Of a DNA stretch of 59,710 nucleotides, positions 1-59,710 are shown piece by piece. The position numbers and the translations under genes were made by a program. The stretch's first letter is position 1; each line of letters begins with the position of its first letter. Under the pieces are notes generated by a model. It searched no databases. It saw only the letters and a program-made list of their open reading frames with translations, and was not told the origin of the DNA. Origin of the DNA: Candidatus Butyricimonas faecavium (GTDB taxonomy: Bacteria > Bacteroidota > Bacteroidia > Bacteroidales > Marinifilaceae); assembly GCA_944321125.1 (NCBI GenBank), contig CALUKD010000023.1:1-59710 (forward strand), given 5' to 3'.

Positions 1-110
1 CAAGGAGTTGCTCCCGGTATATCCGGGGCACAACTTCGGTACTTTTCCGCTCGTGAGCGAAAGAGCACCGAAGTTGTCCCGAAGAAGTATCGAAGTTGAC
101 AACTGTCTTC
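1..110. repeat. palindromic intergenic repeat
   Basis: A 10-bp perfect inverted repeat, CAACTTCGGT at 31-40 and ACCGAAGTTG at 67-76, encloses a second inner palindrome (CGCTC/GAGCG around 50-60). A third direct copy of CGAAGTTG lies near 91. The spacer also pairs partly, so the whole could fold into a long hairpin. Because it is palindromic, both strands translate to similar short peptides, which argues for a DNA or RNA repeat rather than a gene. It may continue beyond the left edge. Whether it recurs in the genome cannot be seen here. Confidence 0.55.
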
Positions 111-452
111 ATCGGAACTGCAACGGGTTATCACCGAATGATATTATAAAAGTTCCACATATTTTCATATAAGTACATCATCCCAACTCCCCGCATCAAA
201 AGACTTTCATACGCCAATATACTTTTTCGCACCCCAATACATACTTTATCAAACAAAAAAAACATAGATACAACTATTTTGCATATTTTACTCCTAAAAC
301 ACCTCCAAGAATTCAAATACGATCTCTTCAGTTCCTTACTCTCACGCGGGAAAGCACTTTATCACCCATATTTGTTTAATTCACAACTAAAATCATTGTT
401 GTTGTTTAAAATATTTATTATATTGCAAATCAATCTAAAACCTATAAACATT
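111..452. other. AT-rich intergenic region upstream of dsrC
   Basis: No convincing gene is seen. The stretch is AT-rich with frequent stops and low-complexity runs. It should hold the promoter of the dsrC operon. The nearest match to the Bacteroidota -7 consensus TAnnTTTG is CATATTTG at 367-374 (7 of 8), without a clear -33 TTTG partner. Confidence 0.4.
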
Positions 453-770
453 ATGGCAACACTAGAAATCCAAGGAAAGACGTTCGAAGTAGATGGCGAC
501 GGCTTCCTCACCGACCCATCCATCTGGAATGAAGACGTGGCAAAACTTTTTGCAGAAGCAGATGGAATCACAGAATTAAATGACAAACATTGGGCAATTA
601 TCAAAATTATTCGTGATAATTTTGAAGAAAAGGGGAATGCCCCGATGGTACGTACCATTTGCAAAGAGACTGGCTTAAAATTGAAAGACATTTATGAATT
701 GTTCCCATTAGGACCAGCCCGAGGAGCGTGTCGGGTGGCCGGGTTACCGAAACCCGACGGGTGCGTCTAA
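453..770 (+). CDS. dsrC: DsrC-type sulfur carrier protein
   Basis: A 105-residue DsrC/TusE-family protein. The C-terminal swinging arm carries both redox cysteines, Cys93 and the penultimate Cys104, eleven residues apart, in the conserved context CRVAGLPKPDGC. Two cysteines mark genuine DsrC, which carries sulfur as a trisulfide between the dissimilatory sulfite reductase and the DsrMK membrane complex; TusE used in tRNA thiolation has only the last one. The start at 453 (MATLEIQGK) matches the family N-terminus; an in-frame upstream extension looks like untranslated leader. It lies 11 bp before the DsrM-like gene, in an operon with DsrK-like and cysteine desulfurase genes. No dsrAB is visible in the window. 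Confidence 0.9.
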   Translation: MATLEIQGKTFEVDGDGFLTDPSIWNEDVAKLFAEADGITELNDKHWAIIKIIRDNFEEKGNAPMVRTICKETGLKLKDIYELFPLGPARGACRVAGLPKPDGCV

Positions 771-781
771 TACCCACGACC

Positions 782-1444
782 ATGTCTTGGTATATTTGGA
801 CCTCGTTAGTTGCACTTCTTTTCTGTGTGGTACTACTGGGGGGATATTTTGTACGACTTTTAAAACACGGTTCTCCCAAGGACCTTTCTCAAAAGTCAGG
901 GAATATTGCCCAGGCAGTGTGTTATTCTTGTATCGGAGCCATGTCTCCCATGCAAAAAGAATCAGCATACTTACACCTGCCCACTTACACGGCAGGAATA
1001 TTTTTCCATATAGGGAACTTCTTGGCAATAGCCGTGTACCTTCTATTCACGCTCGCGGTTATTTTCAAATTCCAGATTCCTATTGAAAGCGCAACGAACC
1101 TCATCGTCATGATCTTGGCTATTGTGATCTTTATAGCTGCTGTTTGCGGGTTAGCTCTATTTATCAAACGACTGGCCAAAAAGGAACTCAGGGACTTGTC
1201 CTGCGCGGATGATTACATTTCTAATCTTCTCTGTACCATCATGCTTTTCCTGACAACCTATTCACTACTTACTTTACAGTTCGGAGCGACTTACTATATT
1301 ATAATGGCTCTTCTTTTCGTGTGGATGCCCTTGGGCAAAATCAAACACGTGCTTTACTTTTTCTTTGCCAGATATCATTTGGGCTTTTTCTACGGCTGGC
1401 GTGGAACATGGCCTCCTAAAAAAGCGATACAATATGACAAATAA
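782..1444 (+). CDS. DsrM/NarI-like haem b membrane subunit
   Basis: A 220-residue integral membrane protein with about five hydrophobic segments. It resembles the nitrate-reductase gamma/DsrM family: paired histidines in membrane segments (HLPTYTAGIFFH, and KIKH with RYH further on) that could bind b haems, and the C-terminal YGWRGTWPP motif typical of DsrM. In this family the subunit oxidises menaquinol and passes electrons to the DsrK iron-sulfur partner. It is shorter than a usual DsrM of roughly 320-330 residues, nearer NarI in size. The start at 782 (MSWYIW) places it just after dsrC and avoids an extension overlapping dsrC. Its stop overlaps the next gene's ATG by 11 bp, suggesting translational coupling. 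Confidence 0.75.
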   Translation: MSWYIWTSLVALLFCVVLLGGYFVRLLKHGSPKDLSQKSGNIAQAVCYSCIGAMSPMQKESAYLHLPTYTAGIFFHIGNFLAIAVYLLFTLAVIFKFQIPIESATNLIVMILAIVIFIAAVCGLALFIKRLAKKELRDLSCADDYISNLLCTIMLFLTTYSLLTLQFGATYYIIMALLFVWMPLGKIKHVLYFFFARYHLGFFYGWRGTWPPKKAIQYDK

Positions 1445-2735
1445 TATCACAAACGAACAAAAAGCCAAAGCCCTCGCCATTATATCGAACACGAATGACA
1501 GTAAGCTGGAAACCCACCTGAATGCCTGCGTGCGTTGTGGTTTGTGTGCCTCCAGTTGCATGTACTATCTCACGATGAAAGAGGGTAAATATATCCCGGC
1601 ACGAAAAGTAGACCTCGTCAGTTCCATTTACCGACGTTACAAGACATGGCAGGGAGCCATGTTTCCGTCACTATTTCACGCCCGGGAACTGAATCAGGAA
1701 ACATGCGACGAAATGGTTGACTCCCTGTTTGGAGCCTGCACCATGTGCGGACGTTGCGTAAAACACTGTTCCATCGGGGTGGACATCCCCTTCCTTGTAA
1801 AAAAAGGACGCGAGATGCTTGCCGTCATGGGACTCGTACCCAAAACACTCCAAGCAACCGTCGATGCGGCAGTTAATACCGGGAACAACATGGGTATTCC
1901 CACCGAAGAGTTTGTCGACACGATACAATGGATGGAAGAGGAATTGCAAGACGAACTGGAAGACGAGAAATCCGGAATCTTTCTTGACCAGCCCGACAAG
2001 AATGTCTTTTATACCTTGAATCCGCGAGAACCCAAATTCTTCCCGCTCTCGATCTCTGCCATGGCAAAGATATTCTACGCCGCGGGAGAAGAGTGGACCC
2101 TCTCGTCCAAATACTACGACGTGACCAACTACGGGTATTTCAACGGTAATAATGAAGAGGCCACTCAAATTGCCCGCAATCTTTACGACGAGATTCACCG
2201 TCTGCACGGCAAACGACTTGTCCTCGGCGAATGCGGTCACGGTTCAAGGGCCATGCGCTGGGAAGGTCCCAATTATCTCAAGACACAATATGATTTTGAC
2301 ACGCTTACCGTGGTTGAACTCATCGGGGAATACATCCGGAACGGGAGGATTAAACTCGACAAGACACTGAACAGCAAAGTCGTCACCATCCATGACCCGT
2401 GTAATTTGGTTCGCAACGGGGGACTTCTTAATGAAATTCGTTTCGTGGTCAACGCGGCTGCCGCAAACGTCGTGGAAATGACACCCTACGGCACGGACAA
2501 CTTCTGTTGTGGTGGAGGTGGCGGAGCCCTTGCCATGAGCGAGTACAACGAACGTCGTCTGAAAATCGGCAAAATCAAAGCCGACCAAATCACCGCAACG
2601 AAAGCCGAGATCGTCGTGACCCCGTGCCATAATTGCGTGGACCAACTAACTCAAATCAATCACACGTACAAACTGGGTATCACCATAAAGACGGTGGCAG
2701 AATTGGTTGCAGACGCCCTAGTAATTGAAAGTTGA
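1434..2735 (+). CDS. DsrK/HdrD-like iron-sulfur subunit
   Basis: A 433-residue (Fe-S) protein. The N-terminal ferredoxin-like domain has two CxxCxxCxxxC clusters (Cys32/35/38/42 and Cys102/105/108/112), enough for two [4Fe-4S] centres. The C-terminal CCG domain is complete: Cys323, the Cys358-Cys359 pair in FCCGGGGG, and Cys398-x2-Cys401, with another conserved Cys267 upstream. In HdrD and DsrK this motif holds the special [4Fe-4S] centre that reduces a disulfide, for DsrK the oxidised or trisulfide form of DsrC. It overlaps the membrane subunit gene, so the pair probably forms a menaquinol:DsrC oxidoreductase facing the cytoplasm. The start ATG at 1434 was chosen over an upstream in-frame codon buried in the preceding gene. 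Confidence 0.85.
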   Translation: MTNNITNEQKAKALAIISNTNDSKLETHLNACVRCGLCASSCMYYLTMKEGKYIPARKVDLVSSIYRRYKTWQGAMFPSLFHARELNQETCDEMVDSLFGACTMCGRCVKHCSIGVDIPFLVKKGREMLAVMGLVPKTLQATVDAAVNTGNNMGIPTEEFVDTIQWMEEELQDELEDEKSGIFLDQPDKNVFYTLNPREPKFFPLSISAMAKIFYAAGEEWTLSSKYYDVTNYGYFNGNNEEATQIARNLYDEIHRLHGKRLVLGECGHGSRAMRWEGPNYLKTQYDFDTLTVVELIGEYIRNGRIKLDKTLNSKVVTIHDPCNLVRNGGLLNEIRFVVNAAAANVVEMTPYGTDNFCCGGGGGALAMSEYNERRLKIGKIKADQITATKAEIVVTPCHNCVDQLTQINHTYKLGITIKTVAELVADALVIES

Positions 2736-2757
2736 AAAACCTAAAATTTATAATCTT

Positions 2758-3921
2758 ATGAGCAAATTAATCTACCTAGACAATTCAGCAACCAGCTTCC
2801 CGAAGCCGGATGTAGTTTATGATTTCATGAACGATTTTTACCGCAAACACGGTGTAAACCCGGGACGTTCAGGATTTGATGCTGCCGTTGAAACGGAAGA
2901 AGTTGTAAACTCCACTCGCAAAATGTTGACCAAATTGTTCAACGGGGGGAATGACCACAACAGACTAACGTTCAGTTATAACGCCACAGACTCCTTGAAC
3001 TTGATCATTAATGGTTTGGTAGAGAAAGGGATTCACGTGGTATCTACCATGCTGGAACACAACTCCGTGTTGCGTCCACTAAATATGCACCATCAAAACG
3101 GAACCATTGACGTGACTTACGTGCCTTTTGATGAACATGGTTACGTGCATCCGGACGATATAAAAAATGCTATTCGCCCGAACACGAAATTTGTTGTCGT
3201 AACCCATTGCTCCAACGTACTGGGAACGATCCAACCACTGACTGAAATCGGCAAAATTTGTAAAGAGAAAGGTGTTATCTTCGTGGTTGATGGCAGTCAA
3301 GGTGCCGGAGCTGTCGACCTCGACATGCAAGCATCTGGAATCGACGTATATTGTTTCACGGGCCACAAATGCTTAATGGGACCGACGGGAATCGGAGGTT
3401 CATACGTGCGTGAAGGCATTGAAATCAAGCACACCCGTGCCGGAGGAACCGGAGTTCGTTCCGCCTACCCCGTACATCTGGATGAATATCCTTACCGTCT
3501 GGAATATGGAACACTCAATTTGCTCGGTGTCGCCGGATTAAATGCCGGGGTAAAATGGATTCAAGAACAAGGAATCATGAATATCCACCATCGGGAAATT
3601 CAACTTTGGGATAAACTCCGCAAAGCATTACAAGACATCGATGGCGTAACCACCTACTGCGCACACAGCACAGAGAACCAGAATCCAGTGTTGAGTTTCA
3701 ACATTAAAGGTTTTGACTCCGGGGACGTGGGAACCATGCTTGATGTAGACTACAATATCGCCGTGAGAACCGGTTTGCAATGTGCCCCGAAGGTACATGA
3801 AGTTATCGGTACATTCGATATTCATGGCACCGTCCGCATGAGTATCGGGGCTTTCACCACGGAAGAAGACGTTAACACCGCCATCGAAGCTATAAAAGAA
3901 ATAGCCGCAATCAGGAATTAA
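2758..3921 (+). CDS. cysteine desulfurase (class V aminotransferase)
   Basis: A 387-residue PLP enzyme of the NifS/SufS/CsdB superfamily. It has the N-terminal YLDNSATSFPKP motif, the PLP lysine in GHKCLMGPTG (Lys204) and the catalytic cysteine in RTGLQCAPKVH (Cys342). The RTGLxCAP context fits the group often annotated simply as 'cysteine desulfurase family protein'. The reaction is cysteine to alanine plus an enzyme persulfide. It lies 22 bp after the DsrK-like gene and before a terminator, so it is probably cotranscribed and may donate sulfane sulfur to DsrC or supply Fe-S assembly. The acceptor is inferred. Start at 2758 (MSKLIYLDN) fits the family. Confidence 0.88.
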   Translation: MSKLIYLDNSATSFPKPDVVYDFMNDFYRKHGVNPGRSGFDAAVETEEVVNSTRKMLTKLFNGGNDHNRLTFSYNATDSLNLIINGLVEKGIHVVSTMLEHNSVLRPLNMHHQNGTIDVTYVPFDEHGYVHPDDIKNAIRPNTKFVVVTHCSNVLGTIQPLTEIGKICKEKGVIFVVDGSQGAGAVDLDMQASGIDVYCFTGHKCLMGPTGIGGSYVREGIEIKHTRAGGTGVRSAYPVHLDEYPYRLEYGTLNLLGVAGLNAGVKWIQEQGIMNIHHREIQLWDKLRKALQDIDGVTTYCAHSTENQNPVLSFNIKGFDSGDVGTMLDVDYNIAVRTGLQCAPKVHEVIGTFDIHGTVRMSIGAFTTEEDVNTAIEAIKEIAAIRN

Positions 3922-3944
3922 AAATCACTTACTTATTAAAAGAA

Positions 3945-3979
3945 CCCGCCTTCACAATATCATGGAGGCGGGCTTTTTT
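3945..3979 (+). terminator. rho-independent terminator of the dsr operon
   Basis: A perfect stem CCCGCCT (3945-3951) / AGGCGGG (3966-3972) is followed by C and six T residues. It sits 24 bp after the cysteine desulfurase stop, between convergent transcription units, and may also slow the opposite strand. Confidence 0.85.
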
Positions 3980-4036
3980 CAAGATTCATCCCTTTCAATT
4001 TTCCCATTCATCAAAAAGACATTCAACAGCACAACT

Positions 4037-6301
4037 CTATTTTCCCCTTCGCCGGAACCATAGGCCTAACGCTATCAATAACAATATTCCGGGATAGATT
4101 CCCATGAAAGCGATACTGACCCATTTCGAATTTTGCCTCGTAATATCAATCCATTCATCCGGGAAAGGAGGACGAACGAGCTCCACGGGCGTATACCCAT
4201 CTGTAAGCCAATGAACGGTAGCTTGCATCGCCTCCAGATTCGAAACTCCCTCTGCAGCTTTAAAACCCATTCCGGTATTGCTAAAATAATCGGCATTCCC
4301 ATAAACAACAATCTTTTGCTCCCTATCTTCCACTTTTCGATACAGCGACAAACCGGTTACATAAACTTTCTCTACTTCTCCCGCCGCAAGGTTCAAACGA
4401 ACAGTATCATCCATAAAATTCGTTGTTTCCACTTCATTCCATACTCTCTCGTTTACCGTGGCAAACAACGGGATAACCTCAAACCCCTTATCCGTTGAAT
4501 ACTCCATTCCACAACATCCGATACCGGCAATAACCATCTCGTATTGCATACACTCTTGTAACATACCTTCCAAACGGAAAGCAGAACCTCCCAATGAACC
4601 GGCATATATGACATCCGGAGTTGTTCGATCGTTGGGTGAAACCAAACAGCCCGGAACGACTTTTACTCCTAGCTTTTCCAATTCACCCTTCATATCTTCT
4701 GAGGTTTGAGGTTTCAACATAACAAGTAAATTACCTCCCCTATCAATATAATGTCGCAAATTAGCTTTCGCCTGCTCTGTCATCTTTCCCCGAATATCTG
4801 CAAGTATCACGATATTTATATCCGGCGAAACAACCTCATCCAAAGAAATCTCAACCGGGTCAAGACCGCTATTTATCAATGAATAACGAAAAGATTTTTC
4901 TCTGACAAAAACCCGATAATCACGTTCTGCCCTTTTTGTCATACTTCTCTCTCCCAACCCGGTTACAAAACCGACTTTCGGACGCTTCTCCAAAAAATTC
5001 CGGAACATTACATAGTAATCCGTTTCATTTGGAAATTTATTGGCATCATTATACGTAGGCAACACCTCTTTCTGCCCATTCTCTCTTTCAAAAACACGAA
5101 TAATATTTATACCCTCTGCAAAAGAATCTATCGGAATATCCAATTTATTCGAAGGTAATATTTTATCTATATTTTCATTCCTAAAATCAACATTAAACAA
5201 AACCTCCTGCATATCCGCACTTTCCGGATAATAATAAACATATTTCATTTTAATCTCTGGCTTAAACCGGACATAAGGCATTAGATTTACGGCCATATCT
5301 TCTTTTATATAGCCAGATCCGATATATCCGAAATCATCCGCTAAAACATTCCCATAAGTAGTTATCGTCATTCCCCCTTCCAAACGAGACAATAAATCCC
5401 GCGTATCTTCGACTAAAGACATTGATTTTGTTTGAGTCGCATCATAAAAAAACATTAATTTGGGCCGAGATGTAAAATATCCCAAAAGCAAAACACCCGA
5501 AAACAATATCAGGAACTTACTCCAAGTTACAATCCGTCTGCTTTTTTGTCTCGCAGCCTGTAATTGAATAATCGTCAAGGCCAGAAATGACACGATCAAT
5601 ATCAAAAAATACAGCACGTCTTCACTACATATCAAACCTTCTATAAATTTCTGGGCTCGTCCGGATATAGACAACCAATAAGTAAGTTCCCTCACAAAAT
5701 CAATATTTTGCCAAAGATTCCTCACGTAATTCAATATCGCCAATACAGACAAGGTACACAAAGCAGCCACCAATTGATAGGAAGTAATACTCGACATAAA
5801 TAAGCCGATAGCCGCGTACACGCATATCAACAAATAAATCCCCAACAAACCGGACAAACAAAGTCCCCAATCAAAATGGGCAATGTTCATCCCGGCAAAA
5901 ACAACAAACACGAAAAGGATAACGATCAACACAAAGGCATATATCATCGTAGACAGATATTTTCCTAAAATAATCTGCGTGTTCGTAATCGGTGAATTAT
6001 ACAATAACTTTATTGAACCGCTACTATACTCCCGGCTCATCAAACCCATTGTCAGCAAGGGAATATAAAGATAAAGAAAAAATAATATTTTTGTAAAAAG
6101 TCCTTCTACCCCGGAAAATGTAGAAGCCGTCAAACCGGAAAAACCACGCCCCAACATGGATTGGTATTTTATCATCCCTTCAAAAAAAACAGAAAACTGC
6201 ATACTCGCTTGAAAAGTAAAAATTATAATAATCATCCAAGCTATCGGAGAATAGAATAACACTTGTAATTCCGTCTTAGCTATTTTATATATTGTTCTCA
6301 T
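4037..6301 (-). CDS. GldF/GldG-like ABC permease fusion
   Basis: A 754-residue fusion of an ABC-2 permease and a Gld_G-type auxiliary domain. The N-terminal 260 or so residues carry six hydrophobic segments, beginning with a short cytoplasmic stretch and the first membrane helix (AWMIIIIFTFQASMQF). The middle and C-terminal part (about 290-720) is a large soluble domain of the ABC auxiliary/GldG kind, with motifs such as VGFVTGLGE and LVMLKPQTSEDM, and one final helix before the C-terminus RRRGK. It lies 9 bp downstream of its ATPase. In gliding flavobacteria GldA, GldF and GldG form an ABC transporter; in non-gliding gut species the substrate is unknown. Confidence 0.82.
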   Translation of the reverse strand: MRTIYKIAKTELQVLFYSPIAWMIIIIFTFQASMQFSVFFEGMIKYQSMLGRGFSGLTASTFSGVEGLFTKILFFLYLYIPLLTMGLMSREYSSGSIKLLYNSPITNTQIILGKYLSTMIYAFVLIVILFVFVVFAGMNIAHFDWGLCLSGLLGIYLLICVYAAIGLFMSSITSYQLVAALCTLSVLAILNYVRNLWQNIDFVRELTYWLSISGRAQKFIEGLICSEDVLYFLILIVSFLALTIIQLQAARQKSRRIVTWSKFLILFSGVLLLGYFTSRPKLMFFYDATQTKSMSLVEDTRDLLSRLEGGMTITTYGNVLADDFGYIGSGYIKEDMAVNLMPYVRFKPEIKMKYVYYYPESADMQEVLFNVDFRNENIDKILPSNKLDIPIDSFAEGINIIRVFERENGQKEVLPTYNDANKFPNETDYYVMFRNFLEKRPKVGFVTGLGERSMTKRAERDYRVFVREKSFRYSLINSGLDPVEISLDEVVSPDINIVILADIRGKMTEQAKANLRHYIDRGGNLLVMLKPQTSEDMKGELEKLGVKVVPGCLVSPNDRTTPDVIYAGSLGGSAFRLEGMLQECMQYEMVIAGIGCCGMEYSTDKGFEVIPLFATVNERVWNEVETTNFMDDTVRLNLAAGEVEKVYVTGLSLYRKVEDREQKIVVYGNADYFSNTGMGFKAAEGVSNLEAMQATVHWLTDGYTPVELVRPPFPDEWIDITRQNSKWVSIAFMGIYPGILLLIALGLWFRRRGK

Positions 6302-6310
6302 ACATTTTAA

Positions 6311-7240
6311 TTAATTATTGTTATTCCTCGATAACTCGGCAAAAACAGTATCCATAGAGATCTTTTCTATATAGATCTCTCTCAATTCCCAGTTTTTCGC
6401 CACACTTGTTTCCACAATCTGTCGAATCGCCACATCCTTATCCGTAAAATGAATCCTGAATTTATTTCCATCAACTATTTCAACTTTCCGAATCCCGGGA
6501 ATCAATTGTAAATCCGCATCATGTACACTACCAGCAAAAGAGGCACACAGAGAATCAGAGGCAACAGTATTATTAAATTCCTCCACGGTACCGGAAAAAA
6601 CAACATGCCAGTGTTCTATCATCCGAATATAATCACAAACCACTTGAACCTCTGACAAAATATGCGTAGAAAGAAGTACCGTCCGATCTTGTGCTATCTC
6701 TTTTATAAGATGCCTGATTTCAACTATTTGATTAGGGTCTAATCCGTTTGTCGGCTCATCCAGCACAACCAGTTCAGGTTTATGAATGATTGCCTGAGCG
6801 ATGCCGACCCGTTGTTGATACCCTCCCGATAAATTACGAATCAATCTATTTTGAAAGTGTTCAAGCTTACATTGTCCCATCACTTCCAAGACGGCACGAG
6901 AAATCTCTTTGGGAGGGATTTTCCGCAAATTTGCACAATATACCAAAAACTCTTTTACCGTCAGTTCCGACTGTAAAGGCGGTTTCTGCGGTAAAAAACC
7001 ATTATGCATCCTAGCCTTTACCGGATTTTCCCTGAGACTGATCCCTTTTATAAAAATCTCCCCGTGAGTTGGTTTCAACACACCACACATAATATTCATC
7101 ATGGTAGATTTACCGGCTCCATTTGAACCGAGCAAACCATAAATACCATTTTTACAAATCTCAAAGTTAATATCTTTTATTGCCCACTGGACACTATAAC
7201 GGTGAGATAAATCTTTCACTAAAACAACAGGTTCTCCCAT
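6311..7240 (-). CDS. GldA-like ABC transporter ATPase
   Basis: A 309-residue ABC ATPase from the ATG at 7240; a TTG three codons upstream is possible but less likely. Visible motifs are Walker A GSNGAGKST, the ABC signature LSGGYQQRVG, Walker B LVVLDEPTNGLDP and the H-loop STHILSEV. The last 90 residues are an ATPase-specific extension, as in GldA/NatA-type exporters. It is directly upstream of the fused GldFG permease and together they form one exporter. Confidence 0.88.
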   Translation of the reverse strand: MGEPVVLVKDLSHRYSVQWAIKDINFEICKNGIYGLLGSNGAGKSTMMNIMCGVLKPTHGEIFIKGISLRENPVKARMHNGFLPQKPPLQSELTVKEFLVYCANLRKIPPKEISRAVLEVMGQCKLEHFQNRLIRNLSGGYQQRVGIAQAIIHKPELVVLDEPTNGLDPNQIVEIRHLIKEIAQDRTVLLSTHILSEVQVVCDYIRMIEHWHVVFSGTVEEFNNTVASDSLCASFAGSVHDADLQLIPGIRKVEIVDGNKFRIHFTDKDVAIRQIVETSVAKNWELREIYIEKISMDTVFAELSRNNNN

Positions 7241-7359
7241 ACAATACAAATTAAATTTCTTACAATCTTTACAAATATCACACGCCCCTCCCTCTGCCCG
7301 AGAAAATGGAAACTATATCAGCCAATTTCCCGAACAGAAGAATCATATGAAGAATAAAC

Positions 7360-8061
7360 TCAATTAGAAGCGTCTCTTACACATCGCAAACTCAACATTT
7401 TTTTAGGCAACGTACTAAAACGTCCCAATTTAGAATAATTATATCGAACCTGTCGATAAATGACAGCATCCTCTTTACCCATGTCCCGTGTCGATGACCA
7501 GAAAAATCCGTAGAATCCGACAAAATTAGGAGTATAATTATTTACATCTATCCCGGAACTGCTCGGTTCATAATTAATGAATCCGCCCAACCGCAACCAA
7601 ATACTCTCCTGAAGTTGTAATATCTCTCCTTCTCGATCTCCCCGCCACCCGAATTGGATCAAATCTTTTCCGTCCATCCCTACAATTCTCTCTAAATTTT
7701 GCCAATCCTCATCGGAAGGAATTCTCCAACCTTGCGGCACAGCAGATTCTGCCGCCACGTAATCGTACAAATAACCATATCTGGCATAGTTACGTTCCTC
7801 CTGTTCCTTTCGTTCTTCTGCAGTAATCAGCTTTTCGGAATAAATCCGGCTCTGTCCCTGATCTGTTTTATAACGTATATTCTCCACCATCCATTCCAAA
7901 TTACCATATCGAACCCAATGATAAACACTACCGTCCCGCTCGTCAACAAATTCCCCATTTACACTCGGAAGTAACAATGGTGAAGAATCGTCATCGCCGC
8001 ACGCTACCACACTACAAAAAAATAAACTTCCAATAAACAATCTATATATACTTCTCATCAT
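7360..8061 (-). CDS. FISUMP-domain lipoprotein
   Basis: A lipoprotein of about 234 residues. A short hydrophobic signal ends in a lipobox-like SVVACGDDD, so Cys is probably lipidated; the acidic residues after it fit Bacteroidota surface-exposed lipoproteins. The rest matches the Fibrobacter succinogenes major paralogous (FISUMP) domain: the early WMVENIRY segment, the central YGYLYDY and PQGWRIPSDEDW motifs, FWSSTRD, and the ending LSLRCVRD. These domains are common in surface proteins near SusCD loci, but the function is unknown. ATG codons at 8061 and 8058 are both plausible starts. It follows the metallopeptidase-like gene by about 9 bp. Confidence 0.75.
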   Translation of the reverse strand: MMRSIYRLFIGSLFFCSVVACGDDDSSPLLLPSVNGEFVDERDGSVYHWVRYGNLEWMVENIRYKTDQGQSRIYSEKLITAEERKEQEERNYARYGYLYDYVAAESAVPQGWRIPSDEDWQNLERIVGMDGKDLIQFGWRGDREGEILQLQESIWLRLGGFINYEPSSSGIDVNNYTPNFVGFYGFFWSSTRDMGKEDAVIYRQVRYNYSKLGRFSTLPKKMLSLRCVRDASN

Positions 8062-8070
8062 AATCACAAA

Positions 8071-9000
8071 CTATTGATTCAACAATTCTAAATGATACCC
8101 TAAATCTTTAACCACCTGTTTTATCAAGTTATATTTCTGAATCACTAACGGATACTCTTCATTTTCTTCCAAAAATGCCTCTTCATCTTCAAATAACACG
8201 TTTACAAAAGATTCCAAATCTTCAGATTTCACGGGGAAATAAGCATAATCATAAGATATATAACCTTCCAAAAAACCTAACTCGCGCAAATCCTCGATAT
8301 AATCTATATCCCAACCGATTTCCAACCCCTCTTTCCCGTAATATTCCTCACCCAAAGCATAAAATGCAGCCAACTCCACGGTCTTTGCCAATAACGAAGT
8401 TTCTATCATATTTTTAAATAAACCGCGAACAAACTCCCGTTTTTCCACATCACTCATTTCCAATACGTCTCCTAAAGACAAAGCCAAACATCTCACTCCA
8501 GAATAAAAATCAACAGCAACCCTGCTCCCGTAAAAACCAGACCCGACATCATCCCCATCGTCTACCAGGAATCTCGTTCTGAATACAGTATCTACCAACA
8601 AAAAAGAATAAGGATAAGCTTTTTTCTCCAACAAAGGCAAAATACTCTCTTTTACAAACTCAACCACTTCCCTTTTACTTTCCAAAGTTTCCAAATAGTG
8701 GAAAGTAAACTTATCGCTCGATGCAGACACTACACCATACCCCAATTCTACCGTTTCAAAAGAATAAATCGGTAAACCATCTATATCGTTCCCCAACAAT
8801 TTCTTACGCAACGTATCATTAAACAACAGGTAACAACCTGTTTCTTCTTGAAAATTCCGTCTCAACACGGATTCTTCATCACTTGCCCCTTCCGGAACTT
8901 CAAAATAATTTTCAACTCCACCGCTAGGAAATAAATCTTTTTCTTTTTCACAAGCGACAGCCAGCGATAAGAATACAATAAAACCCAATATCTTATACAT
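8071..9000 (-). CDS. SusCD-associated metallopeptidase-like lipoprotein, HExxH lost
   Basis: A 309-residue lipoprotein (signal with lipobox SLAVACEKE). The segment ETGCYLLFNDTL and the position after SusD resemble the substrate-import-associated zinc metallohydrolase lipoproteins that accompany SusC/SusD in many Bacteroidota. Those proteins carry HExxH. No HExxH is present here: the region where it would be expected reads KNMIETSLLAKTVELAA. It is therefore probably a non-catalytic relative acting as a surface binding protein. Family assignment rests on layout and short motifs only, so it could be an unrelated surface lipoprotein. It lies 11 bp after susD. Confidence 0.55.
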   Translation of the reverse strand: MYKILGFIVFLSLAVACEKEKDLFPSGGVENYFEVPEGASDEESVLRRNFQEETGCYLLFNDTLRKKLLGNDIDGLPIYSFETVELGYGVVSASSDKFTFHYLETLESKREVVEFVKESILPLLEKKAYPYSFLLVDTVFRTRFLVDDGDDVGSGFYGSRVAVDFYSGVRCLALSLGDVLEMSDVEKREFVRGLFKNMIETSLLAKTVELAAFYALGEEYYGKEGLEIGWDIDYIEDLRELGFLEGYISYDYAYFPVKSEDLESFVNVLFEDEEAFLEENEEYPLVIQKYNLIKQVVKDLGYHLELLNQ

Positions 9001-9011
9001 ATCACCTATTT

Positions 9012-10532
9012 TTAATTGTAATTAATTATCTCGACAGCATTTCTTTCATAACGGACGTTATCTTTCAGCAACTCATCAAATGTCAACACATCAGCAGGTA
9101 TCGGCATCACATAAGCCGGATCACCAGGTCGCAATTCATAAATATATGTTGCTTGAAGAACTAATGATTCCCCATCATCGTAATAAGTAGTATACGTATT
9201 GCGCACAGCCTTATCCAAAGGGTAACGGTCGCACACGGAATAACGTCTTAAATCATACCAACGGTGTCCTTCAAAAACGAGTTCGCGGAACCGCTCGTCA
9301 CGAATTTCAGACATTAACTCTTTCCCCGAATAAGAAACATCTTTCGCACCTCGAATCCTGTGTTTCCGTAAATAATTCAAAGCCTTGCAAGCCCCTTCTT
9401 CATCATTTTGATAAGCACGGGCCTCAGCCAAATTCAAGTACGCCTCAGCCGTCCGATAAGTACAAACATCAGACATCTCCCCTCCGTTATAAGCATACTT
9501 GTTACAAGGCAAATAAGGCGGATAATCCGTATTCAAAAACACCTCGAAACGTAAATCGTTCGCATCTTTTTCATATAATTCAATCACACTCTCAGAAGCA
9601 CTCACCCCCTTCTGCCGCATACTTGTATTGTTCGCAATCCAATTATCTCCCGTGGAAAAAATCGTTTCTACTGATGTCGGACTCATAAAAGCCGTTTCCG
9701 AATCCATCGTGAAGGTATTCAGATCCAACAATTGACCGTTCTTTTCCAAAACTTTATTTGCATAATATGCTGCATTTTCCCAATCCCGTGCATAAAGGAA
9801 TACCCTGCTTTTCAACAAATAAGTAGCAATAATATCCGCCCGAAAAACAGACTTACGAGAAACCTTCTCTAAGGCTTTTTCTGCCTCATCCAAATCTTTC
9901 AACACTTGATCGTACACCTCCTGCACGCTATTCCTGACAAATTTCTTATCTTCAATATATTCCGTTAACTTCAACGGAACCCCCGGATCCGTTATTGCGG
10001 AAGTTGCGGTATAAGGTTTCCCATACAAATTTACCAACCAAAAATAATAAGCTCCCCGTAAAAAATAAGCTTCCCCCCGAATACGGGAGATTTCCTGCTT
10101 CTCAAACTCATTTTCCCCGTCCCAATTCACGATCTCGGCTATAATCATATTAGCAACATTAATATGCTCATACAAACGCTTCCAGTCATAACTTTCATTC
10201 GTAATCTTAACTAAATTATCAAATCCGACATCCACGCGTTTTTGCCAAGTATAATAACCGAAATAATCATCTCTCGGGTTACTATTATATTCTATGCCAT
10301 AAGCATATTCTATATTTTCTCGCATCTCGTCTGCCATCATATGCACATACGGAGTATATCCCGTATAACTGTAACTGCTGAAATCCGAATTCAAATAAGC
10401 TCCTCCCAATAACAACTCGTCCAAATCCGTATATGAACTCACGTAAGCTAAATCTTGCGAATATTCTTTCAAGAAATCCGAACAAGACACGGAAAGCAAC
10501 ATGACGATCCCTATAATATATATACGTACCAT
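9012..10532 (-). CDS. SusD/RagB-family outer membrane lipoprotein
   Basis: A 506-residue SusD-like protein. The N-terminal signal MVRIYIIGIVMLLSVSC gives a lipidated Cys followed by SDFLKE, the usual SusD start. The N-terminal SusD-like domain contains AYFLRGAYYFWLVNLYG, and the C-terminal RagB/SusD domain has YLNLAEARA and ELVFEGHRWYDLRRY, all family hallmarks. It caps the SusC barrel on the cell surface and captures ligand. It is 17 bp after susC. The cluster has no glycosidase, so the ligand is not obviously a polysaccharide. Confidence 0.93.
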   Translation of the reverse strand: MVRIYIIGIVMLLSVSCSDFLKEYSQDLAYVSSYTDLDELLLGGAYLNSDFSSYSYTGYTPYVHMMADEMRENIEYAYGIEYNSNPRDDYFGYYTWQKRVDVGFDNLVKITNESYDWKRLYEHINVANMIIAEIVNWDGENEFEKQEISRIRGEAYFLRGAYYFWLVNLYGKPYTATSAITDPGVPLKLTEYIEDKKFVRNSVQEVYDQVLKDLDEAEKALEKVSRKSVFRADIIATYLLKSRVFLYARDWENAAYYANKVLEKNGQLLDLNTFTMDSETAFMSPTSVETIFSTGDNWIANNTSMRQKGVSASESVIELYEKDANDLRFEVFLNTDYPPYLPCNKYAYNGGEMSDVCTYRTAEAYLNLAEARAYQNDEEGACKALNYLRKHRIRGAKDVSYSGKELMSEIRDERFRELVFEGHRWYDLRRYSVCDRYPLDKAVRNTYTTYYDDGESLVLQATYIYELRPGDPAYVMPIPADVLTFDELLKDNVRYERNAVEIINYN

Positions 10533-10549
10533 AATACTACTACATTAAT

Positions 10550-13500
10550 TTAAAATGAAACATTTACACCCAGAGAAAAAGTTGGTCTTTCAGACAACTG
10601 AACCTCTGTAAATCCGGATTGAACGGGCGCTTGTCCTTTCAATTTCGGAGAACAGATTGTAAACACATTCGTGGTGGATGCCGTTATCGACAAACTATTC
10701 AAACGACTGGTCTTCAGCCATCTTTCCGGTAAATCATAAGAAAAACTCAAATTTTGACATTGCAGATAATTTCCGCTTACAACCCGTTGGCTTCCCGAAT
10801 CATACATTGTCCACGCATTCTCACCCACAACAATACCATCCCCAACCGTCACGCGTTGATTATAACGATTACTTTCTGGAGTGTTGGCATTTACCAGATT
10901 CGGGATATTCGTAGACCGTTCATCCCCAACTTGTCTCCACCTTTTATTGAAATCTTTATTCACATTATACAACGATGAAAATCCAATTCCATCTTCATAT
11001 AACTTGAAAAGACGCACCTTTGACCCCAAACTATAATTCAACGATAATCCCAACCGAAAACTTTTATATCGGAAAGTATTATTCAGACTTCCCTGTATCT
11101 TGGGATCTCTTTGTCCGGAGGCCGTCAACACGCTCGTAAATACATCATATTTACTCTTACCTATCAGTTCCTCACGTCTCTCCTGCATCGTGTCAAACAT
11201 CGGTCCGCCGTCTACCGGATTCAAACCGACAAACTTATAAGAATAAAACGTCCCAACCGCATGCCCTTTTGTCAATGCGTTACCCGTCAAAAAATCGTTC
11301 AAATCATATTCCTCATCACCGGGATTCGTATTCATCTCATTAAATACTTGGGAAATAGATGTTGACAATGTCCATCTGAAATTATCCGTTGAAATTGGAG
11401 ACAATGAAAAATCCACACTATAACCACTGTTTATAATCTCCCCGGAATTTATCACATAAGAAGTTCTTCCATTCACGGTCGATATATCCTTCGTTAGGAA
11501 AGCATCTTGCGTCAACTTATAATAAAATGAGGTATTCACCTGCAAGGCATTATTAAACAAACCGAAATCCAATCCCATGTTGAAAGAACTCGTCTTCTCC
11601 CACTTTAACTCCGGATTCGGATACACCTCGACCTTCGATACCAATTCATTATAATGAGCATCCATCGGATATTTTCTTAATATCATCACCGGAGATTGTC
11701 CATCTAACATATTTCCCTGATAACCATACGATAACCTCATCGTCAGATTACTAACCCAACGAGGATTCAAATTCATATGATTCGAGATATTATACGAACC
11801 GGACACAGACCAAATCGGTAATAACTTCTCGTTGCTGCGGTCCCCGAATTTATTGGAACCATCTATACGGGTATTTGCATTCAACGTAAATAAATCCTTA
11901 TACGTATAAGACACAGACACGTATGCTGCCAACAAATTCGTCAAATCATCCGTTATGGAAGGGTAATTATTTCCCAACCATTGTTTATATTCCGGATAAT
12001 CATCAATAGAAATTCCCGATGCAAATTGTTTTCCTCTTTCATAATAATAACCGCGATCCGTACGGATATAACCGTGAGCACGTGCAGAACTAGCCTCAAA
12101 TCCCAAATCAGAAATAACATTATGTTGCTGCTCTTTTCCAAACGTATTATTTGTACTAAGCTGCAAACGAAAAGTGTATGAATTATTCCGATTATAATTC
12201 TTGGTCAATTCTCCCCCGTAAGGACACGTAGAATAAGTATATTCGCCAGTGGGAGCTTCCTCCCCGTATTCAGAGTAACGTAACTTAGCAATATAATTCG
12301 TTTTATCAGCATAATACCCTTCAATCTCCGCATTGGATGTTGAATACGAGAAAATTCCTTGGAGATTCAACCAATCGAATACACGGTACTGCAAATTCAA
12401 ATTACAACTGAAACCCGTATTTGCCTGTTTGGAAAAACTGTTTTCCAACTCATTCAAGATATTGAAATTATAATCATCCGTCGTCGGTCGGTAATAATAA
12501 TACTGTCCGGACTCATCATACACGGGCATAGTCCGGGAGGTAGTGTACGCATAATCAACCACATTTATTGCCGATTGAGTATAATTCCTTTCTCCGACAT
12601 TGCCCAGCAAATTCAGGGATACCGACAACGCATCCGAAAAATGGGCATCCAGATTCAAACTTGCCGTATACCGCTCATTATTGGCTCCTTTTATAACATC
12701 ATTATCAACAGCATATCCAACGGAGGCATAATAACGTAATTGCTCCGTTCCCCCGGACATACTGAGTGTATGCTGGTGAGAAAAAACATCCTCCGTCAAA
12801 ATCTTAAACCAATCCGTATTCATTGTTTCCAATTCCTTGACCTTTTGAGTAAACACATCACCGGTAATCGTTCCATTGTACATTTGGGCAGCTAAAGCCT
12901 CGTATCCCAAAGGGGTCATGGTTGTCGGGAACACATGATGTGCAGCCACCAAATCCCGAGAGAAATCAACTCGTTCTTTCGAATTCATCACCCGGATACG
13001 GCGGTCGGTATAACGCGGACGTAACTTAAATGTTCCCGTCACATTATATCGCACGGACATATCTCCTACATTTCCCCGTTTTGTCGTAATCACAATCACC
13101 CCGTTCGCCGCTTTTGTCCCGTACAATGCCGTAGCCGAAGCGTCTTTCAGTACATCAATACGATCTATATCCTGCGGATTTAATCCGGCAATAGCATTAC
13201 CGATACGATTGATATAATCCGGATCATTCAACTCTTCTGCCGTGATAGGCACCGGATCATTGACCACAATACCGTCTACCACCCAAAGGGGTTCCCTATT
13301 TCCGATCAATGTCGAAGTTCCCCGAATACGGATTCTCGGTACAACACCCACCTCTCCGGAATTCGTTACCATCATCATATCCGGAATCCTTCCTTGCAAC
13401 ATCTGGTCTATCGACATAACCCCCTGTATCATAACATCGCTGGCTTTCACCGAACTTACCGCACTTGTCAATTTTTTCCTATCTATCACTTGGTATCCGG

Positions 13501-14128
13501 TAACAACCACTTCTTCCATCAACGCAACGTCTTCCTCCAAAACGACCTCAATATCTTTCTGCCCGGAATAACTTATCTCCTTGGATTTCATTCCGATAAA
13601 AGAAAACTTTAACACGACTTTCTGTCCCTCATAAAATTCGATCTTAAATTTTCCGTCGCCATCTGTTACCGTTCCATAATTACTGCCTTTAATCAACACC
13701 GTCACCCCCGGAATTGTTTCTCCATGCTGATCCCTTACAACCCCGTTAACAGTAATGGACCGTACCTGCAAGGCCTCTTTCCTGATAATAATCAGATTAT
13801 TCTCCAGCAAATATTTCAATCCGGTATCTTTCAAGCAAAAATCCAACACCTCTTTCACCGTTTTATCCTCCATTTGAACCGTCAAATGACCAACTTTTTC
13901 CACATCTTCCATTTTAAAAACAAAAGAATAATCCGTCAATCGTTCAATCTCGGTTAAAACTTCCATAAAAGACACCTCCTCCAGGTGTAACGTCACTCGT
14001 TTTGTTTGCCCGAAAACGGATAAAGAACCTACAATTAACACCATACACATAGACAAACACTTCAGCCTCGATAAAAGCTGCCCTATTTTTCGTTGCACAC
14101 GAAAAACATTCATTCTGTTTTTTTTCAT
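10550..14128 (-). CDS. SusC/RagA TonB-dependent transporter with STN domain
   Basis: A 1192-residue TonB-linked outer membrane transporter. After the signal peptide (ending near SLSVFGQ) come an STN domain at about 45-115, a carboxypeptidase-regulatory-like domain at about 125-205 (VNGVVRDQHGETIPGVTV), the TonB box region and plug (MEEVVVTGYQ, then LKDASATALYGTKAANGVIV), and a long beta barrel ending in SLGVNVSF with a terminal Phe. STN domains in such transporters touch the periplasmic part of a FecR anti-sigma, which is encoded just upstream with its sigma factor. The gene therefore probably both imports the ligand and signals its presence. Confidence 0.94.
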   Translation of the reverse strand: MKKNRMNVFRVQRKIGQLLSRLKCLSMCMVLIVGSLSVFGQTKRVTLHLEEVSFMEVLTEIERLTDYSFVFKMEDVEKVGHLTVQMEDKTVKEVLDFCLKDTGLKYLLENNLIIIRKEALQVRSITVNGVVRDQHGETIPGVTVLIKGSNYGTVTDGDGKFKIEFYEGQKVVLKFSFIGMKSKEISYSGQKDIEVVLEEDVALMEEVVVTGYQVIDRKKLTSAVSSVKASDVMIQGVMSIDQMLQGRIPDMMMVTNSGEVGVVPRIRIRGTSTLIGNREPLWVVDGIVVNDPVPITAEELNDPDYINRIGNAIAGLNPQDIDRIDVLKDASATALYGTKAANGVIVITTKRGNVGDMSVRYNVTGTFKLRPRYTDRRIRVMNSKERVDFSRDLVAAHHVFPTTMTPLGYEALAAQMYNGTITGDVFTQKVKELETMNTDWFKILTEDVFSHQHTLSMSGGTEQLRYYASVGYAVDNDVIKGANNERYTASLNLDAHFSDALSVSLNLLGNVGERNYTQSAINVVDYAYTTSRTMPVYDESGQYYYYRPTTDDYNFNILNELENSFSKQANTGFSCNLNLQYRVFDWLNLQGIFSYSTSNAEIEGYYADKTNYIAKLRYSEYGEEAPTGEYTYSTCPYGGELTKNYNRNNSYTFRLQLSTNNTFGKEQQHNVISDLGFEASSARAHGYIRTDRGYYYERGKQFASGISIDDYPEYKQWLGNNYPSITDDLTNLLAAYVSVSYTYKDLFTLNANTRIDGSNKFGDRSNEKLLPIWSVSGSYNISNHMNLNPRWVSNLTMRLSYGYQGNMLDGQSPVMILRKYPMDAHYNELVSKVEVYPNPELKWEKTSSFNMGLDFGLFNNALQVNTSFYYKLTQDAFLTKDISTVNGRTSYVINSGEIINSGYSVDFSLSPISTDNFRWTLSTSISQVFNEMNTNPGDEEYDLNDFLTGNALTKGHAVGTFYSYKFVGLNPVDGGPMFDTMQERREELIGKSKYDVFTSVLTASGQRDPKIQGSLNNTFRYKSFRLGLSLNYSLGSKVRLFKLYEDGIGFSSLYNVNKDFNKRWRQVGDERSTNIPNLVNANTPESNRYNQRVTVGDGIVVGENAWTMYDSGSQRVVSGNYLQCQNLSFSYDLPERWLKTSRLNSLSITASTTNVFTICSPKLKGQAPVQSGFTEVQLSERPTFSLGVNVSF

Positions 14129-14198
14129 ACTTTTGTTTTGAATTTAATTAAGCATCTTATGATGTTTGCAGGAGGGATCCCTCAATCCCTCTTGCTTT

Positions 14199-15386
14199 TT
14201 ATTTCACCATTGAATTATCGTACACGACAATCTTACGGCCATAAAACATAAATTTAACCCCGTTGGTCTTTTGTAATTTATCCAATACCGTTTCTATATC
14301 ATCATACCGATCCATGTTCACGTAAAAACGAGTTTCCTCCAACCCTTTCTTTCTATACTCCACTTCAAAATCATACCATCTGGCAAGCTCGCAAAATATC
14401 TCTTTCAACGACCTATTCTTTAATATCATCCGCCCGTTTTTCCAACAGATAACCTCATTCACATCAACCCGTTCAACTTTCAACTCTCTGCTACTCTTGG
14501 TATATACTGCCTGGTCGGATGGATTTAATATAACCTCTTCTTCACTCTTGGTGTACTCCTGACTGACTTTTCCGGAAACCAAGGTTGTAACCACATCTTC
14601 ATCCTCCGGATAGGCTTTCACGTTAAAACTAGTTCCCAACACGGTAATTTCCATGTCCGCCGTTTTTACGATAAAAGGTACTTCCGTATTACTGGCAACC
14701 TCAAAATAGGCTTCTCCCGTCAGAAAAACTTCACGTTTCTCCCCCCGAAAAGATTCCGGATAAACTAATTTTGTCAAAGCATTCATCCAAACCCGTGTTC
14801 CATCCCCCAATACCACCTTAAACTCACTTCCCCTCGGTACTTCCAAGGAATGTATTTCGACACCCTGATCTTCTGCCAATTCTTTATTTTCGTAATGAAC
14901 CTCGCGATTATCATTCACAATCACACGGCTATTGGAATCCGCATAAACAACCTTTTTTTCCGTTCCGTCTAATATAACCTTCTTATTTTCCCCTATTGAC
15001 AATACCGCCTGATACTTATCACGTTGTTTTGTCAATTCTGAAAAAACTTTTTTCTCTACGACAGAATCCACCGGTAAATGATGTAACGAAAAAAACACAA
15101 CAGAAACAAACACCACTACCACAGCAGCCGCAATACCGACTGTCCACAAATCCCGGTGTCTAGGTAATTTTTTCAACACCCGCTCTTTTGCTTTATTCAT
15201 ATAAATGGAATCCCACATTCCAGCTATCTGCAACACATATAATTCCCGGATATACTTTTTGAAGAAAAACTCATGCTCTTTATCTTTTTTAATCCAAAGC
15301 AAAAGTTCCCTTTGTCCCTCATCATCCAGATTATTCAAAAAATATTCCGTGATTAATTCTTTTATGTATGACTCTTCAACATTCAT
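14199..15386 (-). CDS. FecR-family anti-sigma factor
   Basis: A 395-residue FecR protein from the ATG at 15386. It has a cytoplasmic N-terminal segment of about 85 residues that would hold the sigma factor, a single membrane helix (TVGIAAAVVVVFVSVVFF) and a periplasmic FecR domain with LEVPRGSEFKVVLGDGTRVWMNA (split by the family's usual layout). The C-terminal DUF4974-type domain, around NRSLKEIFCELARWYDFEV, meets the STN domain of SusC. It lies between the sigma factor and susC, the standard order for Bacteroidota transenvelope signalling. Confidence 0.9.
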   Translation of the reverse strand: MNVEESYIKELITEYFLNNLDDEGQRELLLWIKKDKEHEFFFKKYIRELYVLQIAGMWDSIYMNKAKERVLKKLPRHRDLWTVGIAAAVVVVFVSVVFFSLHHLPVDSVVEKKVFSELTKQRDKYQAVLSIGENKKVILDGTEKKVVYADSNSRVIVNDNREVHYENKELAEDQGVEIHSLEVPRGSEFKVVLGDGTRVWMNALTKLVYPESFRGEKREVFLTGEAYFEVASNTEVPFIVKTADMEITVLGTSFNVKAYPEDEDVVTTLVSGKVSQEYTKSEEEVILNPSDQAVYTKSSRELKVERVDVNEVICWKNGRMILKNRSLKEIFCELARWYDFEVEYRKKGLEETRFYVNMDRYDDIETVLDKLQKTNGVKFMFYGRKIVVYDNSMVK

Positions 15387-15442
15387 GGTTCTGACTTTAT
15401 TAAGACAGACCATCAAAATCAAAAATGGGTGAGTAACTTTTT

Positions 15443-16018
15443 CTACTTTTTTGAGTCAAGCACGAATTTAATAAACAAACACAACACGCTCGAATTAGCA
15501 AATAACCGCCGCAGTTGTTTCAATCCATTAGCCAACAAGGTCTTTACCGTATTCACAGATATTTCGTTTTCCTCTGCCACCTCTTTGTACTTTTTCCCTT
15601 CAATCAAGATTCTCCGAACGACAACACGGGTTTTTAAAGGCAAATCATCTATAGCTTTATGAACGGCAATGATCAATTCCGGATCAATCGTCTTACTTTC
15701 CTCTTCAATGGCGTCATATCGTAAAACTTCCAATTCTGAATAGACCTCTTTTTTAGCATTCAGACTATTAACACAAATATTCCTTACTGCTCGGAAAAGG
15801 TAAGTTCCTAAAGCCTCTGGTGCAATATTGTCATACGTCCGCTCTTTCATAAAACGATAAAAAATATCCTGCACCAAATCTTCCGCATAAACCCTATCCT
15901 TTATTAAAGAATCAGCAAACAAAACTAAAGGTCTGTAATATCTTTCAAATAACAAACTTCCCCCTTTATTACAATTCTCCTGCAATACCTTTATTATAAC
16001 GCTGTCTTTTACCACCAT
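15443..16018 (-). CDS. ECF RNA polymerase sigma factor
   Basis: A 191-residue ECF sigma factor. Region 2 is seen in FERYYRPLVLFADSLI and YAEDLVQDIFYRFMKER, and region 4 in VVRRILIEGKKYKEVAEE followed by the helix-turn-helix ISVNTVKTLLANGLKQLRRL. There is no N-terminal extension. It probably activates the susCD operon when FecR releases it. A -7-type box lies close upstream. Confidence 0.9.
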   Translation of the reverse strand: MVVKDSVIIKVLQENCNKGGSLLFERYYRPLVLFADSLIKDRVYAEDLVQDIFYRFMKERTYDNIAPEALGTYLFRAVRNICVNSLNAKKEVYSELEVLRYDAIEEESKTIDPELIIAVHKAIDDLPLKTRVVVRRILIEGKKYKEVAEENEISVNTVKTLLANGLKQLRRLFANSSVLCLFIKFVLDSKK

Positions 16019-16036
16019 CTACTGAATTATTATTAG

Positions 16037-16070
16037 CAAATATACGGTTATCTGGCTTACTTGCAACAAA
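16037..16070 (-). promoter_or_regulatory. putative promoter of the sigma/anti-sigma operon
   Basis: On the minus strand, TATATTTG at 16044-16037 matches the Bacteroidota -7 consensus TAnnTTTG, and TTTG at 16070-16067 lies 22 bp upstream as a -33 element. The predicted start would leave a very short leader of about 12 bases before the sigma gene. Confidence 0.45.
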
Positions 16071-16241
16071 AAAGTCTAATTATTTGGTCTCCATTTCATT
16101 TTTTACACATTAAATATATATACCTAATGTAAAGGATAAAAATTTACCATTATAGTATTGATAAATCAAAAAAACTGACACCGCCAAATTTAAATTAGTA
16201 CGTAATCTTCATTTTCGAATACGTTGTAAATAAAAATTCAT

Positions 16242-16249
16242 TACTTTTG
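16242..16249 (+). promoter_or_regulatory. putative -7 element of kbl
   Basis: TACTTTTG matches TAnnTTTG and lies 33 bp before the kbl start. No clean TTTG is seen at the ideal -33 distance; the nearest T-rich element is TTTTCG around 16212-16217. Confidence 0.35.
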
Positions 16250-16281
16250 AACCCATTAAAACAAACATAAAAATTAGCTAT

Positions 16282-17472
16282 ATGTACGGAAAATTTCAAG
16301 ACTTTTTAAAGACTGAATTACAGTCAATAAAAGACGCCGGCTTATACAAAAGCGAAAGAATTATCGTTACCCCGCAAGATGCAGAGATTAAACTTGCCAC
16401 GGGAGAAACTGTATTAAACTTTTGTGCAAACAACTATTTAGGACTTTCTTCTAACCCGACGGTGATCGAAGGAGCCAAAAAAGCATTAGATAGCCGCGGT
16501 TACGGTATGTCCTCTGTGCGTTTCATCTGCGGAACCCAAGATATTCACAAAGAACTGGAAGCTAAAATCTCTCAATTCTTCGGAACGGAAGATACTATTC
16601 TTTATGCGGCTTGCTTCGATGCCAACGGTGGTGTATTCGAACCGTTATTCAGCCAAGAAGATGCCATCATTTCTGATGAATTAAACCACGCTTCTATCAT
16701 TGACGGTGTTCGTCTTTGTAAAGCCGTACGTTATAGATACAAACACGCCAACATGGCTGACCTCGAAGAGCAATTAAAAATTTCTCAAGCTCAACGTTAC
16801 CGGATCATAGTTACTGATGGTGTGTTCTCTATGGACGGGGATATTGCCAAGATGAACGAAATCTGCGACTTGGCTGAAAAATACAACGCATTAGTAATGG
16901 TTGACGATAGCCACGCTGCCGGCTTTATCGGTAAAACAGGTCGTGGTTCTGCCGAACACCATAATTGCATGAACCGCGTGGACATCTTCACGGGTACTTT
17001 GGGTAAAGCACTTGGTGGAGCTATGGGTGGTTACACGACCGGTAAAAAAGAAATCATCGACATGTTACGTCAACGCTCAAGACCTTATTTATTCTCTAAT
17101 TCCTTGTCTCCGGCAATCTGCGGTGCTTCTATCGCCGTGTTTGACATGCTGTCAAAGAGCACTGAATTAAGAGACCGTGTCATGGATAACGCAAACTATT
17201 TCCGTGCAAAATTAACCGAAGCAGGATTTGACTTGAAACCGTCAGAATCAGCGATCTGCGCTTTGATGCTTTACGATGCAGTTCTTTCTCAACAATTCGC
17301 TGCCGAATTGCAGAAAGAAAACATCTACGTTACCGGATTCTACTACCCGGTTGTACCGAAAGGACAAGCCCGTATCCGTATCCAATTGTCCGCCGCACAC
17401 ACACGTGAACAACTGGATCGTGCCTTGGCTGCCTTTATTAAAATTGGTAAGAAATTGGGGGTTATCAAATAA
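16282..17472 (+). CDS. kbl: glycine C-acetyltransferase (2-amino-3-ketobutyrate CoA ligase)
   Basis: A 396-residue alpha-oxoamine synthase. It starts MYGKFQDFLKTEL and has LNFCANNYLGLSSNP, the PLP aspartate region MVDDSHAAGFIG and the PLP lysine in GTLGKALGGAMGGY. Kbl cleaves 2-amino-3-oxobutyrate with CoA to glycine and acetyl-CoA in threonine breakdown; the family also contains BioF and serine palmitoyltransferase, but the N-terminus and motifs fit Kbl best. No threonine dehydrogenase is adjacent. It is a single-gene unit with its own -7 box and a strong terminator. Confidence 0.9.
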   Translation: MYGKFQDFLKTELQSIKDAGLYKSERIIVTPQDAEIKLATGETVLNFCANNYLGLSSNPTVIEGAKKALDSRGYGMSSVRFICGTQDIHKELEAKISQFFGTEDTILYAACFDANGGVFEPLFSQEDAIISDELNHASIIDGVRLCKAVRYRYKHANMADLEEQLKISQAQRYRIIVTDGVFSMDGDIAKMNEICDLAEKYNALVMVDDSHAAGFIGKTGRGSAEHHNCMNRVDIFTGTLGKALGGAMGGYTTGKKEIIDMLRQRSRPYLFSNSLSPAICGASIAVFDMLSKSTELRDRVMDNANYFRAKLTEAGFDLKPSESAICALMLYDAVLSQQFAAELQKENIYVTGFYYPVVPKGQARIRIQLSAAHTREQLDRALAAFIKIGKKLGVIK

Positions 17473-17493
17473 AAAAGATAACACCTACACCAT

Positions 17494-17532
17494 AAAAAAC
17501 AGTTTGAGAGTCATTCTCAAACTGTTTTTTTA
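17494..17532 (+). terminator. rho-independent terminator after kbl
   Basis: An 11-bp perfect stem, ACAGTTTGAGA (17499-17509) and TCTCAAACTGT (17515-17525), closes a five-base loop and is followed by a T run. An A run precedes it, so it could also work on the minus strand. Confidence 0.9.
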
Positions 17533-17662
17533 TTTCTTCTCTCGTCATTTAAAAAATGTTAAATCTATTTTATCGAAGATGAATGCTAGTTGAATGTTTC
17601 ATGGTCTAAATGAACGATCAAGAAACGCTTAACCAAGTGATTCCCAAAGATAGCACAACCCA

Positions 17663-18316
17663 CTAGCATCCTAGAGCAAAGTATTTACAGTATTTATTCA
17701 AAACACACTCCCCACACAATGGATTTCGACTTTTACACACCAATGCAGCATAATCTAAAATAGCCCAATTCAATTCCTTGCACCTACGTACCTCGATAAT
17801 ATCATTTGCCAACTCTTGAATCTCCTTATCATGCCGCACATCAATAAAATCTCCCGGCTTAAAATAACGTTTCAGCAAGCGAGACATATTCACATCCAAT
17901 AAGGGTTTACGATTTTTCAAGATAAACAACTCGAAAGCATTGGTGACATACAACCCGATAAAACCGGAATCTCTCAACTCATTCTCGTTTTCCGGAATTC
18001 TCCCTCCCCTTCGTCGGATATCCTCCCCCAATTTATACAATCGACGAGCCCGATGACGATATAGGCCAAGCGGCTTCATAATCTCTTCCAACTCTTCAAG
18101 CGAAGCATGAGCCAAAGCATTCCAATCGGGAAATTTCGAGAAAAACGTATCGTAATACTTTGCTACCGTTTCCGCTTTCGTACGTTGCAACAAAATTTCA
18201 GAAACAATTTGCTGGTACTTTGTCACCTGATCCTCCCGCCACGGGAATACCCGATGATTCTCATCGAACCACTTCAACAACCGATGTTGCAGATATTGAA
18301 CCATGACTTCTCGCAT
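17663..18316 (-). CDS. HhH-GPD DNA glycosylase, short MutY/endonuclease III type
   Basis: A protein of about 217 residues (ATG at 18316; 18304 also plausible) related to the catalytic half of MutY. It has WFDENHRVFPWR and SEILLQRTKAETVAKYY as in MutY, a catalytic-type aspartate in LLDVNMSRL, and a C-terminal [4Fe-4S] loop Cys-x6-Cys-x2-Cys-x5-Cys (CKSRNPLCGECVLNKYC). The helix-hairpin-helix turn is altered: GFIGLYVTNA replaces the usual LPGIGxYTA. The MutY C-terminal NUDIX-like domain that reads 8-oxoguanine is absent. It may act on another lesion, such as T:G mismatches, as related short enzymes do. No restriction or methylase gene is adjacent. Confidence 0.75.
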   Translation of the reverse strand: MREVMVQYLQHRLLKWFDENHRVFPWREDQVTKYQQIVSEILLQRTKAETVAKYYDTFFSKFPDWNALAHASLEELEEIMKPLGLYRHRARRLYKLGEDIRRRGGRIPENENELRDSGFIGLYVTNAFELFILKNRKPLLDVNMSRLLKRYFKPGDFIDVRHDKEIQELANDIIEVRRCKELNWAILDYAALVCKSRNPLCGECVLNKYCKYFALGC

Positions 18317-18480
18317 AAATCTCAATTCATATTCAAGTCTAACATGTACGTCCTTTACTATTTCTTCTTGACAAACAAAAATAACAATTCTCGTTTAAGT
18401 TTCTCTATCAAACATTTGAAATCAGTAAAAATGGTACACATATCTGTAATTTGTCTACACTTATTCCTTCTGATACCTAA

Positions 18481-18488
18481 TATATTTG
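18481..18488 (+). promoter_or_regulatory. putative -7 element of the flavodoxin gene
   Basis: TATATTTG matches TAnnTTTG 36 bp before the start. A TTTG at 18450-18453 lies 27 bp upstream, somewhat farther than ideal. Confidence 0.35.
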
Positions 18489-18524
18489 TATCACAAAAAC
18501 AAATGAACAACTTTATAGTATATA

Positions 18525-19094
18525 ATGATGAAAACAATGTACTTTTTAATAATTGCAACAGTTATGGCAACATTTAGCATGAACGCAGAAGCTCAAAAAA
18601 CTTCTAACGGGAAAAAAGTTTTGGTCGCTTACTTCTCACGTAGTGGAAACACGAAAGCAATAGCAAATCATATCAAAGAGTTGACAGGTGGAGATTTATT
18701 CGAAATCCAGACGGCTAAACCATACCCGGCAGACTACCACACTTGCACGGAAGTTGCCAAAAAAGAAAAAAACGACAATGCTCGTCCTGTATTAAAAGAG
18801 AAGGTAAAGAACATGGAAGAATACGACGTCATCTTTATCGGATTCCCAAATTGGTGGGGAACAATGCCCATGCCGATCTTGACATTCTTGGAAAGTTATA
18901 AGTTGGAGGGTAAAATCGTGATTCCGTTCTGCACTCACGGCGGAGGCGGCGAACAAAACTGTTTTAAAGATTTCGTAAAAAACACAAGCAAGGCTACGAA
19001 TAAAAAAGGATTTATCACCAGTGGAGGAGCGGCAAGTTCTGCCCGTCCGCAAGTAGAAAAATGGCTGAAAGAAATTGATATTATAAATAAATAG
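18525..19094 (+). CDS. exported flavodoxin
   Basis: A 189-residue flavodoxin-fold protein with an N-terminal signal peptide (MMKTMYFLIIATVMATFSMN, then AEAQ as the likely cleavage region). The FMN phosphate loop is seen in YFSRSGNTKAIA, and the FMN-stacking region in FPNWWGTMPMP. Most flavodoxins are cytoplasmic; this one should be periplasmic. It is a long-chain-like, flavodoxin_4-type protein. Neighbours are an AraC regulator downstream and a glycosylase on the other strand. Its redox partner is unknown. Confidence 0.85.
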   Translation: MMKTMYFLIIATVMATFSMNAEAQKTSNGKKVLVAYFSRSGNTKAIANHIKELTGGDLFEIQTAKPYPADYHTCTEVAKKEKNDNARPVLKEKVKNMEEYDVIFIGFPNWWGTMPMPILTFLESYKLEGKIVIPFCTHGGGGEQNCFKDFVKNTSKATNKKGFITSGGAASSARPQVEKWLKEIDIINK

Positions 19095-19120
19095 GGGAAA
19101 CCGCTTGGTAATCCCCTTTT
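19093..19120 (+). terminator. likely terminator after the flavodoxin gene
   Basis: AGGGGAAACC pairs imperfectly with GGTAATCCCCT around a GCTT loop and is followed by TTTT. It begins at the flavodoxin stop codon. Confidence 0.55.
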
Positions 19121-19203
19121 CCTTTCTATTAATAGCAAAATAAAAGATAAGAACTGCAAATTGCAACCTGTCCTATAACTTGCTGAAGGCAAATCACCTT
19201 GTC

Positions 19204-20118
19204 ATGACCAACCACACCCAGAAAATAGAATCCATCTGTCAACTTAACACGTTAATTGGGCAAAAAACACGCCATCCACTCCTATGTGTTATTGATCTAG
19301 CCGAGGCCACACGCTTTGACCAACTCTCTATTTCCGGTGATTTTTACACTCTATTCTTTAAACAAGTACAATGCGGAGATTTCAGATACGGTCGCAGATG
19401 CCATGATTTTCAATCTTGTACTCTAGTATTCAAAGCTCCCGGACAAATCATTGACCTCAATCACCATGATCTTCCGGAACAAACCAATATTCTCGGTATC
19501 GCATTCCATCCCAAAGTATTTAACGAAACACCGCTAGTCTGCAAAAAATCCGAATACACGTTTTTCTCCTATCAGGAAAACGAATCCCTTCATTTATCCG
19601 AACGGGAAAAGCAAATCGTTTTAGGATGCATGAGTAATTTTCAAAAAGAGTTGCAACGAGACATCGACCGGTTCAGTCTCCGGTTGTTAGCCGTGCATCT
19701 TGAATTACTCCTAGATTACTGCCTGCGATTTTACGAACGTCAATTTATCACCCGTTGCAATATAAATAATGATATTTTGACGTATTTTAATCAGCTTTTA
19801 GGGCAGTATCTCCAAACAGAACATGAAGTAAAAACCGAATTACGCTCGATCGAATACGTCCACGACCACATTCCTCAATCCCTTGCCTATCTCAGCGACC
19901 TCATACGAGTTGAAACCGGAAAAACACTCCGGGAATACGTACGCCTGAAAAAAATAGACATCGCAAAACTCCTCGTAACAAGCTCGAATAAAACCATTCC
20001 CGAAATTGCACTTGCGTTAGGTTTCCCAAACACCCAAACATTTCTCTGCCTATTTAAAAGACTCGTAGGTTGCTCCCCAAACGAATACAGGCAACAAGGA
20101 GGCAGCAAACCGAATTAG
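19204..20118 (+). CDS. AraC-family transcription regulator
   Basis: A 304-residue regulator from the ATG at 19204. The N-terminal 190 or so residues form a sensor domain with no sure family match. The C-terminal AraC domain (about 205-300) has both helix-turn-helix units: LAYLSDLIRVETGKTLREYV and IPEIALALGFPNTQTFLCLF, ending in GCSPNEYRQQ. It lies 85 bp after the flavodoxin gene and 268 bp before the lysine fermentation operon, so either could be its target; neither is shown. Confidence 0.88.
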   Translation: MTNHTQKIESICQLNTLIGQKTRHPLLCVIDLAEATRFDQLSISGDFYTLFFKQVQCGDFRYGRRCHDFQSCTLVFKAPGQIIDLNHHDLPEQTNILGIAFHPKVFNETPLVCKKSEYTFFSYQENESLHLSEREKQIVLGCMSNFQKELQRDIDRFSLRLLAVHLELLLDYCLRFYERQFITRCNINNDILTYFNQLLGQYLQTEHEVKTELRSIEYVHDHIPQSLAYLSDLIRVETGKTLREYVRLKKIDIAKLLVTSSNKTIPEIALALGFPNTQTFLCLFKRLVGCSPNEYRQQGGSKPN

Positions 20119-20213
20119 CGCACACACCCTTTTCTTTAAAATTGATTTTCAGTGAAATAATTACATTTTCCTAGCCTAAGCGTTGGTTTTTATCTTAAAA
20201 TTTCATAATTTAA

Positions 20214-20235
20214 TACCGCAAATTCTGAGGCGGTA
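20214..20235. other. small inverted repeat between the AraC gene and atoD
   Basis: TACCGC (20214-20219) and GCGGTA (20230-20235) flank a 10-bp spacer, with a T-rich stretch after. It could be a weak terminator of the AraC gene or a regulator binding site upstream of the lysine operon. Confidence 0.3.
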
Positions 20236-20304
20236 ATAAGATTTTATTTTTGACTACGTAAAATGATTCTCAATAAAGAATTATTTCCGTTTTTGTGTTG
20301 AAAA

Positions 20305-20338
20305 TATTTCATTTATTGCCCAAAATGATATAAATTTG
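20305..20338 (+). promoter_or_regulatory. putative promoter of the lysine fermentation operon
   Basis: TAAATTTG at 20331-20338 matches TAnnTTTG, 47 bp before the first ATG. A TTTC at 20307-20310 lies 20 bp upstream as an imperfect -33 element. This is the only good -7 match seen in the 266-bp gap before atoD, which otherwise holds no gene. Confidence 0.4.
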
Positions 20339-20385
20339 ACAAATCAATGCGAATATGTTAAATATTTAACTAAACCAATATAAAA

Positions 20386-21039
20386 ATGCTTCCTATGAGT
20401 AAATTTATTTCTATCGAAGAGGCTGTATCAAAAGTAAAAGATGGCATGACCATCATGGTAGGTGGCTTCCTCGCAAACGGGACCCCTAACAAAATCGTTG
20501 ATGCGTTAGCAAAATCAGGTGTTAAGAACCTGACGTTGATCTGTAATGACACGGCTTACCCGGACAAAGGAGTTGGTCAATTGATTGCCAACAAACAAGT
20601 AAAGAAACTTTTCGTGTCACACATCGGAACCAACCCGCACACGAGCGAACAAATGAATAGCGGAGAGCTTGAAATCGAATTCTGCCCGCAAGGTTCCTTG
20701 GCAGAACGTGTACGTGCCGGAGGTTGCGGACTGGGAGGAATCCTGACTCAAACCGGAATGGGAACCATCGTGGCTGAAGGGAAACAGATCGTTAACGTGG
20801 ATGGCAAAGACTACTTGTTGGAAAAACCGTTGAGAGCCGATATTGCATTGGTTGGTGCCAGCCTTGGAGATAAAGCAGGAAATTTAGTTTACCGGGGAAC
20901 ATCTCAAAATTTCAACCCGTTAATGGCATCTGCCGCAGACTTGGTAATTGCCGAAATTAATGAACTGGTTGAAGTGGGTGAAATCGCCGCAGAGAACGTG
21001 AAGACGCCATCCATCATGGTGGACTTCATTGTTAAATAA
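20386..21039 (+). CDS. atoD: acetate/butyryl CoA:acetoacetate CoA-transferase, alpha subunit
   Basis: A 217-residue class I CoA-transferase alpha subunit. It has DGMTIMVGGFLANGTP near the N-terminus and the family segment PQGSLAERVRAGGCGLGG. With AtoA it moves CoA from butyryl-CoA to acetoacetate, releasing butyrate and returning acetoacetyl-CoA. An ATG three codons later (20395, MSKFIS) matches the family start better and may be the real one. It opens the operon, while its beta subunit lies about 10 kb downstream; the two genes are usually adjacent. Confidence 0.88.
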   Translation: MLPMSKFISIEEAVSKVKDGMTIMVGGFLANGTPNKIVDALAKSGVKNLTLICNDTAYPDKGVGQLIANKQVKKLFVSHIGTNPHTSEQMNSGELEIEFCPQGSLAERVRAGGCGLGGILTQTGMGTIVAEGKQIVNVDGKDYLLEKPLRADIALVGASLGDKAGNLVYRGTSQNFNPLMASAADLVIAEINELVEVGEIAAENVKTPSIMVDFIVK

Positions 21040-21109
21040 TTGACGATTTATGATTTTTGATTAAAAAATCATTATATCACCCGATTAATAAAATTTAAAA
21101 TTCAAGGAA

Positions 21110-21496
21110 ATGGAAAAATCAATGATAAGGTTAAGAATGAGTGCAAAAGACGCTCATTACGGAGGTAATTTAGTTGACGGCGCACACATGGTACATTTGT
21201 TCGGAGACGTGGCCACAGAATTATTAATCATGCATGATGGTGACGAGGGTTTGTTTGTTGCCTATGATAACGTGGAGTTCCTAGCTCCTGTTTATGCCGG
21301 AGATTATATCGAGGCTACCGGGGAGATCGTGAAAGTAGGAAATACCTCTAGGAAAATGGTTTTCGAGGCAAAAAAAGTAATCGCTGCCAGACCTGACATA
21401 TCTGCTTCGGCTGCAGATGTATTGGAAGAACCAATCGTGGTTTGCCGTGCAAGCGGAACCTGCGTGGTGAAAAAAGAAGACCAGAGAAAGAAATAA
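21110..21496 (+). CDS. kal: 3-aminobutyryl-CoA ammonia-lyase
   Basis: A 128-residue hotdog-fold enzyme starting [19 protein letters not shown], the signature of Kal in lysine fermenters. It removes ammonia from L-3-aminobutyryl-CoA to give crotonyl-CoA. [19 protein letters not shown] and the [16 protein letters not shown] strand are typical of the thioesterase-like fold. It is placed between atoD and kce, in the usual company. Since it makes crotonyl-CoA directly, the pathway needs no crotonase or 3-hydroxybutyryl-CoA dehydrogenase. Confidence 0.92.
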
Positions 21497-21510
21497 TTTA
21501 AATTATTATT

Positions 21511-22338
21511 ATGGAGAAATTAATTATCACAGCAGCCATTTGCGGGGCAGAAGTTACCAAAGAACAAAACCCTGCCGTTCCTTATACAGTAGAGGAGATT
21601 GTAAGAGAAGCAAAATCCGCTGTAGACGCAGGCGCAGCTATTGTTCACCTTCACGTTCGTGAAGATGACGGTACCCCAACCCAAAGCAAAGCACGCTTCA
21701 AAGAGTGTATCGACGCTATTTATAAGGTATGCCCGGACGTTATCTTGATCCCCTCTACCGGAGGAGCCGTGGGAATGACCGCAGAAGAACGTCTTCAGCC
21801 AACAGAATTATTCCCCGAAATGGCAACTCTGGATTGTGGTACTTGTAACTTCGGAGACGAGGTTTTCGAGAATACCATGCCTATGATGAGAGATTTCGGA
21901 AAGAGAATGATCGAAAACAATATCAAACCGGAATATGAATGTTTCGAAATGGGACATCTTGACACCGTATTAACCATGGCTAAAAAAGGTCAGGTTCCCG
22001 GAGCCCCGATGCAGTTCAATTTCGTACTCGGTGTTCCCGGATGTACCCCTGCCACGGTACCGAATCTTTGCTGGCTTGTAAATGCAATTCCCGCAGGTTC
22101 AACGTGGACAGCCACTGGAATCGGTCGTCATGCCTTTACTCTTGCAGCTCCCGCTATTGCCATGGGTGGTAACGTGAGAGTAGGTTTTGAAGACAATCTT
22201 TACTTGGAAAAAGGTGTGTTAGCTAAATCCAATGGAGAATTAGTTGCAAAAGTAGTTCGTATTGCCAAAGAATTAGGCCGTCCGATCGCTACTTCCGCAG
22301 AAGCAAGAGAAATTTTAGGATTAAAACCTTTAAAATAA
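21511..22338 (+). CDS. kce: 3-keto-5-aminohexanoate cleavage enzyme
   Basis: A 275-residue DUF849/BKACE-family enzyme. The zinc histidines are in VHLHVRED (His46 and His48), and Glu227 in RVGFEDNLY is the likely third ligand. LIPSTGGAVGMT is also conserved. Kce condenses 5-amino-3-oxohexanoate with acetyl-CoA and splits off acetoacetate, leaving L-3-aminobutyryl-CoA. It is 14 bp after kal and 32 bp before kdd, the expected pathway order. Confidence 0.93.
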   Translation: MEKLIITAAICGAEVTKEQNPAVPYTVEEIVREAKSAVDAGAAIVHLHVREDDGTPTQSKARFKECIDAIYKVCPDVILIPSTGGAVGMTAEERLQPTELFPEMATLDCGTCNFGDEVFENTMPMMRDFGKRMIENNIKPEYECFEMGHLDTVLTMAKKGQVPGAPMQFNFVLGVPGCTPATVPNLCWLVNAIPAGSTWTATGIGRHAFTLAAPAIAMGGNVRVGFEDNLYLEKGVLAKSNGELVAKVVRIAKELGRPIATSAEAREILGLKPLK

Positions 22339-22370
22339 TCGATTTATAAATTTTCAAATTTAATTATACT

Positions 22371-23414
22371 ATGCAAAAGAAAGGAAATAAATACGGAACC
22401 CACCGTGTAATCGAACCGAAGGGAGTATTACCACAACCCGCCAACAAGATTGATAATAACATGGACGAGATCTATGACAACGAGATCTTGATCGATGTTC
22501 AAACTTTAAATATCGACTCGGCTAGTTTTACCCAAATTGAGCAACAAGCCGGAGGCGATAAAGCAAAGATCGCTGAAATCATGATGGACATTGTTGCAAA
22601 ACAAGGAAAACATCGGAACCCGGTAACCGGATCTGGCGGTATGTTGTTAGGTACGGTTGAGAAAATCGGTGATGCATTGAAAGGTAAAATCGATTTGAAA
22701 GAAGGTGATAAAATCGCTACGTTGGTATCTCTTTCTTTGACTCCGCTTCGTATTGACAAGATTAAAGATATTCGTCCGGACATCGACCAAGTAGACATCG
22801 ATGGTAAAGCAATCCTTTTCGAAAGTGGTATCTATGCCAAGATTCCGGCAGACCTTCCTGAAAACTTGGCCTTGTCTGCACTAGACGTAGCCGGGGCTCC
22901 TGCTCAAACCGCTAAATTGGTTAAACCGGGTGATACTGTGTTAATTATCGGAGCTGGTGGTAAATCAGGTATGTTGTGCTGCTATGAGGCTAAAAAACGT
23001 GCAGGCGTTACCGGTAAAGTAATCGGTTTATGCCACAGCCAGAAGAGTACCGAACGTTTACAGAAACTTGGTTTCTGCGATTATGTATTCTCTGCCGATG
23101 CAACTCAACCTGTTCCGGTAATGGAGAAAATCGAGGAATTGACCAACGGCGAAATGTGCGACGTTACGATCAACAACGTGAACATTCCCGATACGGAAAT
23201 GACTTCTATCCTTTGTACGAAAAACACAGGTATCGTTTACTTCTTCTCCATGGCAACCAGCTTCACGAAAGCTGCTCTCGGGGCAGAAGGTGTTGGTAGC
23301 GACGTAACCATGATCGTTGGTAACGGTTACACGAAAGGACACGCAGAGATCACTCTTCAAGAACTGAGAGAAAGCGAAGCTCTGAGAAAGATCTTTACTG
23401 AACTTTACGCTTAA
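22371..23414 (+). CDS. kdd: L-erythro-3,5-diaminohexanoate dehydrogenase, copy 1
   Basis: A 347-residue dehydrogenase of the Kdd family. It starts KYGTHRVIEPKGVLPQPA and has the Rossmann NAD loop GAGGKSGMLCCYEAKK. It oxidatively deaminates 3,5-diaminohexanoate to 5-amino-3-oxohexanoate with NAD(P)+. A full-length homologue follows at once. Copy 1 carries a slightly longer N-terminal insertion (NNMDEIYDNE) than copy 2. Confidence 0.92.
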   Translation: MQKKGNKYGTHRVIEPKGVLPQPANKIDNNMDEIYDNEILIDVQTLNIDSASFTQIEQQAGGDKAKIAEIMMDIVAKQGKHRNPVTGSGGMLLGTVEKIGDALKGKIDLKEGDKIATLVSLSLTPLRIDKIKDIRPDIDQVDIDGKAILFESGIYAKIPADLPENLALSALDVAGAPAQTAKLVKPGDTVLIIGAGGKSGMLCCYEAKKRAGVTGKVIGLCHSQKSTERLQKLGFCDYVFSADATQPVPVMEKIEELTNGEMCDVTINNVNIPDTEMTSILCTKNTGIVYFFSMATSFTKAALGAEGVGSDVTMIVGNGYTKGHAEITLQELRESEALRKIFTELYA

Positions 23415-23425
23415 TAAGTTAAGAT

Positions 23426-23465
23426 TTATGATTTACGATTGGAGATTTTCAATCGTAAATCATAA
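23426..23465. repeat. intergenic hairpin between the two kdd genes
   Basis: A perfect 16-bp inverted repeat, TTATGATTTACGATTG (23426-23441) and CAATCGTAAATCATAA (23450-23465), with an 8-base loop. No T run follows, so it is more likely an mRNA-stability or processing element than a terminator. Confidence 0.7.
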
Positions 23466-23501
23466 TTTAAAATCACAAATCATTAAATCACAAATTATTT
23501 G

Positions 23502-24539
23502 ATGAACAAGGGTTGCAGATACGGAACACACAGGGTAATTACTCCGGAAGGAACACTTCCGCAACCGGCATTAAAGCTGGATAACACGATGAGCATTTAT
23601 GACAACGAATTGTTGATCGACGTGCAAACATTAAACATTGATTCGGCCAGTTACACGCAGATAAAAAATGCTTGTAACGGGAATGCAGACAAAATGAAAG
23701 AGATGATTCTTTCTATCGTGGAAGAAAGAGGTAAAATGCAAAATCCTGTTACCGGATCGGGCGGTATGCTAATCGGAACGGTGAAAGAGATCGGGTCCAA
23801 TTTCCCGGACAAATCACTGAAGATCGGAGACAAAATTGCCACGCTGGTTTCCTTATCCTTGACTCCATTGCAAATAAACAAAATCAAACATCTTGATCCG
23901 GCATCGGATCAGGTAGACGTGGACGCACAAGCGATCCTATTTGAAAGCGGTTTATACGCCGTACTACCGAATGATATTCCTGAAAAATTGGCATTAGCCG
24001 TATTGGATGTGGCTGGAGCCCCGGCTCAAGTGGCCCGTTTGGTAAAAGAAGGAGATACGGTATGTATCATCGGAGGGGGAGGAAAGTCTGGAGTACTTTG
24101 TTGCTACCAAGCCATGAAAAACGTCGGACCTTACGGAAAGGTCATCGTGGTGGAATACTCGGAAGAGAATGCCCGAAGAATTAAAGATATGAATCTCGCC
24201 ACTCACGTTATTGTCGCTGATGCGACAAAAGTGATGGATGTGTATAAAAAAGTGACAGCAATTGCAGGGGAAAGAGGTTGTGAGGTAACGATTAACAATG
24301 TAAACGTACCTTCGACAGAAATGACCTCGATTCTCGTCACGAAAGGACAAGGATGCGTTTATTTCTTCTCTATGGCGACCAGCTTCACGAAAGCTGCATT
24401 GGGAGCCGAAGGAGTAGGAAAAGATATAAATTTAATCGTAGGAAACGGATACGCCAAAGGACATGCCGAACTGACATTGAATATCATTCGAGAGTCCGAG
24501 GAAATCCGAGAACTATTTAACAGATTGTATGTGAAATAA
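23502..24539 (+). CDS. kdd: L-erythro-3,5-diaminohexanoate dehydrogenase, copy 2
   Basis: A 345-residue second Kdd from the ATG at 23502 (a TTG codon just before it is also in frame). It aligns end to end with copy 1: RYGTHRVITPEGTLPQPA, IDVQTLNIDSAS, NPVTGSGGM and the NAD loop GGGGKSGVLCCYQAMK are all kept, and SMATSFTKAALGAEGVG near the end is identical. Both copies look intact, with no premature stop. It may differ in cofactor use, form a heteromer with copy 1, or simply raise dosage. Confidence 0.88.
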   Translation: MNKGCRYGTHRVITPEGTLPQPALKLDNTMSIYDNELLIDVQTLNIDSASYTQIKNACNGNADKMKEMILSIVEERGKMQNPVTGSGGMLIGTVKEIGSNFPDKSLKIGDKIATLVSLSLTPLQINKIKHLDPASDQVDVDAQAILFESGLYAVLPNDIPEKLALAVLDVAGAPAQVARLVKEGDTVCIIGGGGKSGVLCCYQAMKNVGPYGKVIVVEYSEENARRIKDMNLATHVIVADATKVMDVYKKVTAIAGERGCEVTINNVNVPSTEMTSILVTKGQGCVYFFSMATSFTKAALGAEGVGKDINLIVGNGYAKGHAELTLNIIRESEEIRELFNRLYVK

Positions 24540-24669
24540 AAATGTAGAATTTAGAATTTAAAATTTAGAACAAGCTATTTTTTAATTTAAAATCAAAAAG
24601 CTGGAGGCGCTTACTGCGCACTAGGACAATTAAAATTTAAAATCTAAAATTCAAAATAAATAAACTGAG
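24540..24669. repeat. AT-rich intergenic repeat upstream of kamA
   Basis: Repeated units such as GAATTTAAAATTTAGAA and AATTAAAATTTAAAATC flank a short GC-rich core with a GGCGC/GCGC mini-hairpin near 24607-24620. The same AT-rich units appear in other gaps of this window. Confidence 0.5.
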
Positions 24670-25914
24670 ATGGCTGAAAGCAGACGAAAAGAATTTTTTC
24701 CAGAAGTAACAGATGAACAATGGAATGACTGGAAATGGCAAGTGAAAAACAGAATTGAGACTGTGGATCAATTAAAAAAATATCTTGATCTGGATCCCAG
24801 CGAAGAAGAGGGTATTCGCAATGCATTAAAAATGTTGAGAATGGCAATCACCCCGTATTATTTAAGTTTAATCGACAAGAACAATCCACATTGTCCGATT
24901 CGCAAACAAGCGGTTCCTTCTGCCTTGGAGCTACACAAAGCAAGTGCAGACTTGGAAGACCCGTTACACGAAGACAGCGATTCTCCCGTACCGGGATTAA
25001 CTCATCGGTATCCGGACCGGGTGTTATTCTTGATCACGGATCAATGTTCCATGTATTGCCGTCATTGTACCCGCAGACGTTTTGCCGGACAAAAGGACAG
25101 TGCCTCCCCGACCGAACGCATTGATAAATGTATCGAATACATCGCCAAGACTCCACAAGTAAGAGACGTGCTGTTATCCGGTGGTGACGCATTGTTGGTA
25201 AGCGACGATCGTTTGGAATACATCATCAGCCGCTTAAGAGCCATCCCTCACGTGGAAATCATCCGTATCGGTAGCCGTACCCCGGTAGTATGCCCGCAAA
25301 GAATTACTCCGGAGTTGGTGAATATGCTGAAAAAATATCACCCGATCTGGTTAAATACTCACTTCAACCACCCGAATGAAATCACGGAAGAATCAGCTGC
25401 CGCTTGCGCTCGTTTGGCGGACGCAGGTATCCCGTTAGGAAACCAGACCGTATTATTGAGAGGAATCAACGATTGTACCTACGTGATGAAAAAATTGATG
25501 CACGGATTAGTAAAAATGCGTGTTCGTCCGTACTACATCTATCAATGTGACCTTTCCATGGGTATCGAGCATTTCCGTACTCCGGTTTCCAAAGGTATCG
25601 AAATCATCGAGAACTTACGCGGACACACTTCCGGATATGCTGTTCCCACGTTCGTGGTTGACGCCCCCGGTGGTGGAGGTAAGACTCCGGTAATGCCGAA
25701 CTACGTGATCTCACAATCTCCGAACCGTGTTGTACTGAGAAACTACGAAGGTGTTATCACCACCTACACGGAACCGACAGATTACAAGGAAGAGTGCCAC
25801 TGTCCGGAATGTGAGCAAGCTCGCAAAGAAGGTGTTGCTGCCCTGTTACATGGCGATATGCTCTCTATCGAACCGAAACATCTGGCTCGTAACGAGAGAA
25901 ATCATCACGAATAA
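24670..25914 (+). CDS. kamA: lysine 2,3-aminomutase
   Basis: A 414-residue radical SAM enzyme converting L-lysine to L-beta-lysine. The cluster cysteines are Cys126, Cys130 and Cys133 in CSMYCRHC. The PLP lysine is Lys338 in APGGGGKTP. Asp294 (CDLSMG) and Asp331 (VVDAPG) match the two aspartates known to bind the substrate amine in the clostridial enzyme. The C-terminal CHCPEC together with Cys269 fits the zinc site of that enzyme. It is the first step of the pathway; kamB, kamC, kamD and kamE follow. Confidence 0.96.
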   Translation: MAESRRKEFFPEVTDEQWNDWKWQVKNRIETVDQLKKYLDLDPSEEEGIRNALKMLRMAITPYYLSLIDKNNPHCPIRKQAVPSALELHKASADLEDPLHEDSDSPVPGLTHRYPDRVLFLITDQCSMYCRHCTRRRFAGQKDSASPTERIDKCIEYIAKTPQVRDVLLSGGDALLVSDDRLEYIISRLRAIPHVEIIRIGSRTPVVCPQRITPELVNMLKKYHPIWLNTHFNHPNEITEESAAACARLADAGIPLGNQTVLLRGINDCTYVMKKLMHGLVKMRVRPYYIYQCDLSMGIEHFRTPVSKGIEIIENLRGHTSGYAVPTFVVDAPGGGGKTPVMPNYVISQSPNRVVLRNYEGVITTYTEPTDYKEECHCPECEQARKEGVAALLHGDMLSIEPKHLARNERNHHE

Positions 25915-25920
25915 AATAAT

Positions 25921-25985
25921 AAAGTGATTCCGTGATTTCCGATTAAGTGATTTAATCTCTTCTCCGAAAATCACAGAATCACTTT
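25921..25985. repeat. intergenic inverted repeat after kamA
   Basis: AAAGTGATTCCGTGATTTCC (25921-25940) is matched at 18 of 20 positions by the reverse complement of 25966-25985. No T run follows. It belongs to the same class as the hairpin between the kdd genes. Confidence 0.65.
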
Positions 25986-26006
25986 ATCAATAATCATCAA
26001 TAGCCA

Positions 26007-27029
26007 ATGTTTATCGAGGAGATTCTAAAATACAACAGTATAGCAATCGTGGGTCTGGCCAAAAATGCCGGAAAAACGGAATGCTTGAACTATATTCTTC
26101 GGAAAGTGAAGAATACGGGAAAGCGTTTCGCCCTTACCTCAATAGGCATCGATGGGGAAAACAGAGATCAGGTTTGCCAAACGCCCAAACCGGAAATTGA
26201 AATCTTCGAAGACATGATTTTCATCACGTCTGAGATGCATTACCGGTCCAAACGTCTGGTGGCAGAGATCATGGATGTCAGCACACAACAAACCTCGTTA
26301 GGACGTCTGGTAACCGCCAGAGCTGTCAGTTCGGGGAAAGCCTTGTTATCAGGGCCTGCCGACACGGGATCATTAAAAGCCCTCATCCAAGGGATGAAAC
26401 GTTTTGACGTGGACACCACCATTGTTGACGGAGCTCTCTCCCGACTCAGTCTCAGCTCTCCGGCTGTGACGGAAGCCATGGTGTTAGCCACGGGAGCCGC
26501 AGTATCCTGTAATATTCCTCAACTGGTTAGAAAAACAAAATACGTGTATGACCTCATTTGCTTGGAGACAGCAGAACCGGAGATGATCCGGCAACTGATT
26601 GACATCGAGCAAGGCATATGGTCCATTGACGAAAACGGGAAAGTTCACGATCTGAACATTCCTTCCGTGTTTATGCTTGAAAATAACAAAGACGAAGTTT
26701 TCAAGTACGGGAACACGTTATACGTGGCAGGCGCCATCAGTGACAAATTATTGCAATTCTTACGGCAACAGAAACAAATCAAGGAGATCACTCTGATCAT
26801 CCGTGATTTCACCAAAATGTTCGCCTCCATGGAAACATACTATGCTTTCCTCAAAAAAGGCGGAACCATGAAGGTATTGCAAAAAAGTAAACTATTGGCT
26901 GTTTGTATCAATCCCCAATCCCCGGAAGGATATTGTCTGGATTCCGACGAACTGAGAATAGCCATGCAAGAGAGCTTGGGCATTCCTGTTTATGACGTCA
27001 AGAGAATTGAAAATCAATTAATTCAGTGA
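26007..27029 (+). CDS. kamB: KamB, P-loop protein of the lysine aminomutase operon
   Basis: A 340-residue protein at the usual kamB position between kamA and kamC. The N-terminus has a P-loop-like AIVGLAKNAGKTE (residues 13-25), with the first glycine one place out of the classical GxxxxGKT spacing. IVDGALSRLSLSSP in the middle resembles a Walker B or switch region. No membrane segment or metal site is seen. I know of no demonstrated function for the family. Its partner KamC is also an ATPase-type protein, so the pair may help load or reactivate the B12-dependent KamDE, or act on KamA. This is inference. The symbol rests on gene order and recall of the family. Confidence 0.7.
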   Translation: MFIEEILKYNSIAIVGLAKNAGKTECLNYILRKVKNTGKRFALTSIGIDGENRDQVCQTPKPEIEIFEDMIFITSEMHYRSKRLVAEIMDVSTQQTSLGRLVTARAVSSGKALLSGPADTGSLKALIQGMKRFDVDTTIVDGALSRLSLSSPAVTEAMVLATGAAVSCNIPQLVRKTKYVYDLICLETAEPEMIRQLIDIEQGIWSIDENGKVHDLNIPSVFMLENNKDEVFKYGNTLYVAGAISDKLLQFLRQQKQIKEITLIIRDFTKMFASMETYYAFLKKGGTMKVLQKSKLLAVCINPQSPEGYCLDSDELRIAMQESLGIPVYDVKRIENQLIQ

Positions 27030-27034
27030 TTGGC

Positions 27035-27110
27035 GATTCAATGATTTTGTAATTATAAAAAAAGCGAGAGCCTATGCAGAAGGAATCACTTAATCGAGAA
27101 TCATGGAATC
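27035..27110. repeat. intergenic inverted repeat between kamB and kamC
   Basis: GATTCAATGATT (27035-27046) pairs with AATCATGGAATC (27099-27110) with one mismatch, and there are further GATT/AATC repeats between. It is the same class as the repeats near 23440 and 25950. Confidence 0.5.
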
Positions 27111-27141
27111 ACAGAATTAATAAAATCTAAAATTAAAAAAG

Positions 27142-28557
27142 GTGTTTTTAAGAAGTGCCATAGAAGAAATTAACGGGTTCAGATTCATGATCGACAAACT
27201 GGAAATTCAATCCGGGCTGGCGAAACGAGTCTTGAATACATTACCTTATTTGCGTACCGCGGAAGCGATTGCCCAGGAATTGGACAAAACCGAGGTCATG
27301 CGTAACATTCTACAAACCTCCGAACTAACAGACACCATTACCAAGATCAAGGTCAAGCTGATGCAAGTGAAGGACATCCGGGGAACAGCAAACCGGGTGA
27401 CGGAATTACAGATTCTGGATGACATTGAACTATTTGAATTAAAAGCTTTTTCTTTGCTGGTCGTGGAGATGCGGGAATTACTCCTGTCAGCAAATATCAC
27501 GGTTGTTACACTCCCGGATTTGGAACCGGTAGTAAACATTTTAGATCCCGAAAAAATGCGTATTCCTCATTTTTACGTGTACGATGCCTATTCCCCGGAA
27601 CTGGCAGCCCTGCGTACAAAAATGAAAACGCTCCAAATGGATGAAAAAACAGAGGAACGAGTACTGGATCAACTTCAATTCGAACATACGGAATTAGAAG
27701 ACCGGATTCGGGAAAAGTTATCCGAACAGATTCATCCCTATAAAAAAGAAATTAACGAAGCCTTGGTAAACACGGCGACTTTAGATATTCTGTTGGCCAA
27801 AGCCCAACAGACCATTGACATGCAGTTGTGCAAACCGGAAATTTCCACTAGCACGACTCGCTATATAAAAATATTCAACCCACAGGTAAAAGAGGTACTT
27901 TGGCAAGAAGGTAAGAAATTCCAGGCAATAGACATTGACATCAAGCAAGGAGCCTGTTTGATTACCGGAGCCAATATGGCTGGGAAAAGTGTTATACTAA
28001 AAACAGTGGCACTGGCACAAACACTATTCCAATTCGGTTTTTACGTTCCGGCAGAACAAGCCGAGATTGCCTTGGTGGACGAAGTTCTCCTTTGCATCGG
28101 GGACGAGCAATCCGAATTAAGCGGCCTATCCTCATATGCCTCGGAAATGTTACGGGTAAATGCTATCGTTCAAGACGTGAAAGCAGGCAAAAACGCCCTA
28201 ATCCTGATTGATGAACTGGCAAGGACCACCAACCCCACGGAAGGGAAAGCGATCGTGAATGCCATGCTTGACTTCCTGACGGATAAAGGAGCCCGTTCCT
28301 TGATTACCAGCCATTACAGCGGGATCAAAGCCCGTTGCAAAAAGATGCGGGTAAAAGGATTTGTCAAAGAACACGTACAAGGTCAATTAACCATCAACAA
28401 TATAAACGAGTTCATCGATTACTCGCTAATCGAAGACACTCTCGACTCCGTGCCGCAAGAAGCCATGCGCATCGCCCGTATTCTGGGCGTTGATGAAGAA
28501 TTGTTGGACAAAGCAGAGGAGTTTTTGGATGACGAAGAGAAGAAGAACAGAAATTAA
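27142..28557 (+). CDS. kamC: KamC, MutS-like ATPase of the lysine aminomutase operon
   Basis: A 471-residue protein with a MutS-type core and ATPase domain. It has a helical region with a long coiled-coil-like lever (about 150-225), Walker A TGANMAGKSV (about 275-284), Walker B ALILIDELA with Asp357-Glu358, and the MutS segment RSLITSHYSG. The mismatch-binding domain of MutS and its Phe-x-Glu motif are absent, so mismatch repair is unlikely. The start is a GTG at 27142; an ATG at 27187 is an alternative. It is consistently linked with lysine aminomutase genes. A chaperone or reactivase role for KamDE is plausible but unproven. Confidence 0.82.
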   Translation: MFLRSAIEEINGFRFMIDKLEIQSGLAKRVLNTLPYLRTAEAIAQELDKTEVMRNILQTSELTDTITKIKVKLMQVKDIRGTANRVTELQILDDIELFELKAFSLLVVEMRELLLSANITVVTLPDLEPVVNILDPEKMRIPHFYVYDAYSPELAALRTKMKTLQMDEKTEERVLDQLQFEHTELEDRIREKLSEQIHPYKKEINEALVNTATLDILLAKAQQTIDMQLCKPEISTSTTRYIKIFNPQVKEVLWQEGKKFQAIDIDIKQGACLITGANMAGKSVILKTVALAQTLFQFGFYVPAEQAEIALVDEVLLCIGDEQSELSGLSSYASEMLRVNAIVQDVKAGKNALILIDELARTTNPTEGKAIVNAMLDFLTDKGARSLITSHYSGIKARCKKMRVKGFVKEHVQGQLTINNINEFIDYSLIEDTLDSVPQEAMRIARILGVDEELLDKAEEFLDDEEKKNRN

Positions 28558-28572
28558 TAACAGAACAAAGAT

Positions 28573-30129
28573 ATGCAGAACAGTAAACTAGGGCTTGATT
28601 TCACCAAAGTGGCACACGCAAAGGACGTGGCCCGGAAGATAGCCGACGATGTACAAAAATTCGTGGAACAATACTCTACCGTTGCCGTTGAGCGTACGCT
28701 ATGCCGTTTGCTCGGTATTGACGGGGTTGACGCTAACACCGTGCCCCTACCCAACGTGCTGGTAGACGAGATCAAAGACAAAGGCGTGTTAGGTGAAGGT
28801 ATTTTATTCTTCCTCGGAAACGCTATCGTGGAAACCGGTATGAACCCGCAACAAATAGCAGAGAAGGTTGCAGTGGGAGAACTGGATATCACCACGTTAC
28901 CCGTTCACCCGACAGATAAGATTAAAGCCGCATTGAAACCTCTCGTTGACGCAAGTATCAAACGGATCAGTGATCGCCGTGCCAAGAAGGAAAACTACTT
29001 GAACACGATCGGGGAAGGTCCTAAACCTTACCTCTACGTGATCGTGGCTACCGGAAACATCTATGAAGATGTGGTACAGGCACAAGCAGCCGCACGTCAG
29101 GGAGCAGACGTTATTGCCGTAATCCGTACAACAGGGCAGAGTTTGTTGGATTACGTGCCTTATGGAGCTACCACGGAAGGATTCGGGGGAACCTTCGCTA
29201 CACAGGAAAACTTCCGCATCATGCGTAAGGCCTTGGACGAAGTGGGCGAAGAAGTAGGCCGTTACATCCGCTTATGTAACTATTGCTCCGGTCTGTGTAT
29301 GCCGGAAATCGCGGCCATGGGAGCATTGGAAGGATTGGACGTGATGCTGAATGACGCTCTTTACGGTATCCTGTTCCGGGATATTAACATGCAACGTACA
29401 CTGGTTGACCAGTTTATGTCAAGAGTAATCAACGGATTCGCCGGAGTAATCATCAACACCGGAGAGGATAACTACCTGACAACCGCTGATGCCGTGGAAC
29501 AGGCACACACCGTGCTGGCATCCGACTTGATTAACGAGCAATTAGCCTTGATCGCCGGACTGAAAGAAGAACAAATGGGATTAGGACACGCTTTCGAAAT
29601 GGACCCGTCTCTTGAAAACGGATTCTTGCTGGAATTGTCTCAGGCTCAAATGACCCGTGAGATTTTCCCGAAAGCCACTTTAAAATATATGCCTCCAACC
29701 AAATTCATGACGGGAAATATTTTCCGCGGACATATTCAGGATGCACTTTTCAACATGATCGGAATCTGGACTTCACAAGGTATCCAATTATTAGGTATGC
29801 CAACAGAAGCGATCCACACGCCGTTCATGTCCGACCGTTATCTTTCTATCGAGAACGCCAAATATATCTTCGGCAACATGAAGAATATCGGCGACGAAGT
29901 AGAATTCAAAAAAGACGGTATCATCCAGAATCGTGCCAAGGAAGTATTGAACAATGCTATCGCATTACTTGAAAACATTGAACGTGAAGGTCTTTTCACC
30001 GCTTTGGAAAAAGGAATCTTCGGTGACGTAAAACGTCCGAAGAATGGTGGTAAGGGACTTGACGGAGTTGCCGCCAAAGGTGCCAACTACTACAACCCGT
30101 TTATTGAGCTTATGCTCAATAATAATTGA
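28573..30129 (+). CDS. kamD: lysine 5,6-aminomutase, alpha subunit
   Basis: A 518-residue KamD, the large TIM-barrel subunit of beta-lysine (lysine) 5,6-aminomutase, a PLP and adenosylcobalamin enzyme. It starts SKLGLDFTKVAHAKDVARKI, and has IRLCNYCSGLCMPEIAAMGA and LKYMPPTKFMTGNIFRGH, both strongly conserved. It turns beta-lysine into 3,5-diaminohexanoate together with KamE. It begins 15 bp after kamC, so the four genes are tightly linked. Confidence 0.95.
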   Translation: MQNSKLGLDFTKVAHAKDVARKIADDVQKFVEQYSTVAVERTLCRLLGIDGVDANTVPLPNVLVDEIKDKGVLGEGILFFLGNAIVETGMNPQQIAEKVAVGELDITTLPVHPTDKIKAALKPLVDASIKRISDRRAKKENYLNTIGEGPKPYLYVIVATGNIYEDVVQAQAAARQGADVIAVIRTTGQSLLDYVPYGATTEGFGGTFATQENFRIMRKALDEVGEEVGRYIRLCNYCSGLCMPEIAAMGALEGLDVMLNDALYGILFRDINMQRTLVDQFMSRVINGFAGVIINTGEDNYLTTADAVEQAHTVLASDLINEQLALIAGLKEEQMGLGHAFEMDPSLENGFLLELSQAQMTREIFPKATLKYMPPTKFMTGNIFRGHIQDALFNMIGIWTSQGIQLLGMPTEAIHTPFMSDRYLSIENAKYIFGNMKNIGDEVEFKKDGIIQNRAKEVLNNAIALLENIEREGLFTALEKGIFGDVKRPKNGGKGLDGVAAKGANYYNPFIELMLNNN

Positions 30130-30137
30130 AAATTGAG

Positions 30138-30266
30138 AATTGAAAATTGAAAATGAAAGGGGTTACCTTATCATTTTCGATTTCAGATTTTCAACAGAGT
30201 GAATAAAAATAAAATTTAAACCAATGCGATTGATAATTTTCAATTTTGCATTTTCAATTTTCAATT
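30138..30266. repeat. inverted AT-rich repeat between kamD and kamE
   Basis: AATTGAAAATTGAAAATG (30138-30155) is the exact reverse complement of 30249-30266, 93 bases apart. Each arm is part of a tandem run of AATTGAAA units. The 141-bp gap separates two subunits that must be made together, so the element could tune their ratio. Confidence 0.65.
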
Positions 30267-30270
30267 CATT

Positions 30271-31059
30271 ATGAGTGGAGGATTATATTCTACCGAAAAA
30301 AATGATTTCGACCAGACGCTGGATCTGAAAAAAATAAAACCCTACGGGGACACGATGAACGACGGGAAAACCCAGTTGAGTTTCACGTTGCCCGTGCCTG
30401 CCGGGGATGAGGCTATCGAAGCCGCAAAACAATTATTGAAAAAAATGGGTTTCGAGAACCCGCAAGTGGTATTCCACAAAGAGTTGACCGAAGGATACAC
30501 CTTCTTCAACTGTTACGGTAGCTGCACACACACCGTGGACTTCACGAGCATCCATGTCCCGAAAGTAGAAGGAACGAAATGGGATATGCACGAAACGGAC
30601 GAGTTCATCCGTGAAAACATCGGACGTCCTTTGATTGTTGTAGGTGCAAGTACCGGAACCGACGCCCACACCGTGGGAATCGACGCCATCATGAACATGA
30701 AGGGATTTGCCGGACACTATGGACTGGAACGCTACGACATGATCGAGGCTCACAACTTGGGGAGTCAGGTTCCCAATGAAGAGTTCATCGCCAAAGCGAT
30801 CGAGCTGAAAGCCGATGCACTTCTGGTATCGCAAACCGTTACTCAGAAAGATGTTCACATCAAAAACATGATCGAACTCGTGGAAATGTTGGAAGCAGAA
30901 GGCTTGCGGGATAAAGTAATCCTGGCCTGCGGTGGTCCTCGTATTTCTCACGAACTGGCCAAAGAACTCGGTTACGATGCAGGCTTCGGCATGAACACCT
31001 ACGCGGATGACGTGGCGTCATTTGTTGCACAAGAATTTGTTAGAAGAAAAAATAAATAG
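30271..31059 (+). CDS. kamE: lysine 5,6-aminomutase, beta subunit
   Basis: A 262-residue KamE with a B12-binding Rossmann domain. The cobalt ligand motif DxHxxG is DAHTVG, with His133, and Lys144 in MNMKGFAG is at the position that forms the PLP aldimine in the clostridial enzyme. The N-terminal dimerisation part precedes residue 110. Both catalytic landmarks are intact, so the enzyme should be active with KamD. Confidence 0.95.
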   Translation: MSGGLYSTEKNDFDQTLDLKKIKPYGDTMNDGKTQLSFTLPVPAGDEAIEAAKQLLKKMGFENPQVVFHKELTEGYTFFNCYGSCTHTVDFTSIHVPKVEGTKWDMHETDEFIRENIGRPLIVVGASTGTDAHTVGIDAIMNMKGFAGHYGLERYDMIEAHNLGSQVPNEEFIAKAIELKADALLVSQTVTQKDVHIKNMIELVEMLEAEGLRDKVILACGGPRISHELAKELGYDAGFGMNTYADDVASFVAQEFVRRKNK

Positions 31060-31078
31060 CATTTAAAATCAAAACGGT

Positions 31079-31738
31079 ATGGATAAAGATCAAGTAAGAG
31101 AAGTTATCGCGAAACGGGTAGCTCTCGAATTAAAAGACGGCGACGTGGTCAACTTGGGAATCGGACTGCCAACAATGGTACCGAACTACTTGCCCCAAAA
31201 TGTACACGTGATCCTACAATCCGAGAACGGATTATTAGGTATGGGTCCGAAACCGGAAGAAGGTAAAGAAAATCCGGAACTGACGGATGCCGGTGGTGGC
31301 TACATCACGGCTATCGAAGGCGCCTGCAGCTTTGACAGCGCAACCTCTTTCGGACTTATCCGCGGCGGACACGTGGATGTCACCATTCTTGGTGCTTTAC
31401 AGGTAGACGAGAAAGGAAACTTGGCAAACTGGATCATCCCCGGTAAAAAAGCCCCGGGAATGGGTGGAGCCATGGACCTTCTGGTAGGTGCTAAAAAAGT
31501 GATCCTTGCCATGGAACATACGGCAAAAGGGAATCACAAGATTCTGAAAGAATGCACCCTGCCGTTGACGGCTGCCGGAGAGGTGGATATGATTATCACC
31601 GAAATGGGTGTTATGAACGTTACCCCCGAAGGTATCGAATTGGTAGAATTAAACCCTGAATTTACGTTAGATGACATCAAAGCAGCTACAGGCTGTGAAC
31701 TTATAATTTCCAAAAATTTAAAAGCAATGCCTCAATGA
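31079..31738 (+). CDS. atoA: CoA:acetoacetate CoA-transferase, beta subunit
   Basis: A 219-residue class I CoA-transferase beta subunit. The catalytic glutamate is Glu49 in the SENGLLG motif, and VNLGIGLPTMVPNYLP is a family hallmark. It pairs with AtoD, encoded at the start of the operon. It overlaps the thiolase start by 4 bp (ATGA), so those two are translationally coupled. Confidence 0.93.
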   Translation: MDKDQVREVIAKRVALELKDGDVVNLGIGLPTMVPNYLPQNVHVILQSENGLLGMGPKPEEGKENPELTDAGGGYITAIEGACSFDSATSFGLIRGGHVDVTILGALQVDEKGNLANWIIPGKKAPGMGGAMDLLVGAKKVILAMEHTAKGNHKILKECTLPLTAAGEVDMIITEMGVMNVTPEGIELVELNPEFTLDDIKAATGCELIISKNLKAMPQ

Positions 31739-32940
31739 CAAAAACCTATATCGTAGCAGCAAAAAGAACAGCGATCGGCAAATTTTTAGGAACAACTCTT
31801 TCAATGACAGCAGCTGACTTGGGTGCAGCCGTAATAAAAAACATTATCGCGGAAACCGGAGTCAATCCCGCCAACATTGATGAAGTGATAGTCGGCAACG
31901 TATTATCCGCCGGACAGGGGCAAGGTGTAGCCCGTCAGGCATCCATCAAAGGAGGGATCCCACAAGAAGTTCCGGCTTACGGAATCAACATGATATGCGG
32001 GAGCGGTATGAAAGCCGTGCTCAATGGTGTAACCGCTATCAAATCGGGACTGGCGAACTTGATCATTGCAGGAGGAACCGAATCCATGTCCAATGCGGGC
32101 TATATCCTTCCGGCACGTGTACGTGACGGGCACAAGATGGGCGACGTGACAGTCGTGGACCATATGGTGTATGATGGTCTAACGGACGCCTTCGAGGGAT
32201 ACCACATGGGCATAACGGCTGAAAACATCGCGGAGAAATACGCGATCAGCCGGGAGGAACAGGATGAGTTTGCTATCGAATCGCAACAACGGGCTATTGC
32301 GGCTATCGATAACGGTAAATTCAAGTCAGAGATCGTGCCTATAGAGTACAAGGTGAAGAAAGAGACTCACGTGTTCGACACGGATGAATTCCCGAACCGG
32401 ACGACCTCCCTGGAGAAATTATCGACCTTACGTCCCGCTTTCAAAAAAGAGGGATCCGTCACGGCCGGTAACGCTTCGGGGATCAATGACGGGGCATCAT
32501 TCGTACTGATCGCATCGGAAGAAGCTGTTAAACAAAACAACTTAACTCCTCTGTGCGAGATCATTGGTGTCGGACAAGGCGGTGTAGATCCTACCATCAT
32601 GGGTATGGGTCCCGTGCCTGCCATTGCCAACGCACTCAAGAACGCCGGAATCAAGCTATCCGATATCGACGTGATCGAGCTAAACGAGGCTTTTGCGGCA
32701 CAATCGCTGGGAGTGATACACGAACTTATGGCACAACACGGCGTTACGAGAGAATGGATAAATGAACGTACGAACATCAACGGTGGTGCAATAGCACTGG
32801 GACATCCCATCGGGGCATCAGGAAACCGCATCGTTGTATCATTAGTACATGAAATGATAAACAATGAAGCAAAATTAGGTCTTGCATCCCTCTGTATCGG
32901 AGGGGGCATGGGGACGGCCTTAATTCTGAAGAAATGTTGA
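31735..32940 (+). CDS. acetyl-CoA acetyltransferase (thiolase)
   Basis: A 401-residue thiolase. The acyl cysteine is Cys88 in NMICGSGMKAV, the catalytic histidine is in ALGHPIGASG and the second cysteine in SLCIGGGMGTA. It splits the acetoacetyl-CoA made by AtoDA into two acetyl-CoA, one of which refills the Kce step. It overlaps atoA by 4 bp. Confidence 0.94.
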   Translation: MTKTYIVAAKRTAIGKFLGTTLSMTAADLGAAVIKNIIAETGVNPANIDEVIVGNVLSAGQGQGVARQASIKGGIPQEVPAYGINMICGSGMKAVLNGVTAIKSGLANLIIAGGTESMSNAGYILPARVRDGHKMGDVTVVDHMVYDGLTDAFEGYHMGITAENIAEKYAISREEQDEFAIESQQRAIAAIDNGKFKSEIVPIEYKVKKETHVFDTDEFPNRTTSLEKLSTLRPAFKKEGSVTAGNASGINDGASFVLIASEEAVKQNNLTPLCEIIGVGQGGVDPTIMGMGPVPAIANALKNAGIKLSDIDVIELNEAFAAQSLGVIHELMAQHGVTREWINERTNINGGAIALGHPIGASGNRIVVSLVHEMINNEAKLGLASLCIGGGMGTALILKKC

Positions 32941-32986
32941 TTTAGGATTAAAAATTAGCTTCGATCAATTAAAACATTTAATAATA

Positions 32987-34126
32987 ATGGATTTCAGTCT
33001 ATCAAAACAAGAGCAACTCTTCTTACAAATGATAAGAGAGTTTGCAGAAAAAGAGGTAAAACCTCTGGCGGCGGAAGTGGACGAATCAGAGAGATTCCCG
33101 ATGGAAACCGTTCAAAAAATGGCAAAACTTGGTATTATGGGTATCCCGTTCCCGGTGGAACTCGGTGGAGCAGGTGGTAGTAATATCCTTTACACGATGG
33201 CGGTAGAGGAGTTATCCCGTGTATGTGCCACGACCGGCGTAATCGTGTCTGCACACACCTCTTTGTGTTGCGCACCGATCATGGAACACGGAACCCCAGA
33301 ACAAAAAGCCAAATATCTTCCCAAATTAGCTTCCGGTGAATGGATCGGAGCATTCGGTCTGACAGAACCGAACGCCGGAACCGATGCTTCTGCACAACAG
33401 ACTATCGCGGTAAAAGAGGGAGATCATTACGTGCTGAACGGATCTAAAATCTTCATTACCAATGCCGGTTACGCACACGTGTATATCATCATGGCAATGA
33501 CCGACAAATCCAAGGGAACAAAGGGTATTTCCGCATTCATCGTGGAAAAAGATTTCCCGGGCTTCTCCGTGGGTAAAAAAGAGAAAAAATTGGGTATCCG
33601 CGGTTCTGCAACCTGCGAGTTAATCATGGAAAACTGTATCGTTCCGGCCGAGAACTTACTCGGACAAGAAGGTAAAGGTTTCGGTATTGCCATGAAAACA
33701 CTTGACGGCGGACGTATCGGTATCGCTTCTCAAGCATTGGGTATCGCTCAAGGAGCTATGGACGAGACCGTGAAATACGTGAAAGAACGTAAACAATTCG
33801 GTAAAGCCATCGGACAATTCCAAAACACCCAATTCCAACTGGCTGACTTGCAGACTAAAATAGAAGCTGCCCGTTTGTTAGTAAGACAGGCTGCCTACAA
33901 GAAAGACTTGAAAGTACCTTATTCAGCAGATGCTGCTATGGCTAAATTATTCGCAGCAGAAACGGCCATGGAAGTAACGACCAAAGCCGTACAGTTCCAC
34001 GGAGGATACGGATATACCCGTGAATACCCGGTTGAAAGAATGATGAGAGATGCCAAGATTACTGAAATCTACGAGGGTACGTCAGAAGTTCAGAGAATGG
34101 TGATTGCAGCAAATTTATTAAAGTAA
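32987..34126 (+). CDS. bcd: butyryl-CoA dehydrogenase
   Basis: A 379-residue short-chain acyl-CoA dehydrogenase. It has GAFGLTEPNAGTDAS, FHGGYGYTREYPVERMMRDA, and a catalytic glutamate near 363 in ITEIYEGTSEVQRM. With the EtfAB genes that follow it reduces crotonyl-CoA to butyryl-CoA. In anaerobes this complex can bifurcate electrons from NADH to ferredoxin; sequence alone does not settle that here. Confidence 0.93.
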   Translation: MDFSLSKQEQLFLQMIREFAEKEVKPLAAEVDESERFPMETVQKMAKLGIMGIPFPVELGGAGGSNILYTMAVEELSRVCATTGVIVSAHTSLCCAPIMEHGTPEQKAKYLPKLASGEWIGAFGLTEPNAGTDASAQQTIAVKEGDHYVLNGSKIFITNAGYAHVYIIMAMTDKSKGTKGISAFIVEKDFPGFSVGKKEKKLGIRGSATCELIMENCIVPAENLLGQEGKGFGIAMKTLDGGRIGIASQALGIAQGAMDETVKYVKERKQFGKAIGQFQNTQFQLADLQTKIEAARLLVRQAAYKKDLKVPYSADAAMAKLFAAETAMEVTTKAVQFHGGYGYTREYPVERMMRDAKITEIYEGTSEVQRMVIAANLLK

Positions 34127-34138
34127 AAGACAGTTGAC

Positions 34139-34921
34139 ATGAAGATCGTTGTTTGTATTAAACAAGTTCCGGATACCACGGAAATCAAACTGGACCCCGT
34201 TACAGGAACCCTTATCAGAGACGGTGTACCCAGTATTATGAATCCCGATGACAAGGGAGGACTTGAATTTGCCCTTCAATTAAAAGATCAATATGGAGCA
34301 CATGTAACCGTGATCACCATGGGACCTCCTCAGGCAGAGGCTATCTTGAGAGAGGCATACGCCATGGGAGTGGATCGTGCCATCCTGTTAAGCGACCGCA
34401 AATTCGGTGGAGCCGATACATTGGCCACTTCTAACACCATTGCCGCAGCCTTGAGATCTCTGGAATTCGACCTATTAATCACCGGACGTCAAGCTATCGA
34501 CGGGGATACCGCACAGGTTGGTCCGCAGATCGCTGAACACCTGGATTTACCGCAAGTAACCTACGTGGAAAGCTTAACTTTCGACGGAAACAAGACTTTC
34601 ACGGTGAAGAAATCCATGGAAGACGGTTACCAGATGGTACAGGTAGACACTCCTTGCGTATTCACGGCATTGGCTTCCGGAGTGAAACCCCGTTACATGT
34701 CTGTAAGAGGAATCGTTGAGGCTTACAATCACCCCATCGAAACCTGGACCTACAACGACATCACCGTGGATGATCAGAAGATCGGATTGAACGGATCACC
34801 GACCCGCGTATTCAAATCATTCACCAAGGGTGTAAAAGCTGCCGGACAAATCTACGAAGTAGACCCTGCAGAAGCTGTAGATATCATTATCGGCAAATTG
34901 AAAGAAAAATTTATTATCTAA
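34139..34921 (+). CDS. etfB: electron transfer flavoprotein, beta subunit
   Basis: A 260-residue EtfB (MKIVVCIKQVPDTTEIKLDP start; LLITGRQAIDGDTAQVGP and VKPRYMSVRGI are conserved). It carries electrons to or from Bcd, encoded 12 bp upstream, and pairs with EtfA. Confidence 0.94.
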   Translation: MKIVVCIKQVPDTTEIKLDPVTGTLIRDGVPSIMNPDDKGGLEFALQLKDQYGAHVTVITMGPPQAEAILREAYAMGVDRAILLSDRKFGGADTLATSNTIAAALRSLEFDLLITGRQAIDGDTAQVGPQIAEHLDLPQVTYVESLTFDGNKTFTVKKSMEDGYQMVQVDTPCVFTALASGVKPRYMSVRGIVEAYNHPIETWTYNDITVDDQKIGLNGSPTRVFKSFTKGVKAAGQIYEVDPAEAVDIIIGKLKEKFII

Positions 34922-34985
34922 TGAAAGAGGATAGATTTAGAGTATTTCAATCTAAAATCTAAAATCATTAAATCTAAAATTAGAA

Positions 34986-35978
34986 ATGGATAAGGCACAA
35001 TATAAAAACGTTTACGTCTTCGTTGAACAAAGAGAAGGCGTTATCCAAAACGTGGGTCTGGAATTGTTAGGCAAAGCCAGAGAATTAGCTGATGCTTTAA
35101 ATGAAAAAGTATATGCCATGTTATTGGGACATGACCTGACAACTCAGGCTCAGGAATGTATTGCTTACGGAGCTGACACCGTGTTGCGTGTGGATGCCCC
35201 GGAACTGGCTACTTACGTTACCGAACCTTACGCACAGGCTATTTACCAGATCATCCGTGACAACAAACCGAGCATCGTATTGATCGGGGCAACCACCATC
35301 GGTCGTGACCTCGGTCCTCGTTTGTCAGCCCGTGTAGAAACCGGATTGACGGCAGACTGTACCGGTTTGGAAATTTCCGAGGAACGGGACCTGTTGATGA
35401 CTCGTCCTGCATTCGGTGGTAACTTGATGGCAACCATCATTTGTAAGGAACACCGTCCGCAAATGTCAACCGTTCGTCCGGGTGTAATGCGCATGGGCCA
35501 ACGTGACGAGAACCGGAAAGGAACTATCGAAGATGTAAAAATCAATTTCGATAAATCCAAATTCCGTGTACGGGTTCTTGAAACGGTTAAACAAACCAAG
35601 AACTTGGTAGACATCACCGAAGCACATGTATTGATCTCCGGAGGTCGTGGAGTAGGTAATGCAGAAGGTTTCGATATGTTGCGTGCTATGGCAAACACCA
35701 TCGGTGCCGAAGTATCCGCATCCCGTGCCATGGTTGATGCCGGCGTATTAGGACACGAACGCCAGGTAGGGCAAACCGGTAAAACCGTACGTCCCGACTT
35801 GTATTTCGCCATGGGTATCTCCGGAGCCATCCAGCACTTGGCCGGTATGGAAGAATCCGAATACATCATTGCGATCAACAAAGACAAATTTGCCCCGATC
35901 TTCAACGTGGCAGACTTGGGTATCGTCGGCGATGTTCGCAAGATCGTTCCGCTTTTAACTGAAAAGTTGAAAAGATAA
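34986..35978 (+). CDS. etfA: electron transfer flavoprotein, alpha subunit
   Basis: A 330-residue EtfA. The C-terminal FAD domain has the SGGRGVGNAEGF motif, EVSASRAMVDAGVLGHERQVGQTGKTV (read in two parts) and LYFAMGISGAIQHLAGM, as in the family. No N-terminal ferredoxin extension is present. It ends the lysine operon at a bidirectional terminator. Confidence 0.94.
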   Translation: MDKAQYKNVYVFVEQREGVIQNVGLELLGKARELADALNEKVYAMLLGHDLTTQAQECIAYGADTVLRVDAPELATYVTEPYAQAIYQIIRDNKPSIVLIGATTIGRDLGPRLSARVETGLTADCTGLEISEERDLLMTRPAFGGNLMATIICKEHRPQMSTVRPGVMRMGQRDENRKGTIEDVKINFDKSKFRVRVLETVKQTKNLVDITEAHVLISGGRGVGNAEGFDMLRAMANTIGAEVSASRAMVDAGVLGHERQVGQTGKTVRPDLYFAMGISGAIQHLAGMEESEYIIAINKDKFAPIFNVADLGIVGDVRKIVPLLTEKLKR

Positions 35979-35981
35979 AAT

Positions 35982-36014
35982 AAAGGGAAGTGTCGCATTG
36001 ACACTTCCCTTTTT
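35982..36014. terminator. bidirectional terminator between etfA and the ATPase gene
   Basis: A 13-bp perfect stem, AAAGGGAAGTGTC (35982-35994) and GACACTTCCCTTT (36000-36012), around GCATT. T residues follow on the plus strand and the A run gives T residues on the minus strand. It separates convergent genes; the ATPase stop codon lies against the right arm. Confidence 0.9.
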
Positions 36015-37221
36015 ACCTAACCTTCATCAAAAAATCACGAATCCCCAGATATTGTATCCCCTCGTAAGTATTCCCATGAAACAAATCTTGCGAGACGACA
36101 ATTTTGGGATAATTATCTTCTATTTTTAAAAGATTACCAAATTCCCGTTGGATAGTTGTCTCATCATTTAGCTGTAAAGCGACCTGCACATACACCTTTT
36201 CACCCTCCCGCTCACCAATAAAATCAACTTCTTGTTTCTCCAATACTCCCACGGAAACCTTATATCCTTGATATAACAAATGATTATAAACAATATTCTC
36301 TAATATCTTCCCCTGATCTTGAAGTTTAAAACCGGTTATAACATTTCGAATTCCCAGATTTTCAAAATAATATTTATTCCCTACCTCAAAAATACGTTTC
36401 CCCACAATATCATACCGATCAACACAAGAAATAATAAAAGCGTTTGCAAAATGGTCTATATAAGTCAGAATTTGATTTACCCCCAACGTAACTCGTTGCG
36501 ATTTCAAATAATCACTTATCCCTTTAGCCGAAAATATACTTCCTACATTATCTGCAAGAAACAAAAGTAACCTCTCTAAAAAATCAGTATTCCGTAAGGC
36601 ATAGCGGCTAACCACATCCCGATAAACAATCGTGGAATATATACTCTTCAAATATTCAAAAACAATTTCATCTTCCAATTTCAAATGCATCAAATAAGGC
36701 AACCCTCCATATCTGGTATATAACCCATAACTTTCATCCGAATTTTCCAGTTCATGAAACTGTAAAAACTCCGGATATGACAAACTATATATCGTGAACT
36801 CGATATATCGGCCCCCTAAATAAGTGGCCAATTCCCCGGACAACATTTTCGCATTGCTTCCGGTCACATATATATCGTTATTTTCATCCAAGGCCAACGA
36901 GCGCAGAGCTTTCTCGAATTCACTCACCTCCTGTACTTCATCAATAAATATATAATTTTTCCTGTCTTTTAAACATTTACTCACCACGTAAGCATGTAGC
37001 TCCTTTGCAGATCTTATGAAATCAAAAGTGATATCTTCCAAATTTATATAAATGACATTCGCCCCCGCTTCCTTTTTCCGGATCAACTCTATCAGTTGAA
37101 ATAAAATATAACTTTTCCCCACCCGACGTTGTCCGGTCATCACTTTGATCAAAGACGTGCCCATGAATGGCTCTATTTTCTTCAAATAATGCTCTCTATA
37201 TTTTATATTCTCCATTTTCAT
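36013..37221 (-). CDS. AAA ATPase with DUF4143 domain
   Basis: A 402-residue ATPase from the ATG at 37221 (a TTG further upstream is possible). The N-terminal AAA_14 part has the P-loop MTGQRRVGKSYI and Walker B-like NYIFIDEVQEV. The sensor motif DIYVTGSNAKMLSGE is typical. The C-terminal DUF4143 part ends with the nuclease-like segment KVSVGVLEKQEVDFIGE and VYVQVALQL, which recalls a PD-(D/E)xK-type fold. Many Bacteroidota encode dozens of these; their role is unknown, with links to mobile elements or defence proposed. Its start codon lies inside one of three 40-bp repeats. Confidence 0.85.
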   Translation of the reverse strand: MKMENIKYREHYLKKIEPFMGTSLIKVMTGQRRVGKSYILFQLIELIRKKEAGANVIYINLEDITFDFIRSAKELHAYVVSKCLKDRKNYIFIDEVQEVSEFEKALRSLALDENNDIYVTGSNAKMLSGELATYLGGRYIEFTIYSLSYPEFLQFHELENSDESYGLYTRYGGLPYLMHLKLEDEIVFEYLKSIYSTIVYRDVVSRYALRNTDFLERLLLFLADNVGSIFSAKGISDYLKSQRVTLGVNQILTYIDHFANAFIISCVDRYDIVGKRIFEVGNKYYFENLGIRNVITGFKLQDQGKILENIVYNHLLYQGYKVSVGVLEKQEVDFIGEREGEKVYVQVALQLNDETTIQREFGNLLKIEDNYPKIVVSQDLFHGNTYEGIQYLGIRDFLMKVR

Positions 37222-37316
37222 TATAATTAAAACTTTCCCCAAAAATACGAAAAGTTTTCATCATACTGAAAACTTTCAACGAATAAAGCAAAAGTTTTCA
37301 TCATACTGAAAACTCC
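37215..37316. repeat. three 40-bp tandem repeats across the ATPase start
   Basis: The core TTTTCATCATACTGAAAACT recurs at 37255 and 37295, and a diverged copy (TTTTCATTATAATTAAAACT) at 37215, at an exact 40-bp step. Each copy holds the inverted pair GTTTTC/GAAAAC. On the minus strand each contains ATGAAAA, and in the innermost copy this ATG is the start codon. They are likely operators for autoregulation, or decoy initiation sites. Confidence 0.7.
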
Positions 37317-37320
37317 TCCA

Positions 37321-37440
37321 ACCTCTCTAACACAAGTTGGGTAAACACCTGGTACCCATCTCTCCCCCTGTGCAAGGGGGAGTTGGAGGGGGTAGTACCC
37401 CATTATAACCCCAAAGGGGCAGCCGAAGCCACCCCTTTCC
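37321..37440. repeat. GC-rich palindromic intergenic element
   Basis: CTCCCCCT (37362-37369) and AGGGGGAG (37375-37382) form a hairpin, followed by more G-rich and C-rich runs (GGAGGGGG, ACCCC, AAGGGG, CACCCC). The composition is quite unlike the AT-rich gaps nearby. It looks like a dispersed Bacteroidota repeat; copies elsewhere cannot be checked here. Confidence 0.5.
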
Positions 37441-37441
37441 C

Positions 37442-37618
37442 TTATCGTCCGGAACGTTTCCGTTCCCATCGATTCTTACACCAAGCCACCACGACCGAGC
37501 TAATCACTCCTCCCACGATACTCAATACCCCCGTCACGAAATCATCTGCCACCTGCGAGAGAAAAGCATTAAATCCCAGCGTGAAAAATATTCCGGTAAA
37601 AAAATACACGCTCATCAT
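37442..37618 (-). CDS. small membrane protein of the lysis-like cassette
   Basis: A 58-residue protein with ATG at 37618 (or 37615), overlapping the stop of the upstream DUF6266 gene (ATGA-type coupling). It has two hydrophobic stretches, YFFTGIFFTLGFNAFL and GVLSIVGGVISSVVVAW, and a basic tail KNRWERKRSGR, a layout like that of a small holin or spanin-like protein. No family is recognised. Confidence 0.55.
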   Translation of the reverse strand: MMSVYFFTGIFFTLGFNAFLSQVADDFVTGVLSIVGGVISSVVVAWCKNRWERKRSGR

Positions 37619-38244
37619 ACCGTCAAATAGCGACTGTCCGATGCAGCACTCCCGTTCCTCAAGGTTGCGAAACAATACACCTTCACGTTAGCCTCGTCCC
37701 AGTCCTCGGGAAGAGCATAACTCGTGTTACCATTTTCTCCCCGATCTCTCAACGGAACGATCTTGGCACGATTCAACACGGTTTCCAGCAACACGCCATA
37801 CACTTTATCATCCGCCAACGCATACCCCTCCTCTTCTTCCTGCATCTCCTGCTCGAAAGAATACATCTTACTCTCCGAGGCGTACGTCACGGTCACTTTA
37901 GGCGTGTACAACAACCCCTCGGCCATTTTTAACCGATCAAACACGATGGTTGCCACGTGTTTCTCGTCCACCTCCACGGCAGCCTGATTCACTTTCATGA
38001 AAGCATTCGAAGTCGTACCATTTCCCATTCCCACGAAACCTTTCCGAATCACCGGAATCAACCTCCGAGACAACTGAACCAACACCTTCATCTTCGCCCG
38101 TTGATCAAGTATCTCCGGAGTCGGATTATCCCTTCTTGAAAAGATCTTCGCCTTCGCGATATTCTGCTTGTTCGTGTAACACATCGTCACGTTACCAACG
38201 GACTTCTTTACCTTGCCTAACAAATAAGAATTAAATTTTGCCAT
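37615..38244 (-). CDS. DUF6266 protein, copy 2
   Basis: A 209-residue soluble protein. The start MAKFNSYLLGKVKKSVGNVT and the following RDNPTPEILDQRAKMKVLVQ match the DUF6266 pattern, shared with the copy at 39445-40068. The family is Bacteroidota-specific and has no known function. It ends with a short acidic stretch and a fibronectin-like strand pattern (VKVYCFATLRNG). It is next to an amidase gene. Confidence 0.75.
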   Translation of the reverse strand: MAKFNSYLLGKVKKSVGNVTMCYTNKQNIAKAKIFSRRDNPTPEILDQRAKMKVLVQLSRRLIPVIRKGFVGMGNGTTSNAFMKVNQAAVEVDEKHVATIVFDRLKMAEGLLYTPKVTVTYASESKMYSFEQEMQEEEEGYALADDKVYGVLLETVLNRAKIVPLRDRGENGNTSYALPEDWDEANVKVYCFATLRNGSAASDSRYLTV

Positions 38245-38329
38245 AACATTAAAATTTAAAAATGAATAAATCAGAAAATTTAAAATGATCTCACACTCCC
38301 CACGTGGGCCCTACACGAAAAATGCAAGC

Positions 38330-38420
38330 AATTTATTTCAATTTAGAATGTAGAATTTAAAATTTAGAATGAAAACTCAGCCTCGTGCTACTAGAATTTA
38401 AAATCTAAAATTTAAAATCA
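38330..38420. repeat. AT-rich intergenic repeat between DUF6266 and amidase genes
   Basis: Units like GAATTTAAAATTTAGAA and AATCTAAAATTTAAAATC flank a short GC-richer core (CTCAGCCTCGTGC). It closely resembles the gap upstream of kamA, 14 kb away, so this is a family rather than chance. Confidence 0.5.
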
Positions 38421-39023
38421 ATAATACTGAATCCACTCCGCCACCCTCAACGCCGGTCCCGGATCCACCTTCCTTGGCGTCACGTCCGAATGCCCCACGA
38501 TATCCCCGATCGGATAAGTATCCACCAGCAAACCACACACCTCGTTCAACACCCGCATCTGCACGTCCGTGTAGTCATGCCAGTACGTCGGCACCTCACC
38601 CGAATCCTCCGTGTACACCTCCTTCACGGGTACTTCTTTCCCAAATTCCGCCACGAACTTTCCTCCTTCCAGTCGCAACTGCCCCAAGTTATCCAGCTCG
38701 ATCCCAATCGAATAATGATTCAGTTCGTTCCTTCCCCTGTAACTACTCTTCCCTGCGTGCCACGCCTCAATATTAAACGGCACTAGTTGTATCACCTGCC
38801 CGTCCCGCCCGATCACCATGTGCGCCGACGCCTTCACGTCCGGTCTCGCCAAGAATTTTGCCGAAGATTCGGCACTCGTACCTGCCGTGTAATGTAAAAT
38901 AATCATATCCGGCACTCCCAGTCCCCGTCTATTCTTCGGGCATTCCAGATGAATCACCCCACCGCCCACCAAACGATAGTTTACTATTGAAAATGGAGAA
39001 TTAGAACTTGAAAATACTTCCAT
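38418..39023 (-). CDS. N-acetylmuramoyl-L-alanine amidase
   Basis: A 201-residue Amidase_2 (T7-lysozyme-like) enzyme. Zinc ligands are His44 in ILHYTAGTS, His178 in VGHSDVTP and probably Asp187 in RKVDPGP; SAHMVIGRDG and AWHAGKSSYRG are family hallmarks. It cuts the amide between muramic acid and the peptide stem of peptidoglycan. No signal peptide is seen, so release would need the holin encoded next to it. It may act as an endolysin or in cell-wall remodelling. Confidence 0.9.
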   Translation of the reverse strand: MEVFSSSNSPFSIVNYRLVGGGVIHLECPKNRRGLGVPDMIILHYTAGTSAESSAKFLARPDVKASAHMVIGRDGQVIQLVPFNIEAWHAGKSSYRGRNELNHYSIGIELDNLGQLRLEGGKFVAEFGKEVPVKEVYTEDSGEVPTYWHDYTDVQMRVLNEVCGLLVDTYPIGDIVGHSDVTPRKVDPGPALRVAEWIQYY

Positions 39024-39063
39024 AACAAAAAATTTAGAATTTAAATTGCTTATCTTTTAGTTT

Positions 39064-39438
39064 TTATCTTTTACCTTTTATCTTAAAAATGGCCTCCGCC
39101 ATTTTTTCCCCGCTCCTTCCCACCACGTATCCTCCCAACCCGATCTCCAATAAATCCCAAAACCGGGAAGTTTCTGCTAGTATCGGTAAACTGGTAAAAG
39201 TCCCGATCAAAATAACACTGGCAAACGTCAACATCACCAGCGGGCGCCACGATCGCTGCAACCAATTCCCCTTCACCTCCTCCTGCACCGTGACTGCTTT
39301 TGCCTGTGTTAATTCTCTCTCCAATTCTTGAATCAATTTCAACAATCCAATTTCCAGCTCTTTCTTCTCCCTCGCCGGGAGTGTTAATTGACCAATCAAC
39401 TCGCTGATCGAATTAACAATTCCACTTATCGGCTTCAT
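39064..39438 (-). CDS. holin of the 3TM gene-transfer-release type
   Basis: A 124-residue protein. A helical N-terminal part (1-55, with a coiled-coil-like KLIQELERELTQAK) is followed by NWLQRSWRPLVML, the hallmark of the 3TM holin family named for gene-transfer-agent release. Membrane segments lie at about 66-85 and 95-108. It sits between DUF6266 copy 1 (6 bp upstream) and the amidase, as expected for a holin-endolysin pair. Confidence 0.75.
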   Translation of the reverse strand: MKPISGIVNSISELIGQLTLPAREKKELEIGLLKLIQELERELTQAKAVTVQEEVKGNWLQRSWRPLVMLTFASVILIGTFTSLPILAETSRFWDLLEIGLGGYVVGRSGEKMAEAIFKIKGKR

Positions 39439-39444
39439 CCCCGT

Positions 39445-40068
39445 TCACAATTTAATGCATTGCGAATTCGAGAATCGTTTCCCATCCGGGGACACGAAGA
39501 AACAATACAAATAAATCCTCACCCCCTTGCCACACTCTAACGGAAAAGTTACTTTTTCTGCCACCCGTAACACCTCCAATCCCTCCAACAACTTCGGGCT
39601 AAATGAACGATTCGAATAAAGCACGACCACATTCAAACGATCTGTCGCCTCAAAATTATATGCCTCCTCGTCATTCTCCCAATCCAACGTGACCATCCCC
39701 TGCTCATCCATTCTCCCCTGTAGATTATACGCCTGTTGTCGTTTCCCGGCAGAAAAATGCAACTGCGAAAAATCACCGATCTTCCCGTTTGCCCGAAACG
39801 CTTTCAAATTCTTCTTCATAAAAAGTGCGTAGCCACTACTACAGATTTTGTCTGCCGAAAGATCCAAAATTCCCTTCAGGGGTGTCTCCTTTATCTTTTG
39901 GTAAAAACGCACTGCCACCCGAAAACGGGACCTTACCTCTTGCTGTTTCGGCGTGTTTGGATCAATTCTATCGGGAACACTCCTCATATAAGATTTCCCG
40001 TTCAACTTGCAGAAAACGACATTCCCTACTCGTCCCCTTATTCCAAATTCATTACGAACTAAAGCCAT
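39445..40068 (-). CDS. DUF6266 protein, copy 1
   Basis: A 207-residue DUF6266 protein, the first gene of the lysis-like cassette. The N-terminus GIRGRVGNVVFCKLNGKSYM and the TPKQQEVRSRFRVA segment are typical. The C-terminal half forms alternating strands, perhaps a beta sandwich. It is clearly related to copy 2, but the two have diverged considerably outside the N-terminus. Function unknown; the companion holin and amidase suggest a role at or across the envelope. Confidence 0.75.
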   Translation of the reverse strand: MALVRNEFGIRGRVGNVVFCKLNGKSYMRSVPDRIDPNTPKQQEVRSRFRVAVRFYQKIKETPLKGILDLSADKICSSGYALFMKKNLKAFRANGKIGDFSQLHFSAGKRQQAYNLQGRMDEQGMVTLDWENDEEAYNFEATDRLNVVVLYSNRSFSPKLLEGLEVLRVAEKVTFPLECGKGVRIYLYCFFVSPDGKRFSNSQCIKL

Positions 40069-40260
40069 AACTATTTTTTTAAATGAATACTACTTCTGTC
40101 TCATCAACTCTCGCTGATTTCCGAATGCAATATTACAGCTATTCAACTCCCCGCTTGTTATACGTCACAGTTACGTCTAACGAAATAATCCGCAACACTA
40201 TGATTACCAGCACTCAAAAAAGTACTCATTCCCCACTTTCAAAGCAACAAAAAAGGGTAG

Positions 40261-40268
40261 CAAAAGTA
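40261..40268 (-). promoter_or_regulatory. putative -7 element of the lysis-like cassette
   Basis: On the minus strand, TACTTTTG matches TAnnTTTG, about 193 bp before the DUF6266 copy 1 start. The 254-bp gap holds no convincing gene. A T-rich GATTTT lies about 20 bp upstream as a weak -33 candidate. Confidence 0.3.
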
Positions 40269-40322
40269 TCTCAAACTCTTACTACCCTAAAATCTTACCA
40301 ACTTTTCACTCTAAATTCTAAC

Positions 40323-40724
40323 CTACTTGTACTCCTGTTCCCTCAATTTCTCAATCAACCTCTCCATTTGATCTAAAACCGTCTTTTCCTTATACCGTTT
40401 CAACACCCTGCTTTTCAACTGTCGAAAATTTTTAATCCGTATACCCCAAACCTGTTCGGCAATAGCCACCAACTCACGAAACTCCAGTAACTTTCCCGCC
40501 GGTGAATAAAACTCCCCTAGTGCCTCGAAACCTATCAACAGCTCTATCACCTTCGTCGATACATTTTTCGTCTGCCAGAACACCAACGCCTCCTTCCCCT
40601 CATTCTTCAAAAACCTCGCCGGATTATCCATCCTCTCGTGGAAAAGCTGCCATTCGTCCTCAACCACTTGTAACCCTCGCCCGATAAAGCATAACCGACA
40701 CGCCCCTTTTTTCCCCCACTCCAT
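40323..40724 (-). pseudogene. RteC-like C-terminal part, frameshifted
   Basis: A 133-codon frame whose last 90 residues (VIELLIGFEALGEFY, IAEQVWGIRIKNFRQL and KTVLDQMERLIEKL) resemble the C-terminal domain of RteC, a regulator of Bacteroides conjugative elements. The only ATG lies inside the upstream frame, right before a G5A6G4 run, so this is probably the distal half of one gene read in the +1 frame. A change of one base in the homopolymer would join it to the frame at 40660-40938. Confidence 0.55.
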
Positions 40725-40938
40725 CGCAGTCCTTATACATCTCCAATAATGCCTGCAATCGAGTCTTCGTGTAATTCAACGCACGGCACGTTGACAAATA
40801 ATCATCTCCCAAGTCACATAGCCCTGCAACCTCTTCAACAAATTTTCCTAATTCATCCTCCAAATCCTCTTTTGTGATTTCCTCAAATGATTCTCCCGCC
40901 AACAAACCAAAGAATCTTGTCTCCAGTAATTCTGTCAT
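40660..40938 (-). pseudogene. N-terminal part of the broken RteC-like gene
   Basis: A 92-codon frame starting MTELLETRFFGLLAGESF, helical and acidic, with no own family match. It overlaps the RteC-like frame by 65 bp and runs into unlikely sequence after the homopolymer (GVSVMLYRARVTSG). It would supply the N-terminal half of a roughly 205-residue protein if the shift is corrected. A sequencing error in the homopolymer is possible. Confidence 0.5.
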
Positions 40939-40960
40939 AGTTTTAAAATTTAAAATAAAT

Positions 40961-40990
40961 AAAAATTCCCGGGCGTCATTACCCGGGAAA
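40961..40990 (-). terminator. terminator of the polysaccharide operon
   Basis: On the minus strand, TTCCCGGG and CCCGGGAA form an 8-bp perfect stem with an 8-base loop, followed by TTTTT. It lies about 115 bp after the last gene of the polysaccharide locus and directly before the RteC-like gene. Confidence 0.8.
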
Positions 40991-41104
40991 TATTCTTAAT
41001 TTTAAAATCGGAATCAGGAAATCACATCATCATACCCTCTCAAATCTCTCAATCATTCAATCCAAAATCACAAATCTTTCAGTCCTTCAATCTAAAATTT
41101 AAAA

Positions 41105-42265
41105 TCATAAATCGTAAATCACTTTCGCCACTCTTTCCACGTCCTCATCCGTCAACGTCGGCCCCGATGGTAAACACAAACCGATCTCGAACAACCGTTC
41201 ACTCGTCCCGTTTCCATAAAATGGAGCATTTTTGAACACGGGCTGTAAATGCATAGGTTTCCACAACGGGCGACTCTCTATACTATCCTCATCAAGAGCC
41301 AACCGAACATCCTCTCTCGTGAATCCGGCCTCCTCCGGATCCACCGTGATACACGTCAACCAGTAATTCGAGTTAAAATCCCCGCCTTCCGGCTGGCACA
41401 TCACCTTCACTCCTTTCACCCCATTCAATAACTTCACGTACAAATCATGAATCTCCCGTCTCCGGGCTACGTGTTCATCCAACACGAACATCTGCCCCCT
41501 CCCAATTCCCGCACAAATATTACTCATCCGGTAATTATAACCGATCTTCTCGTGCTGGTAATGCGGGGCTTGTTCCCTTGCCTGGGTAGCGTAAAACAAA
41601 GCTCGTTTCGCTTTTGCCTCGCTAGGACATATCAAAGCCCCGCCTCCCGACGTCGTGATCATCTTGTTACCGTTAAACGACAGCACCCCGTACACCCCAA
41701 AAGTCCCGCACTTTTTCCCTTTGTATTCTGATCCCAAAGCCTCAGCCGAATCCTCTAATACCGGAATTCCATAACGATTGGCCACTTCCATCACCTCATC
41801 CATCTTCACCGGCATACCGTACAAATGTACCGGAATAATTGCTTTGGGCAGTTTCCCGGTTTTCTCCAACCGATCCTTGATCGCCTCCTCAAGTAACACG
41901 GGATCCATGTTCCAAGTATCTTTTTCACTATCCACGAAAACCGGAGTCGCTTCCAAGTAAGCGATCGGATTTGCCGATGCCGCAAAAGTAAACGACTGGC
42001 AAATCACTTCATCTCCTGGCTCTACTCCCAACAATATCAACCCCAAATGCAACGCAGCAGTCCCCGCACTCAACGCCACGATACACATTCCCTCATTTTC
42101 AATTTGCAACTCTCTATCCTCAATTAAAAAATCCCGTAGAGATTGCTCAAAAGCATTTACATTGGGTCCCAAGGGTACCACCCAGTTCGTATCAAACGCT
42201 TCTTGTATAAATTCTTGTTCTCGTCCGCTCATGTGAGCTAAAGAGAGCCAAATTCTAGGTTTCAT
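41105..42265 (-). CDS. DegT/DnrJ/EryC1 sugar aminotransferase (PglE-like)
   Basis: A 386-residue PLP sugar aminotransferase. The PLP lysine is Lys201 in SFNGNKMITTSGGGA; IPVHLYGMPVKMDEV and EDSAEALGSEYKG are typical of PglE/LegC-type enzymes that aminate a UDP-4-keto-6-deoxy sugar. The usual 4,6-dehydratase (PglF/CapD type) is not in this locus and must be elsewhere. With the NeuD/PglD-like transferase and the PglC-type sugar transferase it suggests a bacillosamine- or QuiNAc4N-like sugar. It is the last gene of the operon. Confidence 0.9.
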   Translation of the reverse strand: MKPRIWLSLAHMSGREQEFIQEAFDTNWVVPLGPNVNAFEQSLRDFLIEDRELQIENEGMCIVALSAGTAALHLGLILLGVEPGDEVICQSFTFAASANPIAYLEATPVFVDSEKDTWNMDPVLLEEAIKDRLEKTGKLPKAIIPVHLYGMPVKMDEVMEVANRYGIPVLEDSAEALGSEYKGKKCGTFGVYGVLSFNGNKMITTSGGGALICPSEAKAKRALFYATQAREQAPHYQHEKIGYNYRMSNICAGIGRGQMFVLDEHVARRREIHDLYVKLLNGVKGVKVMCQPEGGDFNSNYWLTCITVDPEEAGFTREDVRLALDEDSIESRPLWKPMHLQPVFKNAPFYGNGTSERLFEIGLCLPSGPTLTDEDVERVAKVIYDL

Positions 42266-42286
42266 ATATAATACATCAATAAAACA

Positions 42287-42883
42287 TTACCAAGTAAAAC
42301 TTTCTCCATGCCCAGGATAAACACGAATACCCGAATCACACCTATCTTTCAATTTTCGTAAAGACTCCTGTAACTGTAACTTGTTTCCTCCGGGAAGCTT
42401 TACTGGCACTTTAGTTTCTAACAAGGAATCCCCGCTAAATAAATAATTTTCAACCTTCACGCACATACCACCAGCAGAATGCCCCGGGGTTATTACAATC
42501 TCGTAAATTTTCCCATTAATCAGAATCCGCTCCGAATCCGACACAATACGCACAGGCATCTCAATCACGAAAGGTTCACAATACTCTCCCGCATACAAAG
42601 AAAGATTCCCTCTCTGATCTCGAATCTTACGACCACATTCAAATGTAGCAAGTAGATGAAAATCATAATAACGATTTAGAATATTAACTCCCGCACAATG
42701 ATCAAAGTGCTCGTGAGTCAAGAATACCCAAGCAGGATTCAACTTTGTCTCCAAGAAAAAATCTAGAAGTTTAATCCCATCTTGTTCTCCAGGATCAATG
42801 ACAACCACTTCCCTTGCACCATCTTCCCAGAGTATATACATGTTCGACTTAAAGCCCCGGGAAACGACTCTCTCTATATTCAA
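42287..42883 (-). CDS. MBL-fold metallohydrolase
   Basis: A 198-residue metallo-beta-lactamase-fold hydrolase of the glyoxalase II kind. The metal motif is HEHFDHCAG, with further ligands in TPGHSAGGMC, FSGDSLLE and YPGHGESF. Such enzymes often cleave thioesters. It is 4 bp after an ACP gene, so hydrolysis or editing of an acyl-ACP is a reasonable guess, but not shown. Confidence 0.8.
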   Translation of the reverse strand: MNIERVVSRGFKSNMYILWEDGAREVVVIDPGEQDGIKLLDFFLETKLNPAWVFLTHEHFDHCAGVNILNRYYDFHLLATFECGRKIRDQRGNLSLYAGEYCEPFVIEMPVRIVSDSERILINGKIYEIVITPGHSAGGMCVKVENYLFSGDSLLETKVPVKLPGGNKLQLQESLRKLKDRCDSGIRVYPGHGESFTW

Positions 42884-42887
42884 TTTT

Positions 42888-43106
42888 TCAGACTAAACGA
42901 TTCAACTTGGCTTCTATTATATCCAAAGATTTCATCTCCGCAATATCTTCCGGCTCAAAAGACACATTAAATTCATCCTCTAATTCCACTATCAAATTCA
43001 AATGATTTAATGAATCCCATTTAGCACATGTCGTTTGCGAAATATTATCGTGAACTTCATCCAGTTCAAACACCTTTTTCAACACTTCTTTTATTCTATC
43101 TTTCAT
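42888..43106 (-). CDS. acyl carrier protein 1
   Basis: A 72-residue acyl carrier protein. The phosphopantetheine serine is Ser32 in KWDSLNHLNL. Its ATG lies 11 bp inside the end of the FkbH-like gene, so the two are coupled, as expected if the HAD protein loads this carrier. Confidence 0.88.
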   Translation of the reverse strand: MKDRIKEVLKKVFELDEVHDNISQTTCAKWDSLNHLNLIVELEDEFNVSFEPEDIAEMKSLDIIEAKLNRLV

Positions 43107-44685
43107 TATTTTTCAATTTATAAATTTTTGACAAACTTAAATTCAATTCACTCAGATCTCCCGAGTAGTAACAAGTTCCCTCTTTATTTTCCACCAATCT
43201 TAAACCAATCTTGTCGTAAAAATCTTTGACTTGACCATTTTTAACTGTGGGGATATACATTGCGTGAATCGTCCGTATCCCTTCTAACTTTAAAAGGGAT
43301 AAAGTATATCGAACAAAAATATCTTCTATATTTTTACCAAGTATCCTGCAACTTAAAAGCAAGGAGTCAATCATGGCTTCTCCTTGATTGATTGTCACAA
43401 TCATCAAACCTGTTAAACCATTATCACCAAAACGATCTTTCACCCGTAATCCCCATACACGCCCGCCATTCGTCACGAACTCTCGAATATCTGTTTCCGT
43501 GTACCTACGAGTTGTTAGATTAAATTGATTCGTTTTTTGGGTCATCTGAGCCATCCGGACAATATTAAATTCATCCATTAACTCTATCGACAACTCAATC
43601 TCAAGACTCTTTAAATAACTTTCGAAATCGACAAACTGACCTCTACTACGAACTCGTTCTACATTGTCTTTATATTGCTTTACTTTCGTGGTATCTTCCT
43701 CTGTCAAACGGTAAGCACGGAAATAATTTCTCGTTAAAAAACAAGAAAACGGGGAAAATAAATAAGGATTACCGGGGAAATCAGGAACACTCACTGTAGG
43801 TAACAACTGTTTAACCAATTCTCGTTCTGTCGGGTTATCATCAACAAAAACTATACTATCTAAGCCGATATTTAATTCCGTGGCAATTTCTTTTATATTA
43901 TCCGCTTTATTCTTCCAATTTATTCTCCAAGCAACAAAATGCTCTTTACGTAACACCATTTCCGGATGGTCGTTCCAAGCAGATAACACGTCAACCTCAT
44001 TATTCTTGCTACAAACCGTTAAAATGATTCCATTACGCCCGAGTTCTAGTAAATATTCTTGAAAAAAACGATAGCAACACCCAGGATAATCTTCTCCAAG
44101 TTGTATTCCTTCAATACCATCTTCTCCAAGCACTCCCCCCCATAACGTGTTATCTAAATCCAGAACTATACATTTCTTCCGTTTTTGTTCTATCGTTTCT
44201 ACTTGACGTTGGAACCATTCTCGAAAACTTCCTGCCAATTTAGGATTCAAAGGCATTTGGGATATATAGTAATATTTCCAATCTATTAAATCACTTCTCG
44301 AGAATCCTTGGTAGAAATCACTGATATCTACTAATTTTACACCTGCCTTCCGATTTGAAAACTGTCGTATTTTATCATTATACACTCTTATCGCTCTATC
44401 CACTCGGTCATCTATAATTTGAAAATTTTCTTTAAATATTCGTTCCATCGTGAAAACAAGCAACATTTTATCAGTCTGACCAGATACCCAATCCAACATT
44501 CTCCCATAATTCTCTATCTCGTTCGCAACAGTTTCGTCATCACATTTACAGGAGGGCAAGTAAAACCAAATAAAACGATCTGCAGTCTCATCAAAACGAG
44601 AAACATCCTCGTATCCTGAAAACTCGACATTCATTCCCTTAAAGAATGGCTCGATCGTAAAATTCCTAAAAACAAAATACTTCAT
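43096..44685 (-). CDS. FkbH-like HAD-IIIC family protein
   Basis: A 529-residue FkbH-like protein. The N-terminal 165 or so residues are a SGNH-like or accessory part; the HAD motif I is VLDLDNTLWGG with Asp176 and Asp178; FVDDNPTERE is a downstream HAD motif; and the C-terminal third is a GNAT-like domain (MTQKTNQFNLTTRRYTE, GLTGLMIVTI). In polyketide pathways FkbH enzymes take 1,3-bisphosphoglycerate and load a glyceryl group on an ACP. Here ACP1 overlaps the gene, so a similar three-carbon acyl group is likely. Confidence 0.85.
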   Translation of the reverse strand: MKYFVFRNFTIEPFFKGMNVEFSGYEDVSRFDETADRFIWFYLPSCKCDDETVANEIENYGRMLDWVSGQTDKMLLVFTMERIFKENFQIIDDRVDRAIRVYNDKIRQFSNRKAGVKLVDISDFYQGFSRSDLIDWKYYYISQMPLNPKLAGSFREWFQRQVETIEQKRKKCIVLDLDNTLWGGVLGEDGIEGIQLGEDYPGCCYRFFQEYLLELGRNGIILTVCSKNNEVDVLSAWNDHPEMVLRKEHFVAWRINWKNKADNIKEIATELNIGLDSIVFVDDNPTERELVKQLLPTVSVPDFPGNPYLFSPFSCFLTRNYFRAYRLTEEDTTKVKQYKDNVERVRSRGQFVDFESYLKSLEIELSIELMDEFNIVRMAQMTQKTNQFNLTTRRYTETDIREFVTNGGRVWGLRVKDRFGDNGLTGLMIVTINQGEAMIDSLLLSCRILGKNIEDIFVRYTLSLLKLEGIRTIHAMYIPTVKNGQVKDFYDKIGLRLVENKEGTCYYSGDLSELNLSLSKIYKLKNNER

Positions 44686-45087
44686 CTATTCCTCAACTAA
44701 TTCTATTAAACCAAAGTCCTTATTAAATAGAAAACAAATCTTTTTATTAGATAAGGCTACCGCTTGTACTGGGTTGAATAATGGCAAAAATTTCTCCCTC
44801 CTTAATTCGAATAAAGCCACATCTATATCAGGAACAGAATAACACACGTGGTAAGGTGTCACTCCTAACTTTTCCAGTGTTTTAGAAACAGGAGAAATAC
44901 TCGAATGAGGCTCTAAAAGCTCGATCACGGGCATTCCCTCTTTTTTTAAAAAAGATATATTCACATCTTGTACCGGGTCATACATGATATCAGACATTAC
45001 ATATCCCATTTTCAAATAGTAACTAGATGTTTTTGCGATACTATCAGTTGCGATACCTATATGATGGAATTGAAAAGAAGATAACAT
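44686..45087 (-). CDS. VOC-family protein, methylmalonyl-CoA-epimerase-like
   Basis: A 133-residue vicinal-oxygen-chelate protein with metal ligands in FHHIGIATD, TPYHVCYSV and FGLIELVEE. It resembles methylmalonyl-CoA epimerase and glyoxalase I. The gene starts at the base after the KASIII stop and ends at the base before the FkbH-like start, so it is integral to the acyl module. It may epimerise a 2-substituted acyl thioester; no substrate is established. Confidence 0.78.
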   Translation of the reverse strand: MLSSFQFHHIGIATDSIAKTSSYYLKMGYVMSDIMYDPVQDVNISFLKKEGMPVIELLEPHSSISPVSKTLEKLGVTPYHVCYSVPDIDVALFELRREKFLPLFNPVQAVALSNKKICFLFNKDFGLIELVEE

Positions 45088-46140
45088 TCAATATTCTATT
45101 AATGAAGAAACATTACAATTTTGGAACTCGATATAAGAAGTACCCCACGACAATCCTGCACCAAATCCACATAACACAACTTTTGTCTTCGTATCTAATT
45201 TCCCTTTCAATTCGGAAACGATTGTTAGTGGTATTGAAGCAGAACTTGTGTTACCAAAACGTTCCAAACAATACGGAACTTTCCGAGAATCAAATTTCAT
45301 TTTTTTCACGAAGAAATCTGTCATAAATCTATTCGCTTGGTGAAAAATTAAATAGTCCAAATTTTCCAAGGAGATATCAACTCGCTCAAGTACAGACTTT
45401 ATTGATTTAGGTACCACTCGTAATGCAAAATTAAAAACATCCATACCGTTCATATAAATTTGCTGACCAGAACGCTTATTCCCATCTTCTTGTTCTTCAA
45501 CACGAAAATTTTCTATCGAGAATGGATTTCGACATTCTCCCGCAGGAATCATGACAGAATCTTTACCAGAGCCATCTGACATCAATTCAAAATAAGACGT
45601 TGTAAAATCCCCCTTCTCAACAAGCGTTGCTGTTCCTGCATCGCCATAGAGAGGAGCATTTACCTTATCATATAAAGAAGTTATTTTGGAAAATGTTTCC
45701 CCAACTAACAATAACACTCGATTTATTCCTAACATGGAAACATAAGCGTACGCTGTTGACAAAGCATAAACATACCCCGAACACCCTAAACTTAAATCTA
45801 AGCAAGCCGTTGTTTTTGGTAATCCTAAACGCTCTTGCAAGATTGGAGAAGTCGCAGGAATTTTATAATCAGGAGTCTGACTCAAGAATAATAACATATC
45901 AATTGTTGAAAGATCAACATCATTATCTTTTAATAATTGTTTTGCTGCTTCAAAACACAAATCCGAAGCACATACCCCTGCTTCTGCAAAACGTTTCTCA
46001 CTAATCCCAATTGAATTAATAGTTTTATCTATTTCATCTTGAGAAATTAAATAATCAAGATCATGATTATACATAATTTTCGAAGGGACACAAGCAGATA
46101 AGGCCCGTATCCCAACACCATTATAAGTTATAAAAGCCAT
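45088..46140 (-). CDS. beta-ketoacyl-ACP synthase III-like protein 1
   Basis: A 350-residue FabH-like protein from the ATG at 46140 (a longer frame upstream overlaps the SDR gene). The catalytic triad is complete: Cys120 in LSLGCSGYVYA, the histidine in IFHQANRF and the asparagine in FGNTSSAS. It resembles the copy at 46898-47947 along its length. Proteins of this type can also transfer acyl groups or form rings rather than extend chains. Confidence 0.88.
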   Translation of the reverse strand: MAFITYNGVGIRALSACVPSKIMYNHDLDYLISQDEIDKTINSIGISEKRFAEAGVCASDLCFEAAKQLLKDNDVDLSTIDMLLFLSQTPDYKIPATSPILQERLGLPKTTACLDLSLGCSGYVYALSTAYAYVSMLGINRVLLLVGETFSKITSLYDKVNAPLYGDAGTATLVEKGDFTTSYFELMSDGSGKDSVMIPAGECRNPFSIENFRVEEQEDGNKRSGQQIYMNGMDVFNFALRVVPKSIKSVLERVDISLENLDYLIFHQANRFMTDFFVKKMKFDSRKVPYCLERFGNTSSASIPLTIVSELKGKLDTKTKVVLCGFGAGLSWGTSYIEFQNCNVSSLIEY

Positions 46141-46142
46141 TT

Positions 46143-46895
46143 TTATAATGTTCGTCCACCATCTATAACTAAAGTATGTCCAGTTACCCAAGAAGAAGCA
46201 TCAGACAAAAGGTAAATAATACCATAAGCAATATCTAAAGGCTCGCCATACCGCTTTAGAGGATATTTTTTCATATCTTCCTCCAATTGTTGTTTTGACA
46301 AGGTTCCCTCATGAATCAATGGGGTATGAACCATCCCGGGATTCACTGAATTACATCGGATTTTCTTGATCGCAAATTCTTTCGCGGCAAATTTCATGAA
46401 TGTTTCCAAACTAGCTTTTGAACAACCGTATATTCCATTTCCAGCCTCTCGAATCATATGAGATATAGAAGAGGTAAAAACCATCGAAGACGGTTTACCC
46501 ATTTTCTTCTTCTTTATCAACAATCTTGTTAATAAAACAGGTGCAAAAAAATTAGTTTGATAAATTTTTTCCATGTTTTCCATGGAAAAAAACTGAATCG
46601 GTATTGTTATTCCAATACCCGCATTATTCACACAACCATCCAAAACGGGTAACTGTTCCACAAGATTCTCTAACTCATTTTCTAAAGTTAGGTCTGCAAC
46701 AATCTGTTTATGACCGTCTCCCACCAAAGAAGAAAAAGTTTCATCAAGTCTCTCTTGATTTCGCCCAGTTATAATTACTATAGCTCCCATTTTCGAGCAT
46801 TCAATTGCAGTAACTTTTCCAATTCCTGAAGATGCTCCCGTTACCAAAACGGTTTTACCTGATAAAGAAAACGGATTATCTAACATGTTATTCAT
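46143..46895 (-). CDS. SDR-family oxidoreductase (FabG-like)
   Basis: A 250-residue short-chain dehydrogenase. The NAD(P) loop is VTGASSGIGKV, the active site is YGCSKAS (Tyr-x3-Lys) with an upstream serine in VFTSSISHM, and VNNAGIGI is also present. It is flanked on both sides by KASIII genes and could reduce their 3-keto product while bound to an ACP. Confidence 0.88.
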   Translation of the reverse strand: MNNMLDNPFSLSGKTVLVTGASSGIGKVTAIECSKMGAIVIITGRNQERLDETFSSLVGDGHKQIVADLTLENELENLVEQLPVLDGCVNNAGIGITIPIQFFSMENMEKIYQTNFFAPVLLTRLLIKKKKMGKPSSMVFTSSISHMIREAGNGIYGCSKASLETFMKFAAKEFAIKKIRCNSVNPGMVHTPLIHEGTLSKQQLEEDMKKYPLKRYGEPLDIAYGIIYLLSDASSWVTGHTLVIDGGRTL

Positions 46896-46897
46896 TT

Positions 46898-47947
46898 TTA
46901 AATTTCAACTAAATCTGAAATCAACATTCTGTCATCACTTTCAAAAGCTACAGTTCCCCAAGAAAGTCCCACACCAAAACCACAACATAAAAATTTAGTT
47001 ACCCCATTTTTTACCTTTTCCTTCAATTCAGTAACAATAGTAAGAGGTATTGATGCAGAAGAGGTGTTCCCAAAATGTGCCATGGAAGAAGGAACCTTTT
47101 CAGAAGGTAATTTTAATTTTTTTACAATCATTTCATTCATTTTCATGTTAGCTTGATGGAATACGAAATAATCGTATTCATGATAATCAAAAGAATACCT
47201 TTCTGCTAATTTTTTTATCGATTTGGGAGGTACCGAAATTCCGAAAGAAAACACATCCATCCCCTTCATCCTCGTCATCAAGCGATTCACAGGTTTACCA
47301 TCAACTTGTTCCATATCAAACGAATTGACAGACAACTGATTCCTACAACCGCCATCAAGCGTAATGATCGCATCATACCCAGAACCATCTGTACCGAAAT
47401 GGAATTTCATGCTACTCGCACTAACATCAAACTCTAATGCCGTCACGGTTGCAGCATGCCCAAACAACGGATCCCATGGACCATCTACGATGCCTCGAGC
47501 ATCCCCCGCAACGAGTAAACCTTTCTTAATATTTCCATTAGCCACAGAGATCAAGGATGCTATCTCACTAAGTCCATAAACCCATCCGGAACATCCCAAT
47601 GACATATCCGTGGCATAACATTCTTTGCCCAACCCCAAGCGTTCTTGCAAAATACATGCTGTAGCCGGTAAAATATAATCAGCAGTTTGCGACACAAAAA
47701 TAAGTACCTCTATCTCCCTCTTATCCCATTTAAGATCAGAGATTAATTTTTCAGCAGCAGCATATCCAAGATCAGATGTTGTAAAATCTTTTGAACAATG
47801 GCGCTCTACAACTCCCGTGGTTTCTACAAAAGCAGCTGCATCATAATCACTCGATTGAATTGCATCACCAACATTCTGAATAATTTGCTTCGGAACACAG
47901 GCCGAAAAACCAGCGATCCGAACATTATGAATTTCAAAAAATGCCAT
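46898..47947 (-). CDS. beta-ketoacyl-ACP synthase III-like protein 2
   Basis: A 349-residue FabH-like protein with Cys119 in MSLGCSGWVYG, the histidine in VFHQANMKM and the asparagine in FGNTSSAS. It is a paralogue of the copy two genes downstream. Its start codon overlaps the stop of ACP2 by one base, linking it to that carrier. Confidence 0.88.
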   Translation of the reverse strand: MAFFEIHNVRIAGFSACVPKQIIQNVGDAIQSSDYDAAAFVETTGVVERHCSKDFTTSDLGYAAAEKLISDLKWDKREIEVLIFVSQTADYILPATACILQERLGLGKECYATDMSLGCSGWVYGLSEIASLISVANGNIKKGLLVAGDARGIVDGPWDPLFGHAATVTALEFDVSASSMKFHFGTDGSGYDAIITLDGGCRNQLSVNSFDMEQVDGKPVNRLMTRMKGMDVFSFGISVPPKSIKKLAERYSFDYHEYDYFVFHQANMKMNEMIVKKLKLPSEKVPSSMAHFGNTSSASIPLTIVTELKEKVKNGVTKFLCCGFGVGLSWGTVAFESDDRMLISDLVEI

Positions 47948-48177
47948 TATGCTTTACTCTTTACAACATTAAACAAGTCTTCTATAGTTGAAGAAGTATT
48001 AATATCATTACCTTTTAAAGTTACATCATATTCTTCATCCACCATCGCTATAATAGATAGTGCTATTAAAGAAGACCATTCATCCAATTCCTTAAATTTA
48101 GTTTCAGCTGTCAACTCACTCACTTCCGTTTCGTCAAATTGTTCTGCAAACTTTTCAATAAAATCTTGTAATTCCAT
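47947..48177 (-). CDS. acyl carrier protein 2
   Basis: A 76-residue acyl carrier protein. The phosphopantetheine serine is Ser36 (or 35) in DEWSSLIAL. It is the first gene of the acyl module and is distinct from ACP1, so the module has two carriers, one per KASIII or one for the FkbH branch. Confidence 0.82.
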   Translation of the reverse strand: MELQDFIEKFAEQFDETEVSELTAETKFKELDEWSSLIALSIIAMVDEEYDVTLKGNDINTSSTIEDLFNVVKSKA

Positions 48178-48198
48178 AATTCTATTTTTATAACTAAA

Positions 48199-48837
48199 TT
48201 AATATTTAAATATTTTGGCAGGATTACCTATATAAAGAGAATTAGCCTTAGGCTTATGCATAAGAACACTTCCCGCTCCAAGGCGAACTCCAGAACCAAT
48301 TTTTAATTGCTGTAACACTATTGAATTCACACCAAACAAATTCCCATCTCCAATCGTAGTCTCCCCAGAAATACGCACGCCAGGCATAAGTACATTATAA
48401 GAACCAAGTGTAACATCATGCCCAAGTTGTACACTTCCATTAAGAATATTAAAATCACCAATAGATACATTGCATGAAAAATAGGTACTTCCACCTATTA
48501 TATTGCCTTTCCCTATTGAAAAGTTATCTTCATCCGCACAAGAAAAACCATAAATTATATTCGGAAACATAATTAGAGGATTCGTTATTTTTCTAGAAAC
48601 TTGCATTAAAGAATGAGGGTTTCCTATCGCAATTATAACATTCAATTCTTTTTTCCAAGCATTCAATTCACAAATTCCACCTAACACCCTCCCATATTCA
48701 TTTAATGTTCCAACAGGTTGGCCATCGTCAAAAAAACCGATAAAATCCCAATTTTTTTGTTGACTATTTATTTTTTGTAATAAACAAACCGTTTCCCGCC
48801 CTAATCCACCAGCACCATACACAGCAATCTCTTTCAT
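48199..48837 (-). CDS. NeuD/PglD-type acyltransferase
   Basis: A 212-residue acyltransferase starting MKEIAVYGAGGLGRE, with a Rossmann-like N-terminal part and a C-terminal left-handed beta-helix of hexapeptide repeats (IGKGNIIGGSTYF, SIGDFNILNGS and so on). PglD and NeuD acetylate sugars with acetyl-CoA. Here it lies beside the ACP genes, so the donor might be an acyl-ACP. An ATG five codons upstream (48852) is an alternative that overlaps the sugar transferase gene. Confidence 0.85.
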   Translation of the reverse strand: MKEIAVYGAGGLGRETVCLLQKINSQQKNWDFIGFFDDGQPVGTLNEYGRVLGGICELNAWKKELNVIIAIGNPHSLMQVSRKITNPLIMFPNIIYGFSCADEDNFSIGKGNIIGGSTYFSCNVSIGDFNILNGSVQLGHDVTLGSYNVLMPGVRISGETTIGDGNLFGVNSIVLQQLKIGSGVRLGAGSVLMHKPKANSLYIGNPAKIFKY

Positions 48838-48838
48838 C

Positions 48839-49447
48839 TCAATTATTTCCATTAAAAGGTTCCATTGTCACGCTCGTATCGGAACTAATACCCTCTCGCT
48901 TAAATACTTTACTTATTGTCAAAAAGAAAATTTTCACATCTAACATGAACGAAATGTTATCAACATACCACACATCGTACTCAAACTTTTGTTGCCATGA
49001 AATAGCATTTCTCCCGTTCACTTGTGCCCATCCCGTGATTCCGGGACACACATCATGACGACGTACTTGCTCTTCTGTATACAAAGGTAAATATTGCGGC
49101 AGAAGAGGTCGAGGTCCAATCAAACTCATTTCTCCTTTTAAAACATTAATCAATTGAGGTAACTCATCTATCGACGTGGAACGTACAAAACGTCCAACCG
49201 ACGTCAAGCGCTCTACATCCGGCAATAATTTACCTTCCATATCCCGCTTATCTGTCATTGTTTTAAACTTAATTACTTTAAACTCTTTCCCCTTCTTCCC
49301 TATTCTTGTTTGAAAAAAGAACACCCCAACCTTTCTATTTGCAAAATATAACCACAAAGTAACAACTAATAACATAGGCCCAATCGTCAGTAAGATAAGA
49401 AGCACTATCACCAAATCAAGCCTTCGTTTTATTTTATTTCTATACAT
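48839..49447 (-). CDS. initiating sugar-phosphate transferase (PglC-like)
   Basis: A 202-residue monotopic sugar transferase: one N-terminal membrane segment (LDLVIVLLILLTIGPMLLVV), then FKVIKFKTMTD, TSIDELPQLINVLKGEMSLIGPRP and GITGWAQVNGRN. It attaches the first sugar-1-phosphate to undecaprenyl phosphate on the inner membrane, starting each repeat unit. It is the short PglC form without the five extra helices of WbaP. Confidence 0.93.
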   Translation of the reverse strand: MYRNKIKRRLDLVIVLLILLTIGPMLLVVTLWLYFANRKVGVFFFQTRIGKKGKEFKVIKFKTMTDKRDMEGKLLPDVERLTSVGRFVRSTSIDELPQLINVLKGEMSLIGPRPLLPQYLPLYTEEQVRRHDVCPGITGWAQVNGRNAISWQQKFEYDVWYVDNISFMLDVKIFFLTISKVFKREGISSDTSVTMEPFNGNN

Positions 49448-50591
49448 TCGACTCCAAAGATCTATATTCTTTCAATAATTCATCCCATATCATTTTCTGC
49501 TCATAACGAGCTCGTATCATTTTCCGAGCATTAGCCGACATTATCATCCTTAATTCTACATCATCAATCATTCTTTTCATTGCTTCTGCCAATGCATCAT
49601 GATTTTTAGGAGGTATAATAAGTCCATTTTTTTCATTCTCTATAATTTCATTACAACCGTTTATATCGCTCACAATAGAGGCTAGTCCCATTGCACCAGC
49701 CTGCATCACCACATTAGGAAACCCCTCTCTATAACTCGGAAATACCAAAACATCCGAAGCATACAAAAAAGGGCGTACATCACTCTGCCACCCAACAAAC
49801 TTGATACAACTATTATTAATAATAAATTTCTCATTTTCTGGCAATATTGGATTACGTTCTTTTTCAAAACCTCCAACGATAAGCAACTTAACAGATCTAG
49901 ACATCACTTCTTTAAAAGCATCAATTAATTCATTAACACCTTTATCTTTTACAATTCTACCAATAAATACAAAAACAGTATCCTGTTGTTTAAACCCCAA
50001 ATCCAAACGAATTTCTTCCCGACTTTGCAAAATATTTTTTGTAGAAAAGAACAAGGTATCTATTCCATTGGAACTTCCATTTGCTATTACTTTCAATTTT
50101 CGAGGCGCACATAAATGTTGTTGTATAATAATCTCTTTCATTGCAAAAGAATTTGGATACACTCTAGTTGCACAGGCATTAGTCAACTTCTCCATATAAT
50201 TAAGTAATTTCCGTTTATATCCTGTTGTTTCAAGTAATGGAAGCCCTGCAATTGTATGTAATCGAATAGGTACCCCAACAATCTTTGCTGCAATCATCCC
50301 TAATAAACCTGCTTTAGGGGTATGAGTATGTACAATATCAGGTCTCTCCTTCCACAATAACAAGATCAATTGGAATAATGCTTTCAAATCTACTAAAGGT
50401 GTAATTTGTCGTGTCATATTAATACAAAAACCTCGTACACCTTGCTCTTGCAACATATCATTAAAACATTCACCATTGGAAGATACCGCAATTACATCAT
50501 AGTAATTTCGCATAAAACGAAGTTGCCCCTTTAGCAACGTACGCATTGACTCTGGCACTGTTGTTATACGCACCAATTTTTTATTTTTCAT
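49440..50591 (-). CDS. GT4-family glycosyltransferase
   Basis: A 383-residue GT-B glycosyltransferase, with HTHTPKAGLLGMIAAKI in the N-terminal half and the nucleotide-sugar site around VFIGRIVKDKGVNELI and YREGFPNVVMQAGAMGLASI. It overlaps the sugar transferase gene by 8 bp and probably adds the second sugar. Confidence 0.88.
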   Translation of the reverse strand: MKNKKLVRITTVPESMRTLLKGQLRFMRNYYDVIAVSSNGECFNDMLQEQGVRGFCINMTRQITPLVDLKALFQLILLLWKERPDIVHTHTPKAGLLGMIAAKIVGVPIRLHTIAGLPLLETTGYKRKLLNYMEKLTNACATRVYPNSFAMKEIIIQQHLCAPRKLKVIANGSSNGIDTLFFSTKNILQSREEIRLDLGFKQQDTVFVFIGRIVKDKGVNELIDAFKEVMSRSVKLLIVGGFEKERNPILPENEKFIINNSCIKFVGWQSDVRPFLYASDVLVFPSYREGFPNVVMQAGAMGLASIVSDINGCNEIIENEKNGLIIPPKNHDALAEAMKRMIDDVELRMIMSANARKMIRARYEQKMIWDELLKEYRSLESNV

Positions 50592-50626
50592 ACTCTATAG
50601 CCCCCCAACACAAGTAGAAATATTCC

Positions 50627-51889
50627 TTACAACCGCCCATCTACAATTTCTCTGGGTAAAAAAGATTTTACATCAAAAATTACACTATTCTCCTTCAATA
50701 AAATAGGGATATCCAAATCTTTAAACTCATCATGGGCTACCGCAAGAATTATTGCATCATATTTACACGATGATAACTCACTCTTAACCTCTATATGATA
50801 TTCTCTTTCGACAATCTTCGGATCTACCCACTGATCATAAACATCAACATTTAAATTATACATTTTCAATGTCTTGTAGACATCAATCACTTTGGTATTT
50901 CGTACATCAGGACAATTTTCTTTAAAAGTGAAACCTAAAATCAATATATTAGAATATAATACTTGTATCCCTTTTTTCAACATCAGTTTAATCACCTCAT
51001 TAGCCACATACTCACCCATTCCATCATTCATCTGCCGCCCCGATAAAATAATCTCTGGATTATAGCCATGACGCTGTGCACATTGTGCCAGATAATAAGG
51101 ATCCACTCCTATGCAATGCCCTCCAACCAATCCGGGTTTAAATGGCAAAAAATTCCATTTTGTAGAAGCAGCCTCCAACACATCTTGCGTATCTATTCCA
51201 AGTTTATTAAAAATTTTAGACAATTCGTTAACAAAAGCAATGTTGATATCTCTTTGTGAATTTTCTATCACCTTTGCAGCTTCAGCAACTTTTATACTCG
51301 GAGCAAGGTGAGTTCCAGCCGAAATCACTGCAGCGTACACATCATTTACCTTTTGACCGATCTCAGGTGTAGACCCAGAAGTAACTTTCTTGATCTTCTC
51401 TACTGAATGAAACTTATCTCCCGGATTTATTCTTTCCGGAGAATATCCTGCAAAAAAATCCTCATTATATTTCAAACCAGAAACTTTTTCTACAACAGGA
51501 ATACACTCATCTTCTGTCACTCCTGGATAAACTGTTGACTCATAAACCACAATATCACCTCTAGAAATCACCTCTCCTACTGTTGTACTAGCACGATATA
51601 AGGGTGTCAAGTCAGGAGTATTATTTCTATCTACTGGGGTTGGTACTGCTACAACATAAAAATTACATGCTCGAATTTCCTCGATATCTGTTGTACAATA
51701 TAACCCACACTTTAACGCCTCTTGCAACAAATCATCATTAATCTCCAATGTTGAATCATGACCTGACATTAAAGAATCAACTCGATCTTGATTCATATCA
51801 AAACCTATTGTTTGGTATTTAGTTGAAAATAAACGAGCCAAAGGAAGCCCCACATATCCCAAACCTATCACTGCAATTTTAATCTTCAT
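50627..51889 (-). CDS. UDP-N-acetylhexosamine 6-dehydrogenase (WbpO/TviB-like)
   Basis: A 420-residue nucleotide-sugar dehydrogenase from the ATG at 51889. It has the NAD loop [23 protein letters not shown], the catalytic cysteine in [13 protein letters not shown] and [18 protein letters not shown]. It oxidises C6 of a UDP-sugar to the uronic acid. Paired with the adjacent 4-epimerase it most likely makes UDP-GalNAcA. Confidence 0.9.
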
Positions 51890-51897
51890 GTAATATT

Positions 51898-52872
51898 TCA
51901 TTTTAAATTTTTCCAATACCACCCTATAGCTTCTTTTAAGCCATCCCGTAAACAAAATTTAGGCTTATAACCAAGTAAATCTCGAGCCTTATCAATAGAA
52001 GCTAACGAGTGTGGAATATCGCCTAAACGACAAGGTCCATGCAAAACCTTTATATCCGCAATAGTTGGATCAAATTCACTTAGAAACTCTTTCAGATATT
52101 CAACTAATTGATTTAAAGTTGTCTGTTCACCGAAAGCTGTGTTATAAATTTGATTAACAGCTCGAGGATTGGATGTCAACAATGCAAGCATATTCATTTG
52201 GATGACATTATCAATATAAGTAAAATCCCGACTATATTCCCCATCTCCATTAAGTACAGGACTTTCATGATTCATAAATTGTTTCACAAACAAAGGTATT
52301 ACAGCCGCATAAGTTCCATAAGGATCCTGACGACGGCCAAAAACATTAAAATAACGTAATCCTATATATTCCATTCCATATGTTCGTGCAAATACATCTG
52401 CATACAATTCATCCACGTATTTTGTAATTGCATAAGGCGATAATGGCTTACCTATAACATCTTCTACTTTTGGAAGTAAAAGACTATCCCCATAAGTCGA
52501 AGAACTAGCGGCAAAGACAAAACGTTTTATTCCAGCATCCCGCGAAGCAACTAACATATTTACAAACCCATCAATATTCACGGCATTTGTGGTTACTGGA
52601 TCTTTAATGGAACGAGGAACAGAACCTAATGCAGCTTCATGTAAAACATAATCAATTCCCTCAACTGCTTTTCGACAATCTGAAAATTCACGAATATCTC
52701 CCACAATCAATTTGAACCTATCTGGATACTGTGACAACAAAGACAAGATATTCTCTATTTTACCTGTTGCAAAATTATCTAAACATACCACAGCATAATC
52801 ATGAGCAAGTAAAAATTCACAAAGATTCGAACCAATAAAACCAGCACCACCCGTCACTAAAACTTTTATCAT
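51898..52872 (-). CDS. UDP-N-acetylglucosamine 4-epimerase (WbpP/TviC-like)
   Basis: A 324-residue SDR epimerase from the ATG at 52872: [14 protein letters not shown], the YAITK active site in [14 protein letters not shown], and [23 protein letters not shown], the pattern of WbpP/TviC. It lies just upstream of the dehydrogenase. Together they convert UDP-GlcNAc to UDP-GalNAcA, as in Vi antigen and O6 synthesis. Confidence 0.9.
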
Positions 52873-53019
52873 AAACACAACATTTAAATCAATAACCACA
52901 TATAAAACACCAAACAATATTTAATAATTATCCATTTTTAATAGATAATTTGTCATCACTAAGGAATCTGTATAAAATATAGCCCTTCCAAATATCTTTA
53001 AAAACACTTTTATTCTATT

Positions 53020-54105
53020 TCAAATTCCTCTCTCCATCAATTCCTTATAAATTCTCTCATATCCATCCACCATCCTTGAAATATCAAACTCTTGAGCTTT
53101 TTTCATACATCTATCTGCCACATCAAAATAATATCCTGCATCTTCTAATTCTTTAATCTTAGAAATTAAATCATCTAAATTGCCCGGCTCAAAAACTAAA
53201 CCGTATCCTCTAACAATTTCACCCAATCCTGCAACATCAGAAACAATAATAGGCTTACGCGCTGCCATTCCTTCAACTGCAGCCAGTCCAAATCCTTCCC
53301 AATGAGATGACATCACAATAATATCTGCAGCTTTTAGTAACTCCGGAACATCCATTCTTATACCAAGTAAATGTACTCTATCTTTCACACCCAATTTACA
53401 AATCAAAGCCTCCAAATCGGCCCTACGTTCTCCATCGCCGACTAAAAAAACATGATAATGTGAAGGTAGTAATGCAACTGCTTTAATTAACGTATCTTGA
53501 TCTTTCTGATAACGAAAACCTGCCACCATCAATAAAGTTTTACTATTCTCACCACTAATACACTTCAATAAAGGAGATGATATAGCAGATATATATTTTT
53601 GTATATCAATACCATTATACACCACGATTAAATTATCACGTTTCCACTTCAGATTCTGACGCAAACTTCTTTCTACTCCTTCCGAAATACATATTATTCT
53701 TGCATAGCACCCATACATCCATTTATCGAATGGTCGATACCACCACCAATTACGACGACGATTTGAAGTATTATGTTCGGTCGTACAAAGAATCACTGGA
53801 CACGCCACACTAGCTATCGCAATAAACAGTTGAGCCGCTGCATTGTGTGCATGAACTACATCATAATTACATATTATTTTACGTAATTTAAATATATGTC
53901 GCAGATCATATACAGAACCACCTATTCTCAAAGAAATAATTCGGATTCCTGTAACTTTCAAATTCTCTAAAAGCGGAGTGGATGTTCCGTCAAAAAGTAA
54001 CACATCAACATCATGCCCCCGATTGCGAAGCATTGGAGCAAGTTGAGTAATAAGTTTTTCAGCCCCTCCTACCTGAAGAGAAGTTATCACTTGCAAAATT
54101 TTCAT
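53020..54105 (-). CDS. glycosyltransferase 2 (GT4-like)
   Basis: A 361-residue GT-B glycosyltransferase: VGGAEKLITQLAPMLRNRGH at the N-terminus, HAHNAAAQLFIA and the EX7E motif in HWEGFGLAAVEGMAARKPII. A 102-bp gap separates it from the epimerase gene. The acceptor and donor are unknown. Confidence 0.88.
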   Translation of the reverse strand: MKILQVITSLQVGGAEKLITQLAPMLRNRGHDVDVLLFDGTSTPLLENLKVTGIRIISLRIGGSVYDLRHIFKLRKIICNYDVVHAHNAAAQLFIAIASVACPVILCTTEHNTSNRRRNWWWYRPFDKWMYGCYARIICISEGVERSLRQNLKWKRDNLIVVYNGIDIQKYISAISSPLLKCISGENSKTLLMVAGFRYQKDQDTLIKAVALLPSHYHVFLVGDGERRADLEALICKLGVKDRVHLLGIRMDVPELLKAADIIVMSSHWEGFGLAAVEGMAARKPIIVSDVAGLGEIVRGYGLVFEPGNLDDLISKIKELEDAGYYFDVADRCMKKAQEFDISRMVDGYERIYKELMERGI

Positions 54106-54150
54106 TTGTATACAAATTTGCCAAATAACACAAACAGCATCTATTTAGTA

Positions 54151-55260
54151 TTAATTTGCAGTATTTTGTGAATATATTTCGTCCAAAACGATACAAGTAT
54201 TTTTTATAGAATAATTCTTTAATAATTCCGAATTAGAAATAACTTCCCTCGATACACTACTATCTGCGACAATCGCTTCAGCCCAAACTTCAGGCCTAGA
54301 TGTAATATCCAAAAATTTTAGACTTGGCGTAAGAGCTACTTTTCGTGAAATTGTATCAGAAACAAAACATGGCAATCCTGCCGCCTGAGCCTCAATAAGC
54401 ACAAATGGCAAACCTTCATACAATGATGGCATAACAAAAACATCCATCGCTTGCATAATTTTAGAAATATCTTCACGTATCCCTAAAAATTTTATTGAAC
54501 CATCAAGACCAAGTGCTTTTACTTTTTCGTGCAAAAAGTCTCTTAATTCACCCTCCCCAACTATCAGTAACAACGAGTTCTTTCTGATCTCTTTTATTTT
54601 AGCAAAAACATCTATTAAATACACATGATTTTTAACATTTGTTAATCGCCCCACATTTCCAATAACAAATTCTTTTTCTATCTCCATTTCTCTCCGCACT
54701 TGACCACGAAGACATTCATTATAATGATATTCATCAAGATTTATTCCATTATTGATTATTTTACTTTTAGCTAGTACTGACGTATTACCATAAGCCCATA
54801 TTGCAGCACGATCCGAACAAGCTAAATAATCTGTTGCTATTTTATGGATAAATAATTTATTTAATTTATGTAAAATTTTATTATGAAACCCTCTTGTAGA
54901 AGAATTATGCGAATGCACTATTCTAATAGGTATTTTATATTTTTTCGCATAATATACAGCTGTTACTGAAGTAAAACTATTACCATTAAAATGCACTGCA
55001 TCATACTCCCTTGCATGTTCTTTAAAAAAACGATCTAAAGCACGCCAGTATTTTACAACGCCTGATTTACGTTCTGGAAGACGATATATCTTTGCTCCTA
55101 AACTTTCAGCCTCTTGATAATATCCATTTTCAATCGCTTGGGTAAATAACAAAAAATCAAACATGATTTTCTGTCGATTAATATTACGGAATACATTCAT
55201 TATAAATGTTTCGGTCCCATTTCTTGCTAATTGACCGGTAATTTGCAAAACTTTTATCAT
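54151..55260 (-). CDS. glycosyltransferase 3 (family 1/4)
   Basis: A 369-residue GT-B glycosyltransferase starting MIKVLQITGQLARNGTETFI. NVGRLTNVKNHVYLIDVF and YEGLPFVLIEAQAAGLP (with its EX7E pair) are typical. It lies 7 bp downstream of the polymerase gene. Confidence 0.88.
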   Translation of the reverse strand: MIKVLQITGQLARNGTETFIMNVFRNINRQKIMFDFLLFTQAIENGYYQEAESLGAKIYRLPERKSGVVKYWRALDRFFKEHAREYDAVHFNGNSFTSVTAVYYAKKYKIPIRIVHSHNSSTRGFHNKILHKLNKLFIHKIATDYLACSDRAAIWAYGNTSVLAKSKIINNGINLDEYHYNECLRGQVRREMEIEKEFVIGNVGRLTNVKNHVYLIDVFAKIKEIRKNSLLLIVGEGELRDFLHEKVKALGLDGSIKFLGIREDISKIMQAMDVFVMPSLYEGLPFVLIEAQAAGLPCFVSDTISRKVALTPSLKFLDITSRPEVWAEAIVADSSVSREVISNSELLKNYSIKNTCIVLDEIYSQNTAN

Positions 55261-55267
55261 ATTAAAG

Positions 55268-56656
55268 TTAATTTATAGCTTTACCTCTCTTAAATAATTG
55301 AATAAAAAAAATTAATCCTAGCACAACCACAAAAAAATATACCAAAAGCGTACAAAAAGTATTTAATCCCGATCGGGGGAGCATCATCAAAGGAAAAGCC
55401 AATGTGAACAATAGAGATTTATAAAATCGAGAACTAATAGCATATAATTCAATTCTGCTGAATATAAAACCAAACACGAAAGATAAAAATATAAATATTA
55501 ATGAGTATCTATTAGCATAAAGATAAATATCACTTAACACGGACCATCCTAATCCAAATCCTTTATAAAATAAGGAAGTATTGAAACAATATCCCATATA
55601 AGCAGGAAACGTTACATCATAAGAATGCAATGTTTCACCTGTCAACGTTGCATAAATTGACGAAACACCTGGAATTAAAGAATTAAAATAAGGTAAAATA
55701 GGATATTCTTCGATTAATCTTGAGGCATCAAAAATCATAAGTGTTATTCCTTGTCCTGAAATAAATGAAAGTAACATTTCCCAATCACTTAAAGAATCAT
55801 TTCCTAATTGAGCCGCAGCTCTTATAGAAAAAGAGAAAGCAAATAGTATCAACAAAACACCTACGACACAACATATCATCATTTTTTTTAGAGAAATTTC
55901 ATGTTTAAATGAATATATCCATAAAAGAATTAGCAGAGTAGTTCCAAATCCCCCTCTTTGCCCCATAATTATCGAAAAGATCGATTGAATAACATAGAGG
56001 AGTAAATATTTTTTTTGTATTCCCCGAGTTCCATAGCCATATGCTAAACCAAAAAAAATTAACATTAATACTCCCCACATTCCATTCCCTCCAGAATATG
56101 CTTCCGTTTGTTCTTTCAAATAAAGTGCAACATATCCCTCGGATAAAACTTTTGACAAATTCTTTAAACAACTATATACCACAACTATAGCTAGAAAATA
56201 AAAAGATTTATCTACGATATTTGCAATCGCAGCATTTGTTGTTATAGTCGTAGGAAAATCTAAAACTTTTTTAGGTTTATATAGACAAGAACAAATATAG
56301 CCGACCACACTAGCCCAGATAAAACCAATAACCAAGATCATTAATTCAATCTTTCGGGCAGGAGAAGCTGTATATGTAATAAAAAAATCCAATTCAAAAA
56401 TTTGGGCATTATATCCCAAAACTTTCCCAAAAAATCTACCTCCTATAAAAAGACCGAAAGTTAAAAAAAAGAGGATAAACGGGTTAATTTTAGAATCACT
56501 AATAATCCATATCGAATAAACAGAAAAAAGATAAAAACAAACAAAAATCCAAGCATAAATCGAATCACAAAAACAATGTATTGGAAGAATTACAAGAATT
56601 ATCATTCCAACCATGACTTCAATAATAAATAAATTTTCCTTCGTTGAATTTCTCAT
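55268..56656 (-). CDS. repeat-unit polymerase (Wzy-like)
   Basis: A 462-residue membrane protein with about ten to twelve hydrophobic segments and a larger loop near residues 300-355, fitting the O-antigen ligase/polymerase-like Wzy layout. GQRGGFGTTLLILLWIY and an Arg-rich inner loop occur mid-protein. It joins repeat units in the periplasm. An upstream GTG at 56668 is an alternative start. Assigned from topology and position next to Wzx. Confidence 0.75.
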   Translation of the reverse strand: MRNSTKENLFIIEVMVGMIILVILPIHCFCDSIYAWIFVCFYLFSVYSIWIISDSKINPFILFFLTFGLFIGGRFFGKVLGYNAQIFELDFFITYTASPARKIELMILVIGFIWASVVGYICSCLYKPKKVLDFPTTITTNAAIANIVDKSFYFLAIVVVYSCLKNLSKVLSEGYVALYLKEQTEAYSGGNGMWGVLMLIFFGLAYGYGTRGIQKKYLLLYVIQSIFSIIMGQRGGFGTTLLILLWIYSFKHEISLKKMMICCVVGVLLILFAFSFSIRAAAQLGNDSLSDWEMLLSFISGQGITLMIFDASRLIEEYPILPYFNSLIPGVSSIYATLTGETLHSYDVTFPAYMGYCFNTSLFYKGFGLGWSVLSDIYLYANRYSLIFIFLSFVFGFIFSRIELYAISSRFYKSLLFTLAFPLMMLPRSGLNTFCTLLVYFFVVVLGLIFFIQLFKRGKAIN

Positions 56657-56676
56657 GTGAAATGACACATCACAAA

Positions 56677-58209
56677 TTAATATATTCTAAACCTTTGGGG
56701 TATACGTATAATATCACAACGAAAAATAAACATCACCCCACCCAAGATTATTGAAAAAGGAATTATTGTAATAAAAAAATAGACTAACAACATTCCCATA
56801 CTCTCTGACGGAGTTATATATATAAATTTCACAGCATGCAAAGACAAAAGAAAAACAAACATACTCGTAAGAAGATGTTTAAGATATAGTTTGATATATA
56901 TTATTGTTTTCTCTTTTAACCCATAATGAAACAAAAAAAAGGGTTTCCAAAAAAAGACTACAATAATGAGACTTATCAACACTCCTAAAAGAATTCCATT
57001 TAGTCCAAAAAAATATCCTAAAAAAATAGAAAGAGAAATATTTATAATTGCTTCTGATATTGGAGCCCATATATCTTTAAACAAGCCAGCAGCATAAAGG
57101 TAGGTCTCCACTGTATGACGAGAAAGATTTATAAAAAGTATTCCTGTTAGAATGGTTAATGTTGATTGTGGCAATAAATACTCTTCGCCAAGCCAAAGAG
57201 AAATAAAGGGAGGAGTCAAAATAAACACTTCAAAACAACAAATAATTGAAAGAAAGAATCGCAAACTAAACATTTCTTTAAAAACAGCAAGAATTTGTAC
57301 TTTATTACCTTCTGCCAAAAGATTGCCAATCCCACCACTTATACTATTAAAAACAGCTGCCATAAAACTAATAATCCCCATTACAATCAACATATAGTTA
57401 CCATATAGAGCCACGACAGTCAAAGTTGTATAGGCATAAATAATCATAGGACTCGTTTGTGTTAAAGCAAATCCGGCAATTTTATGGAAAAACAACTGTT
57501 TCGTTTGTATTACTATCGTTGGATACTTCAGTCTTAATTCTTTAAAAGAAAGTCTCGAATGCTTTAAATAAGGATATGTATTTTTAATTACAACATTCAA
57601 TGCAATTGAAGCTATTACTGCAAAAAGACATTGAAGGATGAGCCACCAAAGATAGCCATTAGTAAGGTAACGAATCGCAAAAACTTGTGCAATAAGCATA
57701 ACCCCCATGGAGAGCTTATAAGAATATTGGATTTTATAATCTTTCTGATCAGCCGACAAAAGCACTTGCTTATAATTACAAAAATAACTCAACAATGAAC
57801 TGAATAATAAAACTCCAAATGAAGCATAAGCGTACCAAAGTGGAAGTTCCATTTTCTCAAAGATCCAAGGGAAAAAACAACTTAATATAGTAGCTGCCCC
57901 AATCATAAAATATGCAATATTCCGATACAATTTTCCTTGTAAAGTGATAATCTCGCTGATAGTTTCTTTGTCTCCATCAAAAAGTGGCTTATAAAGCGTA
58001 CATGCTATTGCCGCACCTACCCCTAATTCCGCCAAGTTTATAAATTGGAGAAGATTAGATGCTGTTGTATTAAGGCCAAGAATTTCTGTTCCTAGATACT
58101 CTAAAAATATCTTACGCGAGAAAAATTGTAGCACAAGATTCACAAAATAGAATCCCATAGCAACCATACTATTCTTTATACTTTTTGCTGTACGAGAATT
58201 AGTTTCCAT
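56677..58209 (-). CDS. polysaccharide flippase (Wzx-like)
   Basis: A 510-residue membrane protein with about fourteen segments, resembling the MATE/PST flippases: FFSRKIFLEYLGTEILGLNT and FINLAELGVGAAIACTLYKP near the N-terminus are family hallmarks. It moves the lipid-linked repeat unit across the inner membrane. It is the first gene after the regulators. Confidence 0.88.
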   Translation of the reverse strand: METNSRTAKSIKNSMVAMGFYFVNLVLQFFSRKIFLEYLGTEILGLNTTASNLLQFINLAELGVGAAIACTLYKPLFDGDKETISEIITLQGKLYRNIAYFMIGAATILSCFFPWIFEKMELPLWYAYASFGVLLFSSLLSYFCNYKQVLLSADQKDYKIQYSYKLSMGVMLIAQVFAIRYLTNGYLWWLILQCLFAVIASIALNVVIKNTYPYLKHSRLSFKELRLKYPTIVIQTKQLFFHKIAGFALTQTSPMIIYAYTTLTVVALYGNYMLIVMGIISFMAAVFNSISGGIGNLLAEGNKVQILAVFKEMFSLRFFLSIICCFEVFILTPPFISLWLGEEYLLPQSTLTILTGILFINLSRHTVETYLYAAGLFKDIWAPISEAIINISLSIFLGYFFGLNGILLGVLISLIIVVFFWKPFFLFHYGLKEKTIIYIKLYLKHLLTSMFVFLLSLHAVKFIYITPSESMGMLLVYFFITIIPFSIILGGVMFIFRCDIIRIPQRFRIY

Positions 58210-58243
58210 CAGAAAATATTATATATCTTGAGTACAACTTCCC

Positions 58244-58981
58244 TTATTTTTGTTTGCATTTTTCTCCATATAAAACGAACTCCCGCCTTGCTAAAATTTC
58301 AAACACGTCATTTATTGAATATAAATCTTTTAGCCCATTAAAACAAAAGTTCTCGATTTTTTCATTTTCATACTGTTCTCCCCTTCTCTTAATCTGAAAA
58401 TATTCGTGTTCTATAGCTGGAATTTGGATTTCGTTAAAAACATTTTTAAAAAGTATTAGTGCCTTCATCCAATATAACATTTCAATTGAAGTAAATATTC
58501 GATTTTGTCCTAATGTCTCCATCACAAGCCTAATAGCAAGCTGAGCCACATCTGTTTCTTCCGTAAAATAATAGCAATTACAAAGCAGTCTGCAAATATT
58601 CGGTGTACGACAAGGCAATACAATCTTATCGCTTCCCTTGGGAATAAGAATCTCATAGGCAGCATCCAACGCCACATCCACGAATTTCATATCCGAATAC
58701 AACAAGTAAGCATCCATCAAATCCACGACATACCCTGCACGAGTATCTACCGGAAGATCTTTATCCTTCAACAATTCCTGAATAACCCGGGCTATCTCTC
58801 GTATTCGATCGTGAATATCCCAAAGACTGCCATAATCGTCTTCTAACCATGGATACACCCGTACCATCGAGTAAACCGACAAGTAACCGTGCAAGAGTCC
58901 CGACAGAGACGAAGAGGGACAATCTTTCAACGCCAATCCAGACACCTGCTTGTACACTTCTCGAAATAAATTCTTTTCCAT
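58244..58981 (-). CDS. unrecognised protein in the UpxZ position
   Basis: A 245-residue soluble, predominantly helical protein (LRREFRE-like start MEKNLFREVYKQVSGLAL; helix pairs such as VVDLMDAYLLYSDMKFVDVA and LCNCYYFTEETDVAQLAIRL look TPR-like). It lies 9 bp after upxY, where Bacteroides loci encode UpxZ, an inhibitor of other loci's UpxY. It is about 85 residues longer than UpxZ and shows none of its sequence that I recognise. It could be a functional replacement, or a regulator of polysaccharide length. No membrane segment or motif is seen. Confidence 0.55.
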   Translation of the reverse strand: MEKNLFREVYKQVSGLALKDCPSSSLSGLLHGYLSVYSMVRVYPWLEDDYGSLWDIHDRIREIARVIQELLKDKDLPVDTRAGYVVDLMDAYLLYSDMKFVDVALDAAYEILIPKGSDKIVLPCRTPNICRLLCNCYYFTEETDVAQLAIRLVMETLGQNRIFTSIEMLYWMKALILFKNVFNEIQIPAIEHEYFQIKRRGEQYENEKIENFCFNGLKDLYSINDVFEILARREFVLYGEKCKQK

Positions 58982-58990
58982 TATTTCCTA

Positions 58991-59512
58991 TTACTCTATT
59001 TTTTCCAAAAACGAACTCGGTATATAAGACGTGGCAATAGATGCCACGCCATCCAATCGAATGACAACCCGCTTGTGTCCTTTCAAGCGTACCAGTTCCC
59101 CCTCCAGACCCGACAAAGGCCCCTTGATCACTCGTACCCGATCTCCCCTTTTCAAGTCTTTATTAAGCACCTCCACGCCATCGGTCGAGAAGTCTAACAA
59201 GAACATGAAATCTTCCATTTGTTTATCCGGAATAATCAATGAACAACGTCCTTCACGATCTTTCAAGTAAACAATATTCAACAAGTGATCGTTCAGTAAA
59301 GAGAAACTAGTCGTTTTATCTGTCCGGATAAAGATCAATCCATGAATTAGAATTACCCTAATCTTCTTTCGACCGAGTGGAGTCTCACGTACTCGCTCTT
59401 CCTGTGGCAGGTAATTTTCTACCCCTAACTCGTCTAGTTTCTTTTTAATGACCAATTCTTGATTTACACGGGTATAGGCGGCATACCAGTTTAATTTATC
59501 AGTCGTTATCAT
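58991..59512 (-). CDS. upxY: UpxY-family transcription antiterminator
   Basis: A 173-residue NusG paralogue: NusG N-terminal domain from LNWYAAYTRVNQELVIKKKL to about residue 105, and a KOW domain with RGDRVRVIKGPLSGLEGELV. UpxY proteins keep RNA polymerase from stopping early in their own capsule operon, acting at the 5' leader. It is the first gene of the operon. A leader hairpin lies about 50-95 bp before its start. Confidence 0.88.
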   Translation of the reverse strand: MITTDKLNWYAAYTRVNQELVIKKKLDELGVENYLPQEERVRETPLGRKKIRVILIHGLIFIRTDKTTSFSLLNDHLLNIVYLKDREGRCSLIIPDKQMEDFMFLLDFSTDGVEVLNKDLKRGDRVRVIKGPLSGLEGELVRLKGHKRVVIRLDGVASIATSYIPSSFLEKIE

Positions 59513-59564
59513 TGATTGTTTTTTAACAAAAGCTCGTGTTTATACCGGCAATTTCGAAGATTAC

Positions 59565-59607
59565 GACTCGACTGGATGCGCTTCGCGCACTAACCCTACC
59601 ACGAGTC
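59565..59607 (-). promoter_or_regulatory. leader hairpin upstream of upxY
   Basis: GACTCG (59565-59570) and CGAGTC (59602-59607) bound an outer stem, and TGCGC/GCGCA (59577-59581, 59585-59589) an inner one with a TTC loop. No T run follows, so it is not a plain terminator. The 5' leader of UpxY-controlled operons is where antitermination is exerted, so this could be the pause or recognition hairpin. Confidence 0.5.
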
Positions 59608-59694
59608 CTGATTTATTGCCATGTGTTCTACACGCTATACTTAAACAGCAATAACGCATAAAAGCTGTCTGCACAAACATCATTTCCGATAAAA

Positions 59695-59706
59695 AAACGA
59701 TCGTTT
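59695..59706. promoter_or_regulatory. palindrome resembling an invertible-promoter site
   Basis: AAACGATCGTTT is a perfect 12-bp palindrome about 185 bp before upxY. Its first ten bases differ at one position from AAACGTTCGT, a form of the Mpi-type recombination core (ARACGTWCGT) known from invertible capsule promoters of Bacteroides fragilis. The partner repeat would lie beyond the window. This is suggestive only, as short palindromes occur by chance. Confidence 0.3.
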
Positions 59707-59710
59707 AATG

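Follow-up and report, generated by a model that had tools for sequence, protein, structure and literature searches.

What does a set of carrier proteins, ketosynthases and a reductase make inside a capsule operon? In the window, meaning the whole 59,710-nt stretch of DNA that was analysed, eight open reading frames span positions 42287–48177 in the order ACP2, KASIII-1 (KS1), SDR, KASIII-2 (KS2), VOC, FkbH-like, ACP1 and MBL-fold, and like every other feature located below they lie on the reverse strand. The original prediction of eight genes in tight order is borne out, as the frames are present on one strand and family matches were found for them. That prediction also described a mini polyketide pathway rather than sugar chemistry; a dedicated pathway of ACPs, KASIIIs and a reductase is upheld, but the contrast is misleading because the pathway seems to serve a sugar. 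We consider it probable that the eight genes together synthesise a single short hydroxylated acyl chain and pass it to a capsule amino sugar.

The module belongs to a single capsule operon, in which genes of one orientation follow each other from the UpxY antiterminator at the head (58991–59512; NF033644, 158.6 bits against a cut-off of 100) to a DegT aminotransferase (41105–42265) at the far end, behind which lies a terminator-like hairpin (40966–40989); this single hairpin is weak evidence, since the consensus scan gave 18 such sites against 9.7 expected by chance. A NeuD-like gene (48199–48852) adjoins the block, and PglC-like and PglE-like genes flank it. The aminotransferase is the candidate PglE-like 4-aminotransferase of the acceptor sugar; it scores 359 bits with the LegC family (below the cut-off of 420), and its best solved chains are 1o61 and 4ztc, both of which we take to be C. 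jejuni PglE. The PglC-like small phosphoglycosyltransferase (48839–49447), assigned by size and position with a TIGR03025 score of 236.9 bits that falls below the cut-off of 295.55, is the likely enzyme for attaching the acylated sugar to the lipid carrier. A second sugar of the repeat is suggested by a TviB-like UDP-GlcNAc 6-dehydrogenase (50627–51955; NF011729, 561.2 bits, below the cut-off of 592, with TIGR03026 over its cut-off) and a TviC-like C-4 epimerase (51898–52917; NF011728, 359.6 bits, below the cut-off of 760). The 4,6-dehydratase expected for a bacillosamine-type sugar was not found in the 59,710-nt window, which counts against the reading preferred here; contig C10 of this genome carries two full-length CapD/PglF-like frames, with open frames of 664 and 665 aa.

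The idea of an acyl module gains both support and precision from related loci. The relatives comprised 25 fetched loci with full-length FkbH, 64 with a distant FkbH and 49 KASIII loci without FkbH, and 393 order-level genomes were surveyed. Among the 25 loci co-occurrence of the genes exceeds chance, and alignments show that the catalytic residues of the module proteins are kept across relatives. The module divides into a transfer and elongation block (NeuD-ACP2-KASIII-1-SDR), which is also present in loci that lack FkbH, and a starter block (KASIII-2-VOC-FkbH-ACP1), which is tied to FkbH. Locus L260 keeps the order NeuD-ACP2-KS1-SDR, and both it and L259 carry an AMP-binding ligase instead of FkbH, which suggests that the chain-starting enzymes are swapped between bacteria while the remainder of the pathway stays constant. 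Sequence shows this two-block history, ties KASIII-2 and VOC to FkbH and links one NeuD type to the module, just as it shows the gene order, the families and the kept catalytic residues.

At the heart of the starter block is the FkbH-like protein (43096–44685), with HAD and C-terminal parts; its FkbH domain scores 284.8 bits with TIGR01686 (cut-off 146.65) and carries the HAD aspartates and the acyltransferase part, with Asp176, Asp178 and Cys446 invariant in 20 of 20 aligned rows. Its predicted structure (mean pLDDT 86, pTM 0.48) resembles 3slr and GNAT folds. All 25 loci with the full-length protein have an ACP1-like frame no more than 3 kb from FkbH. ACP1 itself (42888–43106) keeps Ser32 in 21/21 rows, and the PP-binding matches of the two ACPs of the module are weak, scoring 21.9 and 22.0 bits where the cut-off is 20.8. 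FkbH together with an ACP forms the glyceryl loader of tetronate clusters, as far as the available text describes them (PMC7489565). FkbH likely loads a glyceryl-type group onto ACP1 in the window too; lactyl or a different group could also serve as the starter.

KASIII-2 (45088–46140; ACP_syn_III_C) is the likely enzyme of the first condensation, with the FkbH-derived starter. Its better start is the ATG at 46140, the frame in the ORF list extending to a TTG at 46191, and its Cys, His and Asn are kept in 22/22 rows. The KS2 proteins linked to FkbH form one clade, with 20/20 rows on one side of a branch supported at 99/91 and recovered in 100% of 200 bootstrap trees; a tree with fabH as outgroup also holds them together (22/22, support 93). 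The careful KASIII tree left out 14 near copies and two fabH outgroups, the quick tree covered all 99 rows, and the KASIII-1 gene of L034, which has an in-frame stop, was left as unjoined pieces and entered no tree. In the genome survey, KS2 matches of at least 54% identity occur in three of the 393 genomes (the window's own, G123 and G353), all with full-length FkbH; KS2-like matches in 52 further genomes reach at most 50% identity, and in five of these genomes a distant FkbH is present, in each case on a different contig. Nine positions distinguish the FkbH-linked from the FkbH-less KS2 (20 against 16 rows), a distinction that was left as weak. That the KS2 beside FkbH is a clade of its own, apart from the KS2 of FkbH-less loci, fits its taking the FkbH product.

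The VOC protein (44686–45087; Glyoxalase_4) has as its nearest solved chains one labelled glyoxalase I and then methylmalonyl-CoA epimerase, and it conserves His8, His9, Glu56, His80 and Glu129 in 17/17 rows, presumably the metal-ligand positions. As a true methylmalonyl-CoA epimerase it was rejected (54.8 bits against a family cut-off of 114.95). VOC genes lie within 4 kb of FkbH in 17 of the 25 full-length loci, accompany 12 of the 64 distant FkbH genes (11 of those 12 without a KASIII nearby) and are found in none of the 49 KASIII loci without FkbH. The protein is possibly a 2-epimerase of the starter thioester; we know of no report of such activity on glyceryl-ACP. One point against the preferred reading is that the VOC/KS2 split corresponds to just one change in the tree.

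These distributions bear on a rival reading in which the module makes two acyl groups, a glyceryl group from FkbH, VOC and ACP1 that is used as such, and a 3,5-dihydroxyhexanoyl group made from acetyl-CoA by the two KASIIIs, SDR and ACP2, each attached by a different transferase. A KASIII lies within 5 kb of FkbH in 21 of the 25 loci, and in four (L036, L049, L058 and L060) FkbH and ACP1 stand without one nearby, as this reading would allow; two-KASIII modules also exist without FkbH, and Neisseria has, in the accessible part of the source, a glyceroyl group on a bacillosamine-type sugar (PMC6959607). The separate clade of the FkbH-linked KS2 speaks against it, however, as does the presence of only one transferase, NeuD, beside the block among the window genes scanned, and we regard two acyl groups as unlikely.

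A single chain would be completed by the elongation genes. ACP2 (47947–48177; PP-binding) keeps Ser36 in 51/51 aligned ACP2-like rows, and ACP2-like genes occur also in FkbH-less loci. KASIII-1 (46898–47947; ACP_syn_III_C), the likely second condensing enzyme, has Cys119, His264 and Asn294 in 28/28 rows, and SDR (46143–46895; adh_short_C2), a likely 3-oxoacyl-ACP2 reductase, has Tyr156 and Lys160 in 61/61 rows and Ser143 in 59/61. Both the KS1 and the SDR of the window cluster with those of L260 and L259. The KASIII-1 proteins of FkbH loci, unlike KASIII-2, do not form one clade, and most FkbH loci lack KASIII-1, which makes the window the less common combination. The lone SDR would have to serve both reductions, which again counts against the preferred reading.

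The likely last step of the module falls to NeuD, a PglD-like N-acyltransferase (PglD_N and Hexapep) with His145-Asp146 in 34/34 rows, and the original prediction that this neighbour is the transferase appears likely to be correct. Among the 393 genomes, NeuD matches of at least 50% identity are all near a KASIII (6/6, window included), and matches of 36–42% are not (0/4, one of the four on a short contig). In the tree, NeuD of the window type falls together with NeuDs whose neighbour is FkbH or a two-KASIII module (support 92/89, below the tool's star); the 29 rows of this group are 14 of the 15 FkbH-locus NeuDs, 14 two-KASIII NeuDs and one other. The sole FkbH-locus NeuD outside, from L035, neighbours a different aminotransferase. 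Also outside are PglD-like enzymes that lack the module, of which two neighbour the same sugar genes. The careful tree left out four long-branch rows and the quick tree covered all 57. NeuD of the window type follows the module and not the sugar genes. A NeuD lies within 8 kb of FkbH in 16 of the 25 loci, and a DegT gene in 14; the nine loci without a NeuD, and the L057 match with its 23% identity over 86 residues, count against the preferred reading. Six of the nine FkbH loci without a nearby NeuD carry another likely acyltransferase, of the hexapeptide type in L055, L056 and L059 and a GNAT in L034, L049 and L060 (the matches of L049 and L060 fall below the Pfam cut-off).

The same evidence weighs on tetronate-type chemistry, in which KASIII-1 would make a 3-oxoacyl thioester and KASIII-2 would couple it with glyceryl-ACP1 and release a ring compound. 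The trio of FkbH, ACP and FabH-like protein that forms the core of the tetronate glycerate-utilisation operon, e.g. Mad7/Mad8/Mad16, where the ACP is stand-alone and the FabH-like protein a KASIII, is present in the window (PMC7489565, available text). Here, however, a capsule operon surrounds the block, PglC/NeuD genes lying on one side and a PglE-like gene on the other; a second KASIII, an SDR, a second ACP and NeuD are present, the last also near FkbH in many relatives, and KS2 is sister to the KASIII of FkbH-less modules in a tree built without tetronate KASIIIs. A released ring would leave no thioester for NeuD, which argues against the cyclisation by KASIII that had been suggested and that finds no positive support: both KASIIIs keep the Cys-His-Asn of ordinary condensing enzymes and an amide transferase lies next door, so the role of ring former was rejected. 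No ring product is expected, and tetronate chemistry seems very improbable. Equally improbable is that the genes stand in the operon by chance and make a lipid or some free metabolite with no relation to the sugar. The related loci L238, L239, L241 and L243, set among AMP-binding ligases with no NeuD in view, speak for this, but against it stand the tracking of the module by the window-type NeuD and the repeated position of the module next to PglC, NeuD and DegT genes.

The last gene encodes an MBL-fold, GloB-like hydrolase (42287–42883; Lactamase_B) whose nearest solved chain is GloB and whose HxHxDH motif, His135, Asp152 and His192 are kept in 10/10 rows. It was rejected as a true GloB, i.e. 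glyoxalase II (TIGR03413, 63.0 bits against a cut-off of 200.8), and as an FkbH-specific part, being within 8 kb of FkbH in only 7 of 25 full-length loci and present in 3 of 49 loci without FkbH. It is possibly an editing thioesterase.

For a single acyl chain, the pathway would begin with 1,3-bisphosphoglycerate, from which FkbH would place a glyceryl-type group on ACP1, and VOC would set the configuration adjacent to the thioester. KASIII-2 would condense this starter with malonyl-ACP2 and SDR would reduce the 3-oxo group; KASIII-1 would then add a second malonyl unit and SDR would reduce again. With the finished chain NeuD would acylate the 4-amino group of a UDP-bacillosamine-type sugar, in whose synthesis the PglE-like aminotransferase would act together with a PglF-like dehydratase encoded outside the locus, and the PglC-like enzyme would start the repeat with the acylated sugar, likely the first in it, while the MBL protein would remove wrong or stalled thioesters. 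We infer every catalytic step, the glyceryl starter and the order of the two condensations. The acyl group predicted in this way, 3,5,6,7-tetrahydroxyheptanoyl, is a tentative proposal. An N-acyl or ester group had been foreseen; an N-acyl group on the 4-amino group of the bacillosamine-type sugar is the more likely of the two and an ester the less likely.

The nearest published system is that of the Flavobacterium psychrophilum O-polysaccharide, wfpC, wfpD, wfpE, wfpF and wfpG, likened here by description and not by sequences (PMC6519341, available text); loci with the same gene set, e.g. L161, were compared in place of the wfpC–G sequences, which are deposited under MK214915 and MK214917. 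In that text, the authors attribute the 3,5-dihydroxyhexanoyl carried by the 4-amino group of Qui2NAc4N (bacillosamine), at the likely reducing end, to an ACP, two different ketosynthases, a ketoreductase and a PglD homologue, which pglE and a PglC homologue accompany (PMC6519341). The window likewise has ACPs with the phosphopantetheine serine, two KASIIIs with Cys-His-Asn, and an adjacent reductase and PglD homologue. It differs in the predicted acyl group and in that pglF lies inside the wfp cluster; FkbH and VOC are not named for the wfp system in the text available, where a term search gave no FkbH (PMC6519341). The C. jejuni flagellar glycosylation locus, in the available portions of its descriptions, also places an FkbH-domain gene (cj1302, with cj1301 annotated as an epimerase) in a glycan locus with glyceric acid derivatives on the glycan, but there the derivative is dimethylglyceric acid on pseudaminic acid, the link drawn in the text being to cj1295, and those portions describe no elongation by two KASIIIs (PMC7099621; PMC3068675). 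The Neisseria system of PglB2 and GATDH shares a glycerate-derived amide on a bacillosamine-type sugar, but uses another transfer domain, and the accessible text names no FkbH, ACP or KASIII (PMC6959607). A literature search of open-access papers that combined FkbH with polysaccharide terms found no report.

A broader and still more doubtful possibility is that Bacteroidota capsule loci hold a modular type II polyketide code, in which swappable starters (FkbH with ACP1 and VOC; an AMP-ligase with its ACP; acetyl-CoA with another KASIII) supply a shared KASIII-1/SDR/ACP2/NeuD block and gene content reveals the bacillosamine acyl group, the window encoding a 3,5,6,7-tetrahydroxyheptanoyl amide with VOC as a glyceryl-ACP 2-epimerase. 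If true, the FkbH starter system of antibiotic polyketides would also decorate Bacteroidales capsules, the capsule acyl group would be predictable from gene content, and the VOC family that travels with FkbH would gain a suggested function. It would also offer a candidate enzyme class for glyceroyl groups without known genes, such as that of Tannerella forsythia, for which the available text describes the candidate gene as elusive (PMC6120980).

The eight genes of the original prediction lie at 42287..48177, as the ORFs of the window confirm, and profile matches bear out the families proposed for them. They sit inside a capsule operon headed by the antiterminator gene UpxY, together with TviB/TviC-like sugar genes and a PglC-like transferase; a gene for NeuD, a PglD-like N-acyltransferase, precedes the block and a PglE-like aminotransferase of the DegT family comes after. 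Among solved structures, 1o61 and 4ztc, which we take to be C. jejuni PglE, match the aminotransferase best, and two CapD/PglF-like frames elsewhere in the source genome could supply the 4,6-dehydratase from outside the locus. Downstream of the operon (38418-40068) lie one Amidase_2 and one DUF6266 gene, and the genes at 9012-15422 (SusD-like, a TonB receptor carrying a carboxypeptidase-regulatory domain, FecR) form an uptake set typical of Bacteroidales.

Residues presumed to be catalytic are retained: Cys-His-Asn in all aligned rows of KASIII-2 (22/22) and KASIII-1 (28/28), His8, His9, Glu56, His80 and Glu129 of VOC (17/17), His145-Asp146 of NeuD (34/34), HxHxDH and the later ligands of the hydrolase MBL (10/10), the serine of ACP1 (21/21) and ACP2-like rows (51/51), Tyr and Lys of SDR (61/61, with Ser143 in 59/61), and Asp176, Asp178 and Cys446 of FkbH (20/20). 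In the predicted FkbH model (mean pLDDT 86, pTM 0.48), the N-terminal and phosphatase parts match 3slr, and there are also matches to GNAT folds; this corresponds to the three-part architecture reported for FkbH-like proteins (PMC12304814).

At E 1e-40, FkbH was absent from all 20 other genomes searched as relatives (five of the same genus) and present in G353, a family member of another genus. In an order-level sample, 28/393 genomes gave an FkbH-like match at this threshold, and four a near-whole-length match above 470 bits (the source genome, G123, G353 and G099). Contigs of named genomes were also scanned, and among the best 80 of at least 553 candidate loci, L043 to L064 share 40-53% identity across ~500 residues or more; with G123, G353 and G099 they make a full-length set of 25. 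Hosts among the matches listed include Bacteroidales and Prevotellaceae assemblies, Chryseobacterium jejuense, Bergeyella, a Verrucomicrobia assembly and a Spirochaetia bacterium. Near full-length FkbH there was an ACP1-like frame in 25/25 loci (≤3 kb), KASIII in 21 (≤5 kb), VOC in 17 (≤4 kb), and NeuD in 16, DegT in 14 and MBL in seven (each ≤8 kb). The 64 loci with more distant FkbH have ACP1-like frames in 40, KASIII in 3, VOC in 12, NeuD in 3, DegT in 17 and MBL in 3; in both sets absences are upper bounds because several contigs are short. FkbH-ACP1 pairs with no KASIII nearby (L049, L058, L060, L036) are candidates for direct glyceroyl transfer.

Loci with the same gene kinds and no FkbH were gathered with KASIII-1, KASIII-2 and NeuD; among the 49 tested, FkbH and VOC were found in none, MBL in 3, NeuD in 28, and DegT and PglC in 24 each. 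They include single-KASIII, two-KASIII and AMP-binding ligase sets (L259, L260). The two-KASIII sets, such as L161 (PglC, KASIII, NeuD, ACP, KASIII-1, SDR, PglE-like, PglF-like), have the arrangement reported for F. psychrophilum, where the R-group structure was measured and the gene assignment is the authors' prediction (PMC6519341). Two FkbH-less modules with two KASIII genes contain Rieske-type oxygenases (L157:10040-11128, L158:9205-10290), adjoined by another amino-sugar aminotransferase, and a hydroxylated acyl is possible there.

The two condensing enzymes of the window have different kin. In the careful KASIII tree (88 rows, 200 bootstrap trees), all 20 KASIII-2 rows that come from FkbH loci lie on one side of a branch (99/91, 100% of bootstrap trees), and a quick tree with a fabH outgroup places 22/22 in one clade (support 93, not starred). 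Because these loci had been found by FkbH, the link was checked in reverse: a KASIII-2 search matched 55 of the 393 genomes, the three at 54% or more identity all having full-length FkbH and the remaining 52 none, with distant FkbH in 5/52, always on another contig. KASIII-1 from FkbH loci requires 3 changes on the careful tree; that of the window pairs with L260 (100/93), then L259 (100/99), both without FkbH, and its SDR joins three FkbH-less rows in a 4-row group (support 96). On these groupings the window is therefore a mosaic, its elongation part nearest ligase-fed modules and its starter part nearest FkbH modules without KASIII-1. In the related module L034, the KASIII-1 gene (L034:633-1694) has one in-frame stop (TAA), which fits sequencing error or decay, and an FkbM-type methyltransferase (L034:1703-2806) suggests possible O-methylation of the acyl chain in some relatives.

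Within FkbH-linked KASIII-2, VOC is lacking from five loci (L035, L043, L055, L056, L059), which group together (100/99). It is present in the other 15 of that tree (94/91), including L044, whose VOC frame was recovered by a neighbourhood test. VOC presence amounts to one change on the tree, which fits, and falls short of proving, VOC action before KASIII-2. In 11/12 distant-FkbH loci with VOC, it lies near FkbH with no KASIII nearby, which suggests that VOC acts on the FkbH product.

NeuD was placed in a careful tree of 53 rows, where 29 (14 FkbH, 14 two-KASIII, 1 other) fall on one side of a branch (92/89, not starred), and in a quick tree of 57 rows, which recovers the same group (support 97). 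NeuDs with no nearby KASIII fall outside it in 5/6 cases; L263 and L264 do so and adjoin PglC and DegT genes 59-69% identical to those of the window, the L262 contig is too short for its neighbourhood to be judged, and the sixth case, L268, with an ACP adjoining on a 3.4 kb contig, groups with single-KASIII-module NeuDs (100/99). A third NeuD type occurs where an FkbH or two-KASIII module has a different aminotransferase (L035, L157-L159, L186). Flavobacteriaceae-like L187, L189 and L192 have two NeuDs each, one near DegT and the other near ACP2; only the ACP2-side copy belongs to the 29-row group. The nine NeuD-less FkbH loci, scanned for acyltransferases except L051 and L058, have a hexapeptide transferase nearby in three and a GNAT-like gene in three, two of these scoring below the Pfam cut-off; a family scan around L036 gave no match.

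PMC3210612 describes 3-hydroxybutyryl-bacillosamine and, for both F. psychrophilum and Vibrio cholerae O3, a 3,5-dihydroxyhexanoyl group. Further literature covers FkbH with an ACP and a FabH-like protein in tetronate clusters (PMC7489565), an fkbH-domain gene at the flagellar glycosylation locus of C. jejuni (PMC7099621, PMC3068675), glyceroyl groups in Tannerella forsythia (PMC6120980) and bacillosamine-type sugars bearing a glycerate-derived amide in Neisseria (PMC6959607). Judged from sequence comparison, which supports this well, the eight genes probably constitute an acyl-ACP pathway dedicated to an amino sugar of the capsule. More tentatively, we infer a glyceryl starter, and with similar reserve a 3,5,6,7-tetrahydroxyheptanoyl product. 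No paper linking FkbH with polysaccharide terms was found in the open-access literature searched; what would be new here is an FkbH starter in a capsule setting, the mosaic of starter and elongation parts, and possibly a new VOC activity.
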